Of a DNA stretch of 64,000 nucleotides, positions 1 through 64,000 are shown one piece after another; the first letter of the stretch is position 1; the number at the start of each line of letters is the position of its first letter. Under the pieces are notes generated by a model that was given only the letters and a program-made list of their open reading frames with translations, searched no databases and was not told the origin of the DNA. Both the position numbers and the translations under genes were made by a program. Source of the stretch: an uncultured Kordia sp. (GTDB taxonomy: Bacteria; Bacteroidota; Bacteroidia; Flavobacteriales; Flavobacteriaceae); assembly GCF_947489565.1 (NCBI RefSeq), contig NZ_CANLEA010000005.1, positions 248,001 through 312,000 on the forward strand, read 5' to 3'.

Positions 1-660
1 GCGATAAAAGATCCAGATGGTCATAAAGATGGCAAGGCAATACATCAAGAAATGGGGCATTTCCTTATACGTGTTATAAGTGAAAAAGAACCTTTGGCAA
101 AACTGCCGCCAGAAGAAAGTGGAAATGGAGAAAAGGCGCAAATCATCAGACAAGCTGCAATTCCTAGAGCAAACTCATTTATGACTCATGGGATGTTGTT
201 TATTGATAGTGTAAGCAACGCTTTGAATTCTAAATTTGAAGATATAGACTTTTTTTATAGTCCAAAAGTTGTTTCAAATGATAAAACTCTACAAAAGGAA
301 ATAAACAAACAATTTAAAAGTGTTCAAGGAAAAGTTACTAGGCGTAAAGGACCTAACCTACAAAAAATGGTGACTTTCTTGAACGATACTTCTATAAAGG
401 ATTTAGGAGAAAAATCAGAAGATCCACTAGATTGGGTGTTTTCTTTTAGGCAAGATAATACTCCAACACAAATGTCCAGTGGACAACGCGTTCCAAATCC
501 GGTTTCAATAGGAAACTTATTGAGTGATTTCTGGATAGGAGATCGAGGTGAAGGAAGTGAGAAAAAAGAAATTCTTCAATACAGTCAAAAAGTAAACATT
601 GGTTTCAATCAGATAGACTGGCCACATGTAGCAATTAATACACTTATCAAACAATCTTAA
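1..660 (+). CDS. 3' part of an unrecognised protein, first gene of a three-gene operon
   Basis: The reading frame is open from the first base of the window, so the true start lies upstream; the ATG at 52 is probably internal. The visible 219 residues form a soluble, charged protein without membrane segments or any motif I recognise. It ends 14 bases before the ATG of the 810-aa gene, on the same strand, which suggests one transcript with that gene and the FAD oxidoreductase after it. A role as an accessory subunit or substrate of that pair is only inference from position. No function is assigned. Confidence 0.6.
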   Translation, partial: AIKDPDGHKDGKAIHQEMGHFLIRVISEKEPLAKLPPEESGNGEKAQIIRQAAIPRANSFMTHGMLFIDSVSNALNSKFEDIDFFYSPKVVSNDKTLQKEINKQFKSVQGKVTRRKGPNLQKMVTFLNDTSIKDLGEKSEDPLDWVFSFRQDNTPTQMSSGQRVPNPVSIGNLLSDFWIGDRGEGSEKKEILQYSQKVNIGFNQIDWPHVAINTLIKQS

Positions 661-674
661 AAATTATATACGAT

Positions 675-3107
675 ATGAAGATGAAAGAAGAAATATTCAA
701 ACTGTGTAACAAATTGGCACAAAATGGATGGAGAGAATTAATTTTATCTGTTACTAAAAACCAACTTGACATTGAGCAAAATTCGGCTGATAAGCTTAAA
801 GAAGCATTGCTTATGCCTATTGATGAAATAAATAGAGATTTAGAAGGCTTTGATGATTATAGACTTGATGGAAATCAAGGTATCACTCCAATGAGTTTTT
901 CAAAAAGTCTGCTATATCATGCACTTGCAAGTCCAGATGTAATTGATTCAAATATTACATACTATCCATCTTTAGAAGAATTGGACTTAATTGAAAATTT
1001 TATTTATTCAAATGAGATACAAAAAGAAGGAAACAAACAAAGTTTGGCTAGTCTTAAAGCAAATTATGGTTCCAAATTAGTCGTCGCAGTCTTTGCGTAT
1101 CAGTATCGAACTTGGGAAGAGAGTTCACATAGAGCTCATGCAGGTATGAATTATTCCAGAACAGGAATATCACGAATAGGAACTTCTGAATCTATACATG
1201 ATCCAAAACGCAGATCCTTTTGGGTAGGCGACACTGATGGTGCTATTTCTGCATTACCTTGTCGTTATGGTGCTTTTTTGGCTATCAAAGATACTGGGGA
1301 AAACATTAAAACTAACTTCTCTATAATGGACTCTAATTCAGATGATTCTGATATGGATTTTGTAGTCCCTGTATACAAATTATTTGAAGGAGATGAGTGT
1401 TTATCAGATATTCAAGATTTAAAGTTAGAGTTTGAAACATATCATAAAAATGAAAAATTAAGAAAAGCTCACGATTCCCAAATAAACTATACTATCCCAA
1501 TTGATTCTAGTTATGATCAAAAAGCATTTCCTTTCATAATTGATGATATTACAAAACCTGATTTTCTCTATTCAAAAAAAGATTTAAAGTATTCTAGTAA
1601 CAATTTTATAGGTTCTATACTAATTGAACCTACAAAAGGAGCCATTTCGGAGCCAGCTATCCAAAATAATAAATATGTAGCTTTTAAAGTTCCTGAACAT
1701 GATGAAAATTTGGCAAACAGAGGTAATCGCTATAATTCATCATTTCAAATTCCAGCAGGACAAGGTAGAAGCGCTCCTGAATATGTAAATATTCGACAAA
1801 GAGTTAAAAACCTTAACGTTGTTAATCCAGAATTGGATATCGAAAATATTAATAATCTTCGTTCAGATAAGTTTAATGAATTGTTAAATAAAGGAGGATA
1901 TTTAGCTGTTGATTTTATTGATCGAACCGGAGATGGTTTTGTTAAAATTAAAGAATTTGAAGGCTTGTCTAGTTTAGCGGCATATTCATTGATTACAGCT
2001 ATTGACTTTTTTCCATTAGTTAATCAAAGAGATATTTTTAGGTGGAACTCAGTTCCTGGGATAATTCAGAATAGTCAAGGAAATTGGCAAGTCAACCCAG
2101 ATTCTGATGCTCATTTTTTACAAGGTGGTACTTCTCCACTTTCAGATGGGAGAAGAGTAAGGGCAAATATCAATCACTCACCTTTTATTTCAGATATTAG
2201 TGTGACTAATACATCTGTTATCAGTAATAAGAACTCTCTTCAAATCAAAGAAAATCTAAAATCAAACGATCAATTGTCTATTAGTTATTTACCAGATGCA
2301 GCATCTAATGTATTTGCACCAGGTTGGGACATATCGGTAGATATAAATAATGGTACTGCCTTCTATGCAGCTTACGGACTAGGAAGCCCTTTCCCTGAGG
2401 ATGCCAAACTATGTGCAGCTTTAAATTCATATTGGCCAGCTGCTGCGCCAGACGCATCCAGAACATTTTTCTTATCAGATACTTTTATTGAATTTAGAAA
2501 GAAAATGACAGCGATCCCATTAACAGATGAAGAATTAGGTATTCATCCTAAGGTAGCCAATATTATTGGAGTTTCGTCTTTCACAGGTTGGGATGGGGAG
2601 TATGGTCCATTCTTAGAATCTGATTCAGATGACGAATATGTGAATTATGCTGATATTGCCCGTAGTGATTACACTTTTAATGCATGGCAAGGTTTTATGA
2701 ATATGGATTTACTAAAAAAAATTACTACCTCACAGTTAATAGGACGTATGGAAGCTTTACGAAAATGCATTTTAGAACTTCTTCCTCCTGTTAATGATTT
2801 AGTTCATTTCAATCAATTATGGCTTGCTTCTTTCCAAGAAATTGATAATTGGAGCACACAAAATGATCGTATGAACAATAGACTTAATGGAAGTGGCTTT
2901 AGATTTATTTTTATTACACCAGAAGGCGATACGCCTCTTGTCGATACTACAGACATAAAAAGACTAAGAATGAAAGTAGATAAAAAGTACGAGTGCCAAC
3001 TTGATAAAGATACTTTTGTTTGGCAAGAAATAACTCCAATTAATATGGTAGCATTTAATGATAATGATATTCCAAAAATCAATTTTATTTCTGGAATGAA
3101 TTTATGA
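675..3107 (+). CDS. Large protein, possible LodA-like quinoprotein amino-acid oxidase
   Basis: An 810-aa protein with no signal peptide. I do not recognise it securely. Two features recall the LodA/GoxA family of cysteine-tryptophylquinone oxidases: a WPAxxP stretch near residues 587-592 (SYWPAAAPDAS), and a downstream gene for a small FAD oxidoreductase. Known LodA proteins need a partner flavoprotein, LodB, to form the quinone. Candidate cofactor residues would be Cys580 and Trp639, 59 residues apart, but this pairing is speculative. The stop overlaps the start of the flavoprotein gene by four bases (ATGA), so translation is probably coupled. The length is somewhat above the roughly 700 residues usual for LodA. 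It could instead belong to an undescribed family that shares the flavoprotein partner. Confidence 0.45.
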   Translation: MKMKEEIFKLCNKLAQNGWRELILSVTKNQLDIEQNSADKLKEALLMPIDEINRDLEGFDDYRLDGNQGITPMSFSKSLLYHALASPDVIDSNITYYPSLEELDLIENFIYSNEIQKEGNKQSLASLKANYGSKLVVAVFAYQYRTWEESSHRAHAGMNYSRTGISRIGTSESIHDPKRRSFWVGDTDGAISALPCRYGAFLAIKDTGENIKTNFSIMDSNSDDSDMDFVVPVYKLFEGDECLSDIQDLKLEFETYHKNEKLRKAHDSQINYTIPIDSSYDQKAFPFIIDDITKPDFLYSKKDLKYSSNNFIGSILIEPTKGAISEPAIQNNKYVAFKVPEHDENLANRGNRYNSSFQIPAGQGRSAPEYVNIRQRVKNLNVVNPELDIENINNLRSDKFNELLNKGGYLAVDFIDRTGDGFVKIKEFEGLSSLAAYSLITAIDFFPLVNQRDIFRWNSVPGIIQNSQGNWQVNPDSDAHFLQGGTSPLSDGRRVRANINHSPFISDISVTNTSVISNKNSLQIKENLKSNDQLSISYLPDAASNVFAPGWDISVDINNGTAFYAAYGLGSPFPEDAKLCAALNSYWPAAAPDASRTFFLSDTFIEFRKKMTAIPLTDEELGIHPKVANIIGVSSFTGWDGEYGPFLESDSDDEYVNYADIARSDYTFNAWQGFMNMDLLKKITTSQLIGRMEALRKCILELLPPVNDLVHFNQLWLASFQEIDNWSTQNDRMNNRLNGSGFRFIFITPEGDTPLVDTTDIKRLRMKVDKKYECQLDKDTFVWQEITPINMVAFNDNDIPKINFISGMNL

Positions 3108-4105
3108 AAATCCTAATCCTAGGAGCCGGTCCAGCTGGCTCCTCAACTGCGATTCAATTACTGAAAAATGGACATCAAGTTACCATGATTGATCGTGCTA
3201 AATTCCCTAGACATGCACCCGGAGAAACACTCCATCCGGGAATAGAACCGTTACTGAAACAATTAAACATACTAGATGAAACATTACTATCAGCACCACT
3301 TCGTCATTTGGGAATTGAGAATATTGTAAACGGAACTTCAACTTTTAAAGCTTATAATGAAGCTGAAAATTGGAGAGGATTTCAGTTGTTTAGAGAAGAA
3401 TTTGATACAATTCTTCTCAACAAAGCTATTGAACTTGGAGCAGTTTTTCATGGAGGAGTGAGTCCTACGAAAGTTAATTATTCAATTCAAGGAATTCAAT
3501 CAATTGAAACTAGTACAGATATATTTGAAGCGGACTATTTTATAGATGCAACAGGAAAAAGAGCTTGGCTAGCAAATAACTTTGCTATTAAGTTTAATGA
3601 GTATTCATCCAAACTAATCGCTTATTATGGTTATGTGAAAAATAGTAAACATGATTCATTACATCCAGAACTGATTTGGGATGAAAACGGATGGACGTGG
3701 ATAACAAAAGTTAAAAAAGACCTTCATACTTGGGTTCGATTAGATCTAAATGAACATGTAAAAATAGGAAGTAAATGGCTACCTAATCAGTTAACAGATG
3801 GAACTCAAACTGGTATAAGAAAAGCTGTTGATGTGACATGGAGAAAAGCTAAAACTTGCGCTAAAAACAATTGTTTTCTAATAGGTGATGCTGCTTTTGT
3901 ACTAGACCCAGGTTCTTCACACGGAGTTTTAAAAGCTATAATGAGTGGTATAATGGTAGCATATCTCATCAATCAATCATCAAGTCAATCTACACATACA
4001 ATAATGAATCAATACAATCTGTGGGTTCATGAGCAATTCCATAAGGATATTACAAAACTGAGAGCGCTTTATTGTGAATACAATATTAAAAACAGTAAGT
4101 ATTGA
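3104..4105 (+). CDS. FAD-dependent oxidoreductase, LodB/tryptophan-halogenase-like fold
   Basis: A 333-aa flavoprotein. The N-terminus has a Rossmann FAD motif (GAGPAGSS, residues 7-14), and the C-terminal half has the second FAD motif (LIGDAAFVLDPGSSHG), as in the geranylgeranyl-reductase and flavin-halogenase superfamily. A WTWIT sequence sits where halogenases carry WxWxIP, and I see no clear halogenase lysine motif, so halogenation is unlikely. At 333 residues it is also shorter than the halogenases, which exceed 500. The ATGA overlap with the upstream 810-aa gene fits a LodB-type maturation enzyme acting on that protein. The superfamily call is secure; the partner role is inferred from the gene pair. 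Confidence 0.65.
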   Translation: MKILILGAGPAGSSTAIQLLKNGHQVTMIDRAKFPRHAPGETLHPGIEPLLKQLNILDETLLSAPLRHLGIENIVNGTSTFKAYNEAENWRGFQLFREEFDTILLNKAIELGAVFHGGVSPTKVNYSIQGIQSIETSTDIFEADYFIDATGKRAWLANNFAIKFNEYSSKLIAYYGYVKNSKHDSLHPELIWDENGWTWITKVKKDLHTWVRLDLNEHVKIGSKWLPNQLTDGTQTGIRKAVDVTWRKAKTCAKNNCFLIGDAAFVLDPGSSHGVLKAIMSGIMVAYLINQSSSQSTHTIMNQYNLWVHEQFHKDITKLRALYCEYNIKNSKY

Positions 4106-4125
4106 ATTAAAAACAAATCATCATT

Positions 4126-4228
4126 TATCTTTTTAAAATTACTTGACTCCAATAGTGATAATTCAACGTTTATTTAAAAAAATCAACGCTTACAAAGTAA
4201 TTTACGACTTGTATTGGATAAAAAGATA
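4126..4228. repeat. Nested inverted repeat between the flavoprotein gene and yifB
   Basis: Two 9-bp arms nest: TATCTTTTT (4126-4134) pairs with AAAAAGATA (4220-4228), and AAATTACTT (4136-4144) pairs with AAGTAATTT (4195-4203), with a 16-base bulge on the right side. It may be a folded transcript end or a chance AT-rich dyad. No clean T-run follows the inner stem. Confidence 0.3.
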
Positions 4229-4253
4229 GCTTTATCATAAACATGTTTTTACT

Positions 4254-5792
4254 ATGCTTAAAAAAGTTTATGGAAGTGCCGTTTTTGGTATTGAAGCTAC
4301 TACAATTACTGTTGAAGTAAATATTGCGAAAGGAATTGGGTATCATTTGGTAGGTTTGCCCGATAATGCGATTCGGGAAAGTAACTACAGAATTGCTTCT
4401 GCTTTACAGAATAATGGTTATAAAATTCCAGGGAAGAAAATTACCATTAATATGGCTCCAGCCGATTTACGCAAAGAAGGCAGCGCGTATGATTTGACTT
4501 TAGCCTTGGGAATTTTGGCTGCGTCCAATCAGATTCAATCTGAAAATTTAGATCAATATTTAATTATGGGTGAATTGTCTTTGGATGGAAGTTTGCAACC
4601 CATCAATGGTGTATTGCCCATTGCCATCAAAGCGCGCGAAGAAGGTTTTAAAGGTTTTATACTACCTGAGCAAAATGCCAAAGAAGCAGCCGTTGTCAAT
4701 AATCTAGAAGTATATGGTGTGCAAAATATCAAACAAGTCATTAATTTCTTTGACAAGGATGAACCTTTGGAACAGACGGTCATTGATACACGCGCCGAAT
4801 TTTTGAAAAATTTGGCTTTTCCAGAATTTGATTTTTCGGATGTTAAAGGTCAAGAAAGCATTAAGCGTTGCATGGAAATTGCTGCGGCTGGCGGACATAA
4901 TATTATTCTCATTGGTCCTCCAGGTTCAGGAAAAACGATGTTGGCCAAGCGATTACCATCAATACTTCCGCCATTAACGTTGCATGAAGCCTTAGAAACG
5001 ACCAAAATTCATTCGGTTGTAGGAAACATCAAAGATAAATCGGGACTCGTTGCAGAAAGACCCTTTCGGAATCCACACCACACCATTTCAGACGTCGCAC
5101 TAGTCGGCGGTGGAAGCTATCCGCAACCAGGAGAAATCTCATTAGCGCATAATGGAGTATTATTCTTAGATGAATTACCAGAATTCAAAAGAAGTGTCTT
5201 AGAAGTGATGCGACAACCGTTAGAAGACCGAGAAGTCACGATTTCTAGAGCCAGATTTACGATTACCTATCCAAGTAGTTTTATGTTGGTGGCCAGTATG
5301 AATCCGAGTCCAAGCGGATTCTTCAATGATCCAAATTCTCCTATGGCAGCTTCTCCCATGGAAATGCATCGCTATATGGGAAAAATTTCAGGACCTTTGC
5401 TAGATCGAATCGATATTCATATCGAAGTCACGCCAGTACCTTTTGAAAAGCTCTCTGAAGAACGAAAAGGTGAGACCAGTGCAGAAATTCGTGAACGTGT
5501 CATCAAAGCAAGAGAATTTCAAACAGAACGTTTCAAAGAATCAGAAATCTTACATTATAATGCGCAAATGAACACCAAACAAATTCGTTTATATTGCAAG
5601 TTAGACAAAGAAGCACTTAATCTTCTCAAAAGCGCTATGGAACGCTTAAACTTATCTGCCCGCGCATACGACAGAATCTTAAAAGTTGCACGTACCATTG
5701 CAGATTTAGGACAAGAACCAAATATTTTACCAAATCATATCGCGGAAGCTATTCAATATCGAAGTTTAGATCGTGAAGGTTGGTTGGGTTGA
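4254..5792 (+). CDS. yifB: YifB/ComM family Mg-chelatase-like AAA+ ATPase
   Basis: A 512-aa protein of the usual family length. It has the N-terminal ChlI/Lon-like domain (about 1-165), an AAA+ core with Walker A GPPGSGKT at residues 221-228 and Walker [10 protein letters not shown], and the C-terminal Mg-chelatase domain containing the conserved [19 protein letters not shown]. ComM, the characterised relative, is a helicase that promotes branch migration during natural transformation. The gene stands alone with about 150 bases before it and 110 after it. A decayed copy of its 3' end lies at 29161-29350. Confidence 0.93.
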
Positions 5793-5904
5793 AGTATTTG
5801 GTGATTATAAATTAGAGTTTAAGATGAGTTCTTTTCTAAAACTACCCTTTTGAGTAATACATAGCAACCAATTAGTTATTATTTTTGCTCAAAACCTAAT
5901 AATA

Positions 5905-6660
5905 ATGAATACTAGATACAGTAGAAATAGAATTTATCTTTCCCCAGAAGAGCAAAAAACAATTAAAGATTGCCCAATATTTTTAGCAGGAGCTGGCATT
6001 GGTAGCGTAATTGCTGAATGTGCTCTTAGAGTGGGCTTTGAGAATATAACAATCATAGATGGAGATCAGGTAGAAATGTCAAACTTAAACAGGCAAAATT
6101 ATACCCAAGAAGATATTTCTACAGATAAGGTCAATGCGCTAAAGAAAAGGTTATTATCAATTAATAAAAATGCAAACATAAAGATCCATAATTGCTTTTT
6201 AACGCCAGATAATGTTAAAGAGTACGTAAGTGATCATAAAATCGCAATCAATGCTTTAGACTTTTCTTCTGATGTGCCTTTAATTTTTGATGAAGTCTGT
6301 CAAGAAAAAAATATTCCGGTACTACATCCTTATAATTTAGGTTGGGGAGGATTAGTCACCGTAATTTCACCAGAAGACTTGGCTTTAAATTCTATAGAAA
6401 AACCTGGTCAAAAGTTTAATGAAGTAAAGATGGTAGAATATGCATCTAGTTATTTGAAGTTTTGGAGAACTCCACATGATTGGATCGATGAGGCTTTGGA
6501 AAAGTATATGAAAGAAAAAAGCGTGATACCACCACCACAATTATCTATAGCTTCATGGACAGTAGCTGCTATGTGCACACATCTACTATTTAATATTGCT
6601 ACAAATAAAGAAATAAAAAAATTCCCGAAATTTTACTTATCAACAATAATGAATGAATAA
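5905..6660 (+). CDS. ThiF/E1-like ubiquitin-activating-type adenylyltransferase
   Basis: A 251-aa protein of the ThiF/MoeB/HesA superfamily. It has the nucleotide-binding GAGIGS (residues 29-34), the acidic strand followed by NLNRQ (IDGDQVEMSNLNRQ, about 51-64) and a conserved lysine in STDKVNAL. Family members adenylate the C-terminus of a small protein or peptide. The paired CxxC zinc sites of MoeB/ThiF are absent, and no sulfur carrier, E2 or JAB protease is nearby, so the partner is unknown. Similar stand-alone proteins occur in peptide-modifying clusters, but the RiPP genes begin 2.7 kb away. Its stop abuts the stop of the convergent regulator gene with no gap. Confidence 0.8.
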   Translation: MNTRYSRNRIYLSPEEQKTIKDCPIFLAGAGIGSVIAECALRVGFENITIIDGDQVEMSNLNRQNYTQEDISTDKVNALKKRLLSINKNANIKIHNCFLTPDNVKEYVSDHKIAINALDFSSDVPLIFDEVCQEKNIPVLHPYNLGWGGLVTVISPEDLALNSIEKPGQKFNEVKMVEYASSYLKFWRTPHDWIDEALEKYMKEKSVIPPPQLSIASWTVAAMCTHLLFNIATNKEIKKFPKFYLSTIMNE

Positions 6661-7419
6661 TTAAATTAATTTATTATTTGTAGCATAAGTAATTGCTTCA
6701 GAAATATTGGCCACTGCTAATTTTTCAAACAGTTTTTTTCTATGAAATTTTACTGTATCAGGAGACACAAACATGATTTCTGCTATTTGGCTTATAGTAT
6801 AGCCTCTAGTGGAGTGTTTTAGAATCTCTTTTTCCCTATTAGTTAATTTAAGAGCTTCCGTTTCTTTCCAAAAATCACCTTCTAAATCGTAGCTATATAC
6901 TTTATTACTTTTCTTATTAGTTACTTTAATATTACCAGATTTAGCTTCAGAAGAAAGAGAAATAATGGCAATAGCTTTCCATAATTTTCCTTCAGCCGTT
7001 AGAAATAAAGGTGTCATTTTGTGATTGATCAAAGTTTTCTCACCTTCTTTATTAATCAAATGAAAATCATAGGATATTGTATAATCTTTACGTTCTTCAA
7101 CAGGTACTTTTTCATAATATTCAAAACCAATTGTATTAATTTTCAGAAGAAGCTCTAAATCTTCTTCAACTACATGTTTAAAATAAAATGCATATCCCAT
7201 TTTCTTTACTTCTTCTGCGGTATTACCGCATAAAAATAAAGGGTTATCAGAAACATAATCGAATCCTTTTTCTTTGTAATCTATTACATAAAGACTTTTA
7301 TAAGTAGTCCTGGCAAAGGCATCAATTGATTCTAAATAATTAACCGCTTGTTTTTGATCTTCTTTAGAGACATCGTCGACTCTATTTATAAAAGAAAAAA
7401 AGTCATCTACATCTGGCAT
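6661..7419 (-). CDS. PAS-like sensor with C-terminal LuxR-type DNA-binding domain
   Basis: A 252-aa regulator. Residues 180-252 form a GerE/LuxR helix-turn-helix (LTNREKEILKHSTRGYTISQIAEIMFVSPDTVKFHR as two overlapping helices). Residues 30-160 look like a PAS fold, so this is a single-component sensor and not a response regulator, since no receiver domain is present. It is transcribed away from the GNAT gene at 7591. A -7 box (TATCTTTG, reverse strand, 7438-7445) lies just upstream of the start, and a long palindrome at 7461-7504 covers the region behind it. That arrangement suggests autoregulation. The ligand is unknown. Confidence 0.85.
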   Translation of the reverse strand: MPDVDDFFSFINRVDDVSKEDQKQAVNYLESIDAFARTTYKSLYVIDYKEKGFDYVSDNPLFLCGNTAEEVKKMGYAFYFKHVVEEDLELLLKINTIGFEYYEKVPVEERKDYTISYDFHLINKEGEKTLINHKMTPLFLTAEGKLWKAIAIISLSSEAKSGNIKVTNKKSNKVYSYDLEGDFWKETEALKLTNREKEILKHSTRGYTISQIAEIMFVSPDTVKFHRKKLFEKLAVANISEAITYATNNKLI

Positions 7420-7437
7420 AATTCTAAGTTTTCATTA

Positions 7438-7445
7438 CAAAGATA
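7438..7445 (-). promoter_or_regulatory. -7 box for the PAS-LuxR gene
   Basis: On the reverse strand the bases read TATCTTTG, a full match to the Bacteroidota TAnnTTTG -7 element. It lies 19 bases upstream of the regulator's ATG and next to the palindrome at 7461-7504. Confidence 0.5.
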
Positions 7446-7460
7446 GTTCTTTTTAAAAAA

Positions 7461-7504
7461 AACTACACTAACGGGTAGTTTTTACGCTACCTATTAGTGT
7501 AGTT
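7461..7504. promoter_or_regulatory. Imperfect 18-bp palindrome in the divergent promoter region
   Basis: The left arm AACTACACTAACGGGTAG (7461-7478) and the right arm CTACCTATTAGTGTAGTT (7487-7504) pair at 16 of 18 positions around an 8-base spacer. It lies between the divergent regulator and GNAT genes, upstream of both, so an operator is more likely than a terminator. The half-site ACTACACT recurs at 7523-7530. Confidence 0.6.
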
Positions 7505-7524
7505 TTTCCGTAAGTAATTCATTA

Positions 7525-7538
7525 CTACACTTTTGTGT
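7525..7538. promoter_or_regulatory. Second palindrome, TACAC-N4-GTGTA, near the GNAT promoter
   Basis: TACACTTTTGTGTA has perfect 5-bp arms and repeats the half-site of the larger palindrome. It ends about 25 bases upstream of the -7 box at 7563, a position expected for an activator site. Confidence 0.5.
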
Positions 7539-7562
7539 AATTAAATGAACGTTCTATCTAAA

Positions 7563-7570
7563 TAGATTTG
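7563..7570 (+). promoter_or_regulatory. -7 box for the GNAT gene
   Basis: TAGATTTG matches TAnnTTTG in full and lies 21 bases upstream of the ATG at 7591. Confidence 0.5.
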
Positions 7571-7590
7571 AGTATCAAAAAACAAAAACC

Positions 7591-8265
7591 ATGATGCTAG
7601 AAAAAAAATACTTAGAAAGACTTCCAAAAAATCAATTGATCAATTTAGCTGAATTTGTCGTTAAAGAAAACTTTAAACATCATTCAGATAATAAGCTACC
7701 TGAAAGTTATCAAAATGATGTGAATTCAATTTATAGAGAAGAATTAAGTTTTTATGAGAAATCCGATGTTTTTACCGCTAAAGATCATACAGGAGCTATT
7801 TTAGGAGCGATTCGCGTTTTAAAATGGAACTATACAGATGTTTTACCTCTTCAGAAAATCTTTGGAATTAATCCATTTCTAGCAATTAATATACCCGACG
7901 TAAATAATATTTATCACATAGGACGATTTGCGATAAAAAAAGAGGTGCGTGACATTAACTTATTTAAAAAATTATTGGCTTGTGTAGCTGAACTTATTTG
8001 CAGTCATAGTGGAAATGTAGCTTTTGCCGAATGTGATAGCAAGCTATTAAGAATACTAAAACTATTAGGTGTAAAAGCTATGGTTATAGGAGATTCAGTT
8101 AATTATTTGGGCTCTGAAACGATACCAATTGCGATGACTTATGATGGAGTAATAGATTTCTACAATAATAACAAACATTTAGTAGATCACAACTTTAAGC
8201 AAACTTCAAAAGCTTATGTAATTCCAAATAATAAAGTTGTTGCTCCAATAACCTACAGTGCTTAA
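7591..8265 (+). CDS. GNAT-fold protein resembling LuxI/FeeM N-acyl synthases
   Basis: A 224-aa soluble protein. Its middle carries HTGAILGAIRVL followed by IYHIGRFAIKKEVR, which resembles the E-L/I-SRFAV...R stretch shared by LuxI-type acyl-homoserine-lactone synthases and FeeM-type N-acyl amino acid synthases. The acidic residue before the SRF-like motif is a His here, so true AHL synthesis is doubtful. An N-acyl amino acid or other acyl product is more plausible. The gene is divergent from the PAS-LuxR regulator and shares palindromic sites with it, so product sensing by that regulator is possible. An AraC-type gene follows 28 bases later on the same strand. The fold call is moderately sure; the reaction is not known. 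Confidence 0.6.
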   Translation: MMLEKKYLERLPKNQLINLAEFVVKENFKHHSDNKLPESYQNDVNSIYREELSFYEKSDVFTAKDHTGAILGAIRVLKWNYTDVLPLQKIFGINPFLAINIPDVNNIYHIGRFAIKKEVRDINLFKKLLACVAELICSHSGNVAFAECDSKLLRILKLLGVKAMVIGDSVNYLGSETIPIAMTYDGVIDFYNNNKHLVDHNFKQTSKAYVIPNNKVVAPITYSA

Positions 8266-8293
8266 AACAAATGAATAACTAAAAAATATAAAA

Positions 8294-8953
8294 ATGGATC
8301 TTAATAGAAAAAATATAAATAATAGTTCTTCAGATGTTTTAATACAATTAATAAAGAACATAGAAACTCCTTTAGCTTCTATTATTGAAGCGAATAAAAA
8401 GTTTTCAAAATTGAATACGATTAAAGAATCAAACTCTAAATCAAATGAAGTTATTTTATCAAGCAGTAAAGAAATAGCAGATTTAATTGAAGAGATTGTA
8501 AAATTGGCAAGTGGAGATAAGGTCATAGAAAGAGTTCCTTTGATTTACAAAATATACCATTCCAATGAACGGGTTAAATCGATGTGTAAGAATGAAATTA
8601 ATCCGCAAAAGATATCTAAACAAGATACTTCGTGGCTTCTAAATTTAGAAGACGAAGTTTATAAAAATATTAAGCATAAGGACTTAAATTTATACGATCT
8701 GTCATATAAATTGGCTGTTAGCGAAAGACAATTACATCGCAAAATAAAAAACCTTGTTCACCTAACACCTAATAAATACATTAGGGTTTTAAGACTACAT
8801 AAGGCTAAACAGTATATTGACGATTATTTGTATGATACCATCTCACAAATTTCGTATGAGGTAGGATACTATGACACTCATTATTTCTCTAAATTATTTA
8901 AAGAGCAATACAATATGTATCCAAAAGAACTGCTGAATACGAAACGATTCTAA
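8294..8953 (+). CDS. AraC-family regulator with degenerate HisKA-like N-terminus
   Basis: A 219-aa protein. Residues 115-215 are a complete AraC/XylS double helix-turn-helix (LSYKLAVSERQLHRKIKN, then ISQISYEVGYYDTHYFSKLFK). The first 80 residues (LIKNIETPLASIIEANKKF ... SKEIADLIEEIVKLASG) look like the HisKA dimerisation helices of a histidine kinase, but the phospho-accepting His is missing. This recalls the hybrid two-component regulators of Bacteroidota, reduced here to dimeriser plus DNA-binding domain. It is probably co-transcribed with the GNAT gene. Its targets may include the peptide export locus that follows, but that is only inference. Confidence 0.82.
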   Translation: MDLNRKNINNSSSDVLIQLIKNIETPLASIIEANKKFSKLNTIKESNSKSNEVILSSSKEIADLIEEIVKLASGDKVIERVPLIYKIYHSNERVKSMCKNEINPQKISKQDTSWLLNLEDEVYKNIKHKDLNLYDLSYKLAVSERQLHRKIKNLVHLTPNKYIRVLRLHKAKQYIDDYLYDTISQISYEVGYYDTHYFSKLFKEQYNMYPKELLNTKRF

Positions 8954-9335
8954 GCTTCAGTTATCACAGGTTTATTTACATTTTTATCAGTATTCTTTTA
9001 AAGAAATTTATGGTATTAATTTAAAAATCAAAGATTAAGAGATCAATTGAAAACTCTAAAAAGAAGGAATTAACAAATAAACAGTTAGAAAAATACATGG
9101 CGAAACAATACCAATAAGTGAAGATTTACTCAATGCCATAGAGAAAGCTCTTTACGATTTGGTCTCTGACTAGTAATAATTATTTCAGCCCAATCTAACT
9201 TAATTCAAAGAACAATGCAATCTATCTAAAAAACTCATAATAAAAGCTGACCTCAATTTATAACTATCTCAGTCTTTTTGGCAATTTTGTGAGCGTACAT
9301 AAAGGTACATTTGGTGTTCAAATAAATATAATATC
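8954..9335. other. Gene-free stretch before the first NHLP precursor
   Basis: This 382-base AT-rich stretch has no convincing gene. Two short overlapping frames (about 9046-9117 and 9081-9172; the latter reads ..GETIPISEDLLNAIEKALYDL) could be remains of a lost gene, but I cannot name it. The 3' end carries the precursor promoter described separately. Confidence 0.5.
9265..9313 (+). promoter_or_regulatory. Shared RiPP-locus promoter, copy 1
   Basis: CTCAGTCTTTTTGGCAATTTT is followed by the -7 box TACATTTG (9306-9313), whose first base lies 26 bases after the first G of GG (9280). The ATG is 30 bases further on. Copies 2, 3 and 4 have the same spacing. Confidence 0.65.
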
Positions 9336-9695
9336 ATGGAATCAACGGAACAACAGGAAAAAGCAAATGAATTTTTAGCAAGCATTTATAAAAAGGCATG
9401 GGAAGATGAAGGTTTTAAAAGAAATTTAATCAGCAATCCAATAGAGACCTTAAATAAATTTACTGGTAAAAAAGCAAATATATCTATTGATAAAAATGTG
9501 ATGGTGGAAGATCAAACCAATCCTAATCATGTGTATATAAATATCCCTGCAAAGCCGGCTGGTATGGAAGATGTTGAATTGACAGAGGATCAATTAGAAA
9601 CGGTTTCTGGAGGTAATTTTGAAAACCCTTTATACATTGATTGGGGAAGCTTAATCGATGGAGTTAAAGAAGAAGTAAGTAGTTGGTTTGACTAA
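9336..9695 (+). CDS. NHLP-type RiPP precursor peptide 1
   Basis: A 119-aa precursor. The leader has the nitrile-hydratase-like pattern (KKAWEDEGFKRNLISNP, then VEDQTNPNHVYINIPAKP) and ends in LTEDQLETVSGG, a double-glycine site for a C39 peptidase. The predicted core is the 27 residues after GG; it is acidic and aromatic with no Cys and no Thr. The gene has its own promoter copy and is followed by a terminator at 9794, just before the export operon. Maturation and export by the C39-ABC system are inferred from family and proximity. Confidence 0.9.
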   Translation: MESTEQQEKANEFLASIYKKAWEDEGFKRNLISNPIETLNKFTGKKANISIDKNVMVEDQTNPNHVYINIPAKPAGMEDVELTEDQLETVSGGNFENPLYIDWGSLIDGVKEEVSSWFD

Positions 9696-9793
9696 ACTGT
9701 TCAAAAGGCGATGAGTTTTTTTGATAAATAGTAAAGAAACTACCTGTATACATAATCAATTTAGAGTATTCTAAACTTGAATCCAATTTTAGA

Positions 9794-9820
9794 AGCGATC
9801 TTTTTAGATCGCTTTTTTTG
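9794..9820 (+). terminator. Intrinsic terminator after precursor 1
   Basis: A perfect 8-bp stem AGCGATCT / AGATCGCT with a four-T loop is followed by a run of seven T. It separates precursor 1 from the export operon, whose promoter starts 35 bases later. Confidence 0.85.
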
Positions 9821-9852
9821 TTTTACAAGCAATACTGTCACTTTCAACTGTG

Positions 9853-9891
9853 TCATTGGCAGTTTTAAAATACTATCAAAATATAACTTAG
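9853..9891 (+). promoter_or_regulatory. Shared RiPP-locus promoter, copy 4, for the export operon
   Basis: TCATTGGCAGTTTT is followed by TAACTTAG (9884-9891), one mismatch from TAnnTTTG. The 26-base distance from the first G of GG (9858) matches the three precursor promoters. The ATG at 9919 is 35 bases after the -7 box start. The upstream TCAGT part is less conserved here. Confidence 0.5.
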
Positions 9892-9918
9892 CAATATTAA
9901 TATTTAATACGATAAAAC

Positions 9919-10437
9919 ATGAAACGAGTACTTTTTTTACTGGGTCATTTAAACGATTTAGATATCGAGTGGATGATAAATAATGGTAGTAAAGCTGATC
10001 TAGAAGCGGGAGACAGATTAATCAGTAAAGGCAAAACTATTGAAAATCTATACATAGTCTTATCAGGTGAATTATCTATTAACGATGGTGTTAGTCAAAA
10101 TCACATTGCTCTTATAGGTTCTGGAGAAATTGTTGGAGAAATGTCTTTTTTAGAATCCAGACCACCATCAGTATCTGTTATTGCAACACAACCAACATCC
10201 GTTTTTTGTATCTCTAGAGAATTGATGAATAGCAGACTTGCAACAAACTTAGAGTTTAGAGCTAACTTTTATTATGCTATTTCATTATTCCTATCAAACA
10301 GATTGCGTAAAACAACAAGTCAACTCGGTTATGGTTCACCAGATGAAGCAGATGTAATAGATGAAAATGTATTAGACGGTGTTTCTCAAGCAGGATCAAG
10401 ATTTGGTCAAATATTACAGAAATTTTCAGAAGTATAA
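9919..10437 (+). CDS. Cyclic nucleotide-binding domain protein
   Basis: A 172-aa protein that is almost only a CAP-ED beta-roll, with GDRLISKGKTIENLYIVLSGEL and the phosphate-binding-cassette-like GEIVGEMSFLESRPPSVSVIA. No DNA-binding domain is attached, so it is unlikely to be a CRP-type transcription factor. As first gene of the seven-gene export operon it may regulate the exporter by binding cAMP or cGMP. Two class III cyclases are encoded in the same locus. The short C-terminal tail, about 40 residues, has no recognisable motif. Confidence 0.82.
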   Translation: MKRVLFLLGHLNDLDIEWMINNGSKADLEAGDRLISKGKTIENLYIVLSGELSINDGVSQNHIALIGSGEIVGEMSFLESRPPSVSVIATQPTSVFCISRELMNSRLATNLEFRANFYYAISLFLSNRLRKTTSQLGYGSPDEADVIDENVLDGVSQAGSRFGQILQKFSEV

Positions 10438-10449
10438 AAAAGCAATAGA

Positions 10450-12015
10450 ATGAACTACAGAGTCATATTTTTTAGTTTTCTACTAGTTGGAATGTATCAA
10501 GTACATAGTCAAACAGCAATTTCCGTTGATATTGTGAAATTGTCAGAGGTTATGCTTGAGGAAAACCCAATCATAAAAAGAAATATTTTAAGTATCAATA
10601 GTGCTGAAGGCGGTTTGCAAATACAAAGTAGCGTCTTTGACTATCAATTGATATCTAGAGCATCATTTAGTCGTGATGCCTTAAATCTTTTTGAAGCAGA
10701 TCCCAGAAATGATTTTTTAGATGATAAATTAAAATCAAGAAGCACTGGTGTATCTGTAGGTTTTCAAAAAACATTTCGATCTAGTTTAACAGCTAATTTG
10801 AGTGTAGATTATTCTATGGCAAATGATAACTTTCCTATCAATAGGTTTAACCAAAATGTAGGTTCTTACTTTGGAGACCATTCAATGTCTACTACTTTTT
10901 CTTTAACACAGCCATTGTTAAGAGGTAGAGGAAGACGAATAGCTACGGCTTTAGAAGAAGCTTCTGTCTTAAACCTAGAAAGTACGAATGAAAATATAGT
11001 ATTTGCAAATTCATTTGAATTGCTACAAACTGGAGGAGCCTATTGGCAATATGTTGCCGCAACAAAAAGATTGAAAATTTTTAAAGAAAATGAAGCGCGT
11101 GTTAGGCGTGTTTTAGAAATAACTGAGGAATTAGTCAAAGCCGACAAAAGACCTGCAGGAGATGTATTTCAGGTAAAAGCAGATTTAGCAAATCAGGAAC
11201 GACAAACAAAAGTTGCAGAGCAATCATTATACAGTGCAAAACTCAATCTTGGACGTGCTATTGGTTTAAGTGAAGAAGAAAGTAAACAACTAGGAGATCC
11301 GTTAGATGAATTTCCAAGCATATTAGAATCTGGTTATACCAAAGATTTTGATAAGAAAAAATATTTAGAATTAGCTCAAAATAATAGAAAAGACATTTTG
11401 GCTTCTAAAAAACTACAAGAATCAATAGAGTTGCAGTTTAGTCTAGCAGAAAACAACAAAAAAGCACAGTTAGATCTTACTGGTTTTGTGCGTTATGGCG
11501 GTATGAATATGGGGAATGGAGTAGATCGTGCTTTGGCAACATTTTCACGTAATGAAGGAAATAATATTGGTTACGGACTTAGTTTAAACCTAACATTTCC
11601 TATCAACAATAATCTAGCAAAAGGAACATATAAACAAAACGAAGTAGCACTAAAAGATCAGCAAATAGCAGTTGAAAATTTAGAAAGAAATATAAACTTA
11701 AATGTTTCCATTGCACTCAACAACTTAGACAATACTGTTGAAGCTCTAAAACGAGCGAAAGAATCTCTTGATTTCTACCAAGAGGTTTATAACAATGAAC
11801 AAGTAAAATTTAAGAACGGTTTAACCATTTTATTAAACCTCATACAATTTCAAGAACGATTAACTTTTGCAGAATTAGACTATTTACGAGCGCATCAACA
11901 GTTTGCATCAGCAATCATTAATCTTCGATATGAAACAGGAACGTTACTCGTAGATAAAAATGGACTTACAGGAATAAGTAAAGAATTGTTTTATACAATC
12001 CCAACATATAACTAA
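10450..12015 (+). CDS. TolC-family outer membrane efflux protein
   Basis: A 521-aa protein with a signal peptide (residues 1-21, ending HSQ). It has the paired helical repeats of TolC-type channels, including LFKNGLTILLNLIQFQERLTFAELDYL-like segments near the C-terminus. It should form the outer membrane channel of a tripartite type I export system. It starts 12 bases after the cNMP-binding gene and lies 18 bases before the HlyD-type adaptor, so one transcript is very likely. Confidence 0.85.
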   Translation: MNYRVIFFSFLLVGMYQVHSQTAISVDIVKLSEVMLEENPIIKRNILSINSAEGGLQIQSSVFDYQLISRASFSRDALNLFEADPRNDFLDDKLKSRSTGVSVGFQKTFRSSLTANLSVDYSMANDNFPINRFNQNVGSYFGDHSMSTTFSLTQPLLRGRGRRIATALEEASVLNLESTNENIVFANSFELLQTGGAYWQYVAATKRLKIFKENEARVRRVLEITEELVKADKRPAGDVFQVKADLANQERQTKVAEQSLYSAKLNLGRAIGLSEEESKQLGDPLDEFPSILESGYTKDFDKKKYLELAQNNRKDILASKKLQESIELQFSLAENNKKAQLDLTGFVRYGGMNMGNGVDRALATFSRNEGNNIGYGLSLNLTFPINNNLAKGTYKQNEVALKDQQIAVENLERNINLNVSIALNNLDNTVEALKRAKESLDFYQEVYNNEQVKFKNGLTILLNLIQFQERLTFAELDYLRAHQQFASAIINLRYETGTLLVDKNGLTGISKELFYTIPTYN

Positions 12016-12033
12016 TTATTAAAAAACAACATC

Positions 12034-13296
12034 ATGGCAGCAGGATTTTTTAGAAAAGCAGCATTGGAAAAACTTTCCACACCCGAAAAGTTAGATCAAC
12101 TTATTAAAGTTACAAGCCCAAAAGGATGGATTGCCTTATTAACGATTACCCTAGTTTTAGGAACTGGAATTGCTTGGGCATTTATGGGAAGTGTAAAAAC
12201 AAAACTCAATGTTGTAGGTGTAATATTGGGTGGAGAAATTCATGAAGTAGTTGCTACATCACAAGGGCAATTAATAAGTGTTAACGTCAATGTTGGAGAT
12301 GAAATAAAAGAAGGAGACGTTATTGCGAAAATTGAACAACCTGAACTTTTTCAACAAATAGAAGGAGTCAAAGCAACTCTTAAAGAACGAAATTTTGATC
12401 TACAACAATTACTTTCTTATGGTAATCAAGATACGCGATTACAAGGAGAGATGATTCAGCAACAGCGAAGCAGCATTGAAATGCAAATTCAATCTGAAAA
12501 TAAGACTTTAGAATTTTTGAGAAATCAATTAGACACAGAAAAAGGATTGCTAAAACAAGGTTTAATCACTAGATCTCAGGTTGTGAATACAGAACAGCAA
12601 ATAGAATCTTCTATGAACTCTATAGAACGTCTAAAAGGACAAAGAGTTCAAACTTCTAGTCAAAAACTAAATTTAGGATTCGATTTACAACAAAAAATAA
12701 GCATCAGCAAACAACGAATTGCTGAAATGGAAAGAAACCTAGCAAATTTGCAAGAACGATATGATATCGAAACAAACATAAAGAGTTTATACTCAGGTGA
12801 AGTTGTTGAATTATTAACTGATGCTGGTATCGTAGTTAGACAAGGAACACCTTTATTCAAGCTTAAAAATCAGAGTCAAGTCGCAGGAAACAAATTAAGA
12901 GGTGTATTATACATTCCTTCTCAAGACGGTAAGAAAATTAAAGAAGGAATGGAAGCGTTGGTAGTTCCTTCTACGGTTCAGCCACAAGAATATGGCTTTA
13001 TGAAAGCTAAAGTAACCTATGTTTCTGACTTTCCTATTACACAAAAAGGAATGATGATGACTGTAAAAAATGATCAATTAGTACAAGGACTATTATCAAG
13101 AGGAGCAATGTTTGAAGTATATGTAGAATTTGAAAAAGATGAAGAATCGTATAGCGGTTTTAAATGGACATCAGCCAAAGGACCTCAAATTGCAATAAAT
13201 GAAGGTACTTCTTGTATGGGGAAAATAACTGTAAAAACAGAACCACCTGCAACGATGGTTGTACCAGCTTTAAAGAAATTCTTTGACCTTTATTAA
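12034..13296 (+). CDS. HlyD-type membrane fusion protein of the NHLM export system
   Basis: A 420-aa adaptor. It has one N-terminal membrane helix (about 33-53, GWIALLTITLVLGTGIAWAF), a lipoyl half-motif (about 66-98), a long coiled coil (about 110-250) and a beta-barrel domain. It should link the inner-membrane ABC transporter to the TolC channel. Its place directly before the C39-ABC gene matches the standard order of NHLM bacteriocin-type export systems. Confidence 0.87.
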   Translation: MAAGFFRKAALEKLSTPEKLDQLIKVTSPKGWIALLTITLVLGTGIAWAFMGSVKTKLNVVGVILGGEIHEVVATSQGQLISVNVNVGDEIKEGDVIAKIEQPELFQQIEGVKATLKERNFDLQQLLSYGNQDTRLQGEMIQQQRSSIEMQIQSENKTLEFLRNQLDTEKGLLKQGLITRSQVVNTEQQIESSMNSIERLKGQRVQTSSQKLNLGFDLQQKISISKQRIAEMERNLANLQERYDIETNIKSLYSGEVVELLTDAGIVVRQGTPLFKLKNQSQVAGNKLRGVLYIPSQDGKKIKEGMEALVVPSTVQPQEYGFMKAKVTYVSDFPITQKGMMMTVKNDQLVQGLLSRGAMFEVYVEFEKDEESYSGFKWTSAKGPQIAINEGTSCMGKITVKTEPPATMVVPALKKFFDLY

Positions 13297-13307
13297 TACC
13301 ATTAGCC

Positions 13308-15506
13308 ATGACTAAAAAGAAAGATATTAAAAAAGAAAAAAAGCTGCCGCGTCCAGTTAAAACACCTACCGTTTTACAAATGGAAGCTGTAGAATGTGGA
13401 GCTGCTGCTTTGAGTATTATTTTAGGATATTATGGGAAATATGTTCCATTAGAAAAACTAAGAATTGCTTGTGGTGTGTCTAGAGATGGACTAAAAGCTT
13501 CTAATATTCTGAAAGCTGCACGAGGACTTGGTTTGGAAGCAAAAGGATATGCAAAGTCAATCGAAAAGTTGAAAGCGCTTGAAATGCCAGCGATCATATT
13601 TTGGAATTTCAATCACTTTCTTGTTATTGAAGGGTTTACCAAAACCAAAGTATTCCTAAGCGATCCAGCACAGGGAAGATACAGTGTAACACATCAAGAA
13701 TTTGATGATGCCTTTACAGGAGTAGTATTGACTTTTAAACCAGGAGAAAAATTTGAAAAAGGAAATGAGAAAAAAGGATTACTTAGTTCATTAGGATCAA
13801 GAGTGGCAAACTCAAAAATGAGTATAACTTATATTCTTTTAGCAAGTCTTTTTCTAGTAATCCCAGGACTTGTAATTCCTTCCTTCACAAAAATATTTAT
13901 AGATAAATTTCTAGTAAATCAGATATCAGGGTTTGTGATGCCTTTACTTTTAATCATGGGAGGTGTCTTGATCGTTAATTCCATACTTGTATATCTTCAG
14001 CAATACTATTTATTACGATTAGAAACAAAATTAGCACTCGCAACATCCAGTAAGTTTTTATGGCATGTATTTCATTTACCCATTGCTTTTTTTACGCAAC
14101 GTTACAGTGGTGAAATAGGAAATAGAGTATCCTTAAATGATAAAGTTGCAAGGCTATTAAGCGGAAACTTAGCAAATTCAGGGTTAAATGTAATTGTAGT
14201 TGTGTTTTATGCACTAATGATGTTTTCGTATGATGTTTTACTGACAGTAATTGGTATTAGTATGGCAACATTAAACATTGTAGCATTAAGATTTGTATCA
14301 AGAGCCAGAAAAGATGGAAATCGAAGTTTTGTAAATGAAAACGGAAAACTTTTAGGAACAACAACATCGGGGATAAGCATGATTGAAACCCTAAAAGCTT
14401 CTGGTAGAGAAAATGATTTCTTTACTACATGGACAGGCTATTTGGCTAAGGTAACAAACGCTCAACAAGAGTTAGGTTGGCTAACAACACGTCTCAATGT
14501 TATTCCACCTTTATTAATGTCATTAACGACAACAATTGTATTGGGAATTGGAGCCATGCGAATCATGGATGGAGATATGACTTTAGGGATGTTAGTTGCC
14601 TTTTTATACTTAATGAACAACTTCATGGGACCTGTAAATCAATTAGTGACTGTAGGTAGTATACTTCAAGAGACAGAAGGTGATATGGGACGTATAGACG
14701 ATGTTTTGAATTATGAGATCTCTAGTGAATTTAATGAAGAAAATGCAGTAACAAAGGAAAAAAATGGAAATGTAAGTCTAGGAAAACTTACAGGACATTT
14801 TGAAATGAAAAACGTAACATTTGGTTACAATCCTACAACACCAGCTTTAATTACGGATTTTAGTTTAACCTTAAAACCAGGGAGTAGAGTAGCGCTTGTA
14901 GGAGGTTCTGGTAGTGGTAAATCTACTGTAGCAAGAATAGTTTCAGGATTATACGAACCATGGGAAGGCGAAATACGTTTCGATGGCAGACTAAGAAAAG
15001 ATATTTCGAGACATGTAATTACAGAATCAATTGCAGTAATTGATCAAGAAGTACTAATGTTTAAAGGTTCTATACAAGAAAATATTGCTTTTTGGGATGA
15101 CAATATTCCTGAAAAACACATCATTCAATCGGCTAAAGATGCAGCAATTCACGATGTCGTGGCAGCTAGAACAAATGCCTATGATAGTGAAGTAATGGAA
15201 CGAGGAGCTAACTTTAGTGGAGGACAACGTCAGCGATTAGAAATTGCAAGAGCTTTGGCTTTAAATCCATCTATTCTCATCATGGATGAAGCAACAAGTG
15301 CTTTAGATCCTAAATCAGAAAAAATAGTAATGGATAATATCAAAAAACGCGGATGCACGTGTTTGATAGTAGCACATAGATTAAGTACAATTATGGATTG
15401 CGATGAAATAATTGTAATGGACTTTGGAAAAATCGTAGAAAGAGGAACTCACAAAGAGTTATTAGAGTTAAATGGTACATACGCTAAGTTAATTGATTCA
15501 AAATAA
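13308..15506 (+). CDS. NHLM-type peptidase-containing ABC exporter (C39 peptidase, TM, ATPase)
   Basis: A 732-aa protein. Residues 18-145 are a C39 peptidase with catalytic Cys30 in QMEAVECGAAA, His in NFNHFLVIEG and Asp in LSDPA. Six membrane helices follow (about 160-440). The C-terminal ATPase has Walker A GGSGSGKS at 532-539, signature FSGGQRQRLEIARAL and Walker B ILIMDEATSALD. It should cut NHLP leaders after GG and export the core peptide. All key residues are present. It is followed within 6 bases by a second ABC gene, the usual NHLM pair. Confidence 0.93.
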   Translation: MTKKKDIKKEKKLPRPVKTPTVLQMEAVECGAAALSIILGYYGKYVPLEKLRIACGVSRDGLKASNILKAARGLGLEAKGYAKSIEKLKALEMPAIIFWNFNHFLVIEGFTKTKVFLSDPAQGRYSVTHQEFDDAFTGVVLTFKPGEKFEKGNEKKGLLSSLGSRVANSKMSITYILLASLFLVIPGLVIPSFTKIFIDKFLVNQISGFVMPLLLIMGGVLIVNSILVYLQQYYLLRLETKLALATSSKFLWHVFHLPIAFFTQRYSGEIGNRVSLNDKVARLLSGNLANSGLNVIVVVFYALMMFSYDVLLTVIGISMATLNIVALRFVSRARKDGNRSFVNENGKLLGTTTSGISMIETLKASGRENDFFTTWTGYLAKVTNAQQELGWLTTRLNVIPPLLMSLTTTIVLGIGAMRIMDGDMTLGMLVAFLYLMNNFMGPVNQLVTVGSILQETEGDMGRIDDVLNYEISSEFNEENAVTKEKNGNVSLGKLTGHFEMKNVTFGYNPTTPALITDFSLTLKPGSRVALVGGSGSGKSTVARIVSGLYEPWEGEIRFDGRLRKDISRHVITESIAVIDQEVLMFKGSIQENIAFWDDNIPEKHIIQSAKDAAIHDVVAARTNAYDSEVMERGANFSGGQRQRLEIARALALNPSILIMDEATSALDPKSEKIVMDNIKKRGCTCLIVAHRLSTIMDCDEIIVMDFGKIVERGTHKELLELNGTYAKLIDSK

Positions 15507-15512
15507 AACGTT

Positions 15513-18425
15513 ATGTCTGAAAATATAAAAATAAGTTTAGAAGAAAATCAGTCATTAATCCTAAGAGAGCATGACAGGTTTTGGATGATTACTTCTGGAG
15601 AAGTAGATGTTTTTTATGCAGACATCGACGAAAATGGAGAATATGCAAGTACATTAAAATATTTATATAGTGCTGTAGCCGGAGAATTACTTTCGAGTCT
15701 AATTTCTTCCGAAAAGCAGGAAACAAACATCAAATTAGTGCTTGTAAGTAAAGGAGCTTCTTTAGTTGCAATCAATAAAAACAAACTATTAGAAATTGAT
15801 CATATTTTTCTAAAAAGTATGATAGATAAGTGGGTTTTAAAAACAGCTCATCAAATACAACAAGTCAATGCACCAAGATTATACACGCCTTTAGTGATTT
15901 CTAAAACGATTCCTCTAAAGAATGAAAGTATAGCATTTCCAACCAAAGGTTTGGTCTGGTGTTCTGTAATGAAAGGAGAAATTAGCAAATATTCACAAGA
16001 TGCTTCTTTAAATACTGAATCAGAATTTAACTATCCATTTCCGGTATCAAACAATTTATGGATCAAAGTAGTAAGTAATGATTGTGAAGTAAAAATATTG
16101 AGTACTAGAGAAATGCTCAAAGATGAGATTTACTTCATGCTCTCTTTAAATGATTTACAAAATCATTTATATGCAAAACTGATTAAAAACTTTGAATTAA
16201 AAAAAGGCGAAGAAGAACAACGCATTACAGAAAAAATAACGTCTGAAACATCAAATTTAACAAAAACATTAAACCAATTACGAACGATTGTAGTAGGTGA
16301 AAAAAAACAAGAACTAACTTCTTCAACAGATAGTAAAAAAGTTAACAGTAACTTATTTGAATCTTGTAAGTTAATAGGGGAAGCTGTTGGATTTGAGTTT
16401 AAAGCTCCAAAATACATGGAGTCTTATAAAAACAGTACTACTAACCAACTATACGCTATTGCACAAACTTCAAAAGTCAGAGTTAGAAAAATTATACTAA
16501 GAGGTACATGGTGGAAAGAAGAGAATGGACATTTATTGGCTTTTTATAAAGAAGATAAAAGACCTGTAGCACTTATTCAAAGTACACCTACGAGTTATAC
16601 GCTCAAAGATGTTACAACTGGAGAACAGTTAAAAGTAAATCATGAAATTGCAGAAAAGTTAGAACCTATCTGTTACATGTTCTTTTACGGTTTTAATGAT
16701 ACAATGACATCCGTAAGGAAAATTGGGAAATTTGCAATACAAGGAATTAAAAAAGATGCTAAGTATTTAATTTTAGCTGCTTTTGCAGGAAGTTTAGTCG
16801 GATTACTAGTACCAATATTATCTGGAATTATGTTTGATGATGTAATACCTTCCGCAGACAAATCGTTGCATTTTGAAATATTCGGAATCATGTTAATGTT
16901 AGGTGTTGTTTCTGCTGGTTTACAACTGATTAAAGGTGTTTTACAGCTTAGAGTTGAAACAAAATCAAGCCTTAACCTACAGGCAGGAGTAATGGATCAC
17001 TTATTACGATTACCAGTAACATTTTATAAGAAATTCTCTGCTGGAGATCTTACAAATAGAGCGTTAAGTATCAACGGAATTCGTCAAATATTGTCTAGTA
17101 CAGTAATGACAGCAGTTTTAAGTGGAGCTTTCTCATTCGTAAACCTAGCATTACTATTTTATTATGCACCTAGTCTTGCTTGGATTGGAGTTCTATTAGC
17201 AGTAATTGCAGTTGTATTCATGTCCGTTATTGGTTTTATGAAGCTTAAATACGATCGACAAATTTCTAATATTCAAGGTGACTTACAAGGATTTCTTTTT
17301 GAATTTTTATCAGGAATTACAAAAATTAGAATAACTGGTGGAGAAAAAAGAGTATTCACACTGTGGGCAGATAAATTTGCCAAACTAAAACAACTAGGAT
17401 TTACGTCTGGTAGCTATCAAAATTATGTAGAAGTTTTCAATGCTTCGTATCCATTATTTACAAGTGTTTTCTTCTTTGCATTTATCTATTATACAGTAAC
17501 AAGTGCAACAACAGCAGGAACAATGCTATCTGTGGGAGCTTTTATGGCCTTTATCAGTGCTTTTAATCAATTCTTAAGAGATTGTTTAAAAATGAGTATG
17601 GCTTTAATTACTTCGTTGAATATTATAACACTATACGAAAGAGTAAAACCAATTTTAGAAGAAGTGCCAGAATCTTCAGAAGATAGTACAGATCCAGGTG
17701 AATTAGTTGGAGACATAGAAATGAATTCAATATCATTTAGATATCATGAAGATCAACCACTTGTTTTAAACGATGTTTCATTCAAAATTAATCAAGGAGA
17801 AATGGTTGCTTTCGTAGGAACTTCAGGATCTGGAAAATCTACTATAATGCGACTCTTACTAGGGTTTGAATCGCCAGAAGCGGGTTCTATCTATTATGAC
17901 AATGATGCATACGATTCTATGAATAAAGACTTAGTGCGAAGACAAATTGGAGTGGTACTTCAAAGTGGTGCCTTAATGTCTGGAAGTATCTACAAAAACA
18001 TTGTAGGAAATTCTGAATTAACATTGGAAGATGCTTGGGAAGCAGCTCGTATGGCTGGTATGGAAGAAGATATCAAAAATATGCCTATGGAAATGCATAC
18101 AGTGATCAGTGAAGGTGCCGGAACATTCTCAGGAGGACAGCGTCAACGTCTTATGATAGCACGTGCTATTGCTCACAAACCAAGACTTCTATTTATGGAT
18201 GAAGCTACAAGTGCTTTAGATAATAGAACCCAAAATATAGTTTCAGAAAGTTTAGACAAATTACAAGCGACAAGAATCGTTATTGCACACCGTTTAAGTA
18301 CTGTGAAAAATGCAGACCGTATCTATGTGTTAGACAAAGGAACAATTGTAGAATCAGGTTCTTACGAAGAATTAATGGACCAAAACGGAATATTCTCAAG
18401 TTTAGCAAAAAGACAAATAGCATAG
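15513..18425 (+). CDS. NHLM-type second ABC exporter with long N-terminal domain, no peptidase
   Basis: A 970-aa protein. The first roughly 400 residues are soluble; residues 14-130 resemble a degenerate cNMP-binding-like roll (LREHDRFWMITSGEVDVFYAD), as in the NHLM ABC2 family. The membrane domain is about 420-700. The ATPase has GTSGSGKS at 769-776, FSGGQRQRLMIARAI and LLFMDEATSALD. It probably forms a heterodimer with the upstream peptidase-ABC protein. There is no C39 Cys/His set, as expected for this subfamily. The degenerate nucleotide roll fits the cNMP theme of the operon. Confidence 0.9.
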   Translation: MSENIKISLEENQSLILREHDRFWMITSGEVDVFYADIDENGEYASTLKYLYSAVAGELLSSLISSEKQETNIKLVLVSKGASLVAINKNKLLEIDHIFLKSMIDKWVLKTAHQIQQVNAPRLYTPLVISKTIPLKNESIAFPTKGLVWCSVMKGEISKYSQDASLNTESEFNYPFPVSNNLWIKVVSNDCEVKILSTREMLKDEIYFMLSLNDLQNHLYAKLIKNFELKKGEEEQRITEKITSETSNLTKTLNQLRTIVVGEKKQELTSSTDSKKVNSNLFESCKLIGEAVGFEFKAPKYMESYKNSTTNQLYAIAQTSKVRVRKIILRGTWWKEENGHLLAFYKEDKRPVALIQSTPTSYTLKDVTTGEQLKVNHEIAEKLEPICYMFFYGFNDTMTSVRKIGKFAIQGIKKDAKYLILAAFAGSLVGLLVPILSGIMFDDVIPSADKSLHFEIFGIMLMLGVVSAGLQLIKGVLQLRVETKSSLNLQAGVMDHLLRLPVTFYKKFSAGDLTNRALSINGIRQILSSTVMTAVLSGAFSFVNLALLFYYAPSLAWIGVLLAVIAVVFMSVIGFMKLKYDRQISNIQGDLQGFLFEFLSGITKIRITGGEKRVFTLWADKFAKLKQLGFTSGSYQNYVEVFNASYPLFTSVFFFAFIYYTVTSATTAGTMLSVGAFMAFISAFNQFLRDCLKMSMALITSLNIITLYERVKPILEEVPESSEDSTDPGELVGDIEMNSISFRYHEDQPLVLNDVSFKINQGEMVAFVGTSGSGKSTIMRLLLGFESPEAGSIYYDNDAYDSMNKDLVRRQIGVVLQSGALMSGSIYKNIVGNSELTLEDAWEAARMAGMEEDIKNMPMEMHTVISEGAGTFSGGQRQRLMIARAIAHKPRLLFMDEATSALDNRTQNIVSESLDKLQATRIVIAHRLSTVKNADRIYVLDKGTIVESGSYEELMDQNGIFSSLAKRQIA

Positions 18426-18440
18426 AAACATTAGTAAAGA

Positions 18441-19610
18441 ATGAATGAAAAAGAAAAGTATTTATTTTTAAAAGAATTTGTCAAAAGTGAACCTGCTATT
18501 GACGAGCTATTACGATATGCAGAAAATAAATTCATTTCCCCCAAAAAAAATAATTCGTTACCAATAGAAGACTCCTATATTGATGCTTGGGAAAGTTATC
18601 ATGAAGAATCAAGAGAAATAGGTGCTTTTGAAACCTTAAAGAAATATGTAGTACGATTACAGTTTCCTGTCCAAGAAGGAATTTCAAAGACAGAAGCATA
18701 TAAAAATGTTACCTTAAGAGGTAAACCAAATACTAGCAATGCTGGTTTAGTATTAAATGAACCAGCGTTGATAGAATTAGTTATTTACGAAAATAATATG
18801 ATTGGAAAAGTACCAGTCATAATAGTGCCTAATAACGATGATTTCAATACAATTATTTCCGCTCTTACTAACAAAAATGAGCCTCAAACACTCCCTAAAT
18901 CAATGGGCGCTTCATTTATTAACGGAATCAATAATTGGGATAGAATACATCGATTAAAAAAGGATTGGCTCACACAAAATCCTACAGGAAATTGGAATGT
19001 ATATTTTAAGGAACATGTACTTCCAAATCCACATTTATTTAAAGATAAATTAATGGTACTTAGTACCAAAGCATACAGTGGAATTACAAGTGAAATCATT
19101 GGAGTTTCCCAAAGCGATTGGAAATCTTCATCCTTAATGATTAGGCGAGCGCATGAATGTGCACACTTATTTACATTACAATATTATGGCTGTATGGCAA
19201 TAAATATGCATGATGAAATCATTGCAGACTATGCAGGTATTACTGAAGTATTAGGAAAATTTAATAAAGAATGGTTTTTACAATTCATAGGTTTAGAAAA
19301 CTATCCAGCATATAGAAATGGTGGTCGTTTACAAAACTATCAAGGTACAACAGAGCTTTCCAAAGAAGCTTTTGACGGACTCAAAACAATTGTAAAAAAA
19401 GTTGCAGATACAATTTTCAGATTTGATACTATTTTGGGAGAAATTACAACTTCGTCCGATCAATTAAATAGAATTAAAAGTATTTGCGAGACAGATTTAA
19501 TTACAATGGCTTCTTCTGGAGGAGTCGAGAAGTTAATAGAAAAATACAATTGCATAAAGATATCCCCGTATCATGATCATAAAAAACAAGAAAATATTAG
19601 GAGAAGTTAA
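18441..19610 (+). CDS. HExxH-motif putative zinc metalloprotease of the export operon
   Basis: A 389-aa cytosolic protein with no signal peptide. Near residues 235-265 it has RRAHECAHLFT, a full HExxH zinc motif, followed after about 20 residues by HDEIIADYAG, which could supply the third zinc ligand. The rest is not recognisable. It starts 15 bases after the second ABC gene and overlaps the next gene by 38 bases. Possible roles are trimming precursors, degrading mis-exported peptide or processing a partner. The peptidase call rests on the motif alone. Confidence 0.6.
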   Translation: MNEKEKYLFLKEFVKSEPAIDELLRYAENKFISPKKNNSLPIEDSYIDAWESYHEESREIGAFETLKKYVVRLQFPVQEGISKTEAYKNVTLRGKPNTSNAGLVLNEPALIELVIYENNMIGKVPVIIVPNNDDFNTIISALTNKNEPQTLPKSMGASFINGINNWDRIHRLKKDWLTQNPTGNWNVYFKEHVLPNPHLFKDKLMVLSTKAYSGITSEIIGVSQSDWKSSSLMIRRAHECAHLFTLQYYGCMAINMHDEIIADYAGITEVLGKFNKEWFLQFIGLENYPAYRNGGRLQNYQGTTELSKEAFDGLKTIVKKVADTIFRFDTILGEITTSSDQLNRIKSICETDLITMASSGGVEKLIEKYNCIKISPYHDHKKQENIRRS

Positions 19611-21717
19611 TGTTATATTAGATCAAATTTCTAAAGTCATGCAGGTAGAAAGAAGTACTTTTTATCTACTTGACAAAGAAACAAATGTCTTGGAAAGCAT
19701 TGTAACACAAGGCGTTCATAATATAATTATAACTGTTCCTGTTGGGAAAGGAATTGTCGGAACAATGTTTCAACAAAAAAGACCTATCATAGAAAATAAC
19801 ACGCAAAAAAGCACTTTGTTTGATAATTCGTATGATGAACAGTTACACTTTACAACAAAATCTGTTTTATGTGTTCCTATCTTCAATGAAAAAGGAAAGC
19901 CAATTGGCGCACTTCAAAGTTTGAATAAAAAAGGAGGTCTTTTCACCGAAAAAGACATCAAAACACTCAATAGTTTTGCTACTGCAATTTCACTGATCAT
20001 AAAAAATAGTGAGTTATATTTAGCGAGTGAACATATCAAAAACAACTTTTCTACATTGCTAGATGTTTTCAAAGTTGTTTCTTCTGAGTTAAACTTAAAC
20101 AAGCTTATTCAGGTAATTATGAATAAAGCGGCTGAAATCACAAAATCAGATCGTAGTTCATTATTTCTAGTAGATGAAGAAACAGGTGCGTTGTGGACCG
20201 TATTTGCAAAAGGTCTTGAAAATCAAATTGTAAGAACAAAAACAGGGATTGTTGCAGAAGTTGCAAAAAATAAAAAAGCACTTATTGTCAATGATCCTTA
20301 CAATCATCCACACTTTAACGCTTCTGTAGATAAGCAAACAAAATATCGTACAAAATCGATTTTAAGCGTTCCTGTGTTCAATTCTAAAAATGATGTTTTA
20401 GGCGTGATTCAGGTGATTAACAAGCTTGAAAACGACTTCAATTCAGCCGATTTAGATATCTTAACGGGTTTTGCTAGTCAAATTCGTATTGCTATTGAAA
20501 ATGCAAAACTATTCGATCAAATTCAAGGGATGAAAAACCATCTCAATATATTAGTTCAAAATCTAGATAATGGCATTGTAACTATAGATGAGTCACTTAA
20601 AATTAATACGGTTAATGACACATTTAATAAAATGTTTGGTCTAAAAAAATCTCAAGATCTAACCAATACACATATTGATGAGTTAAGCAACTCTCTAAAA
20701 CCATTATTTTTATTTTGCAAAGAGACCATTGCTACTGGCGAAAAAAATTATCAAGAAGAACTAAAAATTAAAATTAGCTCCAAAACATCTGTAACCATTA
20801 ATGTTAGCGTACTTCCAATGCAAGATGCAAAAGGAAATGTTATTGGCGCCATTGCAGTTTTTAATGATATTTCTAAAGAAAAAAGAATACAATCCAACCT
20901 AAGCAGATACATTCCACAACATTTAGTAAAGCAGGTAATGAATCATGATAATTTATCTTTATTAAAAGGTACGTATTCTAAATGTAGCATTTTGTTTTCT
21001 GACATTCGAAATTTTACCACATTGACTGAAGAATTTGGAGCCATTCAAATAGTTGAATTGTTAAATAAGTATTTTGAAGCCATGATCACTTCAGTGCATA
21101 GATACAATGGAATCTTAGATAAATATATTGGTGACGCAATAATGACGGTTTTTGGAGTGCCTTACGCCAATATTTCAGATGCTAAAAATGCAGTGAATTG
21201 TGCCTTAGATATGTTTGCAATGTTGCACAATTTAAACAAAAACAACTCAAAATCACCAACGTTAAATATTGGAATTGGCATCAGTACAGGAAATGTAGTT
21301 TCGGGTAATATTGGATCGGAAAAACGCTTTGAATATACGGTTATTGGCGATTCTGTAAACCTGGCAGCACGATTAGAAAGTGCAACAAAAGTGTACAATG
21401 TAAATTTACTCATATGTGAAGAAACCTATAACGAAGTGAAAGACGATTTTCATTGCAGAGAAATTGATACATTGCTTGTAAAAGGGAAAAATATTCCGGT
21501 AAAAGTATTTACTGTACTTAGTGATAAAACGAAGCAACTTACCAAAGAGCAACATGATTTTAACGCAACATATTCTGAAGGATTAACTCACTATAAAAAT
21601 GAAGAATTTCAAAAGGCAATTGCGTGTTTTCAAGCAGCAATACAATTAATTCCGACTGATGGTCCTACAAAAGTATTTATAGAAAGATGTAGCAACAACT
21701 CTAAAATAAGTATTTAA
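19573..21717 (+). CDS. GAF-GAF-PAS class III adenylate cyclase with C-terminal TPR
   Basis: A 714-aa soluble sensor cyclase. It has two GAF domains (about 10-145 and 160-310), a PAS domain (about 325-440) and a class III cyclase domain (about 465-650), then a short TPR-like tail. The metal-binding aspartates are in ILFSDIRNF and YIGDAIM. The transition-state Asn and Arg are in VIGDSVNLAARLES. The Lys and Thr at the purine-selecting positions (LDKYIGD, YTVIGD) favour ATP over GTP. It is the last gene of the export operon, overlapping the HExxH gene by 38 bases. The product is likely cAMP, probably read by the cNMP-binding protein at the head of the operon. Confidence 0.9.
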   Translation: MIIKNKKILGEVNVILDQISKVMQVERSTFYLLDKETNVLESIVTQGVHNIIITVPVGKGIVGTMFQQKRPIIENNTQKSTLFDNSYDEQLHFTTKSVLCVPIFNEKGKPIGALQSLNKKGGLFTEKDIKTLNSFATAISLIIKNSELYLASEHIKNNFSTLLDVFKVVSSELNLNKLIQVIMNKAAEITKSDRSSLFLVDEETGALWTVFAKGLENQIVRTKTGIVAEVAKNKKALIVNDPYNHPHFNASVDKQTKYRTKSILSVPVFNSKNDVLGVIQVINKLENDFNSADLDILTGFASQIRIAIENAKLFDQIQGMKNHLNILVQNLDNGIVTIDESLKINTVNDTFNKMFGLKKSQDLTNTHIDELSNSLKPLFLFCKETIATGEKNYQEELKIKISSKTSVTINVSVLPMQDAKGNVIGAIAVFNDISKEKRIQSNLSRYIPQHLVKQVMNHDNLSLLKGTYSKCSILFSDIRNFTTLTEEFGAIQIVELLNKYFEAMITSVHRYNGILDKYIGDAIMTVFGVPYANISDAKNAVNCALDMFAMLHNLNKNNSKSPTLNIGIGISTGNVVSGNIGSEKRFEYTVIGDSVNLAARLESATKVYNVNLLICEETYNEVKDDFHCREIDTLLVKGKNIPVKVFTVLSDKTKQLTKEQHDFNATYSEGLTHYKNEEFQKAIACFQAAIQLIPTDGPTKVFIERCSNNSKISI

Positions 21718-22427
21718 TCCATTTCATCTAAAGTAGTTTTAACATGTTGTTGAACTACTTTTAGTTGTGTTTCTAATTGTGTGTAAATCATTATTTTAAA
21801 TTCTCGACTAGATTCCAATTGCCACAAATAGCTATAAATTTTTTTCTTGTCTAATTCAGAAATTTCAATAGGTTGTTTTATCTCAATAAGTTCACCTTTA
21901 TCATTAAATTCCATATAATTTGCCAATACATTATTAATTGGAAAAAAGTAATTTTTAAAGGCTTGTACAGCTTCGTTTTGTTCTTCTATTTTAGTGAGTA
22001 CATCAAAGTAATAATTGTAATAATATGTAATTCGGACACGAAGTAAATCATCTTTTATAATGTCCAATCCTTTAGAAGTTAAACCTTCATATCCCGTTTT
22101 ATTAGGTGTAAAACTAAAATCTGCGAATACGTTATTATAATAATCTTGAATAGAATCTTGATTGACAGGTTTATTATTAATCAAATCTCTTAAATAGACA
22201 CAAGATTTTTTTGCAAAAATATTTCCTAATTTATTGTTTTCTATTGTAATTAAGTCATTGTTTAGCGCACTTACAACAGCTTTCAAAATTTCTCTTTCAG
22301 CATTAGAATCTCTTCTATCTTGGCTCCAGTTGCTAAGTGCGAAAGCTGAAACTACTGCAATAAACATTGACAAGGTTTCAAAAAAATATTTTTTCCAGTT
22401 GAATACAAATTTCTTCTTCTTTTTCAT
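21714..22427 (-). CDS. DUF6090-type small membrane-anchored protein
   Basis: A 237-aa protein with a basic N-terminus, one membrane helix (about 15-32, FFETLSMFIAVVSAFALSNW) and a soluble helical remainder beginning with DRRDSNAEREIL. This matches the DUF6090 proteins common in Flavobacteriia, whose function is unknown. It is convergent with the cyclase gene, and the two ends overlap by four bases. The start faces the promoter of precursor 2. Confidence 0.7.
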   Translation of the reverse strand: MKKKKKFVFNWKKYFFETLSMFIAVVSAFALSNWSQDRRDSNAEREILKAVVSALNNDLITIENNKLGNIFAKKSCVYLRDLINNKPVNQDSIQDYYNNVFADFSFTPNKTGYEGLTSKGLDIIKDDLLRVRITYYYNYYFDVLTKIEEQNEAVQAFKNYFFPINNVLANYMEFNDKGELIEIKQPIEISELDKKKIYSYLWQLESSREFKIMIYTQLETQLKVVQQHVKTTLDEMD

Positions 22428-22440
22428 CTAAAAAGCATTT

Positions 22441-22488
22441 TTATCAGTCTTTTTGGCATTTTTATCCTTCATCTTAAATGTAAATTTA
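22441..22488 (+). promoter_or_regulatory. Shared RiPP-locus promoter, copy 2
   Basis: TTATCAGTCTTTTTGGCATT (22441-22460) continues with TTTAT, then TAAATTTA at 22481-22488, again 26 bases after the first G of GG (22455). The ATG follows 45 bases after the -7 box start. Confidence 0.65.
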
Positions 22489-22525
22489 CGCAACACTCAT
22501 TATAAAGAACATAAAATTAATTATT

Positions 22526-22840
22526 ATGGAATTAACAAAAAAACAAAAATTATTTCAAACTATTGTAAGTAAGGCGTGGGAAGATAATGCTTTTAAACAA
22601 GAGTTAATAAATAATCCAATAAGCGCCATCGAAAGTTTGACCGGAGAGTGTTTAAACATACCAGAAGGTAAAACAATTGTTGTTCGTGATCAAACAGATG
22701 ATTCAGTGGTATACATTAATATTCCTGCAGAACCTAACATGGACGATGTAGAATTGACGGAAGAGCAATTAGAAGTTATATCAGGAGGTGGAGACCCTAG
22801 TGCAGTTATGCAACTTGACGATCCTCTTCCAGGACTATAA
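22526..22840 (+). CDS. NHLP-type RiPP precursor peptide 2
   Basis: A 104-aa precursor with the same leader pattern (KAWEDNAFKQELINNP, VVRDQTDDSVVYINIPAEP) ending LTEEQLEVISGG. The core is a short 16-residue acidic peptide beginning GDPSAV with two prolines near its end and no Cys or Thr. It has its own promoter and is followed by a hairpin terminator at 22902 that lies inside the next gene. It is separated from the main precursor array by the TPR-cyclase gene. Confidence 0.9.
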   Translation: MELTKKQKLFQTIVSKAWEDNAFKQELINNPISAIESLTGECLNIPEGKTIVVRDQTDDSVVYINIPAEPNMDDVELTEEQLEVISGGGDPSAVMQLDDPLPGL

Positions 22841-22867
22841 TTCATAATTAGAAATCAAAATTAAAGA

Positions 22868-24832
22868 ATGCTCATAGCTAAAAAAACATATTATAAAAAA
22901 GAAGAGAAGCGAAAATTAATATCGCTTCTCTTTTTTGTTTTAATATCTTCTATTCTTTCGGGGCAAGTTAACACTGATATTAGCAACCAAAAGAGAATAG
23001 GAGATAGTTTGTTTTTAGTAAGTAAAGACGAAATTAAAAAAGGGAACTATGAAGAGGCGCTTTCTTTAGCAGAAAAAAGCTTAACGATCTTTAAAGATTT
23101 AAATGAAAATGAATCTATTGGAAATTGCTATAAACAAATTGCTACGGTAAATTATTACCAAGGTGAATTTTATGATGCATTAACTTCTTTTGAAAATAGT
23201 AAAGAGTATTTTACGAAAGCAGGTGTAAAAAATGGAATTGCCTCTACTACAAATAATATTGGCGCAATTTATTACTACTTAGGGAATTACTCGAAAGCAC
23301 TGGACAATTACAAAAATGCACTAGAGCTGCATGACGATTTAAATAATGAGGCACAAATTGCAGGAACAACACAAAATATTGGGAATATTTATCTAATACT
23401 TAACGATTTTGAAAATGCGAAGAAGTATTATAAAATTGCCAAAGAAATTCATCAAAAAATAGCAAACAAAAAATCACTTTCCTTAGTGTTGAGTAGTATA
23501 GGAAGTGTTTATATGAATGAAGAAAATTATGATACAGCGTTAAGCAATTATGAAGCTTCCTTAAAGCTTGCGGTAGAAAGTAATGAAAAACAAGTACAAA
23601 CTGAAGTGTTTTTCAATCTAGGAAAATTATATGAAGCAAAGAATAATTTTTCTGAATCCGTAAAGTTCTACAATAAATCACTAAATATAGCACAAGAGAT
23701 AAAAAGTAGTCGTCATGAGAGTTCTGCTTTTATTGCTTTAGGCGCCATTCAACTAAAGTTGAATAAAAAAGAACAATCCATAAAAAATTGTAAGCTAGGT
23801 TTAGAAATTGCAGAAAAACTAAATATCGTTTCTGCTCAAGAACAAGCATGTAAATGTCTATATGATTCCTATAAATCATTAAATAGAGTAGGGAAAGCAT
23901 TGCTGTATAATGAGCGAATGTATCTGCTAAAAGACAGTTTGAATTTAAAGAAAACTACAGACAAACTCCTAAACATGGAGTTTGAAAAAGAAATGCTTTT
24001 AGATAGTATTGCCAATGTAGAAAAAGAACGCAAAGCAGAAATAGCACATCAAAAAATTGTAGATAGAAAAGAAAAACAACGAAATATATTTCTGCTTTTA
24101 GGTTGCTTTGCCATTATAATTGCTGGAGGAATTTTTAGCAGATTAAACCTTGTGAAAAAATCAAAAGCAATATTACAAGTAGAAAAAGATCGTTCGGAGC
24201 ATTTATTACTTAACATCTTACCAGAAGAAATTGCCGAAGAACTAAAAGAAAAAGGATTTGTAGACGCGCAAGATTTTGAAACGGCTTCCATCTTATTCAC
24301 AGATTTTAAATCTTTCACAGAAACGGCTTCTCGATTAACACCACAACAATTAGTTGAAGAAATTAATGTGTGTTTCAAAGCATTTGATCATATCATGGAA
24401 AGCTATAAAATTGAAAAAATAAAAACCATTGGAGATGCGTATATGGCTGCAGGTGGTTTGCCTAAGCCAGATGCAAATGCAGTTAAAAATACCATTTTAG
24501 CGGCTATTAAAATGCAGGCTTTCATGATTAAAAGAAAAAGAGAAAACGATATACAAAATAAACCAGCTTTTGAAATGCGAGTAGGTATCCACGTTGGACC
24601 TATTGTAGCAGGTATTGTAGGAGTTAAAAAGTTTCAATATGACATTTGGGGCGATACTGTTAATACAGCTAGCCGTATGGAAAGTAATAGCATGGTTGGA
24701 AAAGTAAATATAAGTCAAGACACCTATTTATTAGTTAAAAATGAAGAAGACTTAGCTTTTGAATATCGTGGAAAAATTACTGCAAAAGGAAAGGGCGAAC
24801 TCGAAATGTACTTTGTATCACTTAAAGCATAA
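22868..24832 (+). CDS. TPR-repeat class III adenylate cyclase with signal peptide and TM helix
   Basis: A 654-aa protein. A signal peptide (hydrophobic run LISLLFFVLISSILSGQ, about 17-33) is followed by TPR repeats (about 50-370), a membrane helix (about 403-422) and a cytosolic class III cyclase domain (about 455-650). Metal-site aspartates are in ILFTDFKSF and TIGDAYM; Asn and Arg are in TVNTASRMES. Lys (KIKTIGD) and Asp (YDIWGD) at the selectivity positions favour ATP. The periplasmic TPR part may sense a protein or peptide. The start at 22868 keeps the signal peptide, yet a terminator-like hairpin lies in these first codons, so expression may depend on read-through from precursor 2. Confidence 0.85.
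   Translation: MLIAKKTYYKKEEKRKLISLLFFVLISSILSGQVNTDISNQKRIGDSLFLVSKDEIKKGNYEEALSLAEKSLTIFKDLNENESIGNCYKQIATVNYYQGEFYDALTSFENSKEYFTKAGVKNGIASTTNNIGAIYYYLGNYSKALDNYKNALELHDDLNNEAQIAGTTQNIGNIYLILNDFENAKKYYKIAKEIHQKIANKKSLSLVLSSIGSVYMNEENYDTALSNYEASLKLAVESNEKQVQTEVFFNLGKLYEAKNNFSESVKFYNKSLNIAQEIKSSRHESSAFIALGAIQLKLNKKEQSIKNCKLGLEIAEKLNIVSAQEQACKCLYDSYKSLNRVGKALLYNERMYLLKDSLNLKKTTDKLLNMEFEKEMLLDSIANVEKERKAEIAHQKIVDRKEKQRNIFLLLGCFAIIIAGGIFSRLNLVKKSKAILQVEKDRSEHLLLNILPEEIAEELKEKGFVDAQDFETASILFTDFKSFTETASRLTPQQLVEEINVCFKAFDHIMESYKIEKIKTIGDAYMAAGGLPKPDANAVKNTILAAIKMQAFMIKRKRENDIQNKPAFEMRVGIHVGPIVAGIVGVKKFQYDIWGDTVNTASRMESNSMVGKVNISQDTYLLVKNEEDLAFEYRGKITAKGKGELEMYFVSLKA
22902..22937 (+). terminator. 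Terminator-like hairpin within the first codons of the TPR-cyclase
   Basis: AAGAGAAGCGA (22902-22912) and TCGCTTCTCTT (22922-22932) form a perfect 11-bp stem with a 9-base loop, ending in a T-run. It follows precursor 2 by about 60 bases and encodes the start of the cyclase signal peptide. Confidence 0.75.
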
Positions 24833-25028
24833 GTAATAGATAACATTTCATCTTTAAAATAGATGTAATGACATATACTTTCTACAAGAGAATTAAGCCA
24901 TTTGTTTCAGAATATTATCAAATCTAGATTTATTGATTTATCTAAGAATTGCGCAATATGTTACGAAATCACAAAGTGTAACTCTTAAAATCTTCAACAT
25001 AATAAGGTAAAATATATAAAAAACAGTT

Positions 25029-25076
25029 TTATCAGTTTTAATGGCATTTTTATCATTCATCTAAAAAATATCTTTA
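25029..25076 (+). promoter_or_regulatory. Shared RiPP-locus promoter, copy 3
   Basis: TTATCAGTTTTAATGGCATT (25029-25048) continues with TTTAT, then TATCTTTA at 25069-25076, again 26 bases after the first G of GG (25043) and 45 bases before the ATG. It should drive the five-precursor array. Confidence 0.65.
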
Positions 25077-25113
25077 CACCATAGTTAATAAGAAAACATT
25101 TAATAACTGAATT

Positions 25114-25446
25114 ATGGAATTGACTAACGAGCAGAAAAAATCTCAGGAATTATTGCAAAAGATAATATATAAAGCATGGGAAGATGAAACTTTCAAGCAA
25201 GCATTAGTAGTAAATCCTATAGAAGCTATTGAAAAAGCTACTGGAGAGAAAATCAATCTTCCAAAAGATAAAACCTTGATAGTTAGAGATCAGACATGTT
25301 CGTCTACAATTTATATCAACATTCCTGCTGAACCAAATATGGAAGATATAGAATTAAATGAAGAGCAATTAGAATTTATTGCCGGTGGAGGAGCTTGGCC
25401 ATCAGCTGTACGACCAACATTACCAACATTACCAACAAAATCATAA
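25114..25446 (+). CDS. NHLP-type RiPP precursor peptide 3
   Basis: A 110-aa precursor, first of a five-gene array. The leader (KAWEDETFKQALVVNP, IVRDQTCSSTIYINIPAEP) ends LNEEQLEFIAGG. The core GAWPSAVRPTLPTLPTKS has three Thr and two Ser spaced by Pro-Thr-Leu repeats and no Cys. Those hydroxyl residues are candidates for the LanM-type dehydratase at 27584, but without Cys they could not form lanthionine rings. Confidence 0.9.
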   Translation: MELTNEQKKSQELLQKIIYKAWEDETFKQALVVNPIEAIEKATGEKINLPKDKTLIVRDQTCSSTIYINIPAEPNMEDIELNEEQLEFIAGGGAWPSAVRPTLPTLPTKS

Positions 25447-25469
25447 ATAACACTTTAACGCTATAAACC

Positions 25470-25805
25470 ATGAAATTAACACAAGAGCAAGAATTGTATC
25501 AAAAAATTGTACAAAGAGCATGGGAAGATGCTCAGTATAAAAAAGAACTAATGGCTAATCCTTTGGCAGCAATTGAAAAGTTAACGGGAATAAAATTAAA
25601 TATTCCATCAGACACGAAAATAGTTGTTAATGATCAAACAGATGCTTCAAAAGTATACATCAACATTCCAATAGAACCAAATATGGATGATGTAGAATTA
25701 AATGAAGAACAACTAGAAGCAGTTGCAGGAGGTGAAGGGAAATATTATGAAATCATAAAATTGCCCCCAACTTTCCCAGGAGGATGCTTCCCTTACGATA
25801 AATAA
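25470..25805 (+). CDS. NHLP-type RiPP precursor peptide 4
   Basis: A 111-aa precursor, 23 bases after precursor 3. The leader ends LNEEQLEAVAGG. The core (21 residues, starting EGKYYEI) contains PPTFPGGCFPYDK, with one Thr and one Cys separated by four residues (FPGG). It is one of the few cores here that could in principle make a single thioether ring. Tyr- and Pro-rich. Confidence 0.9.
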   Translation: MKLTQEQELYQKIVQRAWEDAQYKKELMANPLAAIEKLTGIKLNIPSDTKIVVNDQTDASKVYINIPIEPNMDDVELNEEQLEAVAGGEGKYYEIIKLPPTFPGGCFPYDK

Positions 25806-25858
25806 AAACTTAAAATAAATATTCAAACATTATTAATTAAACTTAAAATTATAAAATT

Positions 25859-26215
25859 ATGGAATTCACACAAGAAGAACAATTATTTCAACAAGTGATA
25901 AACGAAGCTTGGGAAAATGCAGAATTTAAGGCGGAATTAGTAGCTAATCCTGTAGCAGCTATTGAAAAGTTAACAGGACAAAAGTTAAATATTCCTGAGG
26001 GTAAAACTTTAGTAGTAAGAGATCAAACTTCTTCGGAGACCCTTTATATTAATATTCCAGGAAAAGTAGATGTGGAAGATGTAGAATTAAACGAAGAGCA
26101 ATTAGAAGCAGTAGCTGGTGGTTGTTGGGATGGACCTAACCCTGTTATTGATATTATCAAAGATATAAAAACAATATTTGCACCAACAACTGGTCCAACT
26201 GTAGGAGAATTTTAA
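25859..26215 (+). CDS. NHLP-type RiPP precursor peptide 5
   Basis: A 118-aa precursor with a leader closely similar to precursors 3 and 4, ending LNEEQLEAVAGG. The core starts with CWDGPNP immediately after GG and ends with a Thr-rich tail (FAPTTGPTVGEF). The Cys sits at core position 1 and the Thr residues are near the C-terminus, so a large macrocycle is conceivable but unproven. Confidence 0.9.
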   Translation: MEFTQEEQLFQQVINEAWENAEFKAELVANPVAAIEKLTGQKLNIPEGKTLVVRDQTSSETLYINIPGKVDVEDVELNEEQLEAVAGGCWDGPNPVIDIIKDIKTIFAPTTGPTVGEF

Positions 26216-26226
26216 AATTTAGCATT

Positions 26227-26622
26227 ATGAAAGTTACAAAACAAGACGTAGATAAAGGACTAGAGTTACACCAACAATTGGTATCTAAAGCATGGGAGAG
26301 TGCTGCCTTTAAAGAGCAACTTATCAATAATCCAAAAGCAGTCATTGCTGAGATGATAGGAAAAACTGATACTGAACTCAATGCAACGGTTGTTGTAGAA
26401 GATCAAACAGATGCAAATACTATTTATTTGAATATTCCTGCAAAACCAAATTTTGATAATTTGGAGTTAGAGCTAACTGAGGAGGAATTAGAAATGGTTT
26501 CTGGTGGAGATCTTTCTTGTTCTGTAGTTGATTTCTTCGATGGCGTAGGATATACAATTGGAGCTGGTTTAGGAATGTTAATTCATGATACTGGAGAAGC
26601 TATTGGAAATCTATTTGATTAA
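26227..26622 (+). CDS. NHLP-type RiPP precursor peptide 6, hydrophobic glycine-rich core
   Basis: A 131-aa precursor, 11 bases after precursor 5. The leader is more diverged (SKAWESAAFKEQLINNP, VVEDQTDANTIYLNIPAKP) and ends LTEEELEMVSGG. The 38-residue core has one Cys (DLSCSV) and a hydrophobic glycine-spaced stretch, GYTIGAGLGMLIHDTGEAIG, resembling membrane-active class II bacteriocins. Confidence 0.88.
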   Translation: MKVTKQDVDKGLELHQQLVSKAWESAAFKEQLINNPKAVIAEMIGKTDTELNATVVVEDQTDANTIYLNIPAKPNFDNLELELTEEELEMVSGGDLSCSVVDFFDGVGYTIGAGLGMLIHDTGEAIGNLFD

Positions 26623-26640
26623 TTATAAAAAACAAAAATT

Positions 26641-27042
26641 ATGAATAGTACAGAATTAAAAAATGCAGAGAGTTTTTTAGCAGATATTACACAAAAAGCT
26701 CAAAACGATAAAGAATTCAAATCGGACTTAATTAGTAATCCAGTAAAAGTATTTAAAGAAAAATATGGATTAACTGTAAAACCAGATTTACACTGTGTTG
26801 TAGAGGACCAATCCGATGATTCTATTATTTATTTAAATATCCCAAGACCATTTGATCATGATGATAGTGTAGAGCTTACCGAAGAACAACTTGAGAAAGT
26901 TGCTGGTGGTGAATTGAGTGTTGGATTTATTTGTGGAGCAATTGCTGGAGCTATTTTAGTAGCTGTAGGTGATGGCTTTATAGAAGGATTCATTGATGGT
27001 CTTGGAGGAAGTGGAGATGTAGATTTCGATCGAGGATTATAG
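26641..27042 (+). CDS. NHLP-type RiPP precursor peptide 7, hydrophobic glycine-rich core
   Basis: A 133-aa precursor, last of the array. The leader carries QNDKEFKSDLISNP and VVEDQSDDSIIYLNIP and ends LTEEQLEKVAGG. The 42-residue core is hydrophobic and Gly-rich (FICGAIAGAILVAVGDGF) with one Cys, and ends in an acidic Gly/Asp tail. It pairs in style with precursor 6. A two-peptide membrane-active product is possible, but no direct evidence is visible. Confidence 0.88.
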   Translation: MNSTELKNAESFLADITQKAQNDKEFKSDLISNPVKVFKEKYGLTVKPDLHCVVEDQSDDSIIYLNIPRPFDHDDSVELTEEQLEKVAGGELSVGFICGAIAGAILVAVGDGFIEGFIDGLGGSGDVDFDRGL

Positions 27043-27254
27043 ATAAAATTATTTTATGTGTTTTTACAAAATGAACATGAATATAGAAAACCCTTTTCTC
27101 ATCTAACATTGATAATGTTTAATTACAATTTTAATTATGTATATTATCAACGTTAAATACAAATCAATTTGAAATGGTTAAAAAAAAATGAGAAAAGGGT
27201 TTGTATTATTTTATCAAATAACAATAAAACGAAAGTTTTAAGACTATTTAATTT
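27043..27254. repeat. Nested inverted repeat after the precursor array
   Basis: An outer perfect 15-bp pair (AAACCCTTTTCTCAT, 27088-27102, and its complement at 27188-27202) encloses an inner pair AACATTGATAATGT (27105-27118) / ATATTATCAACGTT (27141-27154), matching at 12 of 14. No T-run follows the outer stem. It could be a transcript-end structure, an RNA element or the remains of a miniature mobile element. Confidence 0.5.
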
Positions 27255-27356
27255 ATGAAAAGCTCACAAAATAATAATAAAATTATGAACTTTATTTTAG
27301 GTCTCATATTCGGTGTAATTGTAATGTTATTATTAAAATACTTTGATGTTGTTTAA
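27255..27356 (+). CDS. 33-residue single-helix membrane peptide
   Basis: A short frame, ATG at 27255 to TAA at 27354-27356. It encodes a polar N-terminus rich in Asn and one hydrophobic helix (FILGLIFGVIVMLLLKYF). It lies between the precursor array and the dehydratase gene on the same strand. It has no leader and no GG site. It could be an immunity or small regulatory membrane peptide, or chance. No homologue is recognised. Confidence 0.4.
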   Translation: MKSSQNNNKIMNFILGLIFGVIVMLLLKYFDVV

Positions 27357-27583
27357 TAAGAACAAGTTTTATCTGCCAAAATAACTTTGCAAATCATTTG
27401 AGAAACATTCAAGTGATTCTTTATAATTACCAATAGTGAAAAGTGATTCTAAGAATTATAAATATTAGTTTTACCTTTTTCTTTTCTATCATATAAAATT
27501 GAATTACTCCAACTTTATTTCTAAGAATTAGTAGTACTAGTTCTATACTAAAACATCCAATATTGTAATTTATACAACGTGTT
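27357..27583. other. Upstream region of the dehydratase gene
   Basis: AT-rich gene-free DNA. TAACTTTG at 27382-27389 matches the -7 consensus but is about 195 bases before the ATG at 27584, which would leave a long 5' leader. Short direct repeats (AAGTGATTCT twice, CTAAGAATTA twice) are visible. Confidence 0.35.
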
Positions 27584-29035
27584 ATGGGACTTGTTTCGCA
27601 AAAAATAGAATTAGATGATAAAAAAAATGATTTTTTATTAAATTCTTATGAAAAAAATCTTCTCGCCTTTTTATCAGAAAATAAAATATCAGTTCCAATA
27701 GAACAAAAAAATATTTTAGAGATTCTTAAAAATGATATTGCAAATTCTTATCCTGTTTTTAAAACTATTTATCCATTAGAAGAAGAAAAAATAAGAAATG
27801 TTTTTTCTAGTATAATTCAAGCAATATCGTCTGATAGAGAAGAATTATATAAACAAAAAATAATTAATGTTACTAGTGGTAGCATACAAGATATTAAGAT
27901 AGGAGAAGGAGATTTTCATAATGGATCATGCACAACTATTCTTCAGTTAGAAAACAACCAAAAATTAATCTATAAACCTACAAATGGAAAAATTTCAAAG
28001 CCATACTTTGGTTTATTAGATTGGGTAAATAATTGTCTTTCATTAGGAGATTATAGTTACAAAATTCATAATAAACAATCCCACCATTGGCAAGAATTTG
28101 TAAGTCAGAAAGATTGCGAAACTGAAGAGGAAATAAAGGTATATTACACAAGGAGCGGTTACTTATTATGTATTTTATACCTTCTCAACAGTACGGATTA
28201 TCATTCAGAAAATATCATTGCAAGAGGTGATTCTCCTGTACTAATAGATCATGAGACATTATTAATGCCAAAAATAAGAGAAAAGTATAAAAACTACTTT
28301 AGGCAATCTAATGCCCGAATAGAGGACACTGTATTTGATTCATTTTTATTACCAAACGAAAACGCTAAGTATTCTTTCCCTTTAGGAATGTGTGGTTTGG
28401 GTTATGCAAAGCAAACGTATACTTATGGACATAAAAAAGTAGGTATTAATCGTTTTACTAAAGACTGGAAAATGTCGATAAAATTGATTAAACAAGACTA
28501 TGTTAAAAACAATGTGCCTACAATTAAAGGACGTAAAATCTTTTTAGATGATTATCAAAATGAATTTTTAAAAGGCTTTACAGATGCATATAATCTTTTT
28601 TTGAAAGAGAAACTATTTCTTTTATCCGAGAAATCACCGATTAATAATTTTAGAAAAGTACCTGTGCGTTATATATGGAGAGCGACTAATGTTTACGGTA
28701 AAATTTTGGATTTTATGAAATTACCTAAAAATCTAAAATGCAAAAAAAATTATGAACAAAAAATAAGAAATTATTTATCTGTGGCATATAAAAATGTACC
28801 TAAAGATTCAACCTTGCAATTAATTTTAGAGCATGAAGTAACACAAATGTTAAGAGGAGATATTCCTTATTTTGAGATAGATTCTTCTTCCAGAGATTTG
28901 CATACTGAACATGGTGTTATTAAAAACTTTTTTGAATTAAGTTGTGTAGAAAACTTTGAAAGAAAGCTTCAGAAATTATCCAAAGAAGATTTACAATATC
29001 AAAAGGAGTTAATTAAAACAAGTGTAGAATTTTAA
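27584..29035 (+). CDS. Stand-alone LanM-type dehydratase domain (DUF4135) protein
   Basis: A 483-aa protein matching the N-terminal dehydratase part of class II lanthipeptide synthetases. Visible motifs are [31 protein letters not shown], the catalytic-type stretch [12 protein letters not shown] and VLIDHETLL. LanM enzymes phosphorylate and eliminate Ser/Thr hydroxyls to give dehydroamino acids. Full LanM proteins have 900-1100 residues with a C-terminal LanC-like zinc cyclase, which is absent here; the protein ends naturally after the dehydratase with [13 protein letters not shown]. It may act on precursors 3-7. A terminator follows the gene. Confidence 0.85.
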
Positions 29036-29091
29036 ATTATTTATTTAAATTGTCCTAAAATAGGTTGACAGTTTATAAATAAAATTAAATC

Positions 29092-29122
29092 AAACCTGCG
29101 AAGCTAACTTTGCTGGTTTTTT
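29092..29122 (+). terminator. Intrinsic terminator after the dehydratase gene
   Basis: AAACCTGCGAAG (29092-29103) pairs with CTTTGCTGGTTT (29108-29119) with one mismatch and one G-T pair across a 4-base loop, and a T-run follows. Confidence 0.75.
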
Positions 29123-29160
29123 GCTTTAAAAAAGGATCAAACAAAACGCTTTACACAATC

Positions 29161-29350
29161 GAGAACCTTACATTACAATACGCAGATCAGCACCAAATAA
29201 ATTCGAAAGTATTGCAAATTAGACTAAGAAGCCTCAAATCTTCATAAAACTGCCATGAAACGCTTAAACATATCTTCAAGAGCGTATTATAACAGAATTC
29301 TAAAAATATCTAGCACTAATTACCGATTTAAATCAGCCAAAAAATATGCT
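29161..29350 (+). pseudogene. Decayed 3' fragment of a yifB copy
   Basis: The DNA here lines up by eye with the 3' part of yifB (about 5545-5735). Shared blocks include TTACATTA, CAAATAAATTCG versus CAAACAAATTCG, TATTGCAA, and GAAACGCTTAAACATATCT versus GGAACGCTTAAACTTATCT. In-frame stops and small indels destroy the reading frame. The fragment suggests an old partial duplication or recombination next to the NRPS locus. Confidence 0.75.
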
Positions 29351-29591
29351 ATATAAGCGCGCGCTCTTATAGCAGATGAATTTTTAAAAACTGAAAACCA
29401 AAATGATACCAGTATATTTAAATTTTTGTCAAGTACTTAGAATTTTTTTGCTTTGTAAAATAGTGTAGAAAAATAAAAAACAGTATAATTGTAGTATAAA
29501 AAAATACATTATTTCAAACCATTTCTCCCCTTAAGAAATAATTGATTTTTAGAGAATATACATATAAGATAAAAAAGCCTTGCTTTTATTG
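29351..29591. other. AT-rich spacer in the scar region
   Basis: No gene is visible. A segment at about 29523-29550 (ATTTCTCCCC, then TAA..A.TATTGAT-like) resembles the segment at about 37505-37530 upstream of NRPS 1, suggesting that this was once an NRPS upstream region. A small hairpin AAAAGC-CTT-GCTTTT lies near 29574. Confidence 0.3.
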
Positions 29592-29891
29592 TATTAATAA
29601 AAAAACAATTCCAATCAGTCAATACCAGTTGCTTATGATATAGCAAACACGACTATAGAAATCGCCAAGATCAAAAGTATGCTAAAAGAAGTGTTACCAG
29701 CCTATATGATTCCTGCTGTTTTTGTTGAAATTAATGACTTTCCACTGACACCAAACAAAAAAAAAGATGCAAAATATCAAACGCCTTTTCAGTTAGGAAC
29801 TGATTTGCTAATCAATGCAAGTCTATTTAAACTTGAAGCTAAAGTCCGCGTTGACTTCTTAAAATCGAGACAATTACGTCACAAAAACTAA
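29592..29891 (+). pseudogene. Decayed end of an NRPS adenylation domain
   Basis: From about 29592 the open frame reads the end of an adenylation domain: SIPVAYDIANTTIEIAKIKS, then LKEVLPAYMIP and FPLTPNKKKDAKY. It corresponds to the LPxYMIP and PLTPNGKIDRKAL motifs of intact modules in this locus. The catalytic lysine segment is altered (NKKKD for NGKID) and no carrier domain follows. The frame then runs about 45 residues without recognisable content. It sits 35 bases before the thioesterase gene, so it looks like the remnant of an NRPS gene lost from the head of the operon. Confidence 0.75.
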
Positions 29892-29926
29892 ATATAATTT
29901 TATATAAAAAGAGAAAAAATAAAAAA

Positions 29927-30634
29927 ATGATATACCAAAAACCACAAATATTTATGTTGCATTTTGCAGGAGGGAACTCGTATTCATTTGTGTTTTTAAA
30001 AGAAAAGATATCCCAAACTTTTGAAGTTCATACCTTAGAATTGCCAGGAAGAGGAAAACGTTTCAAAGAACAATTACTCACCAACAGTCAAGAAGCAATT
30101 GACGATTATGTACAGCAAATAAGAGCCAAACGAAATGGAAAACCATTCATTATTTATGGACATAGTATGGGCGCAACATTAGGATTATTTGTTGCCAAAA
30201 AACTAGAGAAAATCATAGATATGCCAGAAGCATTAGTACTCACAGGAAGTGTTGGCATTGGCGTAAAAGATGAAGAAGAAGAAAAAAGAGGGAAACGATA
30301 TTTAATGAATGAAGAAGATTTTAAACAAGAATTACGAGAGCTAGGCGGCGTTCCTGAAGAAGTATTGGAAAATGAAGAACTTTTTAGCTTTTTCAGTCCG
30401 CAAATGCGTGCCGATTTTAAAGTGATAGAAGAAGGATTACCTACAGAAAACTTTGCGATACAAGCTCCTATTTATGCCATCATGGGAACCGAAGAAAAGT
30501 GCAGTGATCGTTTGGATAATTGGAAACGATTTACCGCGAGCTATTGCAATTGTGAATTATGGGAAGGAAATCACTTTTTTATCAACGATCATTCAGAAGC
30601 ATTAGTACGCATATTAGAAAAGTCATTTGACTAA
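29927..30634 (+). CDS. Type II thioesterase of the NRPS locus
   Basis: A 235-aa alpha/beta hydrolase of the SrfAD/GrsT type. The nucleophile Ser80 lies in GHSMGA, the catalytic Asp is probably in SDRLDNW and the His is in EGNHFFIND. The N-terminus LHFAGGNSYSF and LELPGRGKR are typical of the family. It removes misprimed acyl groups from carrier domains. It heads the accessory gene set in front of the exporter gene, which starts 23 bases later. Confidence 0.9.
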   Translation: MIYQKPQIFMLHFAGGNSYSFVFLKEKISQTFEVHTLELPGRGKRFKEQLLTNSQEAIDDYVQQIRAKRNGKPFIIYGHSMGATLGLFVAKKLEKIIDMPEALVLTGSVGIGVKDEEEEKRGKRYLMNEEDFKQELRELGGVPEEVLENEELFSFFSPQMRADFKVIEEGLPTENFAIQAPIYAIMGTEEKCSDRLDNWKRFTASYCNCELWEGNHFFINDHSEALVRILEKSFD

Positions 30635-30657
30635 GCAATCAACTAAAACAACAAACA

Positions 30658-32307
30658 ATGTTAAAACTAAAAGCAAAAGACATTATCTATCTTATTTTGT
30701 ATGCCTTACCCAATACAATTTTAAGTTTTGCCATCATATACATTATCAATAATGTGATGGCGGCAAATCCTGTATTCACCAGAAAATATATGGGAATTGT
30801 ATTTGTGGCAATCATAGTGTATACATATTTACTCAATATCATTTTCCAGAAACGACTCAACCTGTATGCTTTTAAGTTTCTTTATGAAAATGAAAAAAGG
30901 GTTTTTAGTCAAATTTTAAAAGCATCGTTGATCAAATTAGAAAAACTCGGTCCGCAACGCTTTTATACAGCAGTAGAAGATTTAAGAACCTTCTCGATGT
31001 TGCCATACACAGTTACACATACCGTAAACTCAGTACTTATGCTTGTACTTTGTTTAATATACATGTTTACACTCTCTTTTTCATCGGCATTAATTGTCAT
31101 CATTCTTATTGCGCTGGTAGCTGCTTGTTATTTTGTGGTGATGAATACAATGACCAAACAAGTAGCAATTCTTCGAGAATATAATGAAGATTACTATCAA
31201 TATGTAGATGATGTAATGCGAGGATTTAAAGAATTAAAACTAAGTTTTTTTCGTCGTAATAGCTTAATGAATAACTTCTTAATTCCGAACCGAGACAAGG
31301 CAATGGACTTAGATTTTAGAATTAACTATGTCTTTCTATCAATCAACTTAATAAGTCAATATGGATTGTATTTTGTGGTTGCTGTCATTCTATTTGTATT
31401 GCCACAATACGGACTGCTTACCACCGAAGATGTTATAGCCTATGTTGTCATCATCCTTTTCATTTCTGGACCTATCAACAACCTGATTAATTTACAACAA
31501 ATGTACACCCGATTCATGGTTGCCAATACTAGAGTTAAAAAATTTATAGGCGATTTTGAAATTGTAGATGATGGAAAACAAGAAAAGGCAGTGACCTCAG
31601 ATACATTCAGTTCACTTGAATTTAATGACGTTGTATTCTCATATCCAACAGACGAAAAATTGGAGGAAAAAACAAAACCTTTTGCGCTTGGACCATTGAA
31701 TTTATCCATAAAACAAGGAGAAGTCATTTTTGTAGTAGGAGGAAACGGTTCTGGGAAAAGTACTTTCATCAATGCGTTGACAGGACTGTATTCCATATCT
31801 GATGGTGAGATTTTAGTAAATGATTCCATCAGTGAAAAATCGAATAGAAGCTTGCAAGATATGACGGCGGCTGTATTTACAAACAATCACATTTTCTCAA
31901 AAAACTATGATGATTTTGAGCTTGAAAACAATAAGAAATATAGACAACTTGTGGAAACGATGGAGTTGGATCATATCATAACAGATGATAAAGAAAAATC
32001 GATTCGAAGACAATTCTCCAAAGGACAAAGCAAGCGTGTATCATTGATACTAGCCTTATTAGAAGAAAAGCCAGTATTGGTATTAGATGAATGGGCAGCA
32101 GATCAAGATCCGCATTTCCGTAAATATTTCTATGAAGTATTAGTTCCAAAACTAAAAGCAGAAGGAAAAACAATCATCGCAGTAACACATGATGATGCGT
32201 ATTTTAACAATGCAGATCGAGTGATAAAGTTTGATTATGGAAAAATAATAAAGGACGTCGATATCCATTCAAATAAAAGCAATTTAAAAGATATTTGGGT
32301 ATCATAA
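30658..32307 (+). CDS. Cyclic-peptide-type ABC exporter (SyrD/PvdE-like)
   Basis: A 549-aa half-transporter with six membrane helices (about 8-290) and one ATPase. Walker A is GGNGSGKSTF, Walker B is VLVLDEWAADQDP, and the signature is the variant FSKGQSKR, as in the SyrD/PvdE group that moves non-ribosomal peptides to the periplasm. It should export the product of this NRPS line. It is flanked by the thioesterase and a periplasmic peptidase gene. Confidence 0.88.
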   Translation: MLKLKAKDIIYLILYALPNTILSFAIIYIINNVMAANPVFTRKYMGIVFVAIIVYTYLLNIIFQKRLNLYAFKFLYENEKRVFSQILKASLIKLEKLGPQRFYTAVEDLRTFSMLPYTVTHTVNSVLMLVLCLIYMFTLSFSSALIVIILIALVAACYFVVMNTMTKQVAILREYNEDYYQYVDDVMRGFKELKLSFFRRNSLMNNFLIPNRDKAMDLDFRINYVFLSINLISQYGLYFVVAVILFVLPQYGLLTTEDVIAYVVIILFISGPINNLINLQQMYTRFMVANTRVKKFIGDFEIVDDGKQEKAVTSDTFSSLEFNDVVFSYPTDEKLEEKTKPFALGPLNLSIKQGEVIFVVGGNGSGKSTFINALTGLYSISDGEILVNDSISEKSNRSLQDMTAAVFTNNHIFSKNYDDFELENNKKYRQLVETMELDHIITDDKEKSIRRQFSKGQSKRVSLILALLEEKPVLVLDEWAADQDPHFRKYFYEVLVPKLKAEGKTIIAVTHDDAYFNNADRVIKFDYGKIIKDVDIHSNKSNLKDIWVS

Positions 32308-32387
32308 ATCGAAAATTTAAACATTCACTTACATCAAGAAACATCTTCTGAAATAGACATAGATTTTAATTTTTAGAAATACGAATT

Positions 32388-34322
32388 ATGAATACATACA
32401 TGAAAAATATTTTTAATGCACTTTTGCTACTGATTACTTGTACAGCCTTACACGGGCAAGAAGGTACATTTAAAAAAGTAGATTCTTCCTATCATCGATA
32501 TGCAGATTATATAGAAGATGATGCCATTACATGGGGTTATTTATCGGTACCAGAAGATTGGAATCAACCGATGAGCGATTCTATAAAAATTGCAGTCTCA
32601 GTCTTAAAAAACACTTCAGGAAAAGCAAATGCAGAAGCATTGGTCTTTATTCAAGGTGGTCCAGGACAAGGAAGTGTAGACGATGTTTGGTCTTGGTTGA
32701 ATCATTCTTTGCGAAAAAATCATGATATCGTATTGTTTGATACTAGAGGAACAGGCTATTCACAGCCGCGTTTGTGTCCAGATTTAGGAAAAGAATTCTT
32801 AGCCATTTTAGCAAAAAATCAATCACCATCTAAAGATGAAGAACAAAAAGCAAATGCAGCATTGGCTTGTAAATCTGATTTGATAAAAAAAGGAATCAAT
32901 GTGGAAGCCTATCAAAGTACTTCGGTTGCCAAAGATTTACACGCACTAAAAAACAGTTTGGGATACAAGCAATGGAATATTTACGGAGTTTCCTACGGAA
33001 CTTATATGGCGCAAGTATATGCAAATATGTTTCCTAACGATATTAGTAAGCTTATTCTAGATTCTTCGATCTCAAACATTACTGAATATTACACGGCAAA
33101 TACGACAAACTATATGACAAGTTTGCAAAAGGTATTCAAAGCCTGTGAAGCCGATGAAAACTGTAACAAAAATTATCCAAATATTGAAAATATCTACTAT
33201 GAAGTCATTGCAGATTTAGAGAAAAATCCAATCACAGTGGATGTAGATAAATTTTTGATTGAATCAGAATCGTTCACTTTTAATGCAGAAGACTTTAAAG
33301 TAGCCTTGCAACAAGCTTTGTATAACAAGCAATTGGTTGCGGTAATACCGTTGCTTATTTATGAGTTTAAAGCACGAAATAAAATCGCTTTAGGGAATTT
33401 AGTGCCTGCTTTTTCAGCGCTGTTAAATATGGATTACGGAGTGTATTATTGTGTGAGTTGTAACGAAACTTTACCGGTAAACGATATAGAAACGCTTGAG
33501 CAGAAATCTAACTCTTACAAAGGACTCAAAGGACCGATTTCATTCTACAAATCAGATTTTGTGGTATGTGATCAGTGGAATATTCAAAAAGATTCCATCA
33601 TATACCAAAACTTAGACAAGTTGAAAGAAAGCAATATGCCAGTATTGGTATTTGGAGGAGAATTTGATCCAATTACACCAGAAGGTAATGCAGAAAAGAC
33701 GGCCAATTTATTTAACAACGGAACGGCGGTTACGGCATATACTTACGGACATGTACCAAGTTTCACAAGAATAGGAACGGAAGTAGTCACAGCATTTATT
33801 GATAAAAATGAAGTGCCAGAAAAAGAAGTGTTCAAAAAAGCACCAGCATTACAAATTGTCAACTCCATCACGGTCAATGGCGGCGTTTCTTCTATGGGAA
33901 ACAGTTTAGATGAACAAGATCCATTATTTCTCACGCCATTATTAATTGCACTTGGAGTTGCATTGGCATTTATCATTGCACATGGAATCAAATTGATTCG
34001 AAGAAAATATAAAAAACTATCAGACAAAATTGTTAGAATCCTATGTTTATTAACGTCTGTATTTGGAATTATAAGTTTGATAGGATTTGTAAATGCACTC
34101 TTGACAACGGTAGATCAAAACTTTTACATTTTGGCGTTTGGTTTGCCGAGTTCCTATGACTATTTATACATTTTCATGTGGATATTTCTAGGATTATTGT
34201 CACTCACACTACTATTTTACGTTATAAAGATCAAACAACTCAATGAAAGAAGTATTTTATTCTCAATTGTATTTTCAAATATATTGATTGCTGTCTACTT
34301 TTTGTATTGGGGAATTATTTAA
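32388..34322 (+). CDS. TAP-like alpha/beta-hydrolase peptidase with C-terminal membrane segments
   Basis: A 644-aa protein. The signal peptide (1-23) ends LHGQ. The hydrolase domain has QGGPGQGS as oxyanion motif, nucleophile Ser in YGVSYGTYMA, Asp in GGEFDPITPEG and His in YGHVPS, matching the S33/TAP family of aminopeptidases. After about residue 510 come four or five membrane helices, an unusual addition. A periplasmic, membrane-tethered peptidase next to an NRPS exporter could trim an exported pro-peptide or degrade the product for self-protection; both are inference. Its stop overlaps the next start (TAATG). Confidence 0.8.
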   Translation: MNTYMKNIFNALLLLITCTALHGQEGTFKKVDSSYHRYADYIEDDAITWGYLSVPEDWNQPMSDSIKIAVSVLKNTSGKANAEALVFIQGGPGQGSVDDVWSWLNHSLRKNHDIVLFDTRGTGYSQPRLCPDLGKEFLAILAKNQSPSKDEEQKANAALACKSDLIKKGINVEAYQSTSVAKDLHALKNSLGYKQWNIYGVSYGTYMAQVYANMFPNDISKLILDSSISNITEYYTANTTNYMTSLQKVFKACEADENCNKNYPNIENIYYEVIADLEKNPITVDVDKFLIESESFTFNAEDFKVALQQALYNKQLVAVIPLLIYEFKARNKIALGNLVPAFSALLNMDYGVYYCVSCNETLPVNDIETLEQKSNSYKGLKGPISFYKSDFVVCDQWNIQKDSIIYQNLDKLKESNMPVLVFGGEFDPITPEGNAEKTANLFNNGTAVTAYTYGHVPSFTRIGTEVVTAFIDKNEVPEKEVFKKAPALQIVNSITVNGGVSSMGNSLDEQDPLFLTPLLIALGVALAFIIAHGIKLIRRKYKKLSDKIVRILCLLTSVFGIISLIGFVNALLTTVDQNFYILAFGLPSSYDYLYIFMWIFLGLLSLTLLFYVIKIKQLNERSILFSIVFSNILIAVYFLYWGII

Positions 34323-37105
34323 TGTACACAATAAAAACAACCATGAAAAAGACTGTTTTAGCCAACCATTATGAATACATCGCAAATCCTTCAAAAAAAT
34401 CACTTCCAGCTTTCATAAATAAAAATGTTCAGGAAGTCCCGGAAGCATTGAGAGATTTTAAATATCCGATATCTTCTTGGCCAGTAATCTTGTCCAAAGA
34501 AGAAGTAGAAGAATTGACTGCGTGTAGTATATTAATACCAAAACTATCACAACAAATATCAGAGTTGTACTTTAAAAATGATCTTGAAAAAATAGCTAAT
34601 TTCTACTATGAAGGAGATCAAACCAAAGCACAATTTGCAAATTTTTGCAATCAGAAAAAGATAGATGTAAGCTGTCGATTAGATTTGATAAAAGCTGCAT
34701 CTGGATTTAAAGTTTTAGAAGTAAATTCTGGTTCGTCCCTTTCTGGTATGGAAATTCAAAATTTCAAGCCAGTTTTTGATGTGATGCACCCTGAATTAAG
34801 TGATGAAAAATTAGGTTTAAAAGTTCGAAATACACAACAAATTTATATTGATTTCATTATTCAAAAAGCAATTGAATTACTTTCAGATGGAGAAGATGAA
34901 ATTACCATCTTCATGCTAGAAATGATTTCAACAGAGGAAGATCGGCTTGCATATTCAGAAGCAGAAAAATTTTATAATGAAATCCTCAATGAAGAAATTG
35001 CAAAATATCATAAAAAAGGAAAAGTAGTCATCAATGGCATGTCTGAAGTGAGCTTGCAAAACAACAATCTCACATACAAAAACGAGCGTGTACATGTAGT
35101 ATTAGTAAGGAATTATGCTATAAAGGACATTTCGTCAGATATTTTTAGAGCTTTTATGATGAATAAAATCTATTTCCCAGATCATCAAGGAGTAGAAATC
35201 TTGGGCGATAAACGTAACTTAGTAATCCTTCGTACACTTGCCGATGAAGGAAAGTTTAGTCCAGAAGAAAATGAACAAATACAAAAATTTATTCCTTGGT
35301 CGGTATTAATGCAAGAAACCGCAGTTACGTACAATGGAGCTACACATGATTTGCAAACTTTACTCAAAGAGCAAAAAGATAATTTTGTTATAAAAATTGC
35401 TGATGGATTACAAGGAACCGATGTATTCATAGGAAAAACGTTATCAGATGAAGCTTGGAGTGAAGCTATAAAAAAAGCAATTCAAGAAGAAAAATACATA
35501 GTTCAAGAATTTATAGGATCAGATGATATTTATGTGCCTAACAAACAGAATGAATGGGCTCCACACTCATTAGTTTGGGGCGCTTTTGGATTTGGAAATA
35601 CATATGGAGGCGCTTGGGTGCGAATGTCGGCAAAAGAAAATAGTTCAAGAGTCATCAATTCTGCAACAGGTGCTGTAGAAGCTATTGTGTATGAAGAAGC
35701 TATTGATACTAGTGAAATGTACACAAAGCAAGAATCGGAGATGCAAACAATACTTGGGGAAGCATACGAAGATTTAATGATTGATGCATCGAAGAAATTG
35801 CCCGCTTTTTTAGACGCCACATCTGAAAAATTACCAAAATTTCTAAGAGGATATGCATATCCTGTGTCGTCATGGCCAGTAGTTATCAATTGGGAACAAA
35901 CCAAAAGTTTAGAACAACTCAGTACCAAAATCCCAAAACTTCTTACCAAAATTCCAGCATTGTATTTTGAAAATGATATGAAACGAATTGGCGATTTCTA
36001 CTTTCAAGGAGATGAGATGATGACGCAATTTGGTATGCTGTGCCATGAAAAAGAAATGGAACTAAGCTGTCGTTTAGATTTATCATTGGATGTTGATGGA
36101 TTTAAAATATTAGAAGCCAATGTTGGTTCTTCTATTGGAGGATGGCAAGTGCAAAGCTTTGAACCTCTCATTCGTAAAGCACATTCAAATTTGGATGAAG
36201 ATTTCACTACAGAAAATACACAAGCTAATTACATCGACTTCTTGGTGAAAAACGTGATCAAACATGTTTCACATCTTCAAACAGAGATCAATGTATTTTT
36301 AGCCATTGGAGAATATGAAGAAGGTTTCCAAAGGGAAAATATTACGAGCTTCTTTAATGATTTATTGGCAGCGTCATTAAAAGATACCAACTACAAAGGA
36401 AATACGTTTATCGGAGAATTTATAGATGTAGAATTGCAAAATAGTAAACTGATCTTTGAAGGGAAAGAGATGCATGCAGCATTGGAAATTGTAGTCAATG
36501 ATGTGGGAATTCCTCTGAATATTTATAGAGCTTTTATGATGGATACGGTATATATGCCAGATCACTTAGCAACAGGAATGTATGGCGACAAAAGAAATTT
36601 AGGAATCTTAAGAGAATTAGCCGAAAACAATAAATTCACCGCAGCAGAAAATGAACTCGTTATAAAAAGTATTCCGTGGACGAAGGAAATTAAAGATAAC
36701 GTTGAAATGTACAGAGGTCAGAATTTGAATATGACAGAAATCCTGAAAAATCATAAAGAAGACATGGTGATCAAAGCAGCGCAAGGATATCAAGGGAAAG
36801 ATGTTTTTATAGGAAGGTTTTCGTCTGATGAAGAATGGAATGAAGCCATACAACTGGCTTTATCTAATAAAAACTTTATTGCGCAAGAATTCAGCGATTC
36901 TATAAAGTTACTAGCACCAAACAAAGAAAACCAATGGACACCGCACAAATTAATATGGGGCGCGTTCGGATTTGGAAAAAAATATGGTGGCGTTTGGGTG
37001 CGAACATCCGAAGTAGCCAATGATATCGGAGTTATCAATTCTGCCACAGGAGCAGTTGAAGCGATTGTGTACGAACACCATTTGATCGATGAAGTAATTA
37101 TATGA
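34322..37105 (+). CDS. Tandem-duplicated circularly permuted ATP-grasp-like protein
   Basis: A protein of about 927 residues made of two similar halves of roughly 450-460 residues. Each half contains SWPV, CRLDL, an E-x-N-x-GSS segment (LEVNSGSSLSG / LEANVGSSIGG), YGDKRNL-like GDKRNL, IPW, then VIKIADGLQGTDVFIG / VIKAAQGYQGKDVFIG, VQEFI / AQEFS and GAFGFG..YGG.WVR. The last blocks resemble the phosphate-binding and acidic motifs of circularly permuted ATP-grasp ligases (glutathionylspermidine synthase type). I chose the ATG at 34322 because it overlaps the previous stop; a TTG at 34307 and an ATG at 34343 are alternatives. A ligase acting on a building block or the finished peptide is inferred. 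Confidence 0.6.
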   Translation: MYTIKTTMKKTVLANHYEYIANPSKKSLPAFINKNVQEVPEALRDFKYPISSWPVILSKEEVEELTACSILIPKLSQQISELYFKNDLEKIANFYYEGDQTKAQFANFCNQKKIDVSCRLDLIKAASGFKVLEVNSGSSLSGMEIQNFKPVFDVMHPELSDEKLGLKVRNTQQIYIDFIIQKAIELLSDGEDEITIFMLEMISTEEDRLAYSEAEKFYNEILNEEIAKYHKKGKVVINGMSEVSLQNNNLTYKNERVHVVLVRNYAIKDISSDIFRAFMMNKIYFPDHQGVEILGDKRNLVILRTLADEGKFSPEENEQIQKFIPWSVLMQETAVTYNGATHDLQTLLKEQKDNFVIKIADGLQGTDVFIGKTLSDEAWSEAIKKAIQEEKYIVQEFIGSDDIYVPNKQNEWAPHSLVWGAFGFGNTYGGAWVRMSAKENSSRVINSATGAVEAIVYEEAIDTSEMYTKQESEMQTILGEAYEDLMIDASKKLPAFLDATSEKLPKFLRGYAYPVSSWPVVINWEQTKSLEQLSTKIPKLLTKIPALYFENDMKRIGDFYFQGDEMMTQFGMLCHEKEMELSCRLDLSLDVDGFKILEANVGSSIGGWQVQSFEPLIRKAHSNLDEDFTTENTQANYIDFLVKNVIKHVSHLQTEINVFLAIGEYEEGFQRENITSFFNDLLAASLKDTNYKGNTFIGEFIDVELQNSKLIFEGKEMHAALEIVVNDVGIPLNIYRAFMMDTVYMPDHLATGMYGDKRNLGILRELAENNKFTAAENELVIKSIPWTKEIKDNVEMYRGQNLNMTEILKNHKEDMVIKAAQGYQGKDVFIGRFSSDEEWNEAIQLALSNKNFIAQEFSDSIKLLAPNKENQWTPHKLIWGAFGFGKKYGGVWVRTSEVANDIGVINSATGAVEAIVYEHHLIDEVII

Positions 37106-37140
37106 TCACAATTTATGATTGCCAAATAATGCAAAATGTA

Positions 37141-37222
37141 TCTGCTATATTGATGAAAAAAGACCTTCCTAAATTCTCCGTAGAATTTCAAAAAAGAATA
37201 CTACGGTTTAGGAAGTAGCAGA
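37141..37222. repeat. Long composite palindrome after the ATP-grasp gene
   Basis: TCTGCTA (37141-37147) pairs with TAGCAGA (37216-37222). Inside it, CTTCCTAAA (37165-37173) plus CCGTAG (37178-37183) pairs with CTACGGTTTAGGAAG (37201-37215), with a 4-base bulge. No T-run follows, so it is not a classic terminator. It may be a structured 3' end or an element terminus. Confidence 0.5.
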
Positions 37223-37383
37223 AACGTATATGTGTTAAATAGCGTGTAATAAAAAAATGAACATGGAAAATATCAATATAAAAATAATCCCCGTTTTTGG
37301 TTCGTTCATACGTGTTATTTGAAATAAAAATTGTAAGTGAATTTTGAATATAAACCATTAAAAATTATGACATGTATGTGATA

Positions 37384-37448
37384 GTCCAATTTTTACATTT
37401 TTTTCAATATAAAGTTTTTTATGTTGAAAAAAATTACCATATTTGGAC
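37384..37448. promoter_or_regulatory. 65-bp dyad upstream of NRPS 1
   Basis: GTCCAA (37384-37389) / TTGGAC (37443-37448) and TTTTTTTCAA (37398-37407) / TTGAAAAAAA (37424-37433) share one centre near 37416. Position upstream of the NRPS operon makes an operator or an AT-rich architectural site possible. Confidence 0.4.
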
Positions 37449-37935
37449 AGTAAAATAAATAAACTATTCAAGTTTTTGAAAAATTAAAATATCTATTTTT
37501 CTAATTTCTCCCCCCTAAAACTATTGATAGATTACTAAGTTCATGTGAGTAGATTTTTTGCTCTCATTTGAAATTTAATGATTGTATTGCTATGAGTTTT
37601 GCCATTAATTGGTATGTGTTGAATGTGAAATCTCCCTGGGTGAGGAAAATGTATGAATCTTTAACAAAAGTTTCATTAAATTCCCTGTTTCCTCTATTAA
37701 AAACAATTCAACAATGTAGTGAAAGAAATAAAGTAATTCTTTCAAAACTATCTTCTTCTTATGCTTTTGTAAATATTAATTCCTCTCTGGAATTCCGCAG
37801 GACTTTGTCTGTTAATGACGCCGTAGTTCCTGTAAAAATATATGCATTAGATAAAACTCTAAGCCTTAATAATAAGATTGATTAATACGAATTCAAATAA
37901 TTTTAAAGAATTTGTTTTTCTAATAAAAAAAGATA

Positions 37936-40900
37936 ATGGACCAATTAGTAAACAAACTATATCAACTAGGTATTCGAATAGAAGCTAAAAATGGAGAGTT
38001 GCAAGTAAAAGCACCAAAGAATACGTTGACTCCTGAGCTCATTCAAGAAATAAAACAGCAAAAGGAAGACTTAATAGCTATATTGGGAAATCCTGAAATA
38101 GAAATACCTAAAGCTCCTATTCAAGAATATTATCCATTAACAGCTGCTCAAAAACGAATATGGATTTTAAGCCAATTTGAAGGAGGAAGCAAAGCATATA
38201 ATATTTTTGGAGCTTTTGAAATGGAAGGACAATTAGATATGGAAGCATTGCAAAAAGCTTCTAAGTTTCTAATAGAACGACATGAAAGTCTTCGAACTAA
38301 ATTTATACAGAAAGACGGCGATATTTGGCAAAAAATTCTACCAGTTGCAGAGATCAATTTCTCCGTAGATGTTCTTCCGCAAACTACAGATGTAACAAGT
38401 GTAATAGCAGAATTCTACGAAACTGAATTCGATTTAACGCAAGCGCCATTACTTAAAGCACAAGTAATTCCTGTAACACCTACAAAACATATATTGGTAT
38501 TTGCTATTCATCATATTATTGGTGATGGATGGTCTATGGAAATTTTCTCTGGAGAACTTATAAAATCTTACAATGACATTCACCAAAATCAAGAAATAAC
38601 ATTACCAGAATTAACAATTCAATACAAAGATTATGCATTCTGGATGGAAAGTGATGTAATGCAAGAAAAGCTCAATAAGCAAGAAGCGTATTGGCTTTCT
38701 GAATTTTCGGGCGAACTTCCAAAAATGACATTGCCAACATATCAACCAAGACCGTCCATAAATGGATATGAAGGAGATGTTACACACAACAGGTTTTCGA
38801 TTGCTTGGAGTGATGCTGTCAAAAAAATGGCAGAGAAAGAAGAAGCAACACTCTTTATGATGCTTATGGCTGGTATAAACGGTATTTTATATCGTTATGC
38901 AGGAAACTCTGATATTATTTTAGGTGTCCCAACTTCAGGACGTGGACATTCTGCTGTAAAAAATCAAATCGGATTATATCTAAATACACTTGCAATTCGA
39001 ACACAACTCAACAATGAAATGAGTCTTCGTGAACTCATCAAATTGCAAAAGCAAAAACTCATTGATGCTTATACCAATGAAATGTATCCGTTTGATCAAT
39101 TAGTTGAAAAACTAAAACTAGAAAGAGATGCTTCTCGTACCGCTTTATTTGATGTGATGGTTGTGTTGCAAAACCAACAAAACATGACTTTACAAGAATC
39201 GAAGTCGTTTGAAGGAATTACTATAAATCCATACAATGCGGTAACTCCAAAAGTAAGTTTGTTTGACATGACGTTTTCATTCTCTGAATACAACGGACAT
39301 ATAGAATTGGCTTTGGAATACAATACAGATCTTTACGAAGAAACATTTGTAAAACAATTAATTCAACATTTTGAAAACTTATTAGCCGACGGAATTAAAA
39401 ATCCAAAAACTTCGGTGGATACGTTGCAAATACTTTCTGAAAATGAGCAACAAAACTTGCTAACAAACAATACTGTAAAATTAGCGTATAACGCGACACA
39501 AACAATTACAGATATGTTTGAAACTTCGGTGGAAAAATACTCTTCTCATACCGCATTAATTGTGGACGATAGTTCGCTTACATATGCGGAAATGAATGCC
39601 GAAATCAATCAGTTTGCTCAGTACTTGGCAGAAACATTCAAAATAAAAAAGGGCGATTTTGTAGGTGTAAAACTTGAACGAAATCAGCAATTACCAATAG
39701 CGATACTAGCAGTAATGAAACTAGGAGCAACGTATGTTCCTATTGATACTGCATATCCAGAAGAAAGAATACAATACATACAAAACGATAGCAATTGTAC
39801 GTGTGTAATTGATCAAAAAGTATACGAGGATTTTTTACCAGAACAAGCTAAGTTTTCAACCGAAAATCTACAAGTAAACATTGACGCTGCAGCTGTAGCA
39901 TACATTATTTACACTTCAGGAACAACAGGCAAGCCAAAAGGAGTCATGATTACGCATAAAAACGCGATGGCAATGCTAGCTTGGGCCAAAGAAGAATTTA
40001 AAACAACCAATTTTGACACTGCATATGCGGTAACGTCGCATTGTTTTGATTTATCTATCTACGAATTATTCTTCCCTCTTTCAGTAGGAAAAACAATTCG
40101 TTTATTACCAAATGCATTGGCAATACTAGATACGGTAGCAAAAGATAAAAACATTCTAATCAATACAGTGCCATCAAGCATGCGTTCATTGCTAGAAAGT
40201 AATATGAGTTTTGATAATGTACGAATGGTTAATTTGGCAGGAGAAGCATTTCCTGTTGATATAGCAGAAAAGTTACTCAAAACAAATGCAGAAATACGAA
40301 ACCTGTACGGACCATCAGAAGATACAACTTACAGTACTGTATACAAACTTGATGCTGCAAAATCATACAAAAATTCCATTCCAATAGGAAAACCTATTGC
40401 AAACACAACTGCCTATATTCTGGACAAAAACTTACAATTAGTACCAACAGGTGTAGTAGGTCGCTTGTACATTACGGGTGATGGTGTGGCAAAAGGGTAT
40501 TTAGGGAAAGATGCTATAACGCAAGAAAAATTCATAGAAAACCCATTCAAAAAGGGAACACTTATGTATGATACCGGAGACATTGCTTCTTGGCAAGAAA
40601 ACGGAAACATCATGTTCTTAGGAAGGGAAGATAATCAAGTGAAAATTAGAGGATATCGTATTGAATTAGAAGAAATAGAAACGGCAATTCGCGCATCCTC
40701 AGAACATATTTCACAAGTTGTAGTGCTTGTCAAAAAGTATCAACAACATGATACATTAGTTGCATACTACACTGAAAAAGAAGCGGTAGATACGAATATC
40801 ATAAAAAGTAATCTCGCAGAAACATTGCCAAGTTATATGATTCCGAATCATATAGAAGCATTGGATGAAATTCCTTTAACACCAAACGGAAAAATAGATC

Positions 40901-41241
40901 GCAAAGCATTAGAAAAACTGAAAATTTCATTACAAGCCAACATCGAATATGTAGCTCCAAAAAATGAAATAGAAGAAGCGCTTGCCGAAATATGGAAAGA
41001 AGTATTAGGCGTTGAAAAAGTAGGAGTAACCAATAACTTTTTTGAATTAGGAGGACATAGTTTATTGGCAATAACACTCATAAACGAAATCAATAAAAAG
41101 TTTGATAAGACCAACTTTCACATCCGAAACCTTTTTAAGAACAGTACCATTGAAAGTATGGCAGCATTAATTGCGATTGCAGAACGAAAAACCATGACAG
41201 ACGATTTAGAAGATGAAGACACAGAAAACTTTGTCATTTAA
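37936..41241 (+). CDS. NRPS 1: docking-C-A-T, one module
   Basis: An 1101-aa non-ribosomal peptide synthetase. A TubC-like docking segment (1-50) is followed by a condensation domain (about 64-500) with an intact HHIIGDG at 192-198, an adenylation domain (about 515-1000) with YIIYTSGTTG at 656-665, and a carrier domain with the phosphopantetheine Ser1042 in LGGHSL. Specificity residues read by eye are D-L-Y-N-N-A-L-T-Y, close to a code I associate with alanine; this is a weak prediction. A condensation domain at the start means it either receives an upstream acyl or peptidyl group or is not the first module. No epimerase or terminal thioesterase is present. Confidence 0.93.
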   Translation: MDQLVNKLYQLGIRIEAKNGELQVKAPKNTLTPELIQEIKQQKEDLIAILGNPEIEIPKAPIQEYYPLTAAQKRIWILSQFEGGSKAYNIFGAFEMEGQLDMEALQKASKFLIERHESLRTKFIQKDGDIWQKILPVAEINFSVDVLPQTTDVTSVIAEFYETEFDLTQAPLLKAQVIPVTPTKHILVFAIHHIIGDGWSMEIFSGELIKSYNDIHQNQEITLPELTIQYKDYAFWMESDVMQEKLNKQEAYWLSEFSGELPKMTLPTYQPRPSINGYEGDVTHNRFSIAWSDAVKKMAEKEEATLFMMLMAGINGILYRYAGNSDIILGVPTSGRGHSAVKNQIGLYLNTLAIRTQLNNEMSLRELIKLQKQKLIDAYTNEMYPFDQLVEKLKLERDASRTALFDVMVVLQNQQNMTLQESKSFEGITINPYNAVTPKVSLFDMTFSFSEYNGHIELALEYNTDLYEETFVKQLIQHFENLLADGIKNPKTSVDTLQILSENEQQNLLTNNTVKLAYNATQTITDMFETSVEKYSSHTALIVDDSSLTYAEMNAEINQFAQYLAETFKIKKGDFVGVKLERNQQLPIAILAVMKLGATYVPIDTAYPEERIQYIQNDSNCTCVIDQKVYEDFLPEQAKFSTENLQVNIDAAAVAYIIYTSGTTGKPKGVMITHKNAMAMLAWAKEEFKTTNFDTAYAVTSHCFDLSIYELFFPLSVGKTIRLLPNALAILDTVAKDKNILINTVPSSMRSLLESNMSFDNVRMVNLAGEAFPVDIAEKLLKTNAEIRNLYGPSEDTTYSTVYKLDAAKSYKNSIPIGKPIANTTAYILDKNLQLVPTGVVGRLYITGDGVAKGYLGKDAITQEKFIENPFKKGTLMYDTGDIASWQENGNIMFLGREDNQVKIRGYRIELEEIETAIRASSEHISQVVVLVKKYQQHDTLVAYYTEKEAVDTNIIKSNLAETLPSYMIPNHIEALDEIPLTPNGKIDRKALEKLKISLQANIEYVAPKNEIEEALAEIWKEVLGVEKVGVTNNFFELGGHSLLAITLINEINKKFDKTNFHIRNLFKNSTIESMAALIAIAERKTMTDDLEDEDTENFVI

Positions 41242-41365
41242 AAATGAGTCAAAGCTATTGCTGAACTAGTTAGTAAAACCAGATTCCTAAAGTCTATCAA
41301 TCAAGTAAAAAAACTTAGCATTGATAGCAAAGCAGAAAAATCTATAGAAAGATACAGACATATAA

Positions 41366-44300
41366 ATGAAATTATTTATCAAACTTAATGAATTAGGTGT
41401 TCAACTTACAGTTGAAAACGGAGAACTAAACCTAAAGGCGCCTAGAGGTGTGCTAACACCTGACATTATTTCTGAAATTAAAACGCATAAAAGTGATTTA
41501 ATAGCGTTGCTTTCCTATTCAGATGAAAGCATTCCAAAAGCAGAAAAACAAACTTCCTATCCATTGAGTTCTGCGCAAAAACGCATGTGGTTATTGTATC
41601 AACTAGATAAAAAATCATCTGTATACAATATTGTCTCTTATATTTCCTTAAAAGGGAATTATAATGTAGAAGCTTTAAAACTTGCGCTACATGAAACCGT
41701 TAAAAAACACGAAACACTAAGAACCGTTTTTAAAGTAAATGAAGAAAATGAAGTAAGGCAATACATTCTAGATGCTTCTCAATTTAATTCTTCTTTAGAT
41801 TTCAAAGACTTCTCTAATGTTGATGAAGACACGAATTGGAGTGTGTATTTAGACGGAAAATTAAATTCCTATTTTGATCTTGAAAATGGACCCTTATTCC
41901 ATGCGCATTTTCTAAAAATTGCAGCAGACGAATACGTATTTTGTCTCAACATGCATCATATCATTTCTGACGGACGTTCCATAGAAGTTTTTAAAGAAGA
42001 TGTCTTTACATTCTATGAAACATTAACGCATCAACAAGAAATTGAAAGCAAACCATTAGGCATTCAATACAAAGACTATGTAATATGGCAAGAAACTCAG
42101 AAAGAAAAAACTGCGTATAAAGAAGACAAAAGCTATTGGTTAAACCAATTCAAAACAACGCCTTCAATAATTGATTTACCGAATCAGAAAAAAAGACCGA
42201 AAATAAAATCTTTTAACGGTAGATTGCTGAACTACAATTTTTCTAAAGAAACTTCAAACCAGACATTTCAGTTTTTCAATGAAAAAAAAGTAACACTATT
42301 TGTTGGTTTACTAACTGCTTTAAAATCGTGTATACATTTGTACACATCTGAAGAAGATATAGTGTTGGGAACGCCTGTAGCGGGAAGAACTCATGAAGAC
42401 TTAAAGGATCAAATAGGTTGTTATATAAATACGCTGGCAATTCGTAATGAAGTATCTCCAAATACGTCTTTTAATGAGCTTTTACTAAGCGTTAAAGAAA
42501 CGATGTTGGAAAGTTTAGTGCATCAATCGTATGCTTTTGATGAGCTACTACATGAATTAAATTTACAAAGAGACAAAGCTCGAAATCCACTTTTTGACAT
42601 TTTTATATCGTTAGAAAATGAAGATGTTTCTCAAAATAAAAATATAGAACCAGGATCGAAATACAACGCTGCTTTTGATGAAATCAATATGGCGTGTAAG
42701 TTTGACATTGAATTCATGTTTTTTCATTCAGAAAACAGTCTTTCATTAGGAGTTAACTACAATTCAGATGTATATCAAAAAGAAACAATCTTAGGATTTA
42801 TCAAACATTTTGATGCGCTCCTCAATTCTGTGGTCAATCAACCAGATGTTCGTATTGCTGAGATCGATCTATTCTCAGACGATCAAAAGTCCGAATTGCA
42901 ACTAAAAGGAACAAAACATACAATATCGAGAAAATTTGGAGACCTATTTTCTACAATTGTTGAAAAACATACCAAAGATATTGCTGTAAAACATAAAGAT
43001 AAAGAACTGTCGTACCTTGAATTGGACGAACAATCCAATCAATTTGCTCAGTATTTAAGAACTGAAAAAAAGATAAGCAAAGGCGATTTGGTAGCTGTCA
43101 TGCTCACAAAAGATGAATTTCTTATCACCGCGATGTTGGCAATATGGAAATTAGGCGCAGTATATGTACCAGTCGATACCGAGTCACCATCTAGCAGGAT
43201 TTCTTTTATAATGGAAGACTGTAATAGCAAACTGTTATTAAATGATGAGCTAAAAAACGGCTACTTAGCACAAGAAACAGCGCAGGATAAAAATCCTTTA
43301 GCAAGTGAAATTAATGACGATGATTTGGCGTATGTAATCTATACTTCAGGTTCTACAGGAAAGCCAAAAGGTGTACAAGTAACGCATGCAAACCTCAATC
43401 ATTTTGCTAATTTTCTTCATGAATATTACCAAGATTTTGACAAAGTGGTGCAACCATTAATAGCATCTCATGCGTTCGATATTTCACTCTTTCAAATAGT
43501 AAGTCCATTATTATCAGGAGGTACTGTTATTGTATTGCAAAAAGAACAAATGCAAAACATTTCTTCTGTCATTGAAATCATTAAAGAAAGTACGGTTATT
43601 GATACGGTTCCTGCTTTTTATGAACTCATCGTTTCGCATATTAATGAACAAAATCTCACAGGATTTTCCAACATCAAAAAGGTATTCATTGGCGGAGATA
43701 AAGTATCTGATGCTATTCTAAAAAAGCTGTCTAAAGTGTTCGCTTCCGCAGAAATATCAAACACCTACGGACCAACAGAAGGAACTATATTCTGCTTAGA
43801 AAAGAAATATCCAGCTGGTACTATTGATGAAACTACGGCAGGAAGCATCATTGGTTCGCCTATAATGAACGCCGAAATCTGTATTCTTAATTCATACGAC
43901 AAACTTGTTCCAAAAGGAGTCACAGGAGAAATTTGTATTGCAGGTTTAGGAGTTTCGAAAGGATATCTTAATAGACCAGATTTGACGCAAGAAAAGTTCA
44001 TTTCACATCCGTATCAAGCCGATAAAAAACTATATAAAACGGGAGACCTTGGTCGATTACTTGATAATGGTTTGATTGAATTTGCAGGTAGAAATGACAA
44101 TCAAGTAAAAATTAGAGGATACAGAATAGAATTAGGAGAAATTGAACATTGTTTGCTCAAAATTACGAAAGCTAAAGAAGTCCTTGTAAGATTAGTAAAG
44201 ACTGAACAAGACACGGAAATTCTTGTGGCATATATTGTGGGCAATACTGACATAGCTATTGATGCTATTAGCGAAAAACTAGCGGTGGAATTGCCAGACT

Positions 44301-47300
44301 ATATGATTCCGCAAAGCTATATAGCGCTAGAAAAAATGCCATTAAATCATAATGGAAAAGTCGATATTAAAAAATTACCAATTCCTGCTTTACAGGAAAA
44401 TACTACTGATAGAAGCAACGCAAAAGCACCTGAGGATGAAATAGGAATACAACTTGCTAACATTTGGAAAGGCATTCTTGATGTAGATTTTGTGTCGGTT
44501 GATGATGACTTTTTTGCGCTTGGAGGACAAAGTCTAAAAATTATGCACCTAAGTGGTCAAATAAACGGAGTTTTCAATCAAACACTTGCGTACAAAGACT
44601 TATTTCTTAACTCTAAATTTTCAGATCAAGCAAAATTAATCAATACAGCATTGGCTGAAGAAAAAGATAACTTCACAAACGTTCCAGAAAGCGGGCCGTA
44701 TGATCCATTTCCTTTGACCAATTTGCAAATGGCTTACTATGTTGGTAGGGAAGATGGACTCGAATTATCAACGTCTTCGCATATCTTATTGGAAAATCAA
44801 TTATTAGATTTGGATTTGGATCGCTTCCAAGATTCCTTAACCAAAGTCATAAAACGTCATGAAGCATTGCGTACGATTTATGATACGGAAGGAAAACAAC
44901 GCGTGCTTCCTTTTGAAGATTCAATGACGAAAGCGTTCGAATTTATTGATCTTTCTCAAGAAGACAATCAGTTTGAAAAACTAGAAGAAGCTAGAAAAAA
45001 AATCTTTGAACAAAGATTGCATCTAGAAATTTGGCCATGCTTTAAAATCGTAGTACTTCAATTAAAAGAAGAATTTCACTTATTGGCACTTGTAGATGCT
45101 ATTGTAGCAGATAACAGCTCACTAAACATCATTGTAGAAGATTTTCAACGCTTTTACAAAGGAGAAGACTTGGCGCCGCTCAACTTTACCTTCAAACAAT
45201 ACATAGAAGAATTAGAAAAAAAGAAACAATCTTCAGCATTTACAGAAGCGCAAAACTACTGGGAATCGAGAATAGAAGACTTGCCTTTAGGACCGCAACT
45301 TACGTTAAAAACAAAAGCGTCAGAAATAAAAAGTCCTACATATAGCAATCATTTTCACCCTTTTCCTCCAGGCAGTTGGGAAAAACTAAAAAACATCGGA
45401 TTAAAACATAAAGTATCACCAACAATACTACTAATAACTGCGTTTTCAGAAACATTGGTAAAATGGACTTCCAATCCTAACTTTTTACTAAATCTTACGT
45501 TATTTAACAGATTACCTTTTCATCCAGATGTGATGAAAGTAGTGGGAGATTTTACAGATTTATTACTATTAGAAGTTCATCAAAATTCGTCAAAATCATT
45601 CATTGAAAAAGCAGTTGCCTTAAATCAGCAGTTCTTAAATGATATGAACCACAATCTTATCAGTGGAGTTGAAATCAATAAAGAATTGGCAAAAAGAGAA
45701 GGACTTCTAGGAACTTTAGTAACGCCTGTAGTTGTGACAAGTATACTAGAAGATGGAGGTACTGAAGACGAGCAAGCGGAAGTATACAAAGTACTTACAA
45801 ATCCAGATAGAAAAGAAGATTTTGTACGAACGTCTCAGGTTTGGCTTGATCACCAATTAATCTTAGTACAAGGTTTACTTTGTATCAATTGGACGGTTGT
45901 AAAAGAATTGTTCCCAGCAGGAATGATTGAAGACATGTTTACAGATTACATCAGTAGACTACAATACCTTTTAGAACTTACGAATACAGCTAGTTTTGAA
46001 GACACCTTACCAGCACATCAACTCACTCAACTTGAAGCCTATAATAGTACCGAAAATAAATCATTACTAGAAGATGAAAATCTAATAGATGGCTTTTTAG
46101 CGCAAGTAGCAAAAAATCCTTCCAATGAAGCGCTAAAGCAAGGAGACAAAAGCTTTTCATACAAAGAATTAGACGAGCTATCAGATAAAGTAGCGATATG
46201 GCTTCAAACGAAAAAATTACCCAAAGAAACACTTGTAGCCATTGTTTCAGAAAAAAGTTGGAAACAAATTGTTGCTGTTTTGGGAATACTAAAAGCAGGA
46301 GGCGCTTATTTACCTATTTCGAGTTCGTTGCCAGTAAAACGAATCAATCATATTATAGAAGACGGACAGGCAACATGCGTGCTTACAGACGGAAATATAG
46401 AAACACATACTTTTCATGATTCGTTGCATGTTTTTGAAATTACGGAAGATAATATTGCAAACGTAGAAGGAGAACGAAAACCGATCAAAAGCAATCAGCA
46501 TGATGTAGCCTATGTAATATACACATCAGGAACTACAGGGAATCCAAAAGGTGTTATCATAAATCACAAAGGGGCTGTAAACACCAATCGCGATATCAAT
46601 CTCAAAATCAATCTTTCCAGTGATGATGTTGTTTTAGGTGTATCATCGCTAAGTTTCGATTTATCTGTGTACGATATTTTTGGAACATTCCGAGAAGGTG
46701 CAAAACTCGTATTACCTCCGTATTCCAAATATCCTGATCCACAAATTTGGAAAGAGCTTGTGCTTACAGAAGGTGTCACTGTTTGGAATTCTACTCCAGC
46801 ATTGGCAGAAATATTTGAAAAATCAATTGCATTAGAAAACAGCAATATCAAAGAAAACTTAACGCTAAGATGCTACTTATTAAGTGGCGATTGGATTCCG
46901 GTTTTACTTCCATCACAATTAAAAGCTTATGGAACTAAAGCACCAGAAGTGTATAGCTTAGGTGGAGCTACCGAAGCTTCTATTTGGTCCATATTTCACA
47001 AAACGGATGGTAGCGAAATCAACATGACAAGCATACCATACGGAAAACCATTGCAAAACCAAAAAATGTATGTGCTCGATACGCAATTAATGCCATGTCC
47101 ATTATGGGTTGAAGGAGATATATACATTGGTGGAGAAGGTTTATCATTAGGATATTGGAATGATAGCGTGAAAACAAATGCAGCCTTTATCACACATCCA
47201 ATTTGGGGAGATCGATTATACAGAACAGGAGATCGTGGACGATTTACAGACGATTTAAATATCGAATTCTTAGGGCGAAAAGATACGCAGATCAAGATCA

Positions 47301-47881
47301 ACGGATACCGTGTTGAAATTGGTGAAATTGAAAACGTATTGAACAAACATGAAGAAATACAAAAATGTGTAGTCAACGCGATTGTTTCTGACTCAAAAGA
47401 AAAAATATTGGTTTGTTACTACACAGCAAACAAAAACATACAAGACAGTACCATTACAACATACCTAAAAGAGTATTTGCCACACTACATGGTTCCGCAG
47501 TATTTCATTAAAATGGAAGCGATTCCTGTAACGTCAAATGGTAAAATAGACAGATCAAAGCTTCCGATTCCAGATATAACAGCAGAAGAAATGGAAAGTC
47601 TTCAACAAGCAGAAACTGCAACCGAAATCACCTTGGAAACCATTTGGAAACAAATTTTAGGAAGAGATGAAATTGGAATGAATCAAAGCTTTTTTGAAGT
47701 TGGAGGCGATAGCTTAAAAGCACTTAGAGTACTGATTGAAATAGAAAAAGAATTTTCTGTTAGAATAAACCTAGAGAAACTATTTTCAACACCTACAATA
47801 GGATTTCTCTCCAAAGAAATAGATCGAGAAGTATGGCTTTCTATGGAAGATGAAAATAGTACTAATGAGATTTCAATTTAA
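41366..47881 (+). CDS. NRPS 2: docking-C-A-T-Cy-A(Cys)-T, two modules
   Basis: A 2171-aa NRPS. Docking segment 1-50; condensation domain with HHIISDG at 197-203; first adenylation domain with YVIYTSGSTG at 656, of unassigned specificity (about D-I-F-D-F-G-T-I-F); carrier Ser1056. The next domain starts PFPLTNLQMAYYVGR and has D1244-AIVA-D1249-NS-S1252, the DxxxxDxxS of heterocyclization domains. The second adenylation domain (YVIYTSGTTG at 1716) has D-L-Y-N-L-S-L-I-W, the classic cysteine code; carrier Ser2116 follows. This module should insert Cys and cyclise it to a thiazoline. No oxidase domain is present. The stop overlaps the next start by one base. Confidence 0.94.
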   Translation: MKLFIKLNELGVQLTVENGELNLKAPRGVLTPDIISEIKTHKSDLIALLSYSDESIPKAEKQTSYPLSSAQKRMWLLYQLDKKSSVYNIVSYISLKGNYNVEALKLALHETVKKHETLRTVFKVNEENEVRQYILDASQFNSSLDFKDFSNVDEDTNWSVYLDGKLNSYFDLENGPLFHAHFLKIAADEYVFCLNMHHIISDGRSIEVFKEDVFTFYETLTHQQEIESKPLGIQYKDYVIWQETQKEKTAYKEDKSYWLNQFKTTPSIIDLPNQKKRPKIKSFNGRLLNYNFSKETSNQTFQFFNEKKVTLFVGLLTALKSCIHLYTSEEDIVLGTPVAGRTHEDLKDQIGCYINTLAIRNEVSPNTSFNELLLSVKETMLESLVHQSYAFDELLHELNLQRDKARNPLFDIFISLENEDVSQNKNIEPGSKYNAAFDEINMACKFDIEFMFFHSENSLSLGVNYNSDVYQKETILGFIKHFDALLNSVVNQPDVRIAEIDLFSDDQKSELQLKGTKHTISRKFGDLFSTIVEKHTKDIAVKHKDKELSYLELDEQSNQFAQYLRTEKKISKGDLVAVMLTKDEFLITAMLAIWKLGAVYVPVDTESPSSRISFIMEDCNSKLLLNDELKNGYLAQETAQDKNPLASEINDDDLAYVIYTSGSTGKPKGVQVTHANLNHFANFLHEYYQDFDKVVQPLIASHAFDISLFQIVSPLLSGGTVIVLQKEQMQNISSVIEIIKESTVIDTVPAFYELIVSHINEQNLTGFSNIKKVFIGGDKVSDAILKKLSKVFASAEISNTYGPTEGTIFCLEKKYPAGTIDETTAGSIIGSPIMNAEICILNSYDKLVPKGVTGEICIAGLGVSKGYLNRPDLTQEKFISHPYQADKKLYKTGDLGRLLDNGLIEFAGRNDNQVKIRGYRIELGEIEHCLLKITKAKEVLVRLVKTEQDTEILVAYIVGNTDIAIDAISEKLAVELPDYMIPQSYIALEKMPLNHNGKVDIKKLPIPALQENTTDRSNAKAPEDEIGIQLANIWKGILDVDFVSVDDDFFALGGQSLKIMHLSGQINGVFNQTLAYKDLFLNSKFSDQAKLINTALAEEKDNFTNVPESGPYDPFPLTNLQMAYYVGREDGLELSTSSHILLENQLLDLDLDRFQDSLTKVIKRHEALRTIYDTEGKQRVLPFEDSMTKAFEFIDLSQEDNQFEKLEEARKKIFEQRLHLEIWPCFKIVVLQLKEEFHLLALVDAIVADNSSLNIIVEDFQRFYKGEDLAPLNFTFKQYIEELEKKKQSSAFTEAQNYWESRIEDLPLGPQLTLKTKASEIKSPTYSNHFHPFPPGSWEKLKNIGLKHKVSPTILLITAFSETLVKWTSNPNFLLNLTLFNRLPFHPDVMKVVGDFTDLLLLEVHQNSSKSFIEKAVALNQQFLNDMNHNLISGVEINKELAKREGLLGTLVTPVVVTSILEDGGTEDEQAEVYKVLTNPDRKEDFVRTSQVWLDHQLILVQGLLCINWTVVKELFPAGMIEDMFTDYISRLQYLLELTNTASFEDTLPAHQLTQLEAYNSTENKSLLEDENLIDGFLAQVAKNPSNEALKQGDKSFSYKELDELSDKVAIWLQTKKLPKETLVAIVSEKSWKQIVAVLGILKAGGAYLPISSSLPVKRINHIIEDGQATCVLTDGNIETHTFHDSLHVFEITEDNIANVEGERKPIKSNQHDVAYVIYTSGTTGNPKGVIINHKGAVNTNRDINLKINLSSDDVVLGVSSLSFDLSVYDIFGTFREGAKLVLPPYSKYPDPQIWKELVLTEGVTVWNSTPALAEIFEKSIALENSNIKENLTLRCYLLSGDWIPVLLPSQLKAYGTKAPEVYSLGGATEASIWSIFHKTDGSEINMTSIPYGKPLQNQKMYVLDTQLMPCPLWVEGDIYIGGEGLSLGYWNDSVKTNAAFITHPIWGDRLYRTGDRGRFTDDLNIEFLGRKDTQIKINGYRVEIGEIENVLNKHEEIQKCVVNAIVSDSKEKILVCYYTANKNIQDSTITTYLKEYLPHYMVPQYFIKMEAIPVTSNGKIDRSKLPIPDITAEEMESLQQAETATEITLETIWKQILGRDEIGMNQSFFEVGGDSLKALRVLIEIEKEFSVRINLEKLFSTPTIGFLSKEIDREVWLSMEDENSTNEISI

Positions 47882-50800
47882 TGACAATGGAGGTAAAAAA
47901 TATATTAGACATTCTTATTGAAGAAAAGGTTCAAATAAGGCTTAGTGACGATAAAAACCTAAAATTATCATCTCAAAATGGTAAAATTGGCACTAAGGTC
48001 ATTTCATTAATAAAAGAGAATAAACCTGCAATATTAGCCTATTTAGAAGCCAGACAAGAACAATCTAACAAAGCAGCGGTTCAAATTGCTAGAGCTCCTA
48101 AAATGGACTATTATCCAGTATCCGCAGATCAATACAGAATGTGGGTATTAAGTCAATTTGAAGAAGCTTCTGTAGCATACAATATATCCAACGGTGTCAT
48201 CATTAAAGGTGATATTGATATTGCTACATTAAAGGAAGCCAACAAAAGGTTATTTGTAGACAACGAAATTTTAAGAACCACGTTTTTTCAAAATGAAAAA
48301 GGGCAACTTCTTCAGGAAATACATGATGTCTCTAAAGTTTCAACCAATGTCATCTATCAAGATGTTTCCAACGCAACTGATGGTTTAACAGAAGCCAAAA
48401 ATAGTATCAAAGCCAATTGTCAAATTCCAATGGAATTTACAACGGGACCAATGTATAAACTGTTTTGTTTTAAAATAAGTGAAGACAGTTTTTTCATCGC
48501 TATGATCATACATCACATCATAAGTGATGGTTGGTCGCTTCAAATATTGAATGCTGAATTACTTCAGAATTATGACGATATTAAAAATGGAATACAGACG
48601 CAAAACACTCCAGAAAAATTTGGCTACAAAGACTTTGCCTATTGGCAGAATGAACAATTAAAACGATCAAAAAGTAAATCGTTAGACTTTTGGAAAGAAA
48701 AATTAGCGGGCGAATTACCAGTTTTAAACTTAGTCAACCCAACTCAAAGACCCAATGTAAAAACCTATGTTGGTAAATATATTGAGAACGATTTTACTCC
48801 CGAACTATCAAAGAATTTAAAAACATTCTTTGGCAAGCAGCAAAGTACCATGTTTATCGGAATGATGGCAGCGGTCAATGTACTTTTAAATAAATATTCA
48901 GGAGATAAAGATATCATAGTAGGAACGCCTGTAGCGGGAAGAGAAATTGAAGAATTCAGAAATACAGTTGGATTATTTGCCAATAGTGTACCGATTAGAC
49001 TTCAAGTGGATACACAAATGTCTTTTCTTGATTTCTTAGGCAATACCAGAAAGGAAGTTGTAGAAGCGTTTGATCATCAAAACTTTCCGTTTGAACAAAT
49101 GGTAGAATTGGTTGATGAAAAAAGAGATATTTCTCGAGCAGCTATTTTTGATGTATTGGTAGTAATGCAGAACATGGATTTTACGCCTGATGCAGTACCT
49201 AATTCTCAACCAAAAGAAACCAACGTACTTTCGGTTGAAACGGTTGATATAGACTCAAAAGTGTCTCTGTTCGATTTAACTTGGACTTTTACCGAAAAAG
49301 AAAACGGTATCGGTTTATTGTTGCGATATAATACAGATCTATTTGATGAAACGTATGTAAACAATCTCATCAATCATTTTGTAAATCTACTTGAAGAAAT
49401 AGCCGAAAATCCTAACAAATCAATCGCAAGTCTAAACATATTAAGTAAAGAAGAGCGATCAAAAATACTAGAATTAAGTAGCAATAAAGGAGAAGATGTA
49501 GCCAATACACATATCTGGAAACAGATAGAAAAAAACATTCTCAACAATTCCGCAAACACAGCATTTGTATTTGAAGATAAACACTATTCTTTCAAAGAAT
49601 TAGACGAACACACAAAACGTTTAGCAGTCTATTTAAAAGAAAAATATGAGTTAACTACCAGTGATCGTTTAGTGCTACAATTACCAAAAAATGATGCCCT
49701 ATTGCTATCTATTTTGGCTTGTATTAGAATTGGTGTGACTTACATGCCAATACCTGAAAACTCACCTGAAAAAAGAGTACATTTTATTTTAGAAGATTCA
49801 CAAGCCAAAGGACTTGTAAATACCACTGCTTTAGAAGATTTTGAAAACTATAAAGCTGAACATACGTTTATTCAAGAAGAATTAGATCCAACTCAAGCAC
49901 TTTACGGAATTTATACTTCAGGTTCTACAGGAACTCCAAAAGCAGTGATTGTATCAAGTATTGCGGTAAATAACTTCTTAGAAGGTCTAGAAAAAGATGT
50001 CTATCCACAAAAAAACAACGGATTAAAAGTAGCGCAAATGGCATCGTTTTCATTTGACGCTTCTGTGCAACAATTTTTATACTCATTAACAAGAGGTTGT
50101 GAGTTGCACATCATTTCAGACGATGTAAAATCAAACATTCCTGATCTTTGGGAATATATTATTGAGCGTAAAATTCAAGTTACAGACGGAACACATTCGC
50201 TATATCTTGAAATGTCTAAAAACTTCCCTGAAAACATTCAAGAAAACGTACTTGAAAGAATCATTTTAGGAGGAGAAAGCTTTAAAACAACGACTGCATC
50301 AACACTATTTTCTACCATAAAACAAGCGGCAAATTTTGAAATCGTTAATGTATATGGACCAACGGAATGTACTGTGAATGCTACATTCTACAAAGTAACA
50401 TCTGAAGAAGATATTCCTGAAAATGCAATTGATTTGCCAATAGGGAAACCTTCGCTAAACTACGGCGTTTACATATTAGATGAAAACAAAGAACCTTTAC
50501 CAATTGGTTTTGAAGGTGACTTATACATAAGCGGACCAAGTTTAGCAATTGGGTATTTGAATAGGGAAAAACTGACCAATGAAAGTTTTACAAATGCACT
50601 AGGAATCAGAATGTATCGCACAGGCGATTTGGCAAAATGGGATGCTAACGGATTATTACATTTTATTGGTAGAAAAGACAATCAAGTCAAAATACGCGGA
50701 TATCGTATAGAATTAGGAGAAATTGAAAGCAAACTACTTGAATATGATGGCGTAACACAAGCAGTTGTTATTGCCAAAGACATGGAAAGTGGCGACAAAG

Positions 50801-53800
50801 AATTGTTAGCTTTTATCAAGGTGAATACGATCATTGACAACAATGAAGTCCGAAACTTTTTAAAAGGAGAACTAACAGATTATATGTTGCCTTCTTCGAT
50901 TACACAAGTAGATAATTTTGAAATGAATTCGAGCGGAAAGCTCAACACAAAAGCACTCTTATCTCTTGATGTACATCATACCACAAATGAACAAGTATAT
51001 CTGCCACCAATTAATGCAGAACAAGAAGCAATACAAAGCATTTGGCATGAAGTTTTAGGACACGAACCAATCGGAATTGACATAGATTTCTTTGCCGTTG
51101 GCGGAAATAGCTTAAAAGCGATGCGATTGATAAGTGAATACCACAAAAAATTCAATTCAAAACTAGCGTTAAAAGATATTTTTGAGCACAATACCATAGA
51201 AAAACATCAGCAATTAATGATCAATTCTAGCGAAGATCAATATGCAGAAATTCCTAAAATTGGTACGCAAGAAAATTACATTTTATCCGATGCGCAACGA
51301 AGAATTTGGGTATTAAGTCAGTTTCAAGAAGGACTCGTAGCTTACAATATGCCTTCTTTCATTGAATTGGAAGGAAAATACGATACAAACATCTTATTGC
51401 AATCTATACATGCGGTTGTAGAAAAACATGAAATATTACGTACTGTTTTTAAACCCAACGAAAATGATGAAATCAGACAATGGATTCTTCCAGCTTATGA
51501 CGTAGACATTCCAATTTCAGTAGAAAACGTTGCTCATATTGACAATTCGTACAATCATATCTCAGCGTACATCAAAGAAGATTCGTTCAAGCCTTTTGAT
51601 ATAGAAAATGGACCGTTACTAAGAGGGAAAATCTTCTGTATTGCCGACGATCAATTTTTAATTTACTTCAACATGCATCATCTTGTGGGAGATGCGTGGT
51701 CAAATGAAGTACTAAAGAAAGAGATTCTAAAAATATACAACACACTCATTGCAAACGAAGCCTTATCAACGGAATCATTGCGAATTCAGTATAAAGATTA
51801 TGCAGCATGGCAATCCAATCAATTAAAAAGTGGAAACTGGGACATTCACAAAAAATATTGGCTAAATGAACTAAAAGGCGAATTGCCATTAATCGATTTA
51901 CCATCAGAAAAAGTAAGACCGTCCATCAAAACATACAATGGAAACAGTCTACAATTAGTATTTAATACGGAAGAAGCCGCGCGTTTAAATGAATTCTCAA
52001 AAAAATATCAAGGGAGTTTATTCTCAACATTACTATCGGTTTTCCACATTCTCATACATAGATACTCAGGACAAAAAGATCAAATCATTGGAGTTCCAAT
52101 AGCAGGTAGATCACATGCCGATTTGGAAGATCAAATTGGTGTATTTATCAATATGTTATCTATCCGAAATGAAATCAAAACAGATTTGAGTTTTGTTGAA
52201 TTTTACAAAAATGTTACCGAAAATCTACTAGAAGCGTATCAAAATCAAGTATATCCTTTTGACCGACTTGTGGAAGAATTAGATATTCCTAGAGATACAA
52301 GTCGTAGTCCTATTTTTGACATTTCAATCAGTTTGCAAAACGTATCGTTAGGAGCAAATCCAACAGAAGAAGACTATCATTTCAATACTGAAGTTGATGA
52401 TGTTTTGGTACTTGGCGCACACAAATCTAAAAATGATTTAGAAGTTGCTTTTGAGGAAACGAATGAGGAAATTATATGCAATGTCATTTACAATACCAAT
52501 GTGTATGAAGAGGAAATGATAACGCAATTTATGAAGCATTACAGATTATTGGCTTCTGTATTAACAAGCGATCCAAGCATACAATTATCTGCTGCCGAAT
52601 TTTTAAACTCAAAAGACAAATCTACGTTACTAGATAAATTTAATGATACCGAATATGATTTGAATGAGGATGAAACGACTATTTCATTATTCAAAAACAT
52701 CTTGGTAGAAAAAGGAAGTGAATTAGCTGTACTATATGAAGGCGAAGAATTAACGTATGAGGAGTTAGATACTTTATCAAATCAATTTGCATACTATTTA
52801 AAAGCAGAATTTCACATTACTGAAGGAGATGTGGTTGGTGTCATGCTTCCTCGAAGTCAGTGGTTGCTAGTCACCATTCTCGGAATTATGAAAACGGGCG
52901 CAATCTATCTTCCGATCTCTTTAGAATATCCTCAAAAAAGAACAGATTACATTTTAGAAGATAGCGGATGTAAAGCATGCATAAACCAAGCACACTTACA
53001 CACATTTACAGAGAATTTAGCAAAGTATGGCAAAAGTGAAGTTGCTTACGAAGTTACCGCGAACCAATTAGCATATATCATTTATACATCTGGTACAACG
53101 GGACAACCAAAAGGAGTGATGATTGAACACAAAAGTTTAGTCAACTTCATTATGGCAATGCGCAATAGTTTGGATTTAGATGCTTCCGATCATTTATTGG
53201 CGCTTACATCAACTTCGTTTGATATCTCTATATTGGAACTTTTATACACCGTATGTTCAGGAATCTTAGTAACTGTAGCAAGTTCGAACACAGATTTTAG
53301 CATTTTTGACACCTATTTACAACAACATAAAAACAAAACAACAGATTTCAGTGTATTCTTTTTCTCCAGTCAAAAGGTAGATCAGAATAATAAATACGAT
53401 TTGTTATTAAAAACAGTCAAATATGCTGATCAAAATGATTTTAGCGCTGTTTGGTTGCCAGAAAGACATTTCCATGAATTTGGAGGAATATTTCCTGCTC
53501 CGTCGGTTGTTGGTGCTTCCTTAGCTACGATTACGAATACCATTAACATTCGTTCTGGTAGTGTGGTTTTACCATTACATGATACAATTCGAGTGGCAGA
53601 AGAATGGTCTGTGGTTGACAATTTATCTAACGGAAGAGTTTCATTATCAATTGCTTCTGGTTGGACGCCAAATGACTTCGTACTACGACCTGATGATTTT
53701 TCAAACAGAAAAGTCAAAATGTTTCAGCAAATAGCAGAATTAAGAAAACTCTGGAAAGGAGAAACCATCAAAAGAATCAATGGTGTAGGAGAAGAAATTG

Positions 53801-55497
53801 ACGTTGAGGTATTTCCAAAGCCAATTCAAAAAGAAATCCCAATATGGGTAACAACTGGTGGAAATCCGGAAACTTACGCGGAAGCTGGTAAAATAGGAGC
53901 GAACATATTAACGCATCTTTTGGGACAAACGCTAGATCAATTACAAGAGAACATAAAAGTCTACAAAAAAGCGCTTTCAGAAAATGGACACTCGGTAAAA
54001 GATGCCAAGATTTCACTGATGCTACACACATATATTGGTGAAGATATTGATGAGGTGAAAGAATTGGTACGCGAACCCTTCAAATCGTATCTAAAATCTA
54101 GTTTAGGACTTATTGGAAACATGCTAAAGGAATTTAGAGATGGTGAAAATACAAACCTACATGAAGATGATTTAAACAATTTGGTCGATTTAGCTTTTGA
54201 AAGATATTGGCAAGATTCTGCTTTGATTGGAACCCAAGAAAGTGTTGCAAACATGCTTCAAAAAATACAACTCATTGGAGTTAATGAAATCGCTTGCTTG
54301 GTTGATTTTGGACTAGATAAAGATGTCGTAGTCAATGGTTTGGAACAGTTAAATGAAGTTCGAAAGAAAAACAAATCATTCAAAGCCAACGACACAAAAC
54401 CAACGCGACCAATTACCGCGATACAAACAACACCTTCTTTCTTAAAAATTCTAAAAAGTGAAGAGCATTCGATAGACTTTCTAAAATCCTTAAAGCATAT
54501 CATCATTGGTGGAGAAGCATTGAGCGATAATTTAAAGAATGAAGTCAAGGAACTCACAAACGCAGAAATTTACAACATGTACGGACCTACGGAAACTACG
54601 ATTTGGTCGGTTATGGAAAAAATGTCTGAATCTCCTGTAGTGCTAGGAAAACCAATAGCTAACACACAAATTTATGTGTTAAACGAAGATTTAAATGTGT
54701 GTCCAATTGGTGTTGCAGGTGAAATTTATATTGGAGGAAAAGGTGTGGCCAGAGGTTACATAAACAAAGAATCTCTAACAAAAGAAAAATTCATCCCAAG
54801 TCCTTTTGATCCTAACAAAAAAGAAAGACTCTACAAAACTGGCGATTTGGCAAAATGGAATGCCAACGGAACGCTTGTATTTTTAGGTAGAAAGGATTTT
54901 CAAGTGAAAGTTCGCGGACATCGAATTGAACTATCTGCAATAGAAAAAACCTTAACAGACTTTCAAGGTATTGAGGAAGCTGTTGTCATTATCAATGAGC
55001 TAAATGGTGAAAAAGAAATTGCAGCATTTTATACAGGAAATGAAAGAATTGCAATTGTAGATTTAAGGAATTACATCGCTGAGATTCTTCCAAACTACAT
55101 GACGCCTTCGTATTTCATTTATCTAAACGAATTCCCATTAAACTTTAATGGTAAAATAGATAAAAAAGCACTTCTAAATTTCAAGGAAGAACAAACACTG
55201 AGTACTACAAACTATGTAGCACCAAATACAGAAGCAGAAAAAGCATTAGCCGAAATATGGAAAACAATACTAGATACCGAAAAAATAGGAATTCACGATG
55301 ACTTCTTTGAGTTAGGTGGACACAGTTTAAAAGCCCTCAAATTACTAAGTGAAATACGTAAAACATTCAACGTCAATTTAAGTTTAGAAAAAATATTTAA
55401 TGAAACTACCATAAACAAACTCGCATTATACATTGAAGCCATGAAATTGGATACTCATGTAGAATCTAGCGAAGAAGATGGAGAACTCATTTTTTAA
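47881..55497 (+). CDS. NRPS 3: docking-C-A-T-C-A(monooxygenase insert)-T, two modules
   Basis: A 2538-aa NRPS. Docking segment about 1-58; condensation HHIISDG at 211; adenylation domain (YGIYTSGSTG at 675) with residues D-A-Q-D-I-G-V-V-N, near the glutamine code; carrier Ser1077. The second condensation domain has HHLVGDA at 1266-1272, with Ala for the final Gly. The second adenylation domain (YIIYTSGTTG at 1732) is interrupted at about residues 1815-2165 by a luciferase-like flavin monooxygenase (WLPERHFHEFGG, GSVVLPLH, EEWSVVDNLSNGRVSLS, NILTHLLGQ). Its code D-I-L-Q-I-G-M-I-W is close to glycine. Carrier Ser2482. The insert should oxidise the bound residue, as in MtaG of myxothiazol synthesis. 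Confidence 0.94.
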   Translation: MTMEVKNILDILIEEKVQIRLSDDKNLKLSSQNGKIGTKVISLIKENKPAILAYLEARQEQSNKAAVQIARAPKMDYYPVSADQYRMWVLSQFEEASVAYNISNGVIIKGDIDIATLKEANKRLFVDNEILRTTFFQNEKGQLLQEIHDVSKVSTNVIYQDVSNATDGLTEAKNSIKANCQIPMEFTTGPMYKLFCFKISEDSFFIAMIIHHIISDGWSLQILNAELLQNYDDIKNGIQTQNTPEKFGYKDFAYWQNEQLKRSKSKSLDFWKEKLAGELPVLNLVNPTQRPNVKTYVGKYIENDFTPELSKNLKTFFGKQQSTMFIGMMAAVNVLLNKYSGDKDIIVGTPVAGREIEEFRNTVGLFANSVPIRLQVDTQMSFLDFLGNTRKEVVEAFDHQNFPFEQMVELVDEKRDISRAAIFDVLVVMQNMDFTPDAVPNSQPKETNVLSVETVDIDSKVSLFDLTWTFTEKENGIGLLLRYNTDLFDETYVNNLINHFVNLLEEIAENPNKSIASLNILSKEERSKILELSSNKGEDVANTHIWKQIEKNILNNSANTAFVFEDKHYSFKELDEHTKRLAVYLKEKYELTTSDRLVLQLPKNDALLLSILACIRIGVTYMPIPENSPEKRVHFILEDSQAKGLVNTTALEDFENYKAEHTFIQEELDPTQALYGIYTSGSTGTPKAVIVSSIAVNNFLEGLEKDVYPQKNNGLKVAQMASFSFDASVQQFLYSLTRGCELHIISDDVKSNIPDLWEYIIERKIQVTDGTHSLYLEMSKNFPENIQENVLERIILGGESFKTTTASTLFSTIKQAANFEIVNVYGPTECTVNATFYKVTSEEDIPENAIDLPIGKPSLNYGVYILDENKEPLPIGFEGDLYISGPSLAIGYLNREKLTNESFTNALGIRMYRTGDLAKWDANGLLHFIGRKDNQVKIRGYRIELGEIESKLLEYDGVTQAVVIAKDMESGDKELLAFIKVNTIIDNNEVRNFLKGELTDYMLPSSITQVDNFEMNSSGKLNTKALLSLDVHHTTNEQVYLPPINAEQEAIQSIWHEVLGHEPIGIDIDFFAVGGNSLKAMRLISEYHKKFNSKLALKDIFEHNTIEKHQQLMINSSEDQYAEIPKIGTQENYILSDAQRRIWVLSQFQEGLVAYNMPSFIELEGKYDTNILLQSIHAVVEKHEILRTVFKPNENDEIRQWILPAYDVDIPISVENVAHIDNSYNHISAYIKEDSFKPFDIENGPLLRGKIFCIADDQFLIYFNMHHLVGDAWSNEVLKKEILKIYNTLIANEALSTESLRIQYKDYAAWQSNQLKSGNWDIHKKYWLNELKGELPLIDLPSEKVRPSIKTYNGNSLQLVFNTEEAARLNEFSKKYQGSLFSTLLSVFHILIHRYSGQKDQIIGVPIAGRSHADLEDQIGVFINMLSIRNEIKTDLSFVEFYKNVTENLLEAYQNQVYPFDRLVEELDIPRDTSRSPIFDISISLQNVSLGANPTEEDYHFNTEVDDVLVLGAHKSKNDLEVAFEETNEEIICNVIYNTNVYEEEMITQFMKHYRLLASVLTSDPSIQLSAAEFLNSKDKSTLLDKFNDTEYDLNEDETTISLFKNILVEKGSELAVLYEGEELTYEELDTLSNQFAYYLKAEFHITEGDVVGVMLPRSQWLLVTILGIMKTGAIYLPISLEYPQKRTDYILEDSGCKACINQAHLHTFTENLAKYGKSEVAYEVTANQLAYIIYTSGTTGQPKGVMIEHKSLVNFIMAMRNSLDLDASDHLLALTSTSFDISILELLYTVCSGILVTVASSNTDFSIFDTYLQQHKNKTTDFSVFFFSSQKVDQNNKYDLLLKTVKYADQNDFSAVWLPERHFHEFGGIFPAPSVVGASLATITNTINIRSGSVVLPLHDTIRVAEEWSVVDNLSNGRVSLSIASGWTPNDFVLRPDDFSNRKVKMFQQIAELRKLWKGETIKRINGVGEEIDVEVFPKPIQKEIPIWVTTGGNPETYAEAGKIGANILTHLLGQTLDQLQENIKVYKKALSENGHSVKDAKISLMLHTYIGEDIDEVKELVREPFKSYLKSSLGLIGNMLKEFRDGENTNLHEDDLNNLVDLAFERYWQDSALIGTQESVANMLQKIQLIGVNEIACLVDFGLDKDVVVNGLEQLNEVRKKNKSFKANDTKPTRPITAIQTTPSFLKILKSEEHSIDFLKSLKHIIIGGEALSDNLKNEVKELTNAEIYNMYGPTETTIWSVMEKMSESPVVLGKPIANTQIYVLNEDLNVCPIGVAGEIYIGGKGVARGYINKESLTKEKFIPSPFDPNKKERLYKTGDLAKWNANGTLVFLGRKDFQVKVRGHRIELSAIEKTLTDFQGIEEAVVIINELNGEKEIAAFYTGNERIAIVDLRNYIAEILPNYMTPSYFIYLNEFPLNFNGKIDKKALLNFKEEQTLSTTNYVAPNTEAEKALAEIWKTILDTEKIGIHDDFFELGGHSLKALKLLSEIRKTFNVNLSLEKIFNETTINKLALYIEAMKLDTHVESSEEDGELIF

Positions 55498-55508
55498 AAA
55501 AATAACAT

Positions 55509-56744
55509 ATGATAATGATATCAAAAGAATCTAATGTAAACGGATATGCAAAATCTTTTCCAACGGTATTTGAAAAAGCCCAAAAGGACACCTTGTCAAA
55601 TACTGATGGAAAAGTATATATCGACTTTTTTAGCGGAGCAGGTGCATTAAATTATGGACATAACAATCCATTAATAAAGCAAGACTTACTTGAGTTTTTT
55701 GAGTACAGTTCGCCTGTTCATTGTTTGGACATGGACAGTGTTGTGAAATTAAAGTTTCTTGACTGTTTTGAAAATTATATTTTAAAACCTAGAAACCTTG
55801 ATTATAAAATTCAATTTCCAAGTCCGTCAGGAACCAATGCAGTGGAGGCAGCTATAAAACTTGCAAGGAAATTCACAAAAAGATCAAAAGTAATTGCTTT
55901 TACAAACTCTTTTCACGGAATGACAGCTACAGCACTGGCAGTTTCTGGAAGTCAAGAACATAGACATACAGACATACCAAGTCAGGATATAATCTTTTTT
56001 CCTCACGAAGGATTTATGGGACCAAACATCAATTCGTTAGAATTCTTGTCAAAAATGATAGAGACAAAAGGTAGTGGCGTTAATGCTCCTGCGGCTATCA
56101 TTGTGGAAACCATTCAAGCAGAAGGCGGTGTAAATGTAGCAAGTATTGAATGGTTACAAACACTATCAAGTATCTGTAAAAAGCACGATATCTTTTTAAT
56201 TGTAGATGATATTCAAGTAGGTTGCGGTAGAACCGGAGACTTTTTCAGCTTCGAAAAAGCAAACATATATCCAGACATTGTTCTCTTATCAAAATCAATC
56301 AGTGGTTACGGATTGCCGCTATCAATAGTGCTTTTAAAGCCAGCGTTTGATATTTGGTCTCCAGGAGAACACAATGGTACGTTTAGAGCAAATAACTTAT
56401 CGTTAGCTGCTGCGACTAGTGCGCTCAATCATTATTGGAAAGATGACGCTTTGCAAACTCAAGTCAAAACATTAGAAAAAATAATAACGGACAAGCTACA
56501 ACACTTAAAAAATAGCTCAACGAAAGTGTTGAAAATTAGCGGACGCGGATTAATCTGGGGAATACACCTAGAAAATGGTGAAATGGCGGAAAATGTTTCA
56601 AAAATAGCATTCAACAAAGGATTGATCATTGAAACCTGTGGAAATCATGGACAAGTATTAAAAATATTGCCACCACTAGTGATAGAACCATCTCATTTAA
56701 CACAAGGTATTGACATACTAATTGAAGTAATAAACTCTCTTTAA
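55509..56744 (+). CDS. Diaminobutyrate-2-oxoglutarate aminotransferase-like enzyme (EctB/Dat type)
   Basis: A 411-aa class III PLP aminotransferase. It has SPSGTNAVEAAIKLARK, FHGMTATALAVSGS, the cofactor-binding Asp in VDDIQVGCGRTG and the Schiff-base Lys in LLSKSISGYGLPLS. These match the EctB/Dat family, which makes L-2,4-diaminobutyrate from aspartate semialdehyde. Located between NRPS 3 and NRPS 4 with gaps of 11 and 45 bases, it should supply diaminobutyrate as a building block. The start could be ATG 55509 or 55515. No other ectoine genes are present. Confidence 0.88.
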   Translation: MIMISKESNVNGYAKSFPTVFEKAQKDTLSNTDGKVYIDFFSGAGALNYGHNNPLIKQDLLEFFEYSSPVHCLDMDSVVKLKFLDCFENYILKPRNLDYKIQFPSPSGTNAVEAAIKLARKFTKRSKVIAFTNSFHGMTATALAVSGSQEHRHTDIPSQDIIFFPHEGFMGPNINSLEFLSKMIETKGSGVNAPAAIIVETIQAEGGVNVASIEWLQTLSSICKKHDIFLIVDDIQVGCGRTGDFFSFEKANIYPDIVLLSKSISGYGLPLSIVLLKPAFDIWSPGEHNGTFRANNLSLAAATSALNHYWKDDALQTQVKTLEKIITDKLQHLKNSSTKVLKISGRGLIWGIHLENGEMAENVSKIAFNKGLIIETCGNHGQVLKILPPLVIEPSHLTQGIDILIEVINSL

Positions 56745-56789
56745 TATTTCATAACACACGAAGTGAGTTAATTAAAAATTACAAACTGA

Positions 56790-59700
56790 ATGAACGAATT
56801 ATATACTTTCATTATTAGCCTAAAACAAAAAGGCATACATATCGATGAAACTAATGGGAATCTGAAGGTTTTTGGGAAAGTCGCGAATCTTACTGATGAA
56901 GACAAAACAAAAATTAGAGAATATAAATCAGACCTCATTGATTTTTGTCTCCAACGTCAAGTATCCGACGGAGACAACAGCGCTTTCATTCCTGTTATTG
57001 AAGAAGCAGAAGACTATGAAGTATCTTCTTCTCAATACAGACTTTGGATTTTATGTCAACTAGAAGAAGCATCTATATCCTATAACATGCCCGAACATTT
57101 GATGCTTCATGAAACTATTGATTTTGAAAAGCTCGAAGAAGCCATCAAACAAACAATCAATCGACATGAAGTATTACGAACGGTATTTAAAGTAAATGAT
57201 TTAGGGAAATTAAGGCAACGTGTTATTGCCTTTAACGATTTTGATTTCTCAGTCAAAACAATCGATTATACAAAAGATAGTGATGGAGAAACCAAAGCTA
57301 TACAATACATAAGTGGTAATTCATTCCAACCTTTCGATTTAGAAAAAGGGCCATTGGTTAGAGTTAGTATCATCAAATTAGCCAATTCCAAAACAATTCT
57401 ATACACCAATACGCATCACATTATTGGAGATGGTTGGTCTAACAATGTATTAATGTCAGATGTTCTGGCTTTTTACAAAGCTTTTGCCGAAAATGAACCT
57501 GTAGCATTGCCTAAATTAAAACTGCAATACAAAGATTATTCTGCATGGCAACAGGTGAAAATTTCTGGACAAAAATACGAGCAAGCAAAAAAATATTTTG
57601 CTGAATACTTAGCGGGAGATTTACCGTTACTAAACGTTCCATCTAGCTATGCAAGACCTGTCGTAAAAACACACAAAGGAAAAAAACTAGGCTTTTCTAT
57701 AAAACCTGAAATAGCTGATAAACTCAAAAACTATCATCTGTCTAAAGGAGGAAGTTTATTCATGGCATTGCTGTCGTCAATGAAAGTCTTGTTACACAGA
57801 TATACTGGTCAAAAAGACATCATTGTTGGAAGTCCAGTTTCAGGAAGAGACCATGAAGATCTTGAAAATCAAATAGGTTTTTATGTAAACTCAATCGTAT
57901 TAAGAAATAACATCAGCGGAAGCGATAGTTTCAATGAAGTATATGAAAAAGTTAAAAAAACAACCTTAAAGGCATATCAATTTCAAGACTATCCTTTTGA
58001 TCATTTAGTAGAAGATTTATCGCTAAAAAGAGATGTAAGCCGAAGCGCCATATTTGACATTATGATTACGCTTCAAAGCAGCAGTCAAGAAACCATGTTG
58101 GATGCAGCATATAAAAATGATGATGTACACGATTTAGGCGATTGTATTAGTCGATTCGATTTAGAAATTGACTTCGAAGAAAAAGAAGGTTATATATGGA
58201 TGACCGTACTTTTTAATGCTGATATCTACAGCGATGCAGACATTGAAAACCTTATGCGACACTATTCTAACCTGCTAGAAGGTTTATTAGAAAAGTCGGA
58301 AACACCAATAGGAGAAGCTAAATACACGACTGTTGAAGAAGAAAATAAACTGTTACAGTTCAATAAAACGGAAGTAGCAACAGATGGAAATGAAACGTAT
58401 GTAGATCGATTTTACGAACAAGTTCAAAATTCGCCAAATGCCATCGCGATTCAGGACAAGGATAGAAACATTACGTACAAAGAACTTGACCAGCGATCAA
58501 ATCAATTGGCTCATTTTCTAATGTCTTGTGAACATTCAGGGAAAGAAAACATCTTAGGAATCATTACAGATCGAAGTTATGAATTAATTCTATCCATCAT
58601 TGCAGCATTCAAGGCAGGTTACAGTTATGTTGCTATTGATGCAAACTATCCTGAAGAACGCATAAAACCAATCATCAGTGATGCAGAAATACATGTTGTT
58701 TGTACTTCAAAAAATCATGTTGGACTTGTCTCTAAATTACAAATTGAATGTACAAACCTTACACATTTTGTATGTTTAGATAGTGAAGATGTATATGCCG
58801 AATATGAAAATAAAGATCACGAGTACAAAGAACTCTGGAATTATGTTGGAGAAACATCAAAAGACGATGTAGAAGGCGGTGGTTGGATAAGCAGTTACAC
58901 GGGAGAACCATTCTCTACACTAGAAATGGACGAATATGGTGAAAGTTTCTACAACTCTATCAAACCATACTTACACAAAGAAGCACGTGTCTTAGAAATT
59001 GGTTGCGCATCAGGAATTACACTAAAAAAGGTAGCTCCACATGTAAAAGAATTTGTAGGAGTTGATATCTCAGAAAGTACCATTAGAAAGCAGAAGAAAA
59101 AATTAGCTTCAATTGAAAATGTATCACTTGCGTGTCTGAGCGCGTCTGAAATAGACATGCTAGACAAAGGAACATTTGATGTTGTCATCATAAACAGTGT
59201 GGTACAAGATTTTGAAAGTCCAAACTATCTAAGAAATGTCATTGACAAAATTTCTGAAATCCTAAATCCATCAGGAGTAATTGCTATTGGTGATGTTATG
59301 GATGCAGCACTGAAAGACGACTTGTTAAAGAGTTTGCTAACTTTTAAACGTAACAATTTAGCAAATGACTATGTAACGAAAACTGATTTCTCATCCGAAT
59401 TATTCCTATCGAAAGCGTTCTTTAAGGACTTAGTAGCAGAAAACAATCATTTTACGTCTGTTGTTTTTGAAGAGAAAGATTTTACAGTGTCAAACGAGTT
59501 AACAGATTATCGATTTGACGCAATTTTAGTAGCAGGAACAGCAACTGAAACCAACATATCCAAACAAAAATTTCAATACGATGCACGTGTCTTAAACGTA
59601 CAGAGTGAAGAAGCGCCACAAAAAACAATTTCACCAAATGATACTGCGTATATCATATACACTTCAGGATCAACAGGAGTTCCAAAAGGGGTTTTACTAC

Positions 59701-62700
59701 ATCACAAAGGATTGCTGAATCACCTAGATTCAATGATTGAAGAATTGAATTTAACCCAAAATTCAAAAATCATTCAAAATGCATCTGTAACATTTGATAT
59801 TTCTGTGTGGCAATTGCTCAATGCATTATTGATTGGCGGAACTACCTTGATTTACGGAAGTGAACTTGTCAATGAACCAACGCGATTTATTGAAAAATTA
59901 CGAGACGATAAAGCGTCTATATTGCAAGTTGTACCAAGTTACTTATCTATCTTATTAGATGAAGCTAACCAGGGAGATTTTGATGGACTTGAATTCCTAT
60001 TAGTAACTGGAGAAGCGGTAAGTCAAGATATTTTAATACGATGGTTTGATGCATATCCAAACATCAAAGTAGTCAACGCATACGGACCAGCAGAAGCATC
60101 TGATGATGTAACCTTACACATCATGAGCAAAGCTCCAGAAAGTTACAATGTTCCTATTGGGAAGCCAATACGAAACATGAAAGTACATATACTTGATGAT
60201 TTCAATCAAAAATGTCCAATTGGCGTTATTGGAGAAATCTGTGTCAGCGGAATAGGAGTTGGAGACGGTTACCTAAACAATTCAGCACTAACTGCCGAAA
60301 AATTTGTCAGTGATCCGTTTGATGCTTCTCAGAAAATGTACAAAACGGGCGATCTTGGAAAATGGTCGTGGGATGGAGAACTCTTCTTTTTAGGAAGAAA
60401 AGATTTTCAAGTAAAAGTAAGAGGTCACAGAATTGAATTGGGCGAAATAGAAAGTAAAGTCAATCTATTTGTTGAAAAAGCGATCATTCTTGAAGAAGAA
60501 GGTGATTTAGTCGGATTTATCAAAAATAGTAACAAAGTCAACGTTCAAGAATTAGAATTGGCTTTAAATAACTATCTGCCAGACTATATGATTCCACGAA
60601 AGTGGAAGCAATTGGAAGTATTTCCGCTCTCGTCCAATGGAAAAATAGATAAGAAAAAATTATTTTGGGTAAACGAAGAAATTACCAATTATGTTGCTCC
60701 AAAAAACGAACGAGAAGAAAAAATTCAACTGATTTGGCAACGTGTGCTCAATCTTGAAAGTATAAGTATGCACAATGACTTTTTCCAACTTGGAGGTCAT
60801 AGTATCAAAGCAATGCGCTTAATTAGTGAATATCACAAGACGTTTGATATAAAATTACAATTAAAAGACATCTTTGCGAATACTACAGCAAGTGCCCATT
60901 CGGCATTACTCGAAATTGAAACTACAGAAAAATACAATGCCATCACACTGGCACCACAACTTGAAAATTATCCACTTTCTGACGGACAAAAAAGACTTTG
61001 GGTAATAAGTCAATTTAAAAACATGTCGCAAGCATACAATATGCCAGCACATGTATATTTAGATGGCGCACACGATGTTGCTATGTTACAAGAAGCTATA
61101 GGTAAAGTTGTAGCGCGTCATGAAGTGTTAAGAACAATCTTTAAAAATGACGTTGACGGAGAAGTAAAACAGTGGATTATTCCAACGGACAAATTCTCTT
61201 GGGAAATAGCTTTTGAAGATATTACTGCAATGGAATCGTCAGACGATTACGCACTCGAATATGTTAGAAAAGACAGTTTCATTCCGTTCGATTTCGTGAA
61301 TGGACCGTTATTCCGTGGTAAAATATTTAAGCACAGCGACACTAAATTTTCGTTATACTTCAACATACATCACATCATTGGCGATGGTTGGTCTGATGCT
61401 ACTTTATTTAGAGACATTTTGGCTTTTTACAAAGCTATTAGCAACAAACAAAAAGTAGCACTTGTTCCACTAAAACTAAACTATAAAGATTATGCTTATT
61501 GGCAACTAAACCAAATAAAAGAAGGAGTTTGGGACGCACATAAAGATTTTTGGCTGGAAACTTTTAAAGGTGAAATTCCACAATTAGAATTACCAATTCA
61601 AAAAACAAGACCATTAATAAAAACGACTAATGGAAAATGTTTGCGAATGATTATTCCGGCGAATACGATTGAAAATTTAGTAGAATTTTCGCGTGAAAAA
61701 TCCAGCAGTTTATTCATAGGACTTTTATCCGTTTGGCAAGTATTATTTCATAAATATTCTGGACAAGAAGAAGTTATTTTAGGTTCGCCAATTGCTGGAA
61801 GAGAACATCCCGATTTAGAAAATCAGATTGGTTTCTATGTAAACACACTCGCCCTAAAATCGACCTTAAACGAACAAGATACATTTTTAGACTTTTTCAA
61901 TAGAAATACAGCGCATGTATTAGAATGTTATGCACACCAAATGTATCCTTTTGATGGTTTGATCGAACTATTAAACATAAAGAAAAGTCCAAACAGAAAT
62001 GCACTTTTTGACGTTTTAATTACATTACAAAACACCGTAGAATCTAACGCAGATGCAGAATTAGCAAATATTGGACAGATTCAAGATTTAGGCTTCAAAA
62101 TGGTAAAACTTGATATAGAAGTCAATTTTGAAGAGCAAGGCGGATGCGTTATTCTAGATTTAGTATACAATACAGATGTGTACAGCGATTTTGCAATGAG
62201 AGAAATGCTTCACGGATATTTGAAAACGCTTGAAAAAGTAGTATCAGAACCAAAAACTGAAGTTTCAAAAATAGCTGTGGTTTCCTCTGAATGGAAAAGA
62301 AACTGCCTAGAAAACAAAGGACTTCAACAACAATTACCAGCTGAAAAAACGGCGATCGATCTGTTTTATGAAAATGTATCTAAATACCCAGACAATATTG
62401 CGGTTGTATTTGGAGATAAAAATGTAAGCTATAAAGAATTAGACATCATTTCAAACAAAATGTCTCATTGTTTACAGGCTACATACAATATAAAAGAAAC
62501 GGATGTTGTCGCTGTGTTGCTTGAAAAAAGCGATTGTAGCATTGTTACGATTCTAGCAATTTTAAAATTAAAAGCAATATATGTTCCGTTAGATACTACA
62601 AATCCTGAACGTAGACTCACTTCTATTGTCAATGAAGTCAATGCAAAACTAGTAGTGGTTGACACAGAAAACATGCAAAAGCTAAAAGATACTGCATGTG

Positions 62701-64000
62701 CTAAGTTTAACATACACACTAATTTTGAAATTGAAAACTATCCAGAAACACGAGTTTCTGTAGCGACAGATAGCAAAGCAGTAGCTTATATATTATATAC
62801 ATCAGGTTCAACAGGAAATCCAAAAGGAGTAAAAATTCAACATGAAGGCATATTAAATTCGGCATTAGACTATGTAAACGAATTCAATATCACTCCAGAC
62901 GATAAGTATTCTTTATTTTTCTCTACGGCATTTGATGGTTCCATCTTAGACATTTTTACATCGCTTGTCGGTGGTGCGAGTTTGGTAATTTTTGATAAAA
63001 ACAGTCTCGCAGATCCTTCCACTTTTGTCGCTCAGATAAACCGTCATAAAGTATCTATTTTACTAATCGTTCCAGCATATTTAAATGCAATAACGCAGTA
63101 CAGTATGCCAACGGTTAGAACAATAATTACTGCGGGAGAAATGGCAATTACCAAAGATGCTATGTTGTATGCCAAATCGAAAAACTATTACAATGCCTAC
63201 GGACCTACAGAATGTTCGGTAGTATCAAGTTATTACAAAGTCGATCCTAAAAAAGAATATACGAGTATTCCAATGGGATCAGCTTCTACAAACAAACAAT
63301 TACTCATACTAGATAAAGACATGAATATCATGCCTCCGTATGGCGTTGGTGAAATATGTATTTCTGGAATTGGCTTGTCTACAGGGTATCTAAATGATGA
63401 ATTAAAGACGAATGAGAAGTTTGTAAATCATCCTTTTGAAGTTGGAAGTATATTATACAAATCGGGTGATACTGGCTATTTAGATGAAGAAAATATTTTT
63501 CATTTTGTTGGAAGAAAAGATGATCAGGTTAAAATTCGCGGATACCGAATTGAAATTGGAGAAGTAGAAAGTGCCTTATTACAAATTCCAGCAATCAGCA
63601 ATGTGGCAGTTGTTGTAAAAGGAAATAATTCTGACGAAAAAAATCTTTTTGCATACTACACAACCACAAAAAATCTTGATGTAGCAGCTATTCAATCTGA
63701 AATATATCAAATACTTCCACCATATATGATTCCCCAAAAAATAATACAGTTGGATAAAATTCCAATGACGTTGACAGGGAAAATAAACAGGAAAGAATTA
63801 ATGTCCTATACGGACGAATTGACGAATTCAGAGCGAATTCTAGTGCCACCAACCAATGAATTAGAAAAACAGTTGGTAGAAATCATAGCAGCAGAATTAA
63901 ACCTTGAAGCTAGTATAATTGGTGTGGAAGATAACTTCTTTGATATAGGAGCAAACTCTATCAAGATTATTAAAATTCTAAACACAATCAACATGAAATT
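56790..64000 (+). CDS. NRPS 4 (3' truncated by window): docking-C-A(MT insert)-T-C-A-T...
   Basis: The frame opens at ATG 56790 and is still open at the window end, giving at least 2403 residues. Docking segment about 1-50; condensation HHIIGDG at 209; an adenylation domain whose A2-A3 interval is interrupted (about 675-905) by a class I SAM methyltransferase with VLEIGCASG at 734-742; YIIYTSGSTG at 954; carrier with LGGHSI (Ser1338). The first code, about D-I-W-Q-L-T-A-D-D, is acidic at its end and could suit a basic residue such as diaminobutyrate, but I do not assign it. The second condensation domain has HHIIGDG at 1527; the second adenylation domain (YILYTSGSTG at 2000) has a hydrophobic pocket (D-G-L-L-I-A-A-V-V). 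The window ends in a carrier domain (Ser2390, DIGANSIK). Confidence 0.9.
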   Translation, partial: MNELYTFIISLKQKGIHIDETNGNLKVFGKVANLTDEDKTKIREYKSDLIDFCLQRQVSDGDNSAFIPVIEEAEDYEVSSSQYRLWILCQLEEASISYNMPEHLMLHETIDFEKLEEAIKQTINRHEVLRTVFKVNDLGKLRQRVIAFNDFDFSVKTIDYTKDSDGETKAIQYISGNSFQPFDLEKGPLVRVSIIKLANSKTILYTNTHHIIGDGWSNNVLMSDVLAFYKAFAENEPVALPKLKLQYKDYSAWQQVKISGQKYEQAKKYFAEYLAGDLPLLNVPSSYARPVVKTHKGKKLGFSIKPEIADKLKNYHLSKGGSLFMALLSSMKVLLHRYTGQKDIIVGSPVSGRDHEDLENQIGFYVNSIVLRNNISGSDSFNEVYEKVKKTTLKAYQFQDYPFDHLVEDLSLKRDVSRSAIFDIMITLQSSSQETMLDAAYKNDDVHDLGDCISRFDLEIDFEEKEGYIWMTVLFNADIYSDADIENLMRHYSNLLEGLLEKSETPIGEAKYTTVEEENKLLQFNKTEVATDGNETYVDRFYEQVQNSPNAIAIQDKDRNITYKELDQRSNQLAHFLMSCEHSGKENILGIITDRSYELILSIIAAFKAGYSYVAIDANYPEERIKPIISDAEIHVVCTSKNHVGLVSKLQIECTNLTHFVCLDSEDVYAEYENKDHEYKELWNYVGETSKDDVEGGGWISSYTGEPFSTLEMDEYGESFYNSIKPYLHKEARVLEIGCASGITLKKVAPHVKEFVGVDISESTIRKQKKKLASIENVSLACLSASEIDMLDKGTFDVVIINSVVQDFESPNYLRNVIDKISEILNPSGVIAIGDVMDAALKDDLLKSLLTFKRNNLANDYVTKTDFSSELFLSKAFFKDLVAENNHFTSVVFEEKDFTVSNELTDYRFDAILVAGTATETNISKQKFQYDARVLNVQSEEAPQKTISPNDTAYIIYTSGSTGVPKGVLLHHKGLLNHLDSMIEELNLTQNSKIIQNASVTFDISVWQLLNALLIGGTTLIYGSELVNEPTRFIEKLRDDKASILQVVPSYLSILLDEANQGDFDGLEFLLVTGEAVSQDILIRWFDAYPNIKVVNAYGPAEASDDVTLHIMSKAPESYNVPIGKPIRNMKVHILDDFNQKCPIGVIGEICVSGIGVGDGYLNNSALTAEKFVSDPFDASQKMYKTGDLGKWSWDGELFFLGRKDFQVKVRGHRIELGEIESKVNLFVEKAIILEEEGDLVGFIKNSNKVNVQELELALNNYLPDYMIPRKWKQLEVFPLSSNGKIDKKKLFWVNEEITNYVAPKNEREEKIQLIWQRVLNLESISMHNDFFQLGGHSIKAMRLISEYHKTFDIKLQLKDIFANTTASAHSALLEIETTEKYNAITLAPQLENYPLSDGQKRLWVISQFKNMSQAYNMPAHVYLDGAHDVAMLQEAIGKVVARHEVLRTIFKNDVDGEVKQWIIPTDKFSWEIAFEDITAMESSDDYALEYVRKDSFIPFDFVNGPLFRGKIFKHSDTKFSLYFNIHHIIGDGWSDATLFRDILAFYKAISNKQKVALVPLKLNYKDYAYWQLNQIKEGVWDAHKDFWLETFKGEIPQLELPIQKTRPLIKTTNGKCLRMIIPANTIENLVEFSREKSSSLFIGLLSVWQVLFHKYSGQEEVILGSPIAGREHPDLENQIGFYVNTLALKSTLNEQDTFLDFFNRNTAHVLECYAHQMYPFDGLIELLNIKKSPNRNALFDVLITLQNTVESNADAELANIGQIQDLGFKMVKLDIEVNFEEQGGCVILDLVYNTDVYSDFAMREMLHGYLKTLEKVVSEPKTEVSKIAVVSSEWKRNCLENKGLQQQLPAEKTAIDLFYENVSKYPDNIAVVFGDKNVSYKELDIISNKMSHCLQATYNIKETDVVAVLLEKSDCSIVTILAILKLKAIYVPLDTTNPERRLTSIVNEVNAKLVVVDTENMQKLKDTACAKFNIHTNFEIENYPETRVSVATDSKAVAYILYTSGSTGNPKGVKIQHEGILNSALDYVNEFNITPDDKYSLFFSTAFDGSILDIFTSLVGGASLVIFDKNSLADPSTFVAQINRHKVSILLIVPAYLNAITQYSMPTVRTIITAGEMAITKDAMLYAKSKNYYNAYGPTECSVVSSYYKVDPKKEYTSIPMGSASTNKQLLILDKDMNIMPPYGVGEICISGIGLSTGYLNDELKTNEKFVNHPFEVGSILYKSGDTGYLDEENIFHFVGRKDDQVKIRGYRIEIGEVESALLQIPAISNVAVVVKGNNSDEKNLFAYYTTTKNLDVAAIQSEIYQILPPYMIPQKIIQLDKIPMTLTGKINRKELMSYTDELTNSERILVPPTNELEKQLVEIIAAELNLEASIIGVEDNFFDIGANSIKIIKILNTINMK

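Follow-up and report, generated by a model that had tools for sequence, protein, structure and literature searches.

A luciferase-like monooxygenase embedded in a glycine adenylation domain of a Kordia NRPS, in an apparently internal position of the assembly line

The second module of the Kordia NRPS protein P0003 is a condensation-adenylation-carrier (C-A-T) module with a complete luciferase-like monooxygenase (LLM) embedded in its adenylation domain. We consider it probable that this module hydroxylates the alpha carbon of a peptidyl-glycine and that the chain is then passed to the NRPS protein P0005 and extended, with the resulting hydroxyglycine probably being kept in the interior of the peptide. 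The stretch of DNA that was analysed, referred to as the window, comprises 64,000 nucleotides and corresponds to contig C5:248001-312000 of a 6.42 Mb source genome. Below, we make reference to MtaG and MelG, which we take to be the names of the terminal modules of the myxothiazol and melithiazol assembly lines.

Results

An adenylation domain interrupted by a full-length monooxygenase

The P0003 gene and the parts of its LLM module, as delineated with domain profiles and the list of open reading frames, are as follows (window positions).

47881..55497, + strand: NRPS gene P0003, C-A-T-C-A[LLM]-T, 2538 aa
51277..52629, + strand: condensation domain of the LLM module, with HHLVGDA at residue 1266 (window 51676)
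52687..53343, + strand: adenylation domain, part preceding the insert (to A4)
53344..54363, + strand: luciferase-like monooxygenase, TIGR04020, between A4 and A5
54373..55176, + strand: adenylation domain, part following the insert (A5 to A10); code of the whole domain DILQIGMIWK
55213..55416, + strand: carrier (T) domain of the LLM module
55417..55494, + strand: C-terminal tail of P0003, 26 aa, ending in EEDGELIF, without a thioesterase

The first-pass annotation had placed a luciferase-like insert at 53323-54375, after the FDISILELL motif. The interruption of the adenylation domain is real, and its core spans 53344-54363: residues 1823-2161 of P0003 match the whole TIGR04020 model (profile positions 1-341 of 341) with 478.7 bits, well over the curated cut-off of 244.45 for this MupA/Atu3671 family of FMN-dependent LLMs, and the insert is also matched by the Pfam family Bac_luciferase (E 6.3e-43). 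FDISILELL (A4) begins at residue 1780 and ITAIQTTPS, on the A5 side, at residue 2178; the spacing between the two is 389 residues, versus 31 in an uninterrupted glycine-type adenylation domain of the same cluster. The reading frame is unbroken across the insert, and the adenylation-domain motifs NMYGPTETTIW, YKTGDLAKW and NGKIDKK are found 3' of it.

The condensation domain of the module had been singled out for its HHxxxDA motif. The motif is present (HHLVGDA), but it is not special to modules of this kind: it occurs in 6 of 77 condensation domains, among them those of two of the eight A4-A5 LLM modules examined, and we therefore rejected it as a marker of LLM modules. A ninth LLM module (G245:C12:180873-185384) has HHxxxDS; its LLM lies between the C and A domains instead of inside the latter, and the adjoining adenylation domain is without the usual glycine-type code.

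The embedded domain and its relatives

In an alignment of 96 LLMs that includes the one from the window, 58 columns reach a conservation of 95% or more, and the window LLM deviates at none of them; by this indirect test via family conservation, its flavin-site residues appear to be in place. The set of 96 LLMs and the set of 79 adenylation domains discussed below both count one contig twice, as L052 and as G399, and the near-identical pairs L075/L076, L092/L093 and L117/L122 were kept in the counts. Among solved structures, the OX domain of PuwE (6KET) is the nearest in sequence (phmmer 2.3e-115). In an AlphaFold2 model based on 55 sequences, both the adenylation domain and the insert are well folded; the mean pLDDT is 87.3, and block means drop to 52-65 in model residues 201-220, 261-270, 471-490 and 561-570. 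A Foldseek search with this model returned adenylation-domain structures; the insert was matched to 6KET, with 48% identity and a TM of 0.91 by target length.

LLMs scoring over the cut-off are present in 4 of 11 genomes of the genus, 5 of 395 of the order and 3 of 395 of the phylum, the genome of the window being counted each time. In an LLM tree built by a quick method, the window LLM groups with that of Kordia G400 and one from a Fluviicola (support 96), and of all LLMs in the tree the G400 domain has the highest identity to it (60%). The Kordia LLM modules fall into at least two separate groups: one holds the window, G400 and one LLM of G397 (5 rows, support 87), the other G000:C4, G399 and the other LLM of G397 (6 rows, support 99). 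The G000:C4 module (G000:C4:9803-14227) is a second LLM glycine module of the window's own genome, situated in a different NRPS cluster. Three LLMs inserted at A8-A9 form a group of their own (support 93), and three PKS-embedded LLMs fall outside the A4-A5 rows (support 84). Five LLMs with an accompanying thioesterase require four changes on the tree, and none of them lies in the group of the window.

Several LLM-bearing adenylation domains contain a second insert. In two of them (G206:C1:4324006-4329450 and G397:C1:984193-989655), the LLM at A4-A5 is accompanied by about 260 residues near A8-A9, which in G206 match an FkbM-type methyltransferase (PF05050); in L067, L082 and L120 the second insert matches a methyltransferase seed. 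L075 and L076 have nearly identical LLM domains and an equal layout of open reading frames; their records carry the names Comamonas sp. KCTC 72670 and Myxococcus sp. CA023, and one of them may be mislabelled or contaminated.

A glycine-type code and its phylogenetic background

The suggestion that the code surrounding the insert resembles that for glycine was borne out. DILQIGMIWK, as read from the second adenylation domain of P0003, differs by a single residue from DILQLGMIWK, the code of all four glycine adenylation domains with a monooxygenase (MOX) in the accessible part of a published study, where every MOX module sat in a glycine domain (PMC12283262). To judge from its code, the module would thus select glycine. 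Glycine-type codes were found in all 79 adenylation domains with an LLM at A4-A5 (8 from Bacteroidota genome stretches and 71 from the best 80 of 578 loci), versus 12 of 141 other adenylation domains of the same loci. Since 78 of these 79 domains belong to one group of 88 adenylation domains (local support 88), and hence nearly to one lineage, the glycine rule partly reflects common descent; its origin by repeated convergence was not supported on these grounds.

Cluster context

The following features surround the LLM protein.

29927..30634, + strand: stand-alone thioesterase (PF00975, E 4.1e-33)
37936..41241, + strand: NRPS P0001, C-A-T, encoded upstream of P0003
41366..47881, + strand: NRPS P0002, C-A-T-C-A-T
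55509..56744, + strand: EctB-type diaminobutyrate transaminase (TIGR02407, 580.9 bits, cut-off 552.2)
56790..57014, + strand: N-terminal docking region of P0005, TubC_N-like (PF18563, E 1.1e-4; its 22.6 bits fall short of the Pfam cut-off, 26)
57015..58352, + strand: first condensation domain of P0005, with HHIIGDG; presumed chain acceptor
58404..60662, + strand: first adenylation domain of P0005, with a methyltransferase insert N-terminal of A4 (near 58974-59315)

The second condensation domain of P0002 has a low score and, by our reading, may be cyclization-like; the code of the adenylation domain of the same module, DLYNLSLIWK, is a cysteine code in the accessible text of PMC12283262. The EctB-type transaminase gene sits between P0003 and P0005, just upstream of the latter, whose first adenylation domain has the code DIWQLTADDK. 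Further downstream, the cluster encodes a KS-AT-KR-T PKS, C-A-T proteins and a KS-T-reductase protein, along with SbnA- and SbnB-like 2,3-diaminopropionate genes beside NRPS genes (L009:16140-18029; both below their curated cut-offs) and an ornithine-carbamoyltransferase-like gene (below cut-off). A dihydroxyphenylglycine (Dpg) set is present at L010:1157-5025 (G000:C5:332157-336025) in this marine flavobacterium; its DpgA match is over the curated cut-off and its DpgB, DpgC and DpgD matches are below theirs. Two C-A-T genes with very similar adenylation domains (L009:5621-8968 and L009:12825-16124) flank the KS-T-reductase gene; this pair is, to judge from the similarity, a recent duplication, and the product of the second gene has a tail of only 8 residues.

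Upstream in the window, a LanM-like protein (27584-29035; TIGR03897, 343.9 bits, cut-off 304, partial model match) is preceded by five consecutive open reading frames of 110-133 aa (25114-27042) that are possible precursor peptides. Just upstream of the NRPS genes lie genes for an alpha/beta hydrolase (32388-34322) and for a protein of 932 aa that matches ATP-grasp weakly (34307-37105). Among the matches listed, we recognised no paper on this Kordia cluster in the open-access literature.

Protein order and docking tails

P0003 ends 26 residues after its T domain, no thioesterase follows, and another NRPS is encoded downstream. Its tail falls into a short class that ends in a hydrophobic residue. 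We compared 58 pairs of neighbouring megasynthases, drawn from one Pseudoalteromonas locus, the Bacteroidota stretches and seven of the Bacteroidota contig loci. Of the 37 short tails, 36 have a C domain next, whereas of the 21 longer tails, which are mostly acidic and helix-like, 15 are followed by a KS and 6 by a C domain. This is a difference between classes defined post hoc, after the tails had been inspected (Fisher p 2.5e-8; 3.4e-8 without the pair of the window). The sole short tail that is followed by a KS protein (316621-319968) lies in this same cluster. It had been proposed that the fourth NRPS, P0005, might act at an earlier step. Because P0005 has a tail of the longer class and the next gene encodes a KS protein, an action before P0001 is less likely.

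The condensation domains found after LLM modules are without signs of a specialised acceptor type, since they show no common ancestry: the 7 in-cis rows need 7 changes on the tree (shuffled mean 6.9) and the 3 next-protein rows need 3. This comparison covered 7 of 10 in-cis cases (L044, L057 and L069 were left out) and three next-protein cases, and a special acceptor C domain was not found among them.

What precedes and follows A4-A5 LLM modules

A single-sequence scan of genome contigs with the window LLM gave no match. An alignment-based scan gave 578 relatives, the best 80 of which were taken as 80 contig loci, so that this sample is biased toward similarity. These best 80 of 578 loci hold 73 A4-A5 LLM modules. 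A C domain comes next in the same polypeptide in 9 of the 73, while a gene within 500 bp downstream starts with a C domain in 6 and with a KS in 19; a thioesterase (Pfam) is fused to the module in 5, and 31 have neither a C nor a KS gene within 500 bp downstream. Three were classed as cut, but one of these, L067, has a T domain after its second insert, and then a KS gene.

On the upstream side of the glycine unit, the same 73 modules from the best 80 of 578 loci have a C domain in 42 cases and a formyltransferase domain in 26, and four (L046, L077, L078 and L079) are cut at their 5' end. A scan of 28 N-terminal regions gave a formyltransferase in 26, the exceptions being L078 (5' cut) and L095 (93 residues, no match). 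Given these upstream domains, the glycine can be N-acylated in every readable case but L095. Free alpha-hydroxyglycine is unstable and would lose ammonia, so that hydroxylation of an N-acyl-glycyl carrier would fit the presence of N-acylating domains upstream.

The formyltransferase-A[LLM]-T protein is widespread, being found in 26 of the best 80 of 578 loci (e.g., L084, L075 and L056), in Rhodobacteraceae, Planctomycetota, Myxococcota, Cyanobacteria and other hosts. Its domain content is that of a loading module for N-formyl-glycine in which an LLM is embedded. A KS gene is next in seven of these loci, and a PKS gene lies upstream in others; if the carbinolamide were to break in such a module, a glyoxylyl starter would remain.

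All 18 A4-A5 LLM modules found in Bacteroidota are followed by an elongation module, located in cis in 3 (G400, L047 and L053), in a C-starting protein in 7 and in a KS-starting protein in 8, and none of the 18 has a fused thioesterase. They are the modules of the window, G000:C4, G400, G399, G397 (two), G206 and G575, and those of L043, L046, L047, L048 (two), L053, L055, L086, L101 and L115, with L052 (the G399 contig) counted once. A gene intervenes before the next megasynthase in the window and in one of the G397 cases. Within the genus Kordia itself, G400 provides an in-cis example of an LLM module followed by elongation, as it encodes C-A[LLM]-T-C-A-T in one polypeptide.

Collectively, the tail class, the gene order and the relatives all point to an internal position of the LLM module. 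The first-pass annotation had left two outcomes side by side, namely that the chain ends at this module or that an alpha-hydroxyglycine stays inside the peptide. The first has lost ground to the missing thioesterase, the C-type tail, the in-cis arrangement of G400 and the 18 Bacteroidota modules, and an internal module is favoured.

Discussion

Fate of the glycine unit

We propose that glycine would be selected by the interrupted adenylation domain and joined to the peptide delivered by the upstream module, and that the embedded FMN-dependent monooxygenase would then hydroxylate this carrier-bound, N-acylated glycine at its alpha carbon. P0003 would not release the product; instead, the alpha-hydroxyglycyl (carbinolamide) chain would pass via the P0003 tail to P0005, whose condensation domain would take it up for extension. 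The alpha carbon as the site of attack is suggested by analogy with the mta, mel and sol precedents, and we infer both that hydroxylation follows N-acylation and that the hydroxyl group survives elongation. Several observations support this scheme: the domains themselves, a monooxygenase in which the conserved residues are intact, an adenylation code of the glycine type, the lack of a thioesterase, a tail of the short class and relatives that are internal in cis. Against it count the lack of a specialised acceptor C domain, the 31 of 73 modules (best 80 of 578 loci) with no C or KS gene next, the transaminase gene between P0003 and P0005, the post hoc nature of the tail rule and the one-lineage background of the glycine rule. 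Retention of the hydroxyl group, in particular, is called into question by MtaG and MelG, which have the insert at the same site and are described as cleaving the hydroxylated glycine (PMC10204066, PMC11342130).

Release in the manner of MtaG is unlikely, although it is the function that the accessible parts of the literature give to Gly-MOX domains (PMC12283262, PMC11342130). The carbinolamide would break, the upstream peptide would leave as a C-terminal amide, and the stand-alone thioesterase at 29927-30634 would clear the glyoxylyl stub; P0005 would then serve another product or be fed differently. The insertion site and the glycine specificity are indeed those described for MtaG and MelG, and a thioesterase for the second step is available in the cluster. 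However, P0003 does not have the fused thioesterase that 5 of 73 relatives have (best 80 of 578 loci), the five thioesterase-bearing LLMs do not group with that of the window, the P0003 tail belongs to the class found before C domains, and elongation follows in G400, the relative of highest identity, as it does in all 18 Bacteroidota modules.

We regard as quite improbable a different oxidation, be it N-hydroxylation, conversion of hydroxyglycine into an oxalyl (oxamide) unit or a Baeyer-Villiger-type shortening of the chain. Against these chemistries stand the glycine-type codes of all 79 adenylation domains with an A4-A5 LLM, the position of the three PKS-embedded LLMs outside the A4-A5 rows and the described glycine cases, which act at the alpha carbon as far as the available text goes (PMC10204066, PMC11342130). 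A role of the insert as a relic or scaffold, with plain glycine in the product, is very unlikely: unmodified glycine can pass such a module, as solanimycin A reportedly arises when the FMO step is skipped (PMC10204066, accessible part), but the window LLM has no change at the 58 conserved columns, its predicted fold is confident, and an LLM over the cut-off is found in 4 of 11 Kordia genomes, the window's included.

A long shot that builds on the favoured internal hydroxyglycine is that this residue is a reactive intermediate and loses water to give, at the glycine alpha carbon, an N-acyl-iminium that is trapped by the side-chain amine of the next residue. The proximity of the EctB-type gene invites the guess that the first adenylation domain of P0005 loads 2,4-diaminobutyrate, in which case a seven-membered cyclic aminal would form in the backbone and the embedded LLM would be part of a two-residue ring-forming device.

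What has been written on embedded glycine-monooxygenase domains, in the portions available to us, mostly deals with chain cleavage and amide formation, solanimycin being the exception, and describes no characterised internal a4-a5 LLM module. Among the A4-A5 inserts of our similarity-biased sample (best 80 of 578 loci), the cleavage arrangement is in the minority, with a fused thioesterase in 5 of 73 modules versus elongation, in cis or by the next gene, in 34, and 31 indeterminate from their neighbours. If the internal reading is true, many clusters might hold an internal hydroxyglycine, a rare and reactive residue.

Comparison with known systems

FbnE of the fabrubactin pathway is presumably a member of the same LLM family as the P0003 insert. 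It is a flavin-dependent monooxygenase of a siderophore pathway, proposed to provide alpha-hydroxycarboxylates, and differs in acting on another substrate (PMC12971057, accessible part). The OX domain of PuwE shares family and fold with the insert (48% identity in the structural alignment with 6KET), but it is placed between PKS and NRPS modules and, in the text available, is assigned to a 3-amino-2-hydroxy acyl chain (PMC4219810).

Closer in architecture, as far as published descriptions allow a comparison, are three systems with a glycine module. In the crz-like Gly-MOx proteins of Serratia and Pseudomonas, the MOx is likewise embedded in a glycine adenylation domain; they belong to a separate pathway, thought to yield oxidised or truncated linear dipeptides (PMC11342130). 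Module 4 of SolF, a glycine module situated within the assembly line, carries a flavin monooxygenase, and the internal alpha-hydroxyglycine that solanimycin B retains is assigned to this Gly-FMO module; the SolF insert is located at a8-a9, whereas that of the window is located at A4-A5 (PMC10204066). The comparison with MtaG and MelG drawn in the first-pass annotation holds by description, for the myxothiazol and melithiazol modules have the monooxygenase between a4 and a5 of a glycine adenylation domain, where P0003 has it within a glycine-type code; in these two systems a thioesterase is next and cleavage leaves a C-terminal amide, whereas P0003 is without a thioesterase and is followed by another NRPS (PMC10204066, PMC11342130). 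The embedded Gly-monooxygenase architecture is thus already known, from MtaG and MelG and from the crz-like Gly-MOx, and is common. The window offers an ordinary example of this widespread type of module, one in which an a4-a5 insert apparently occupies an internal position.
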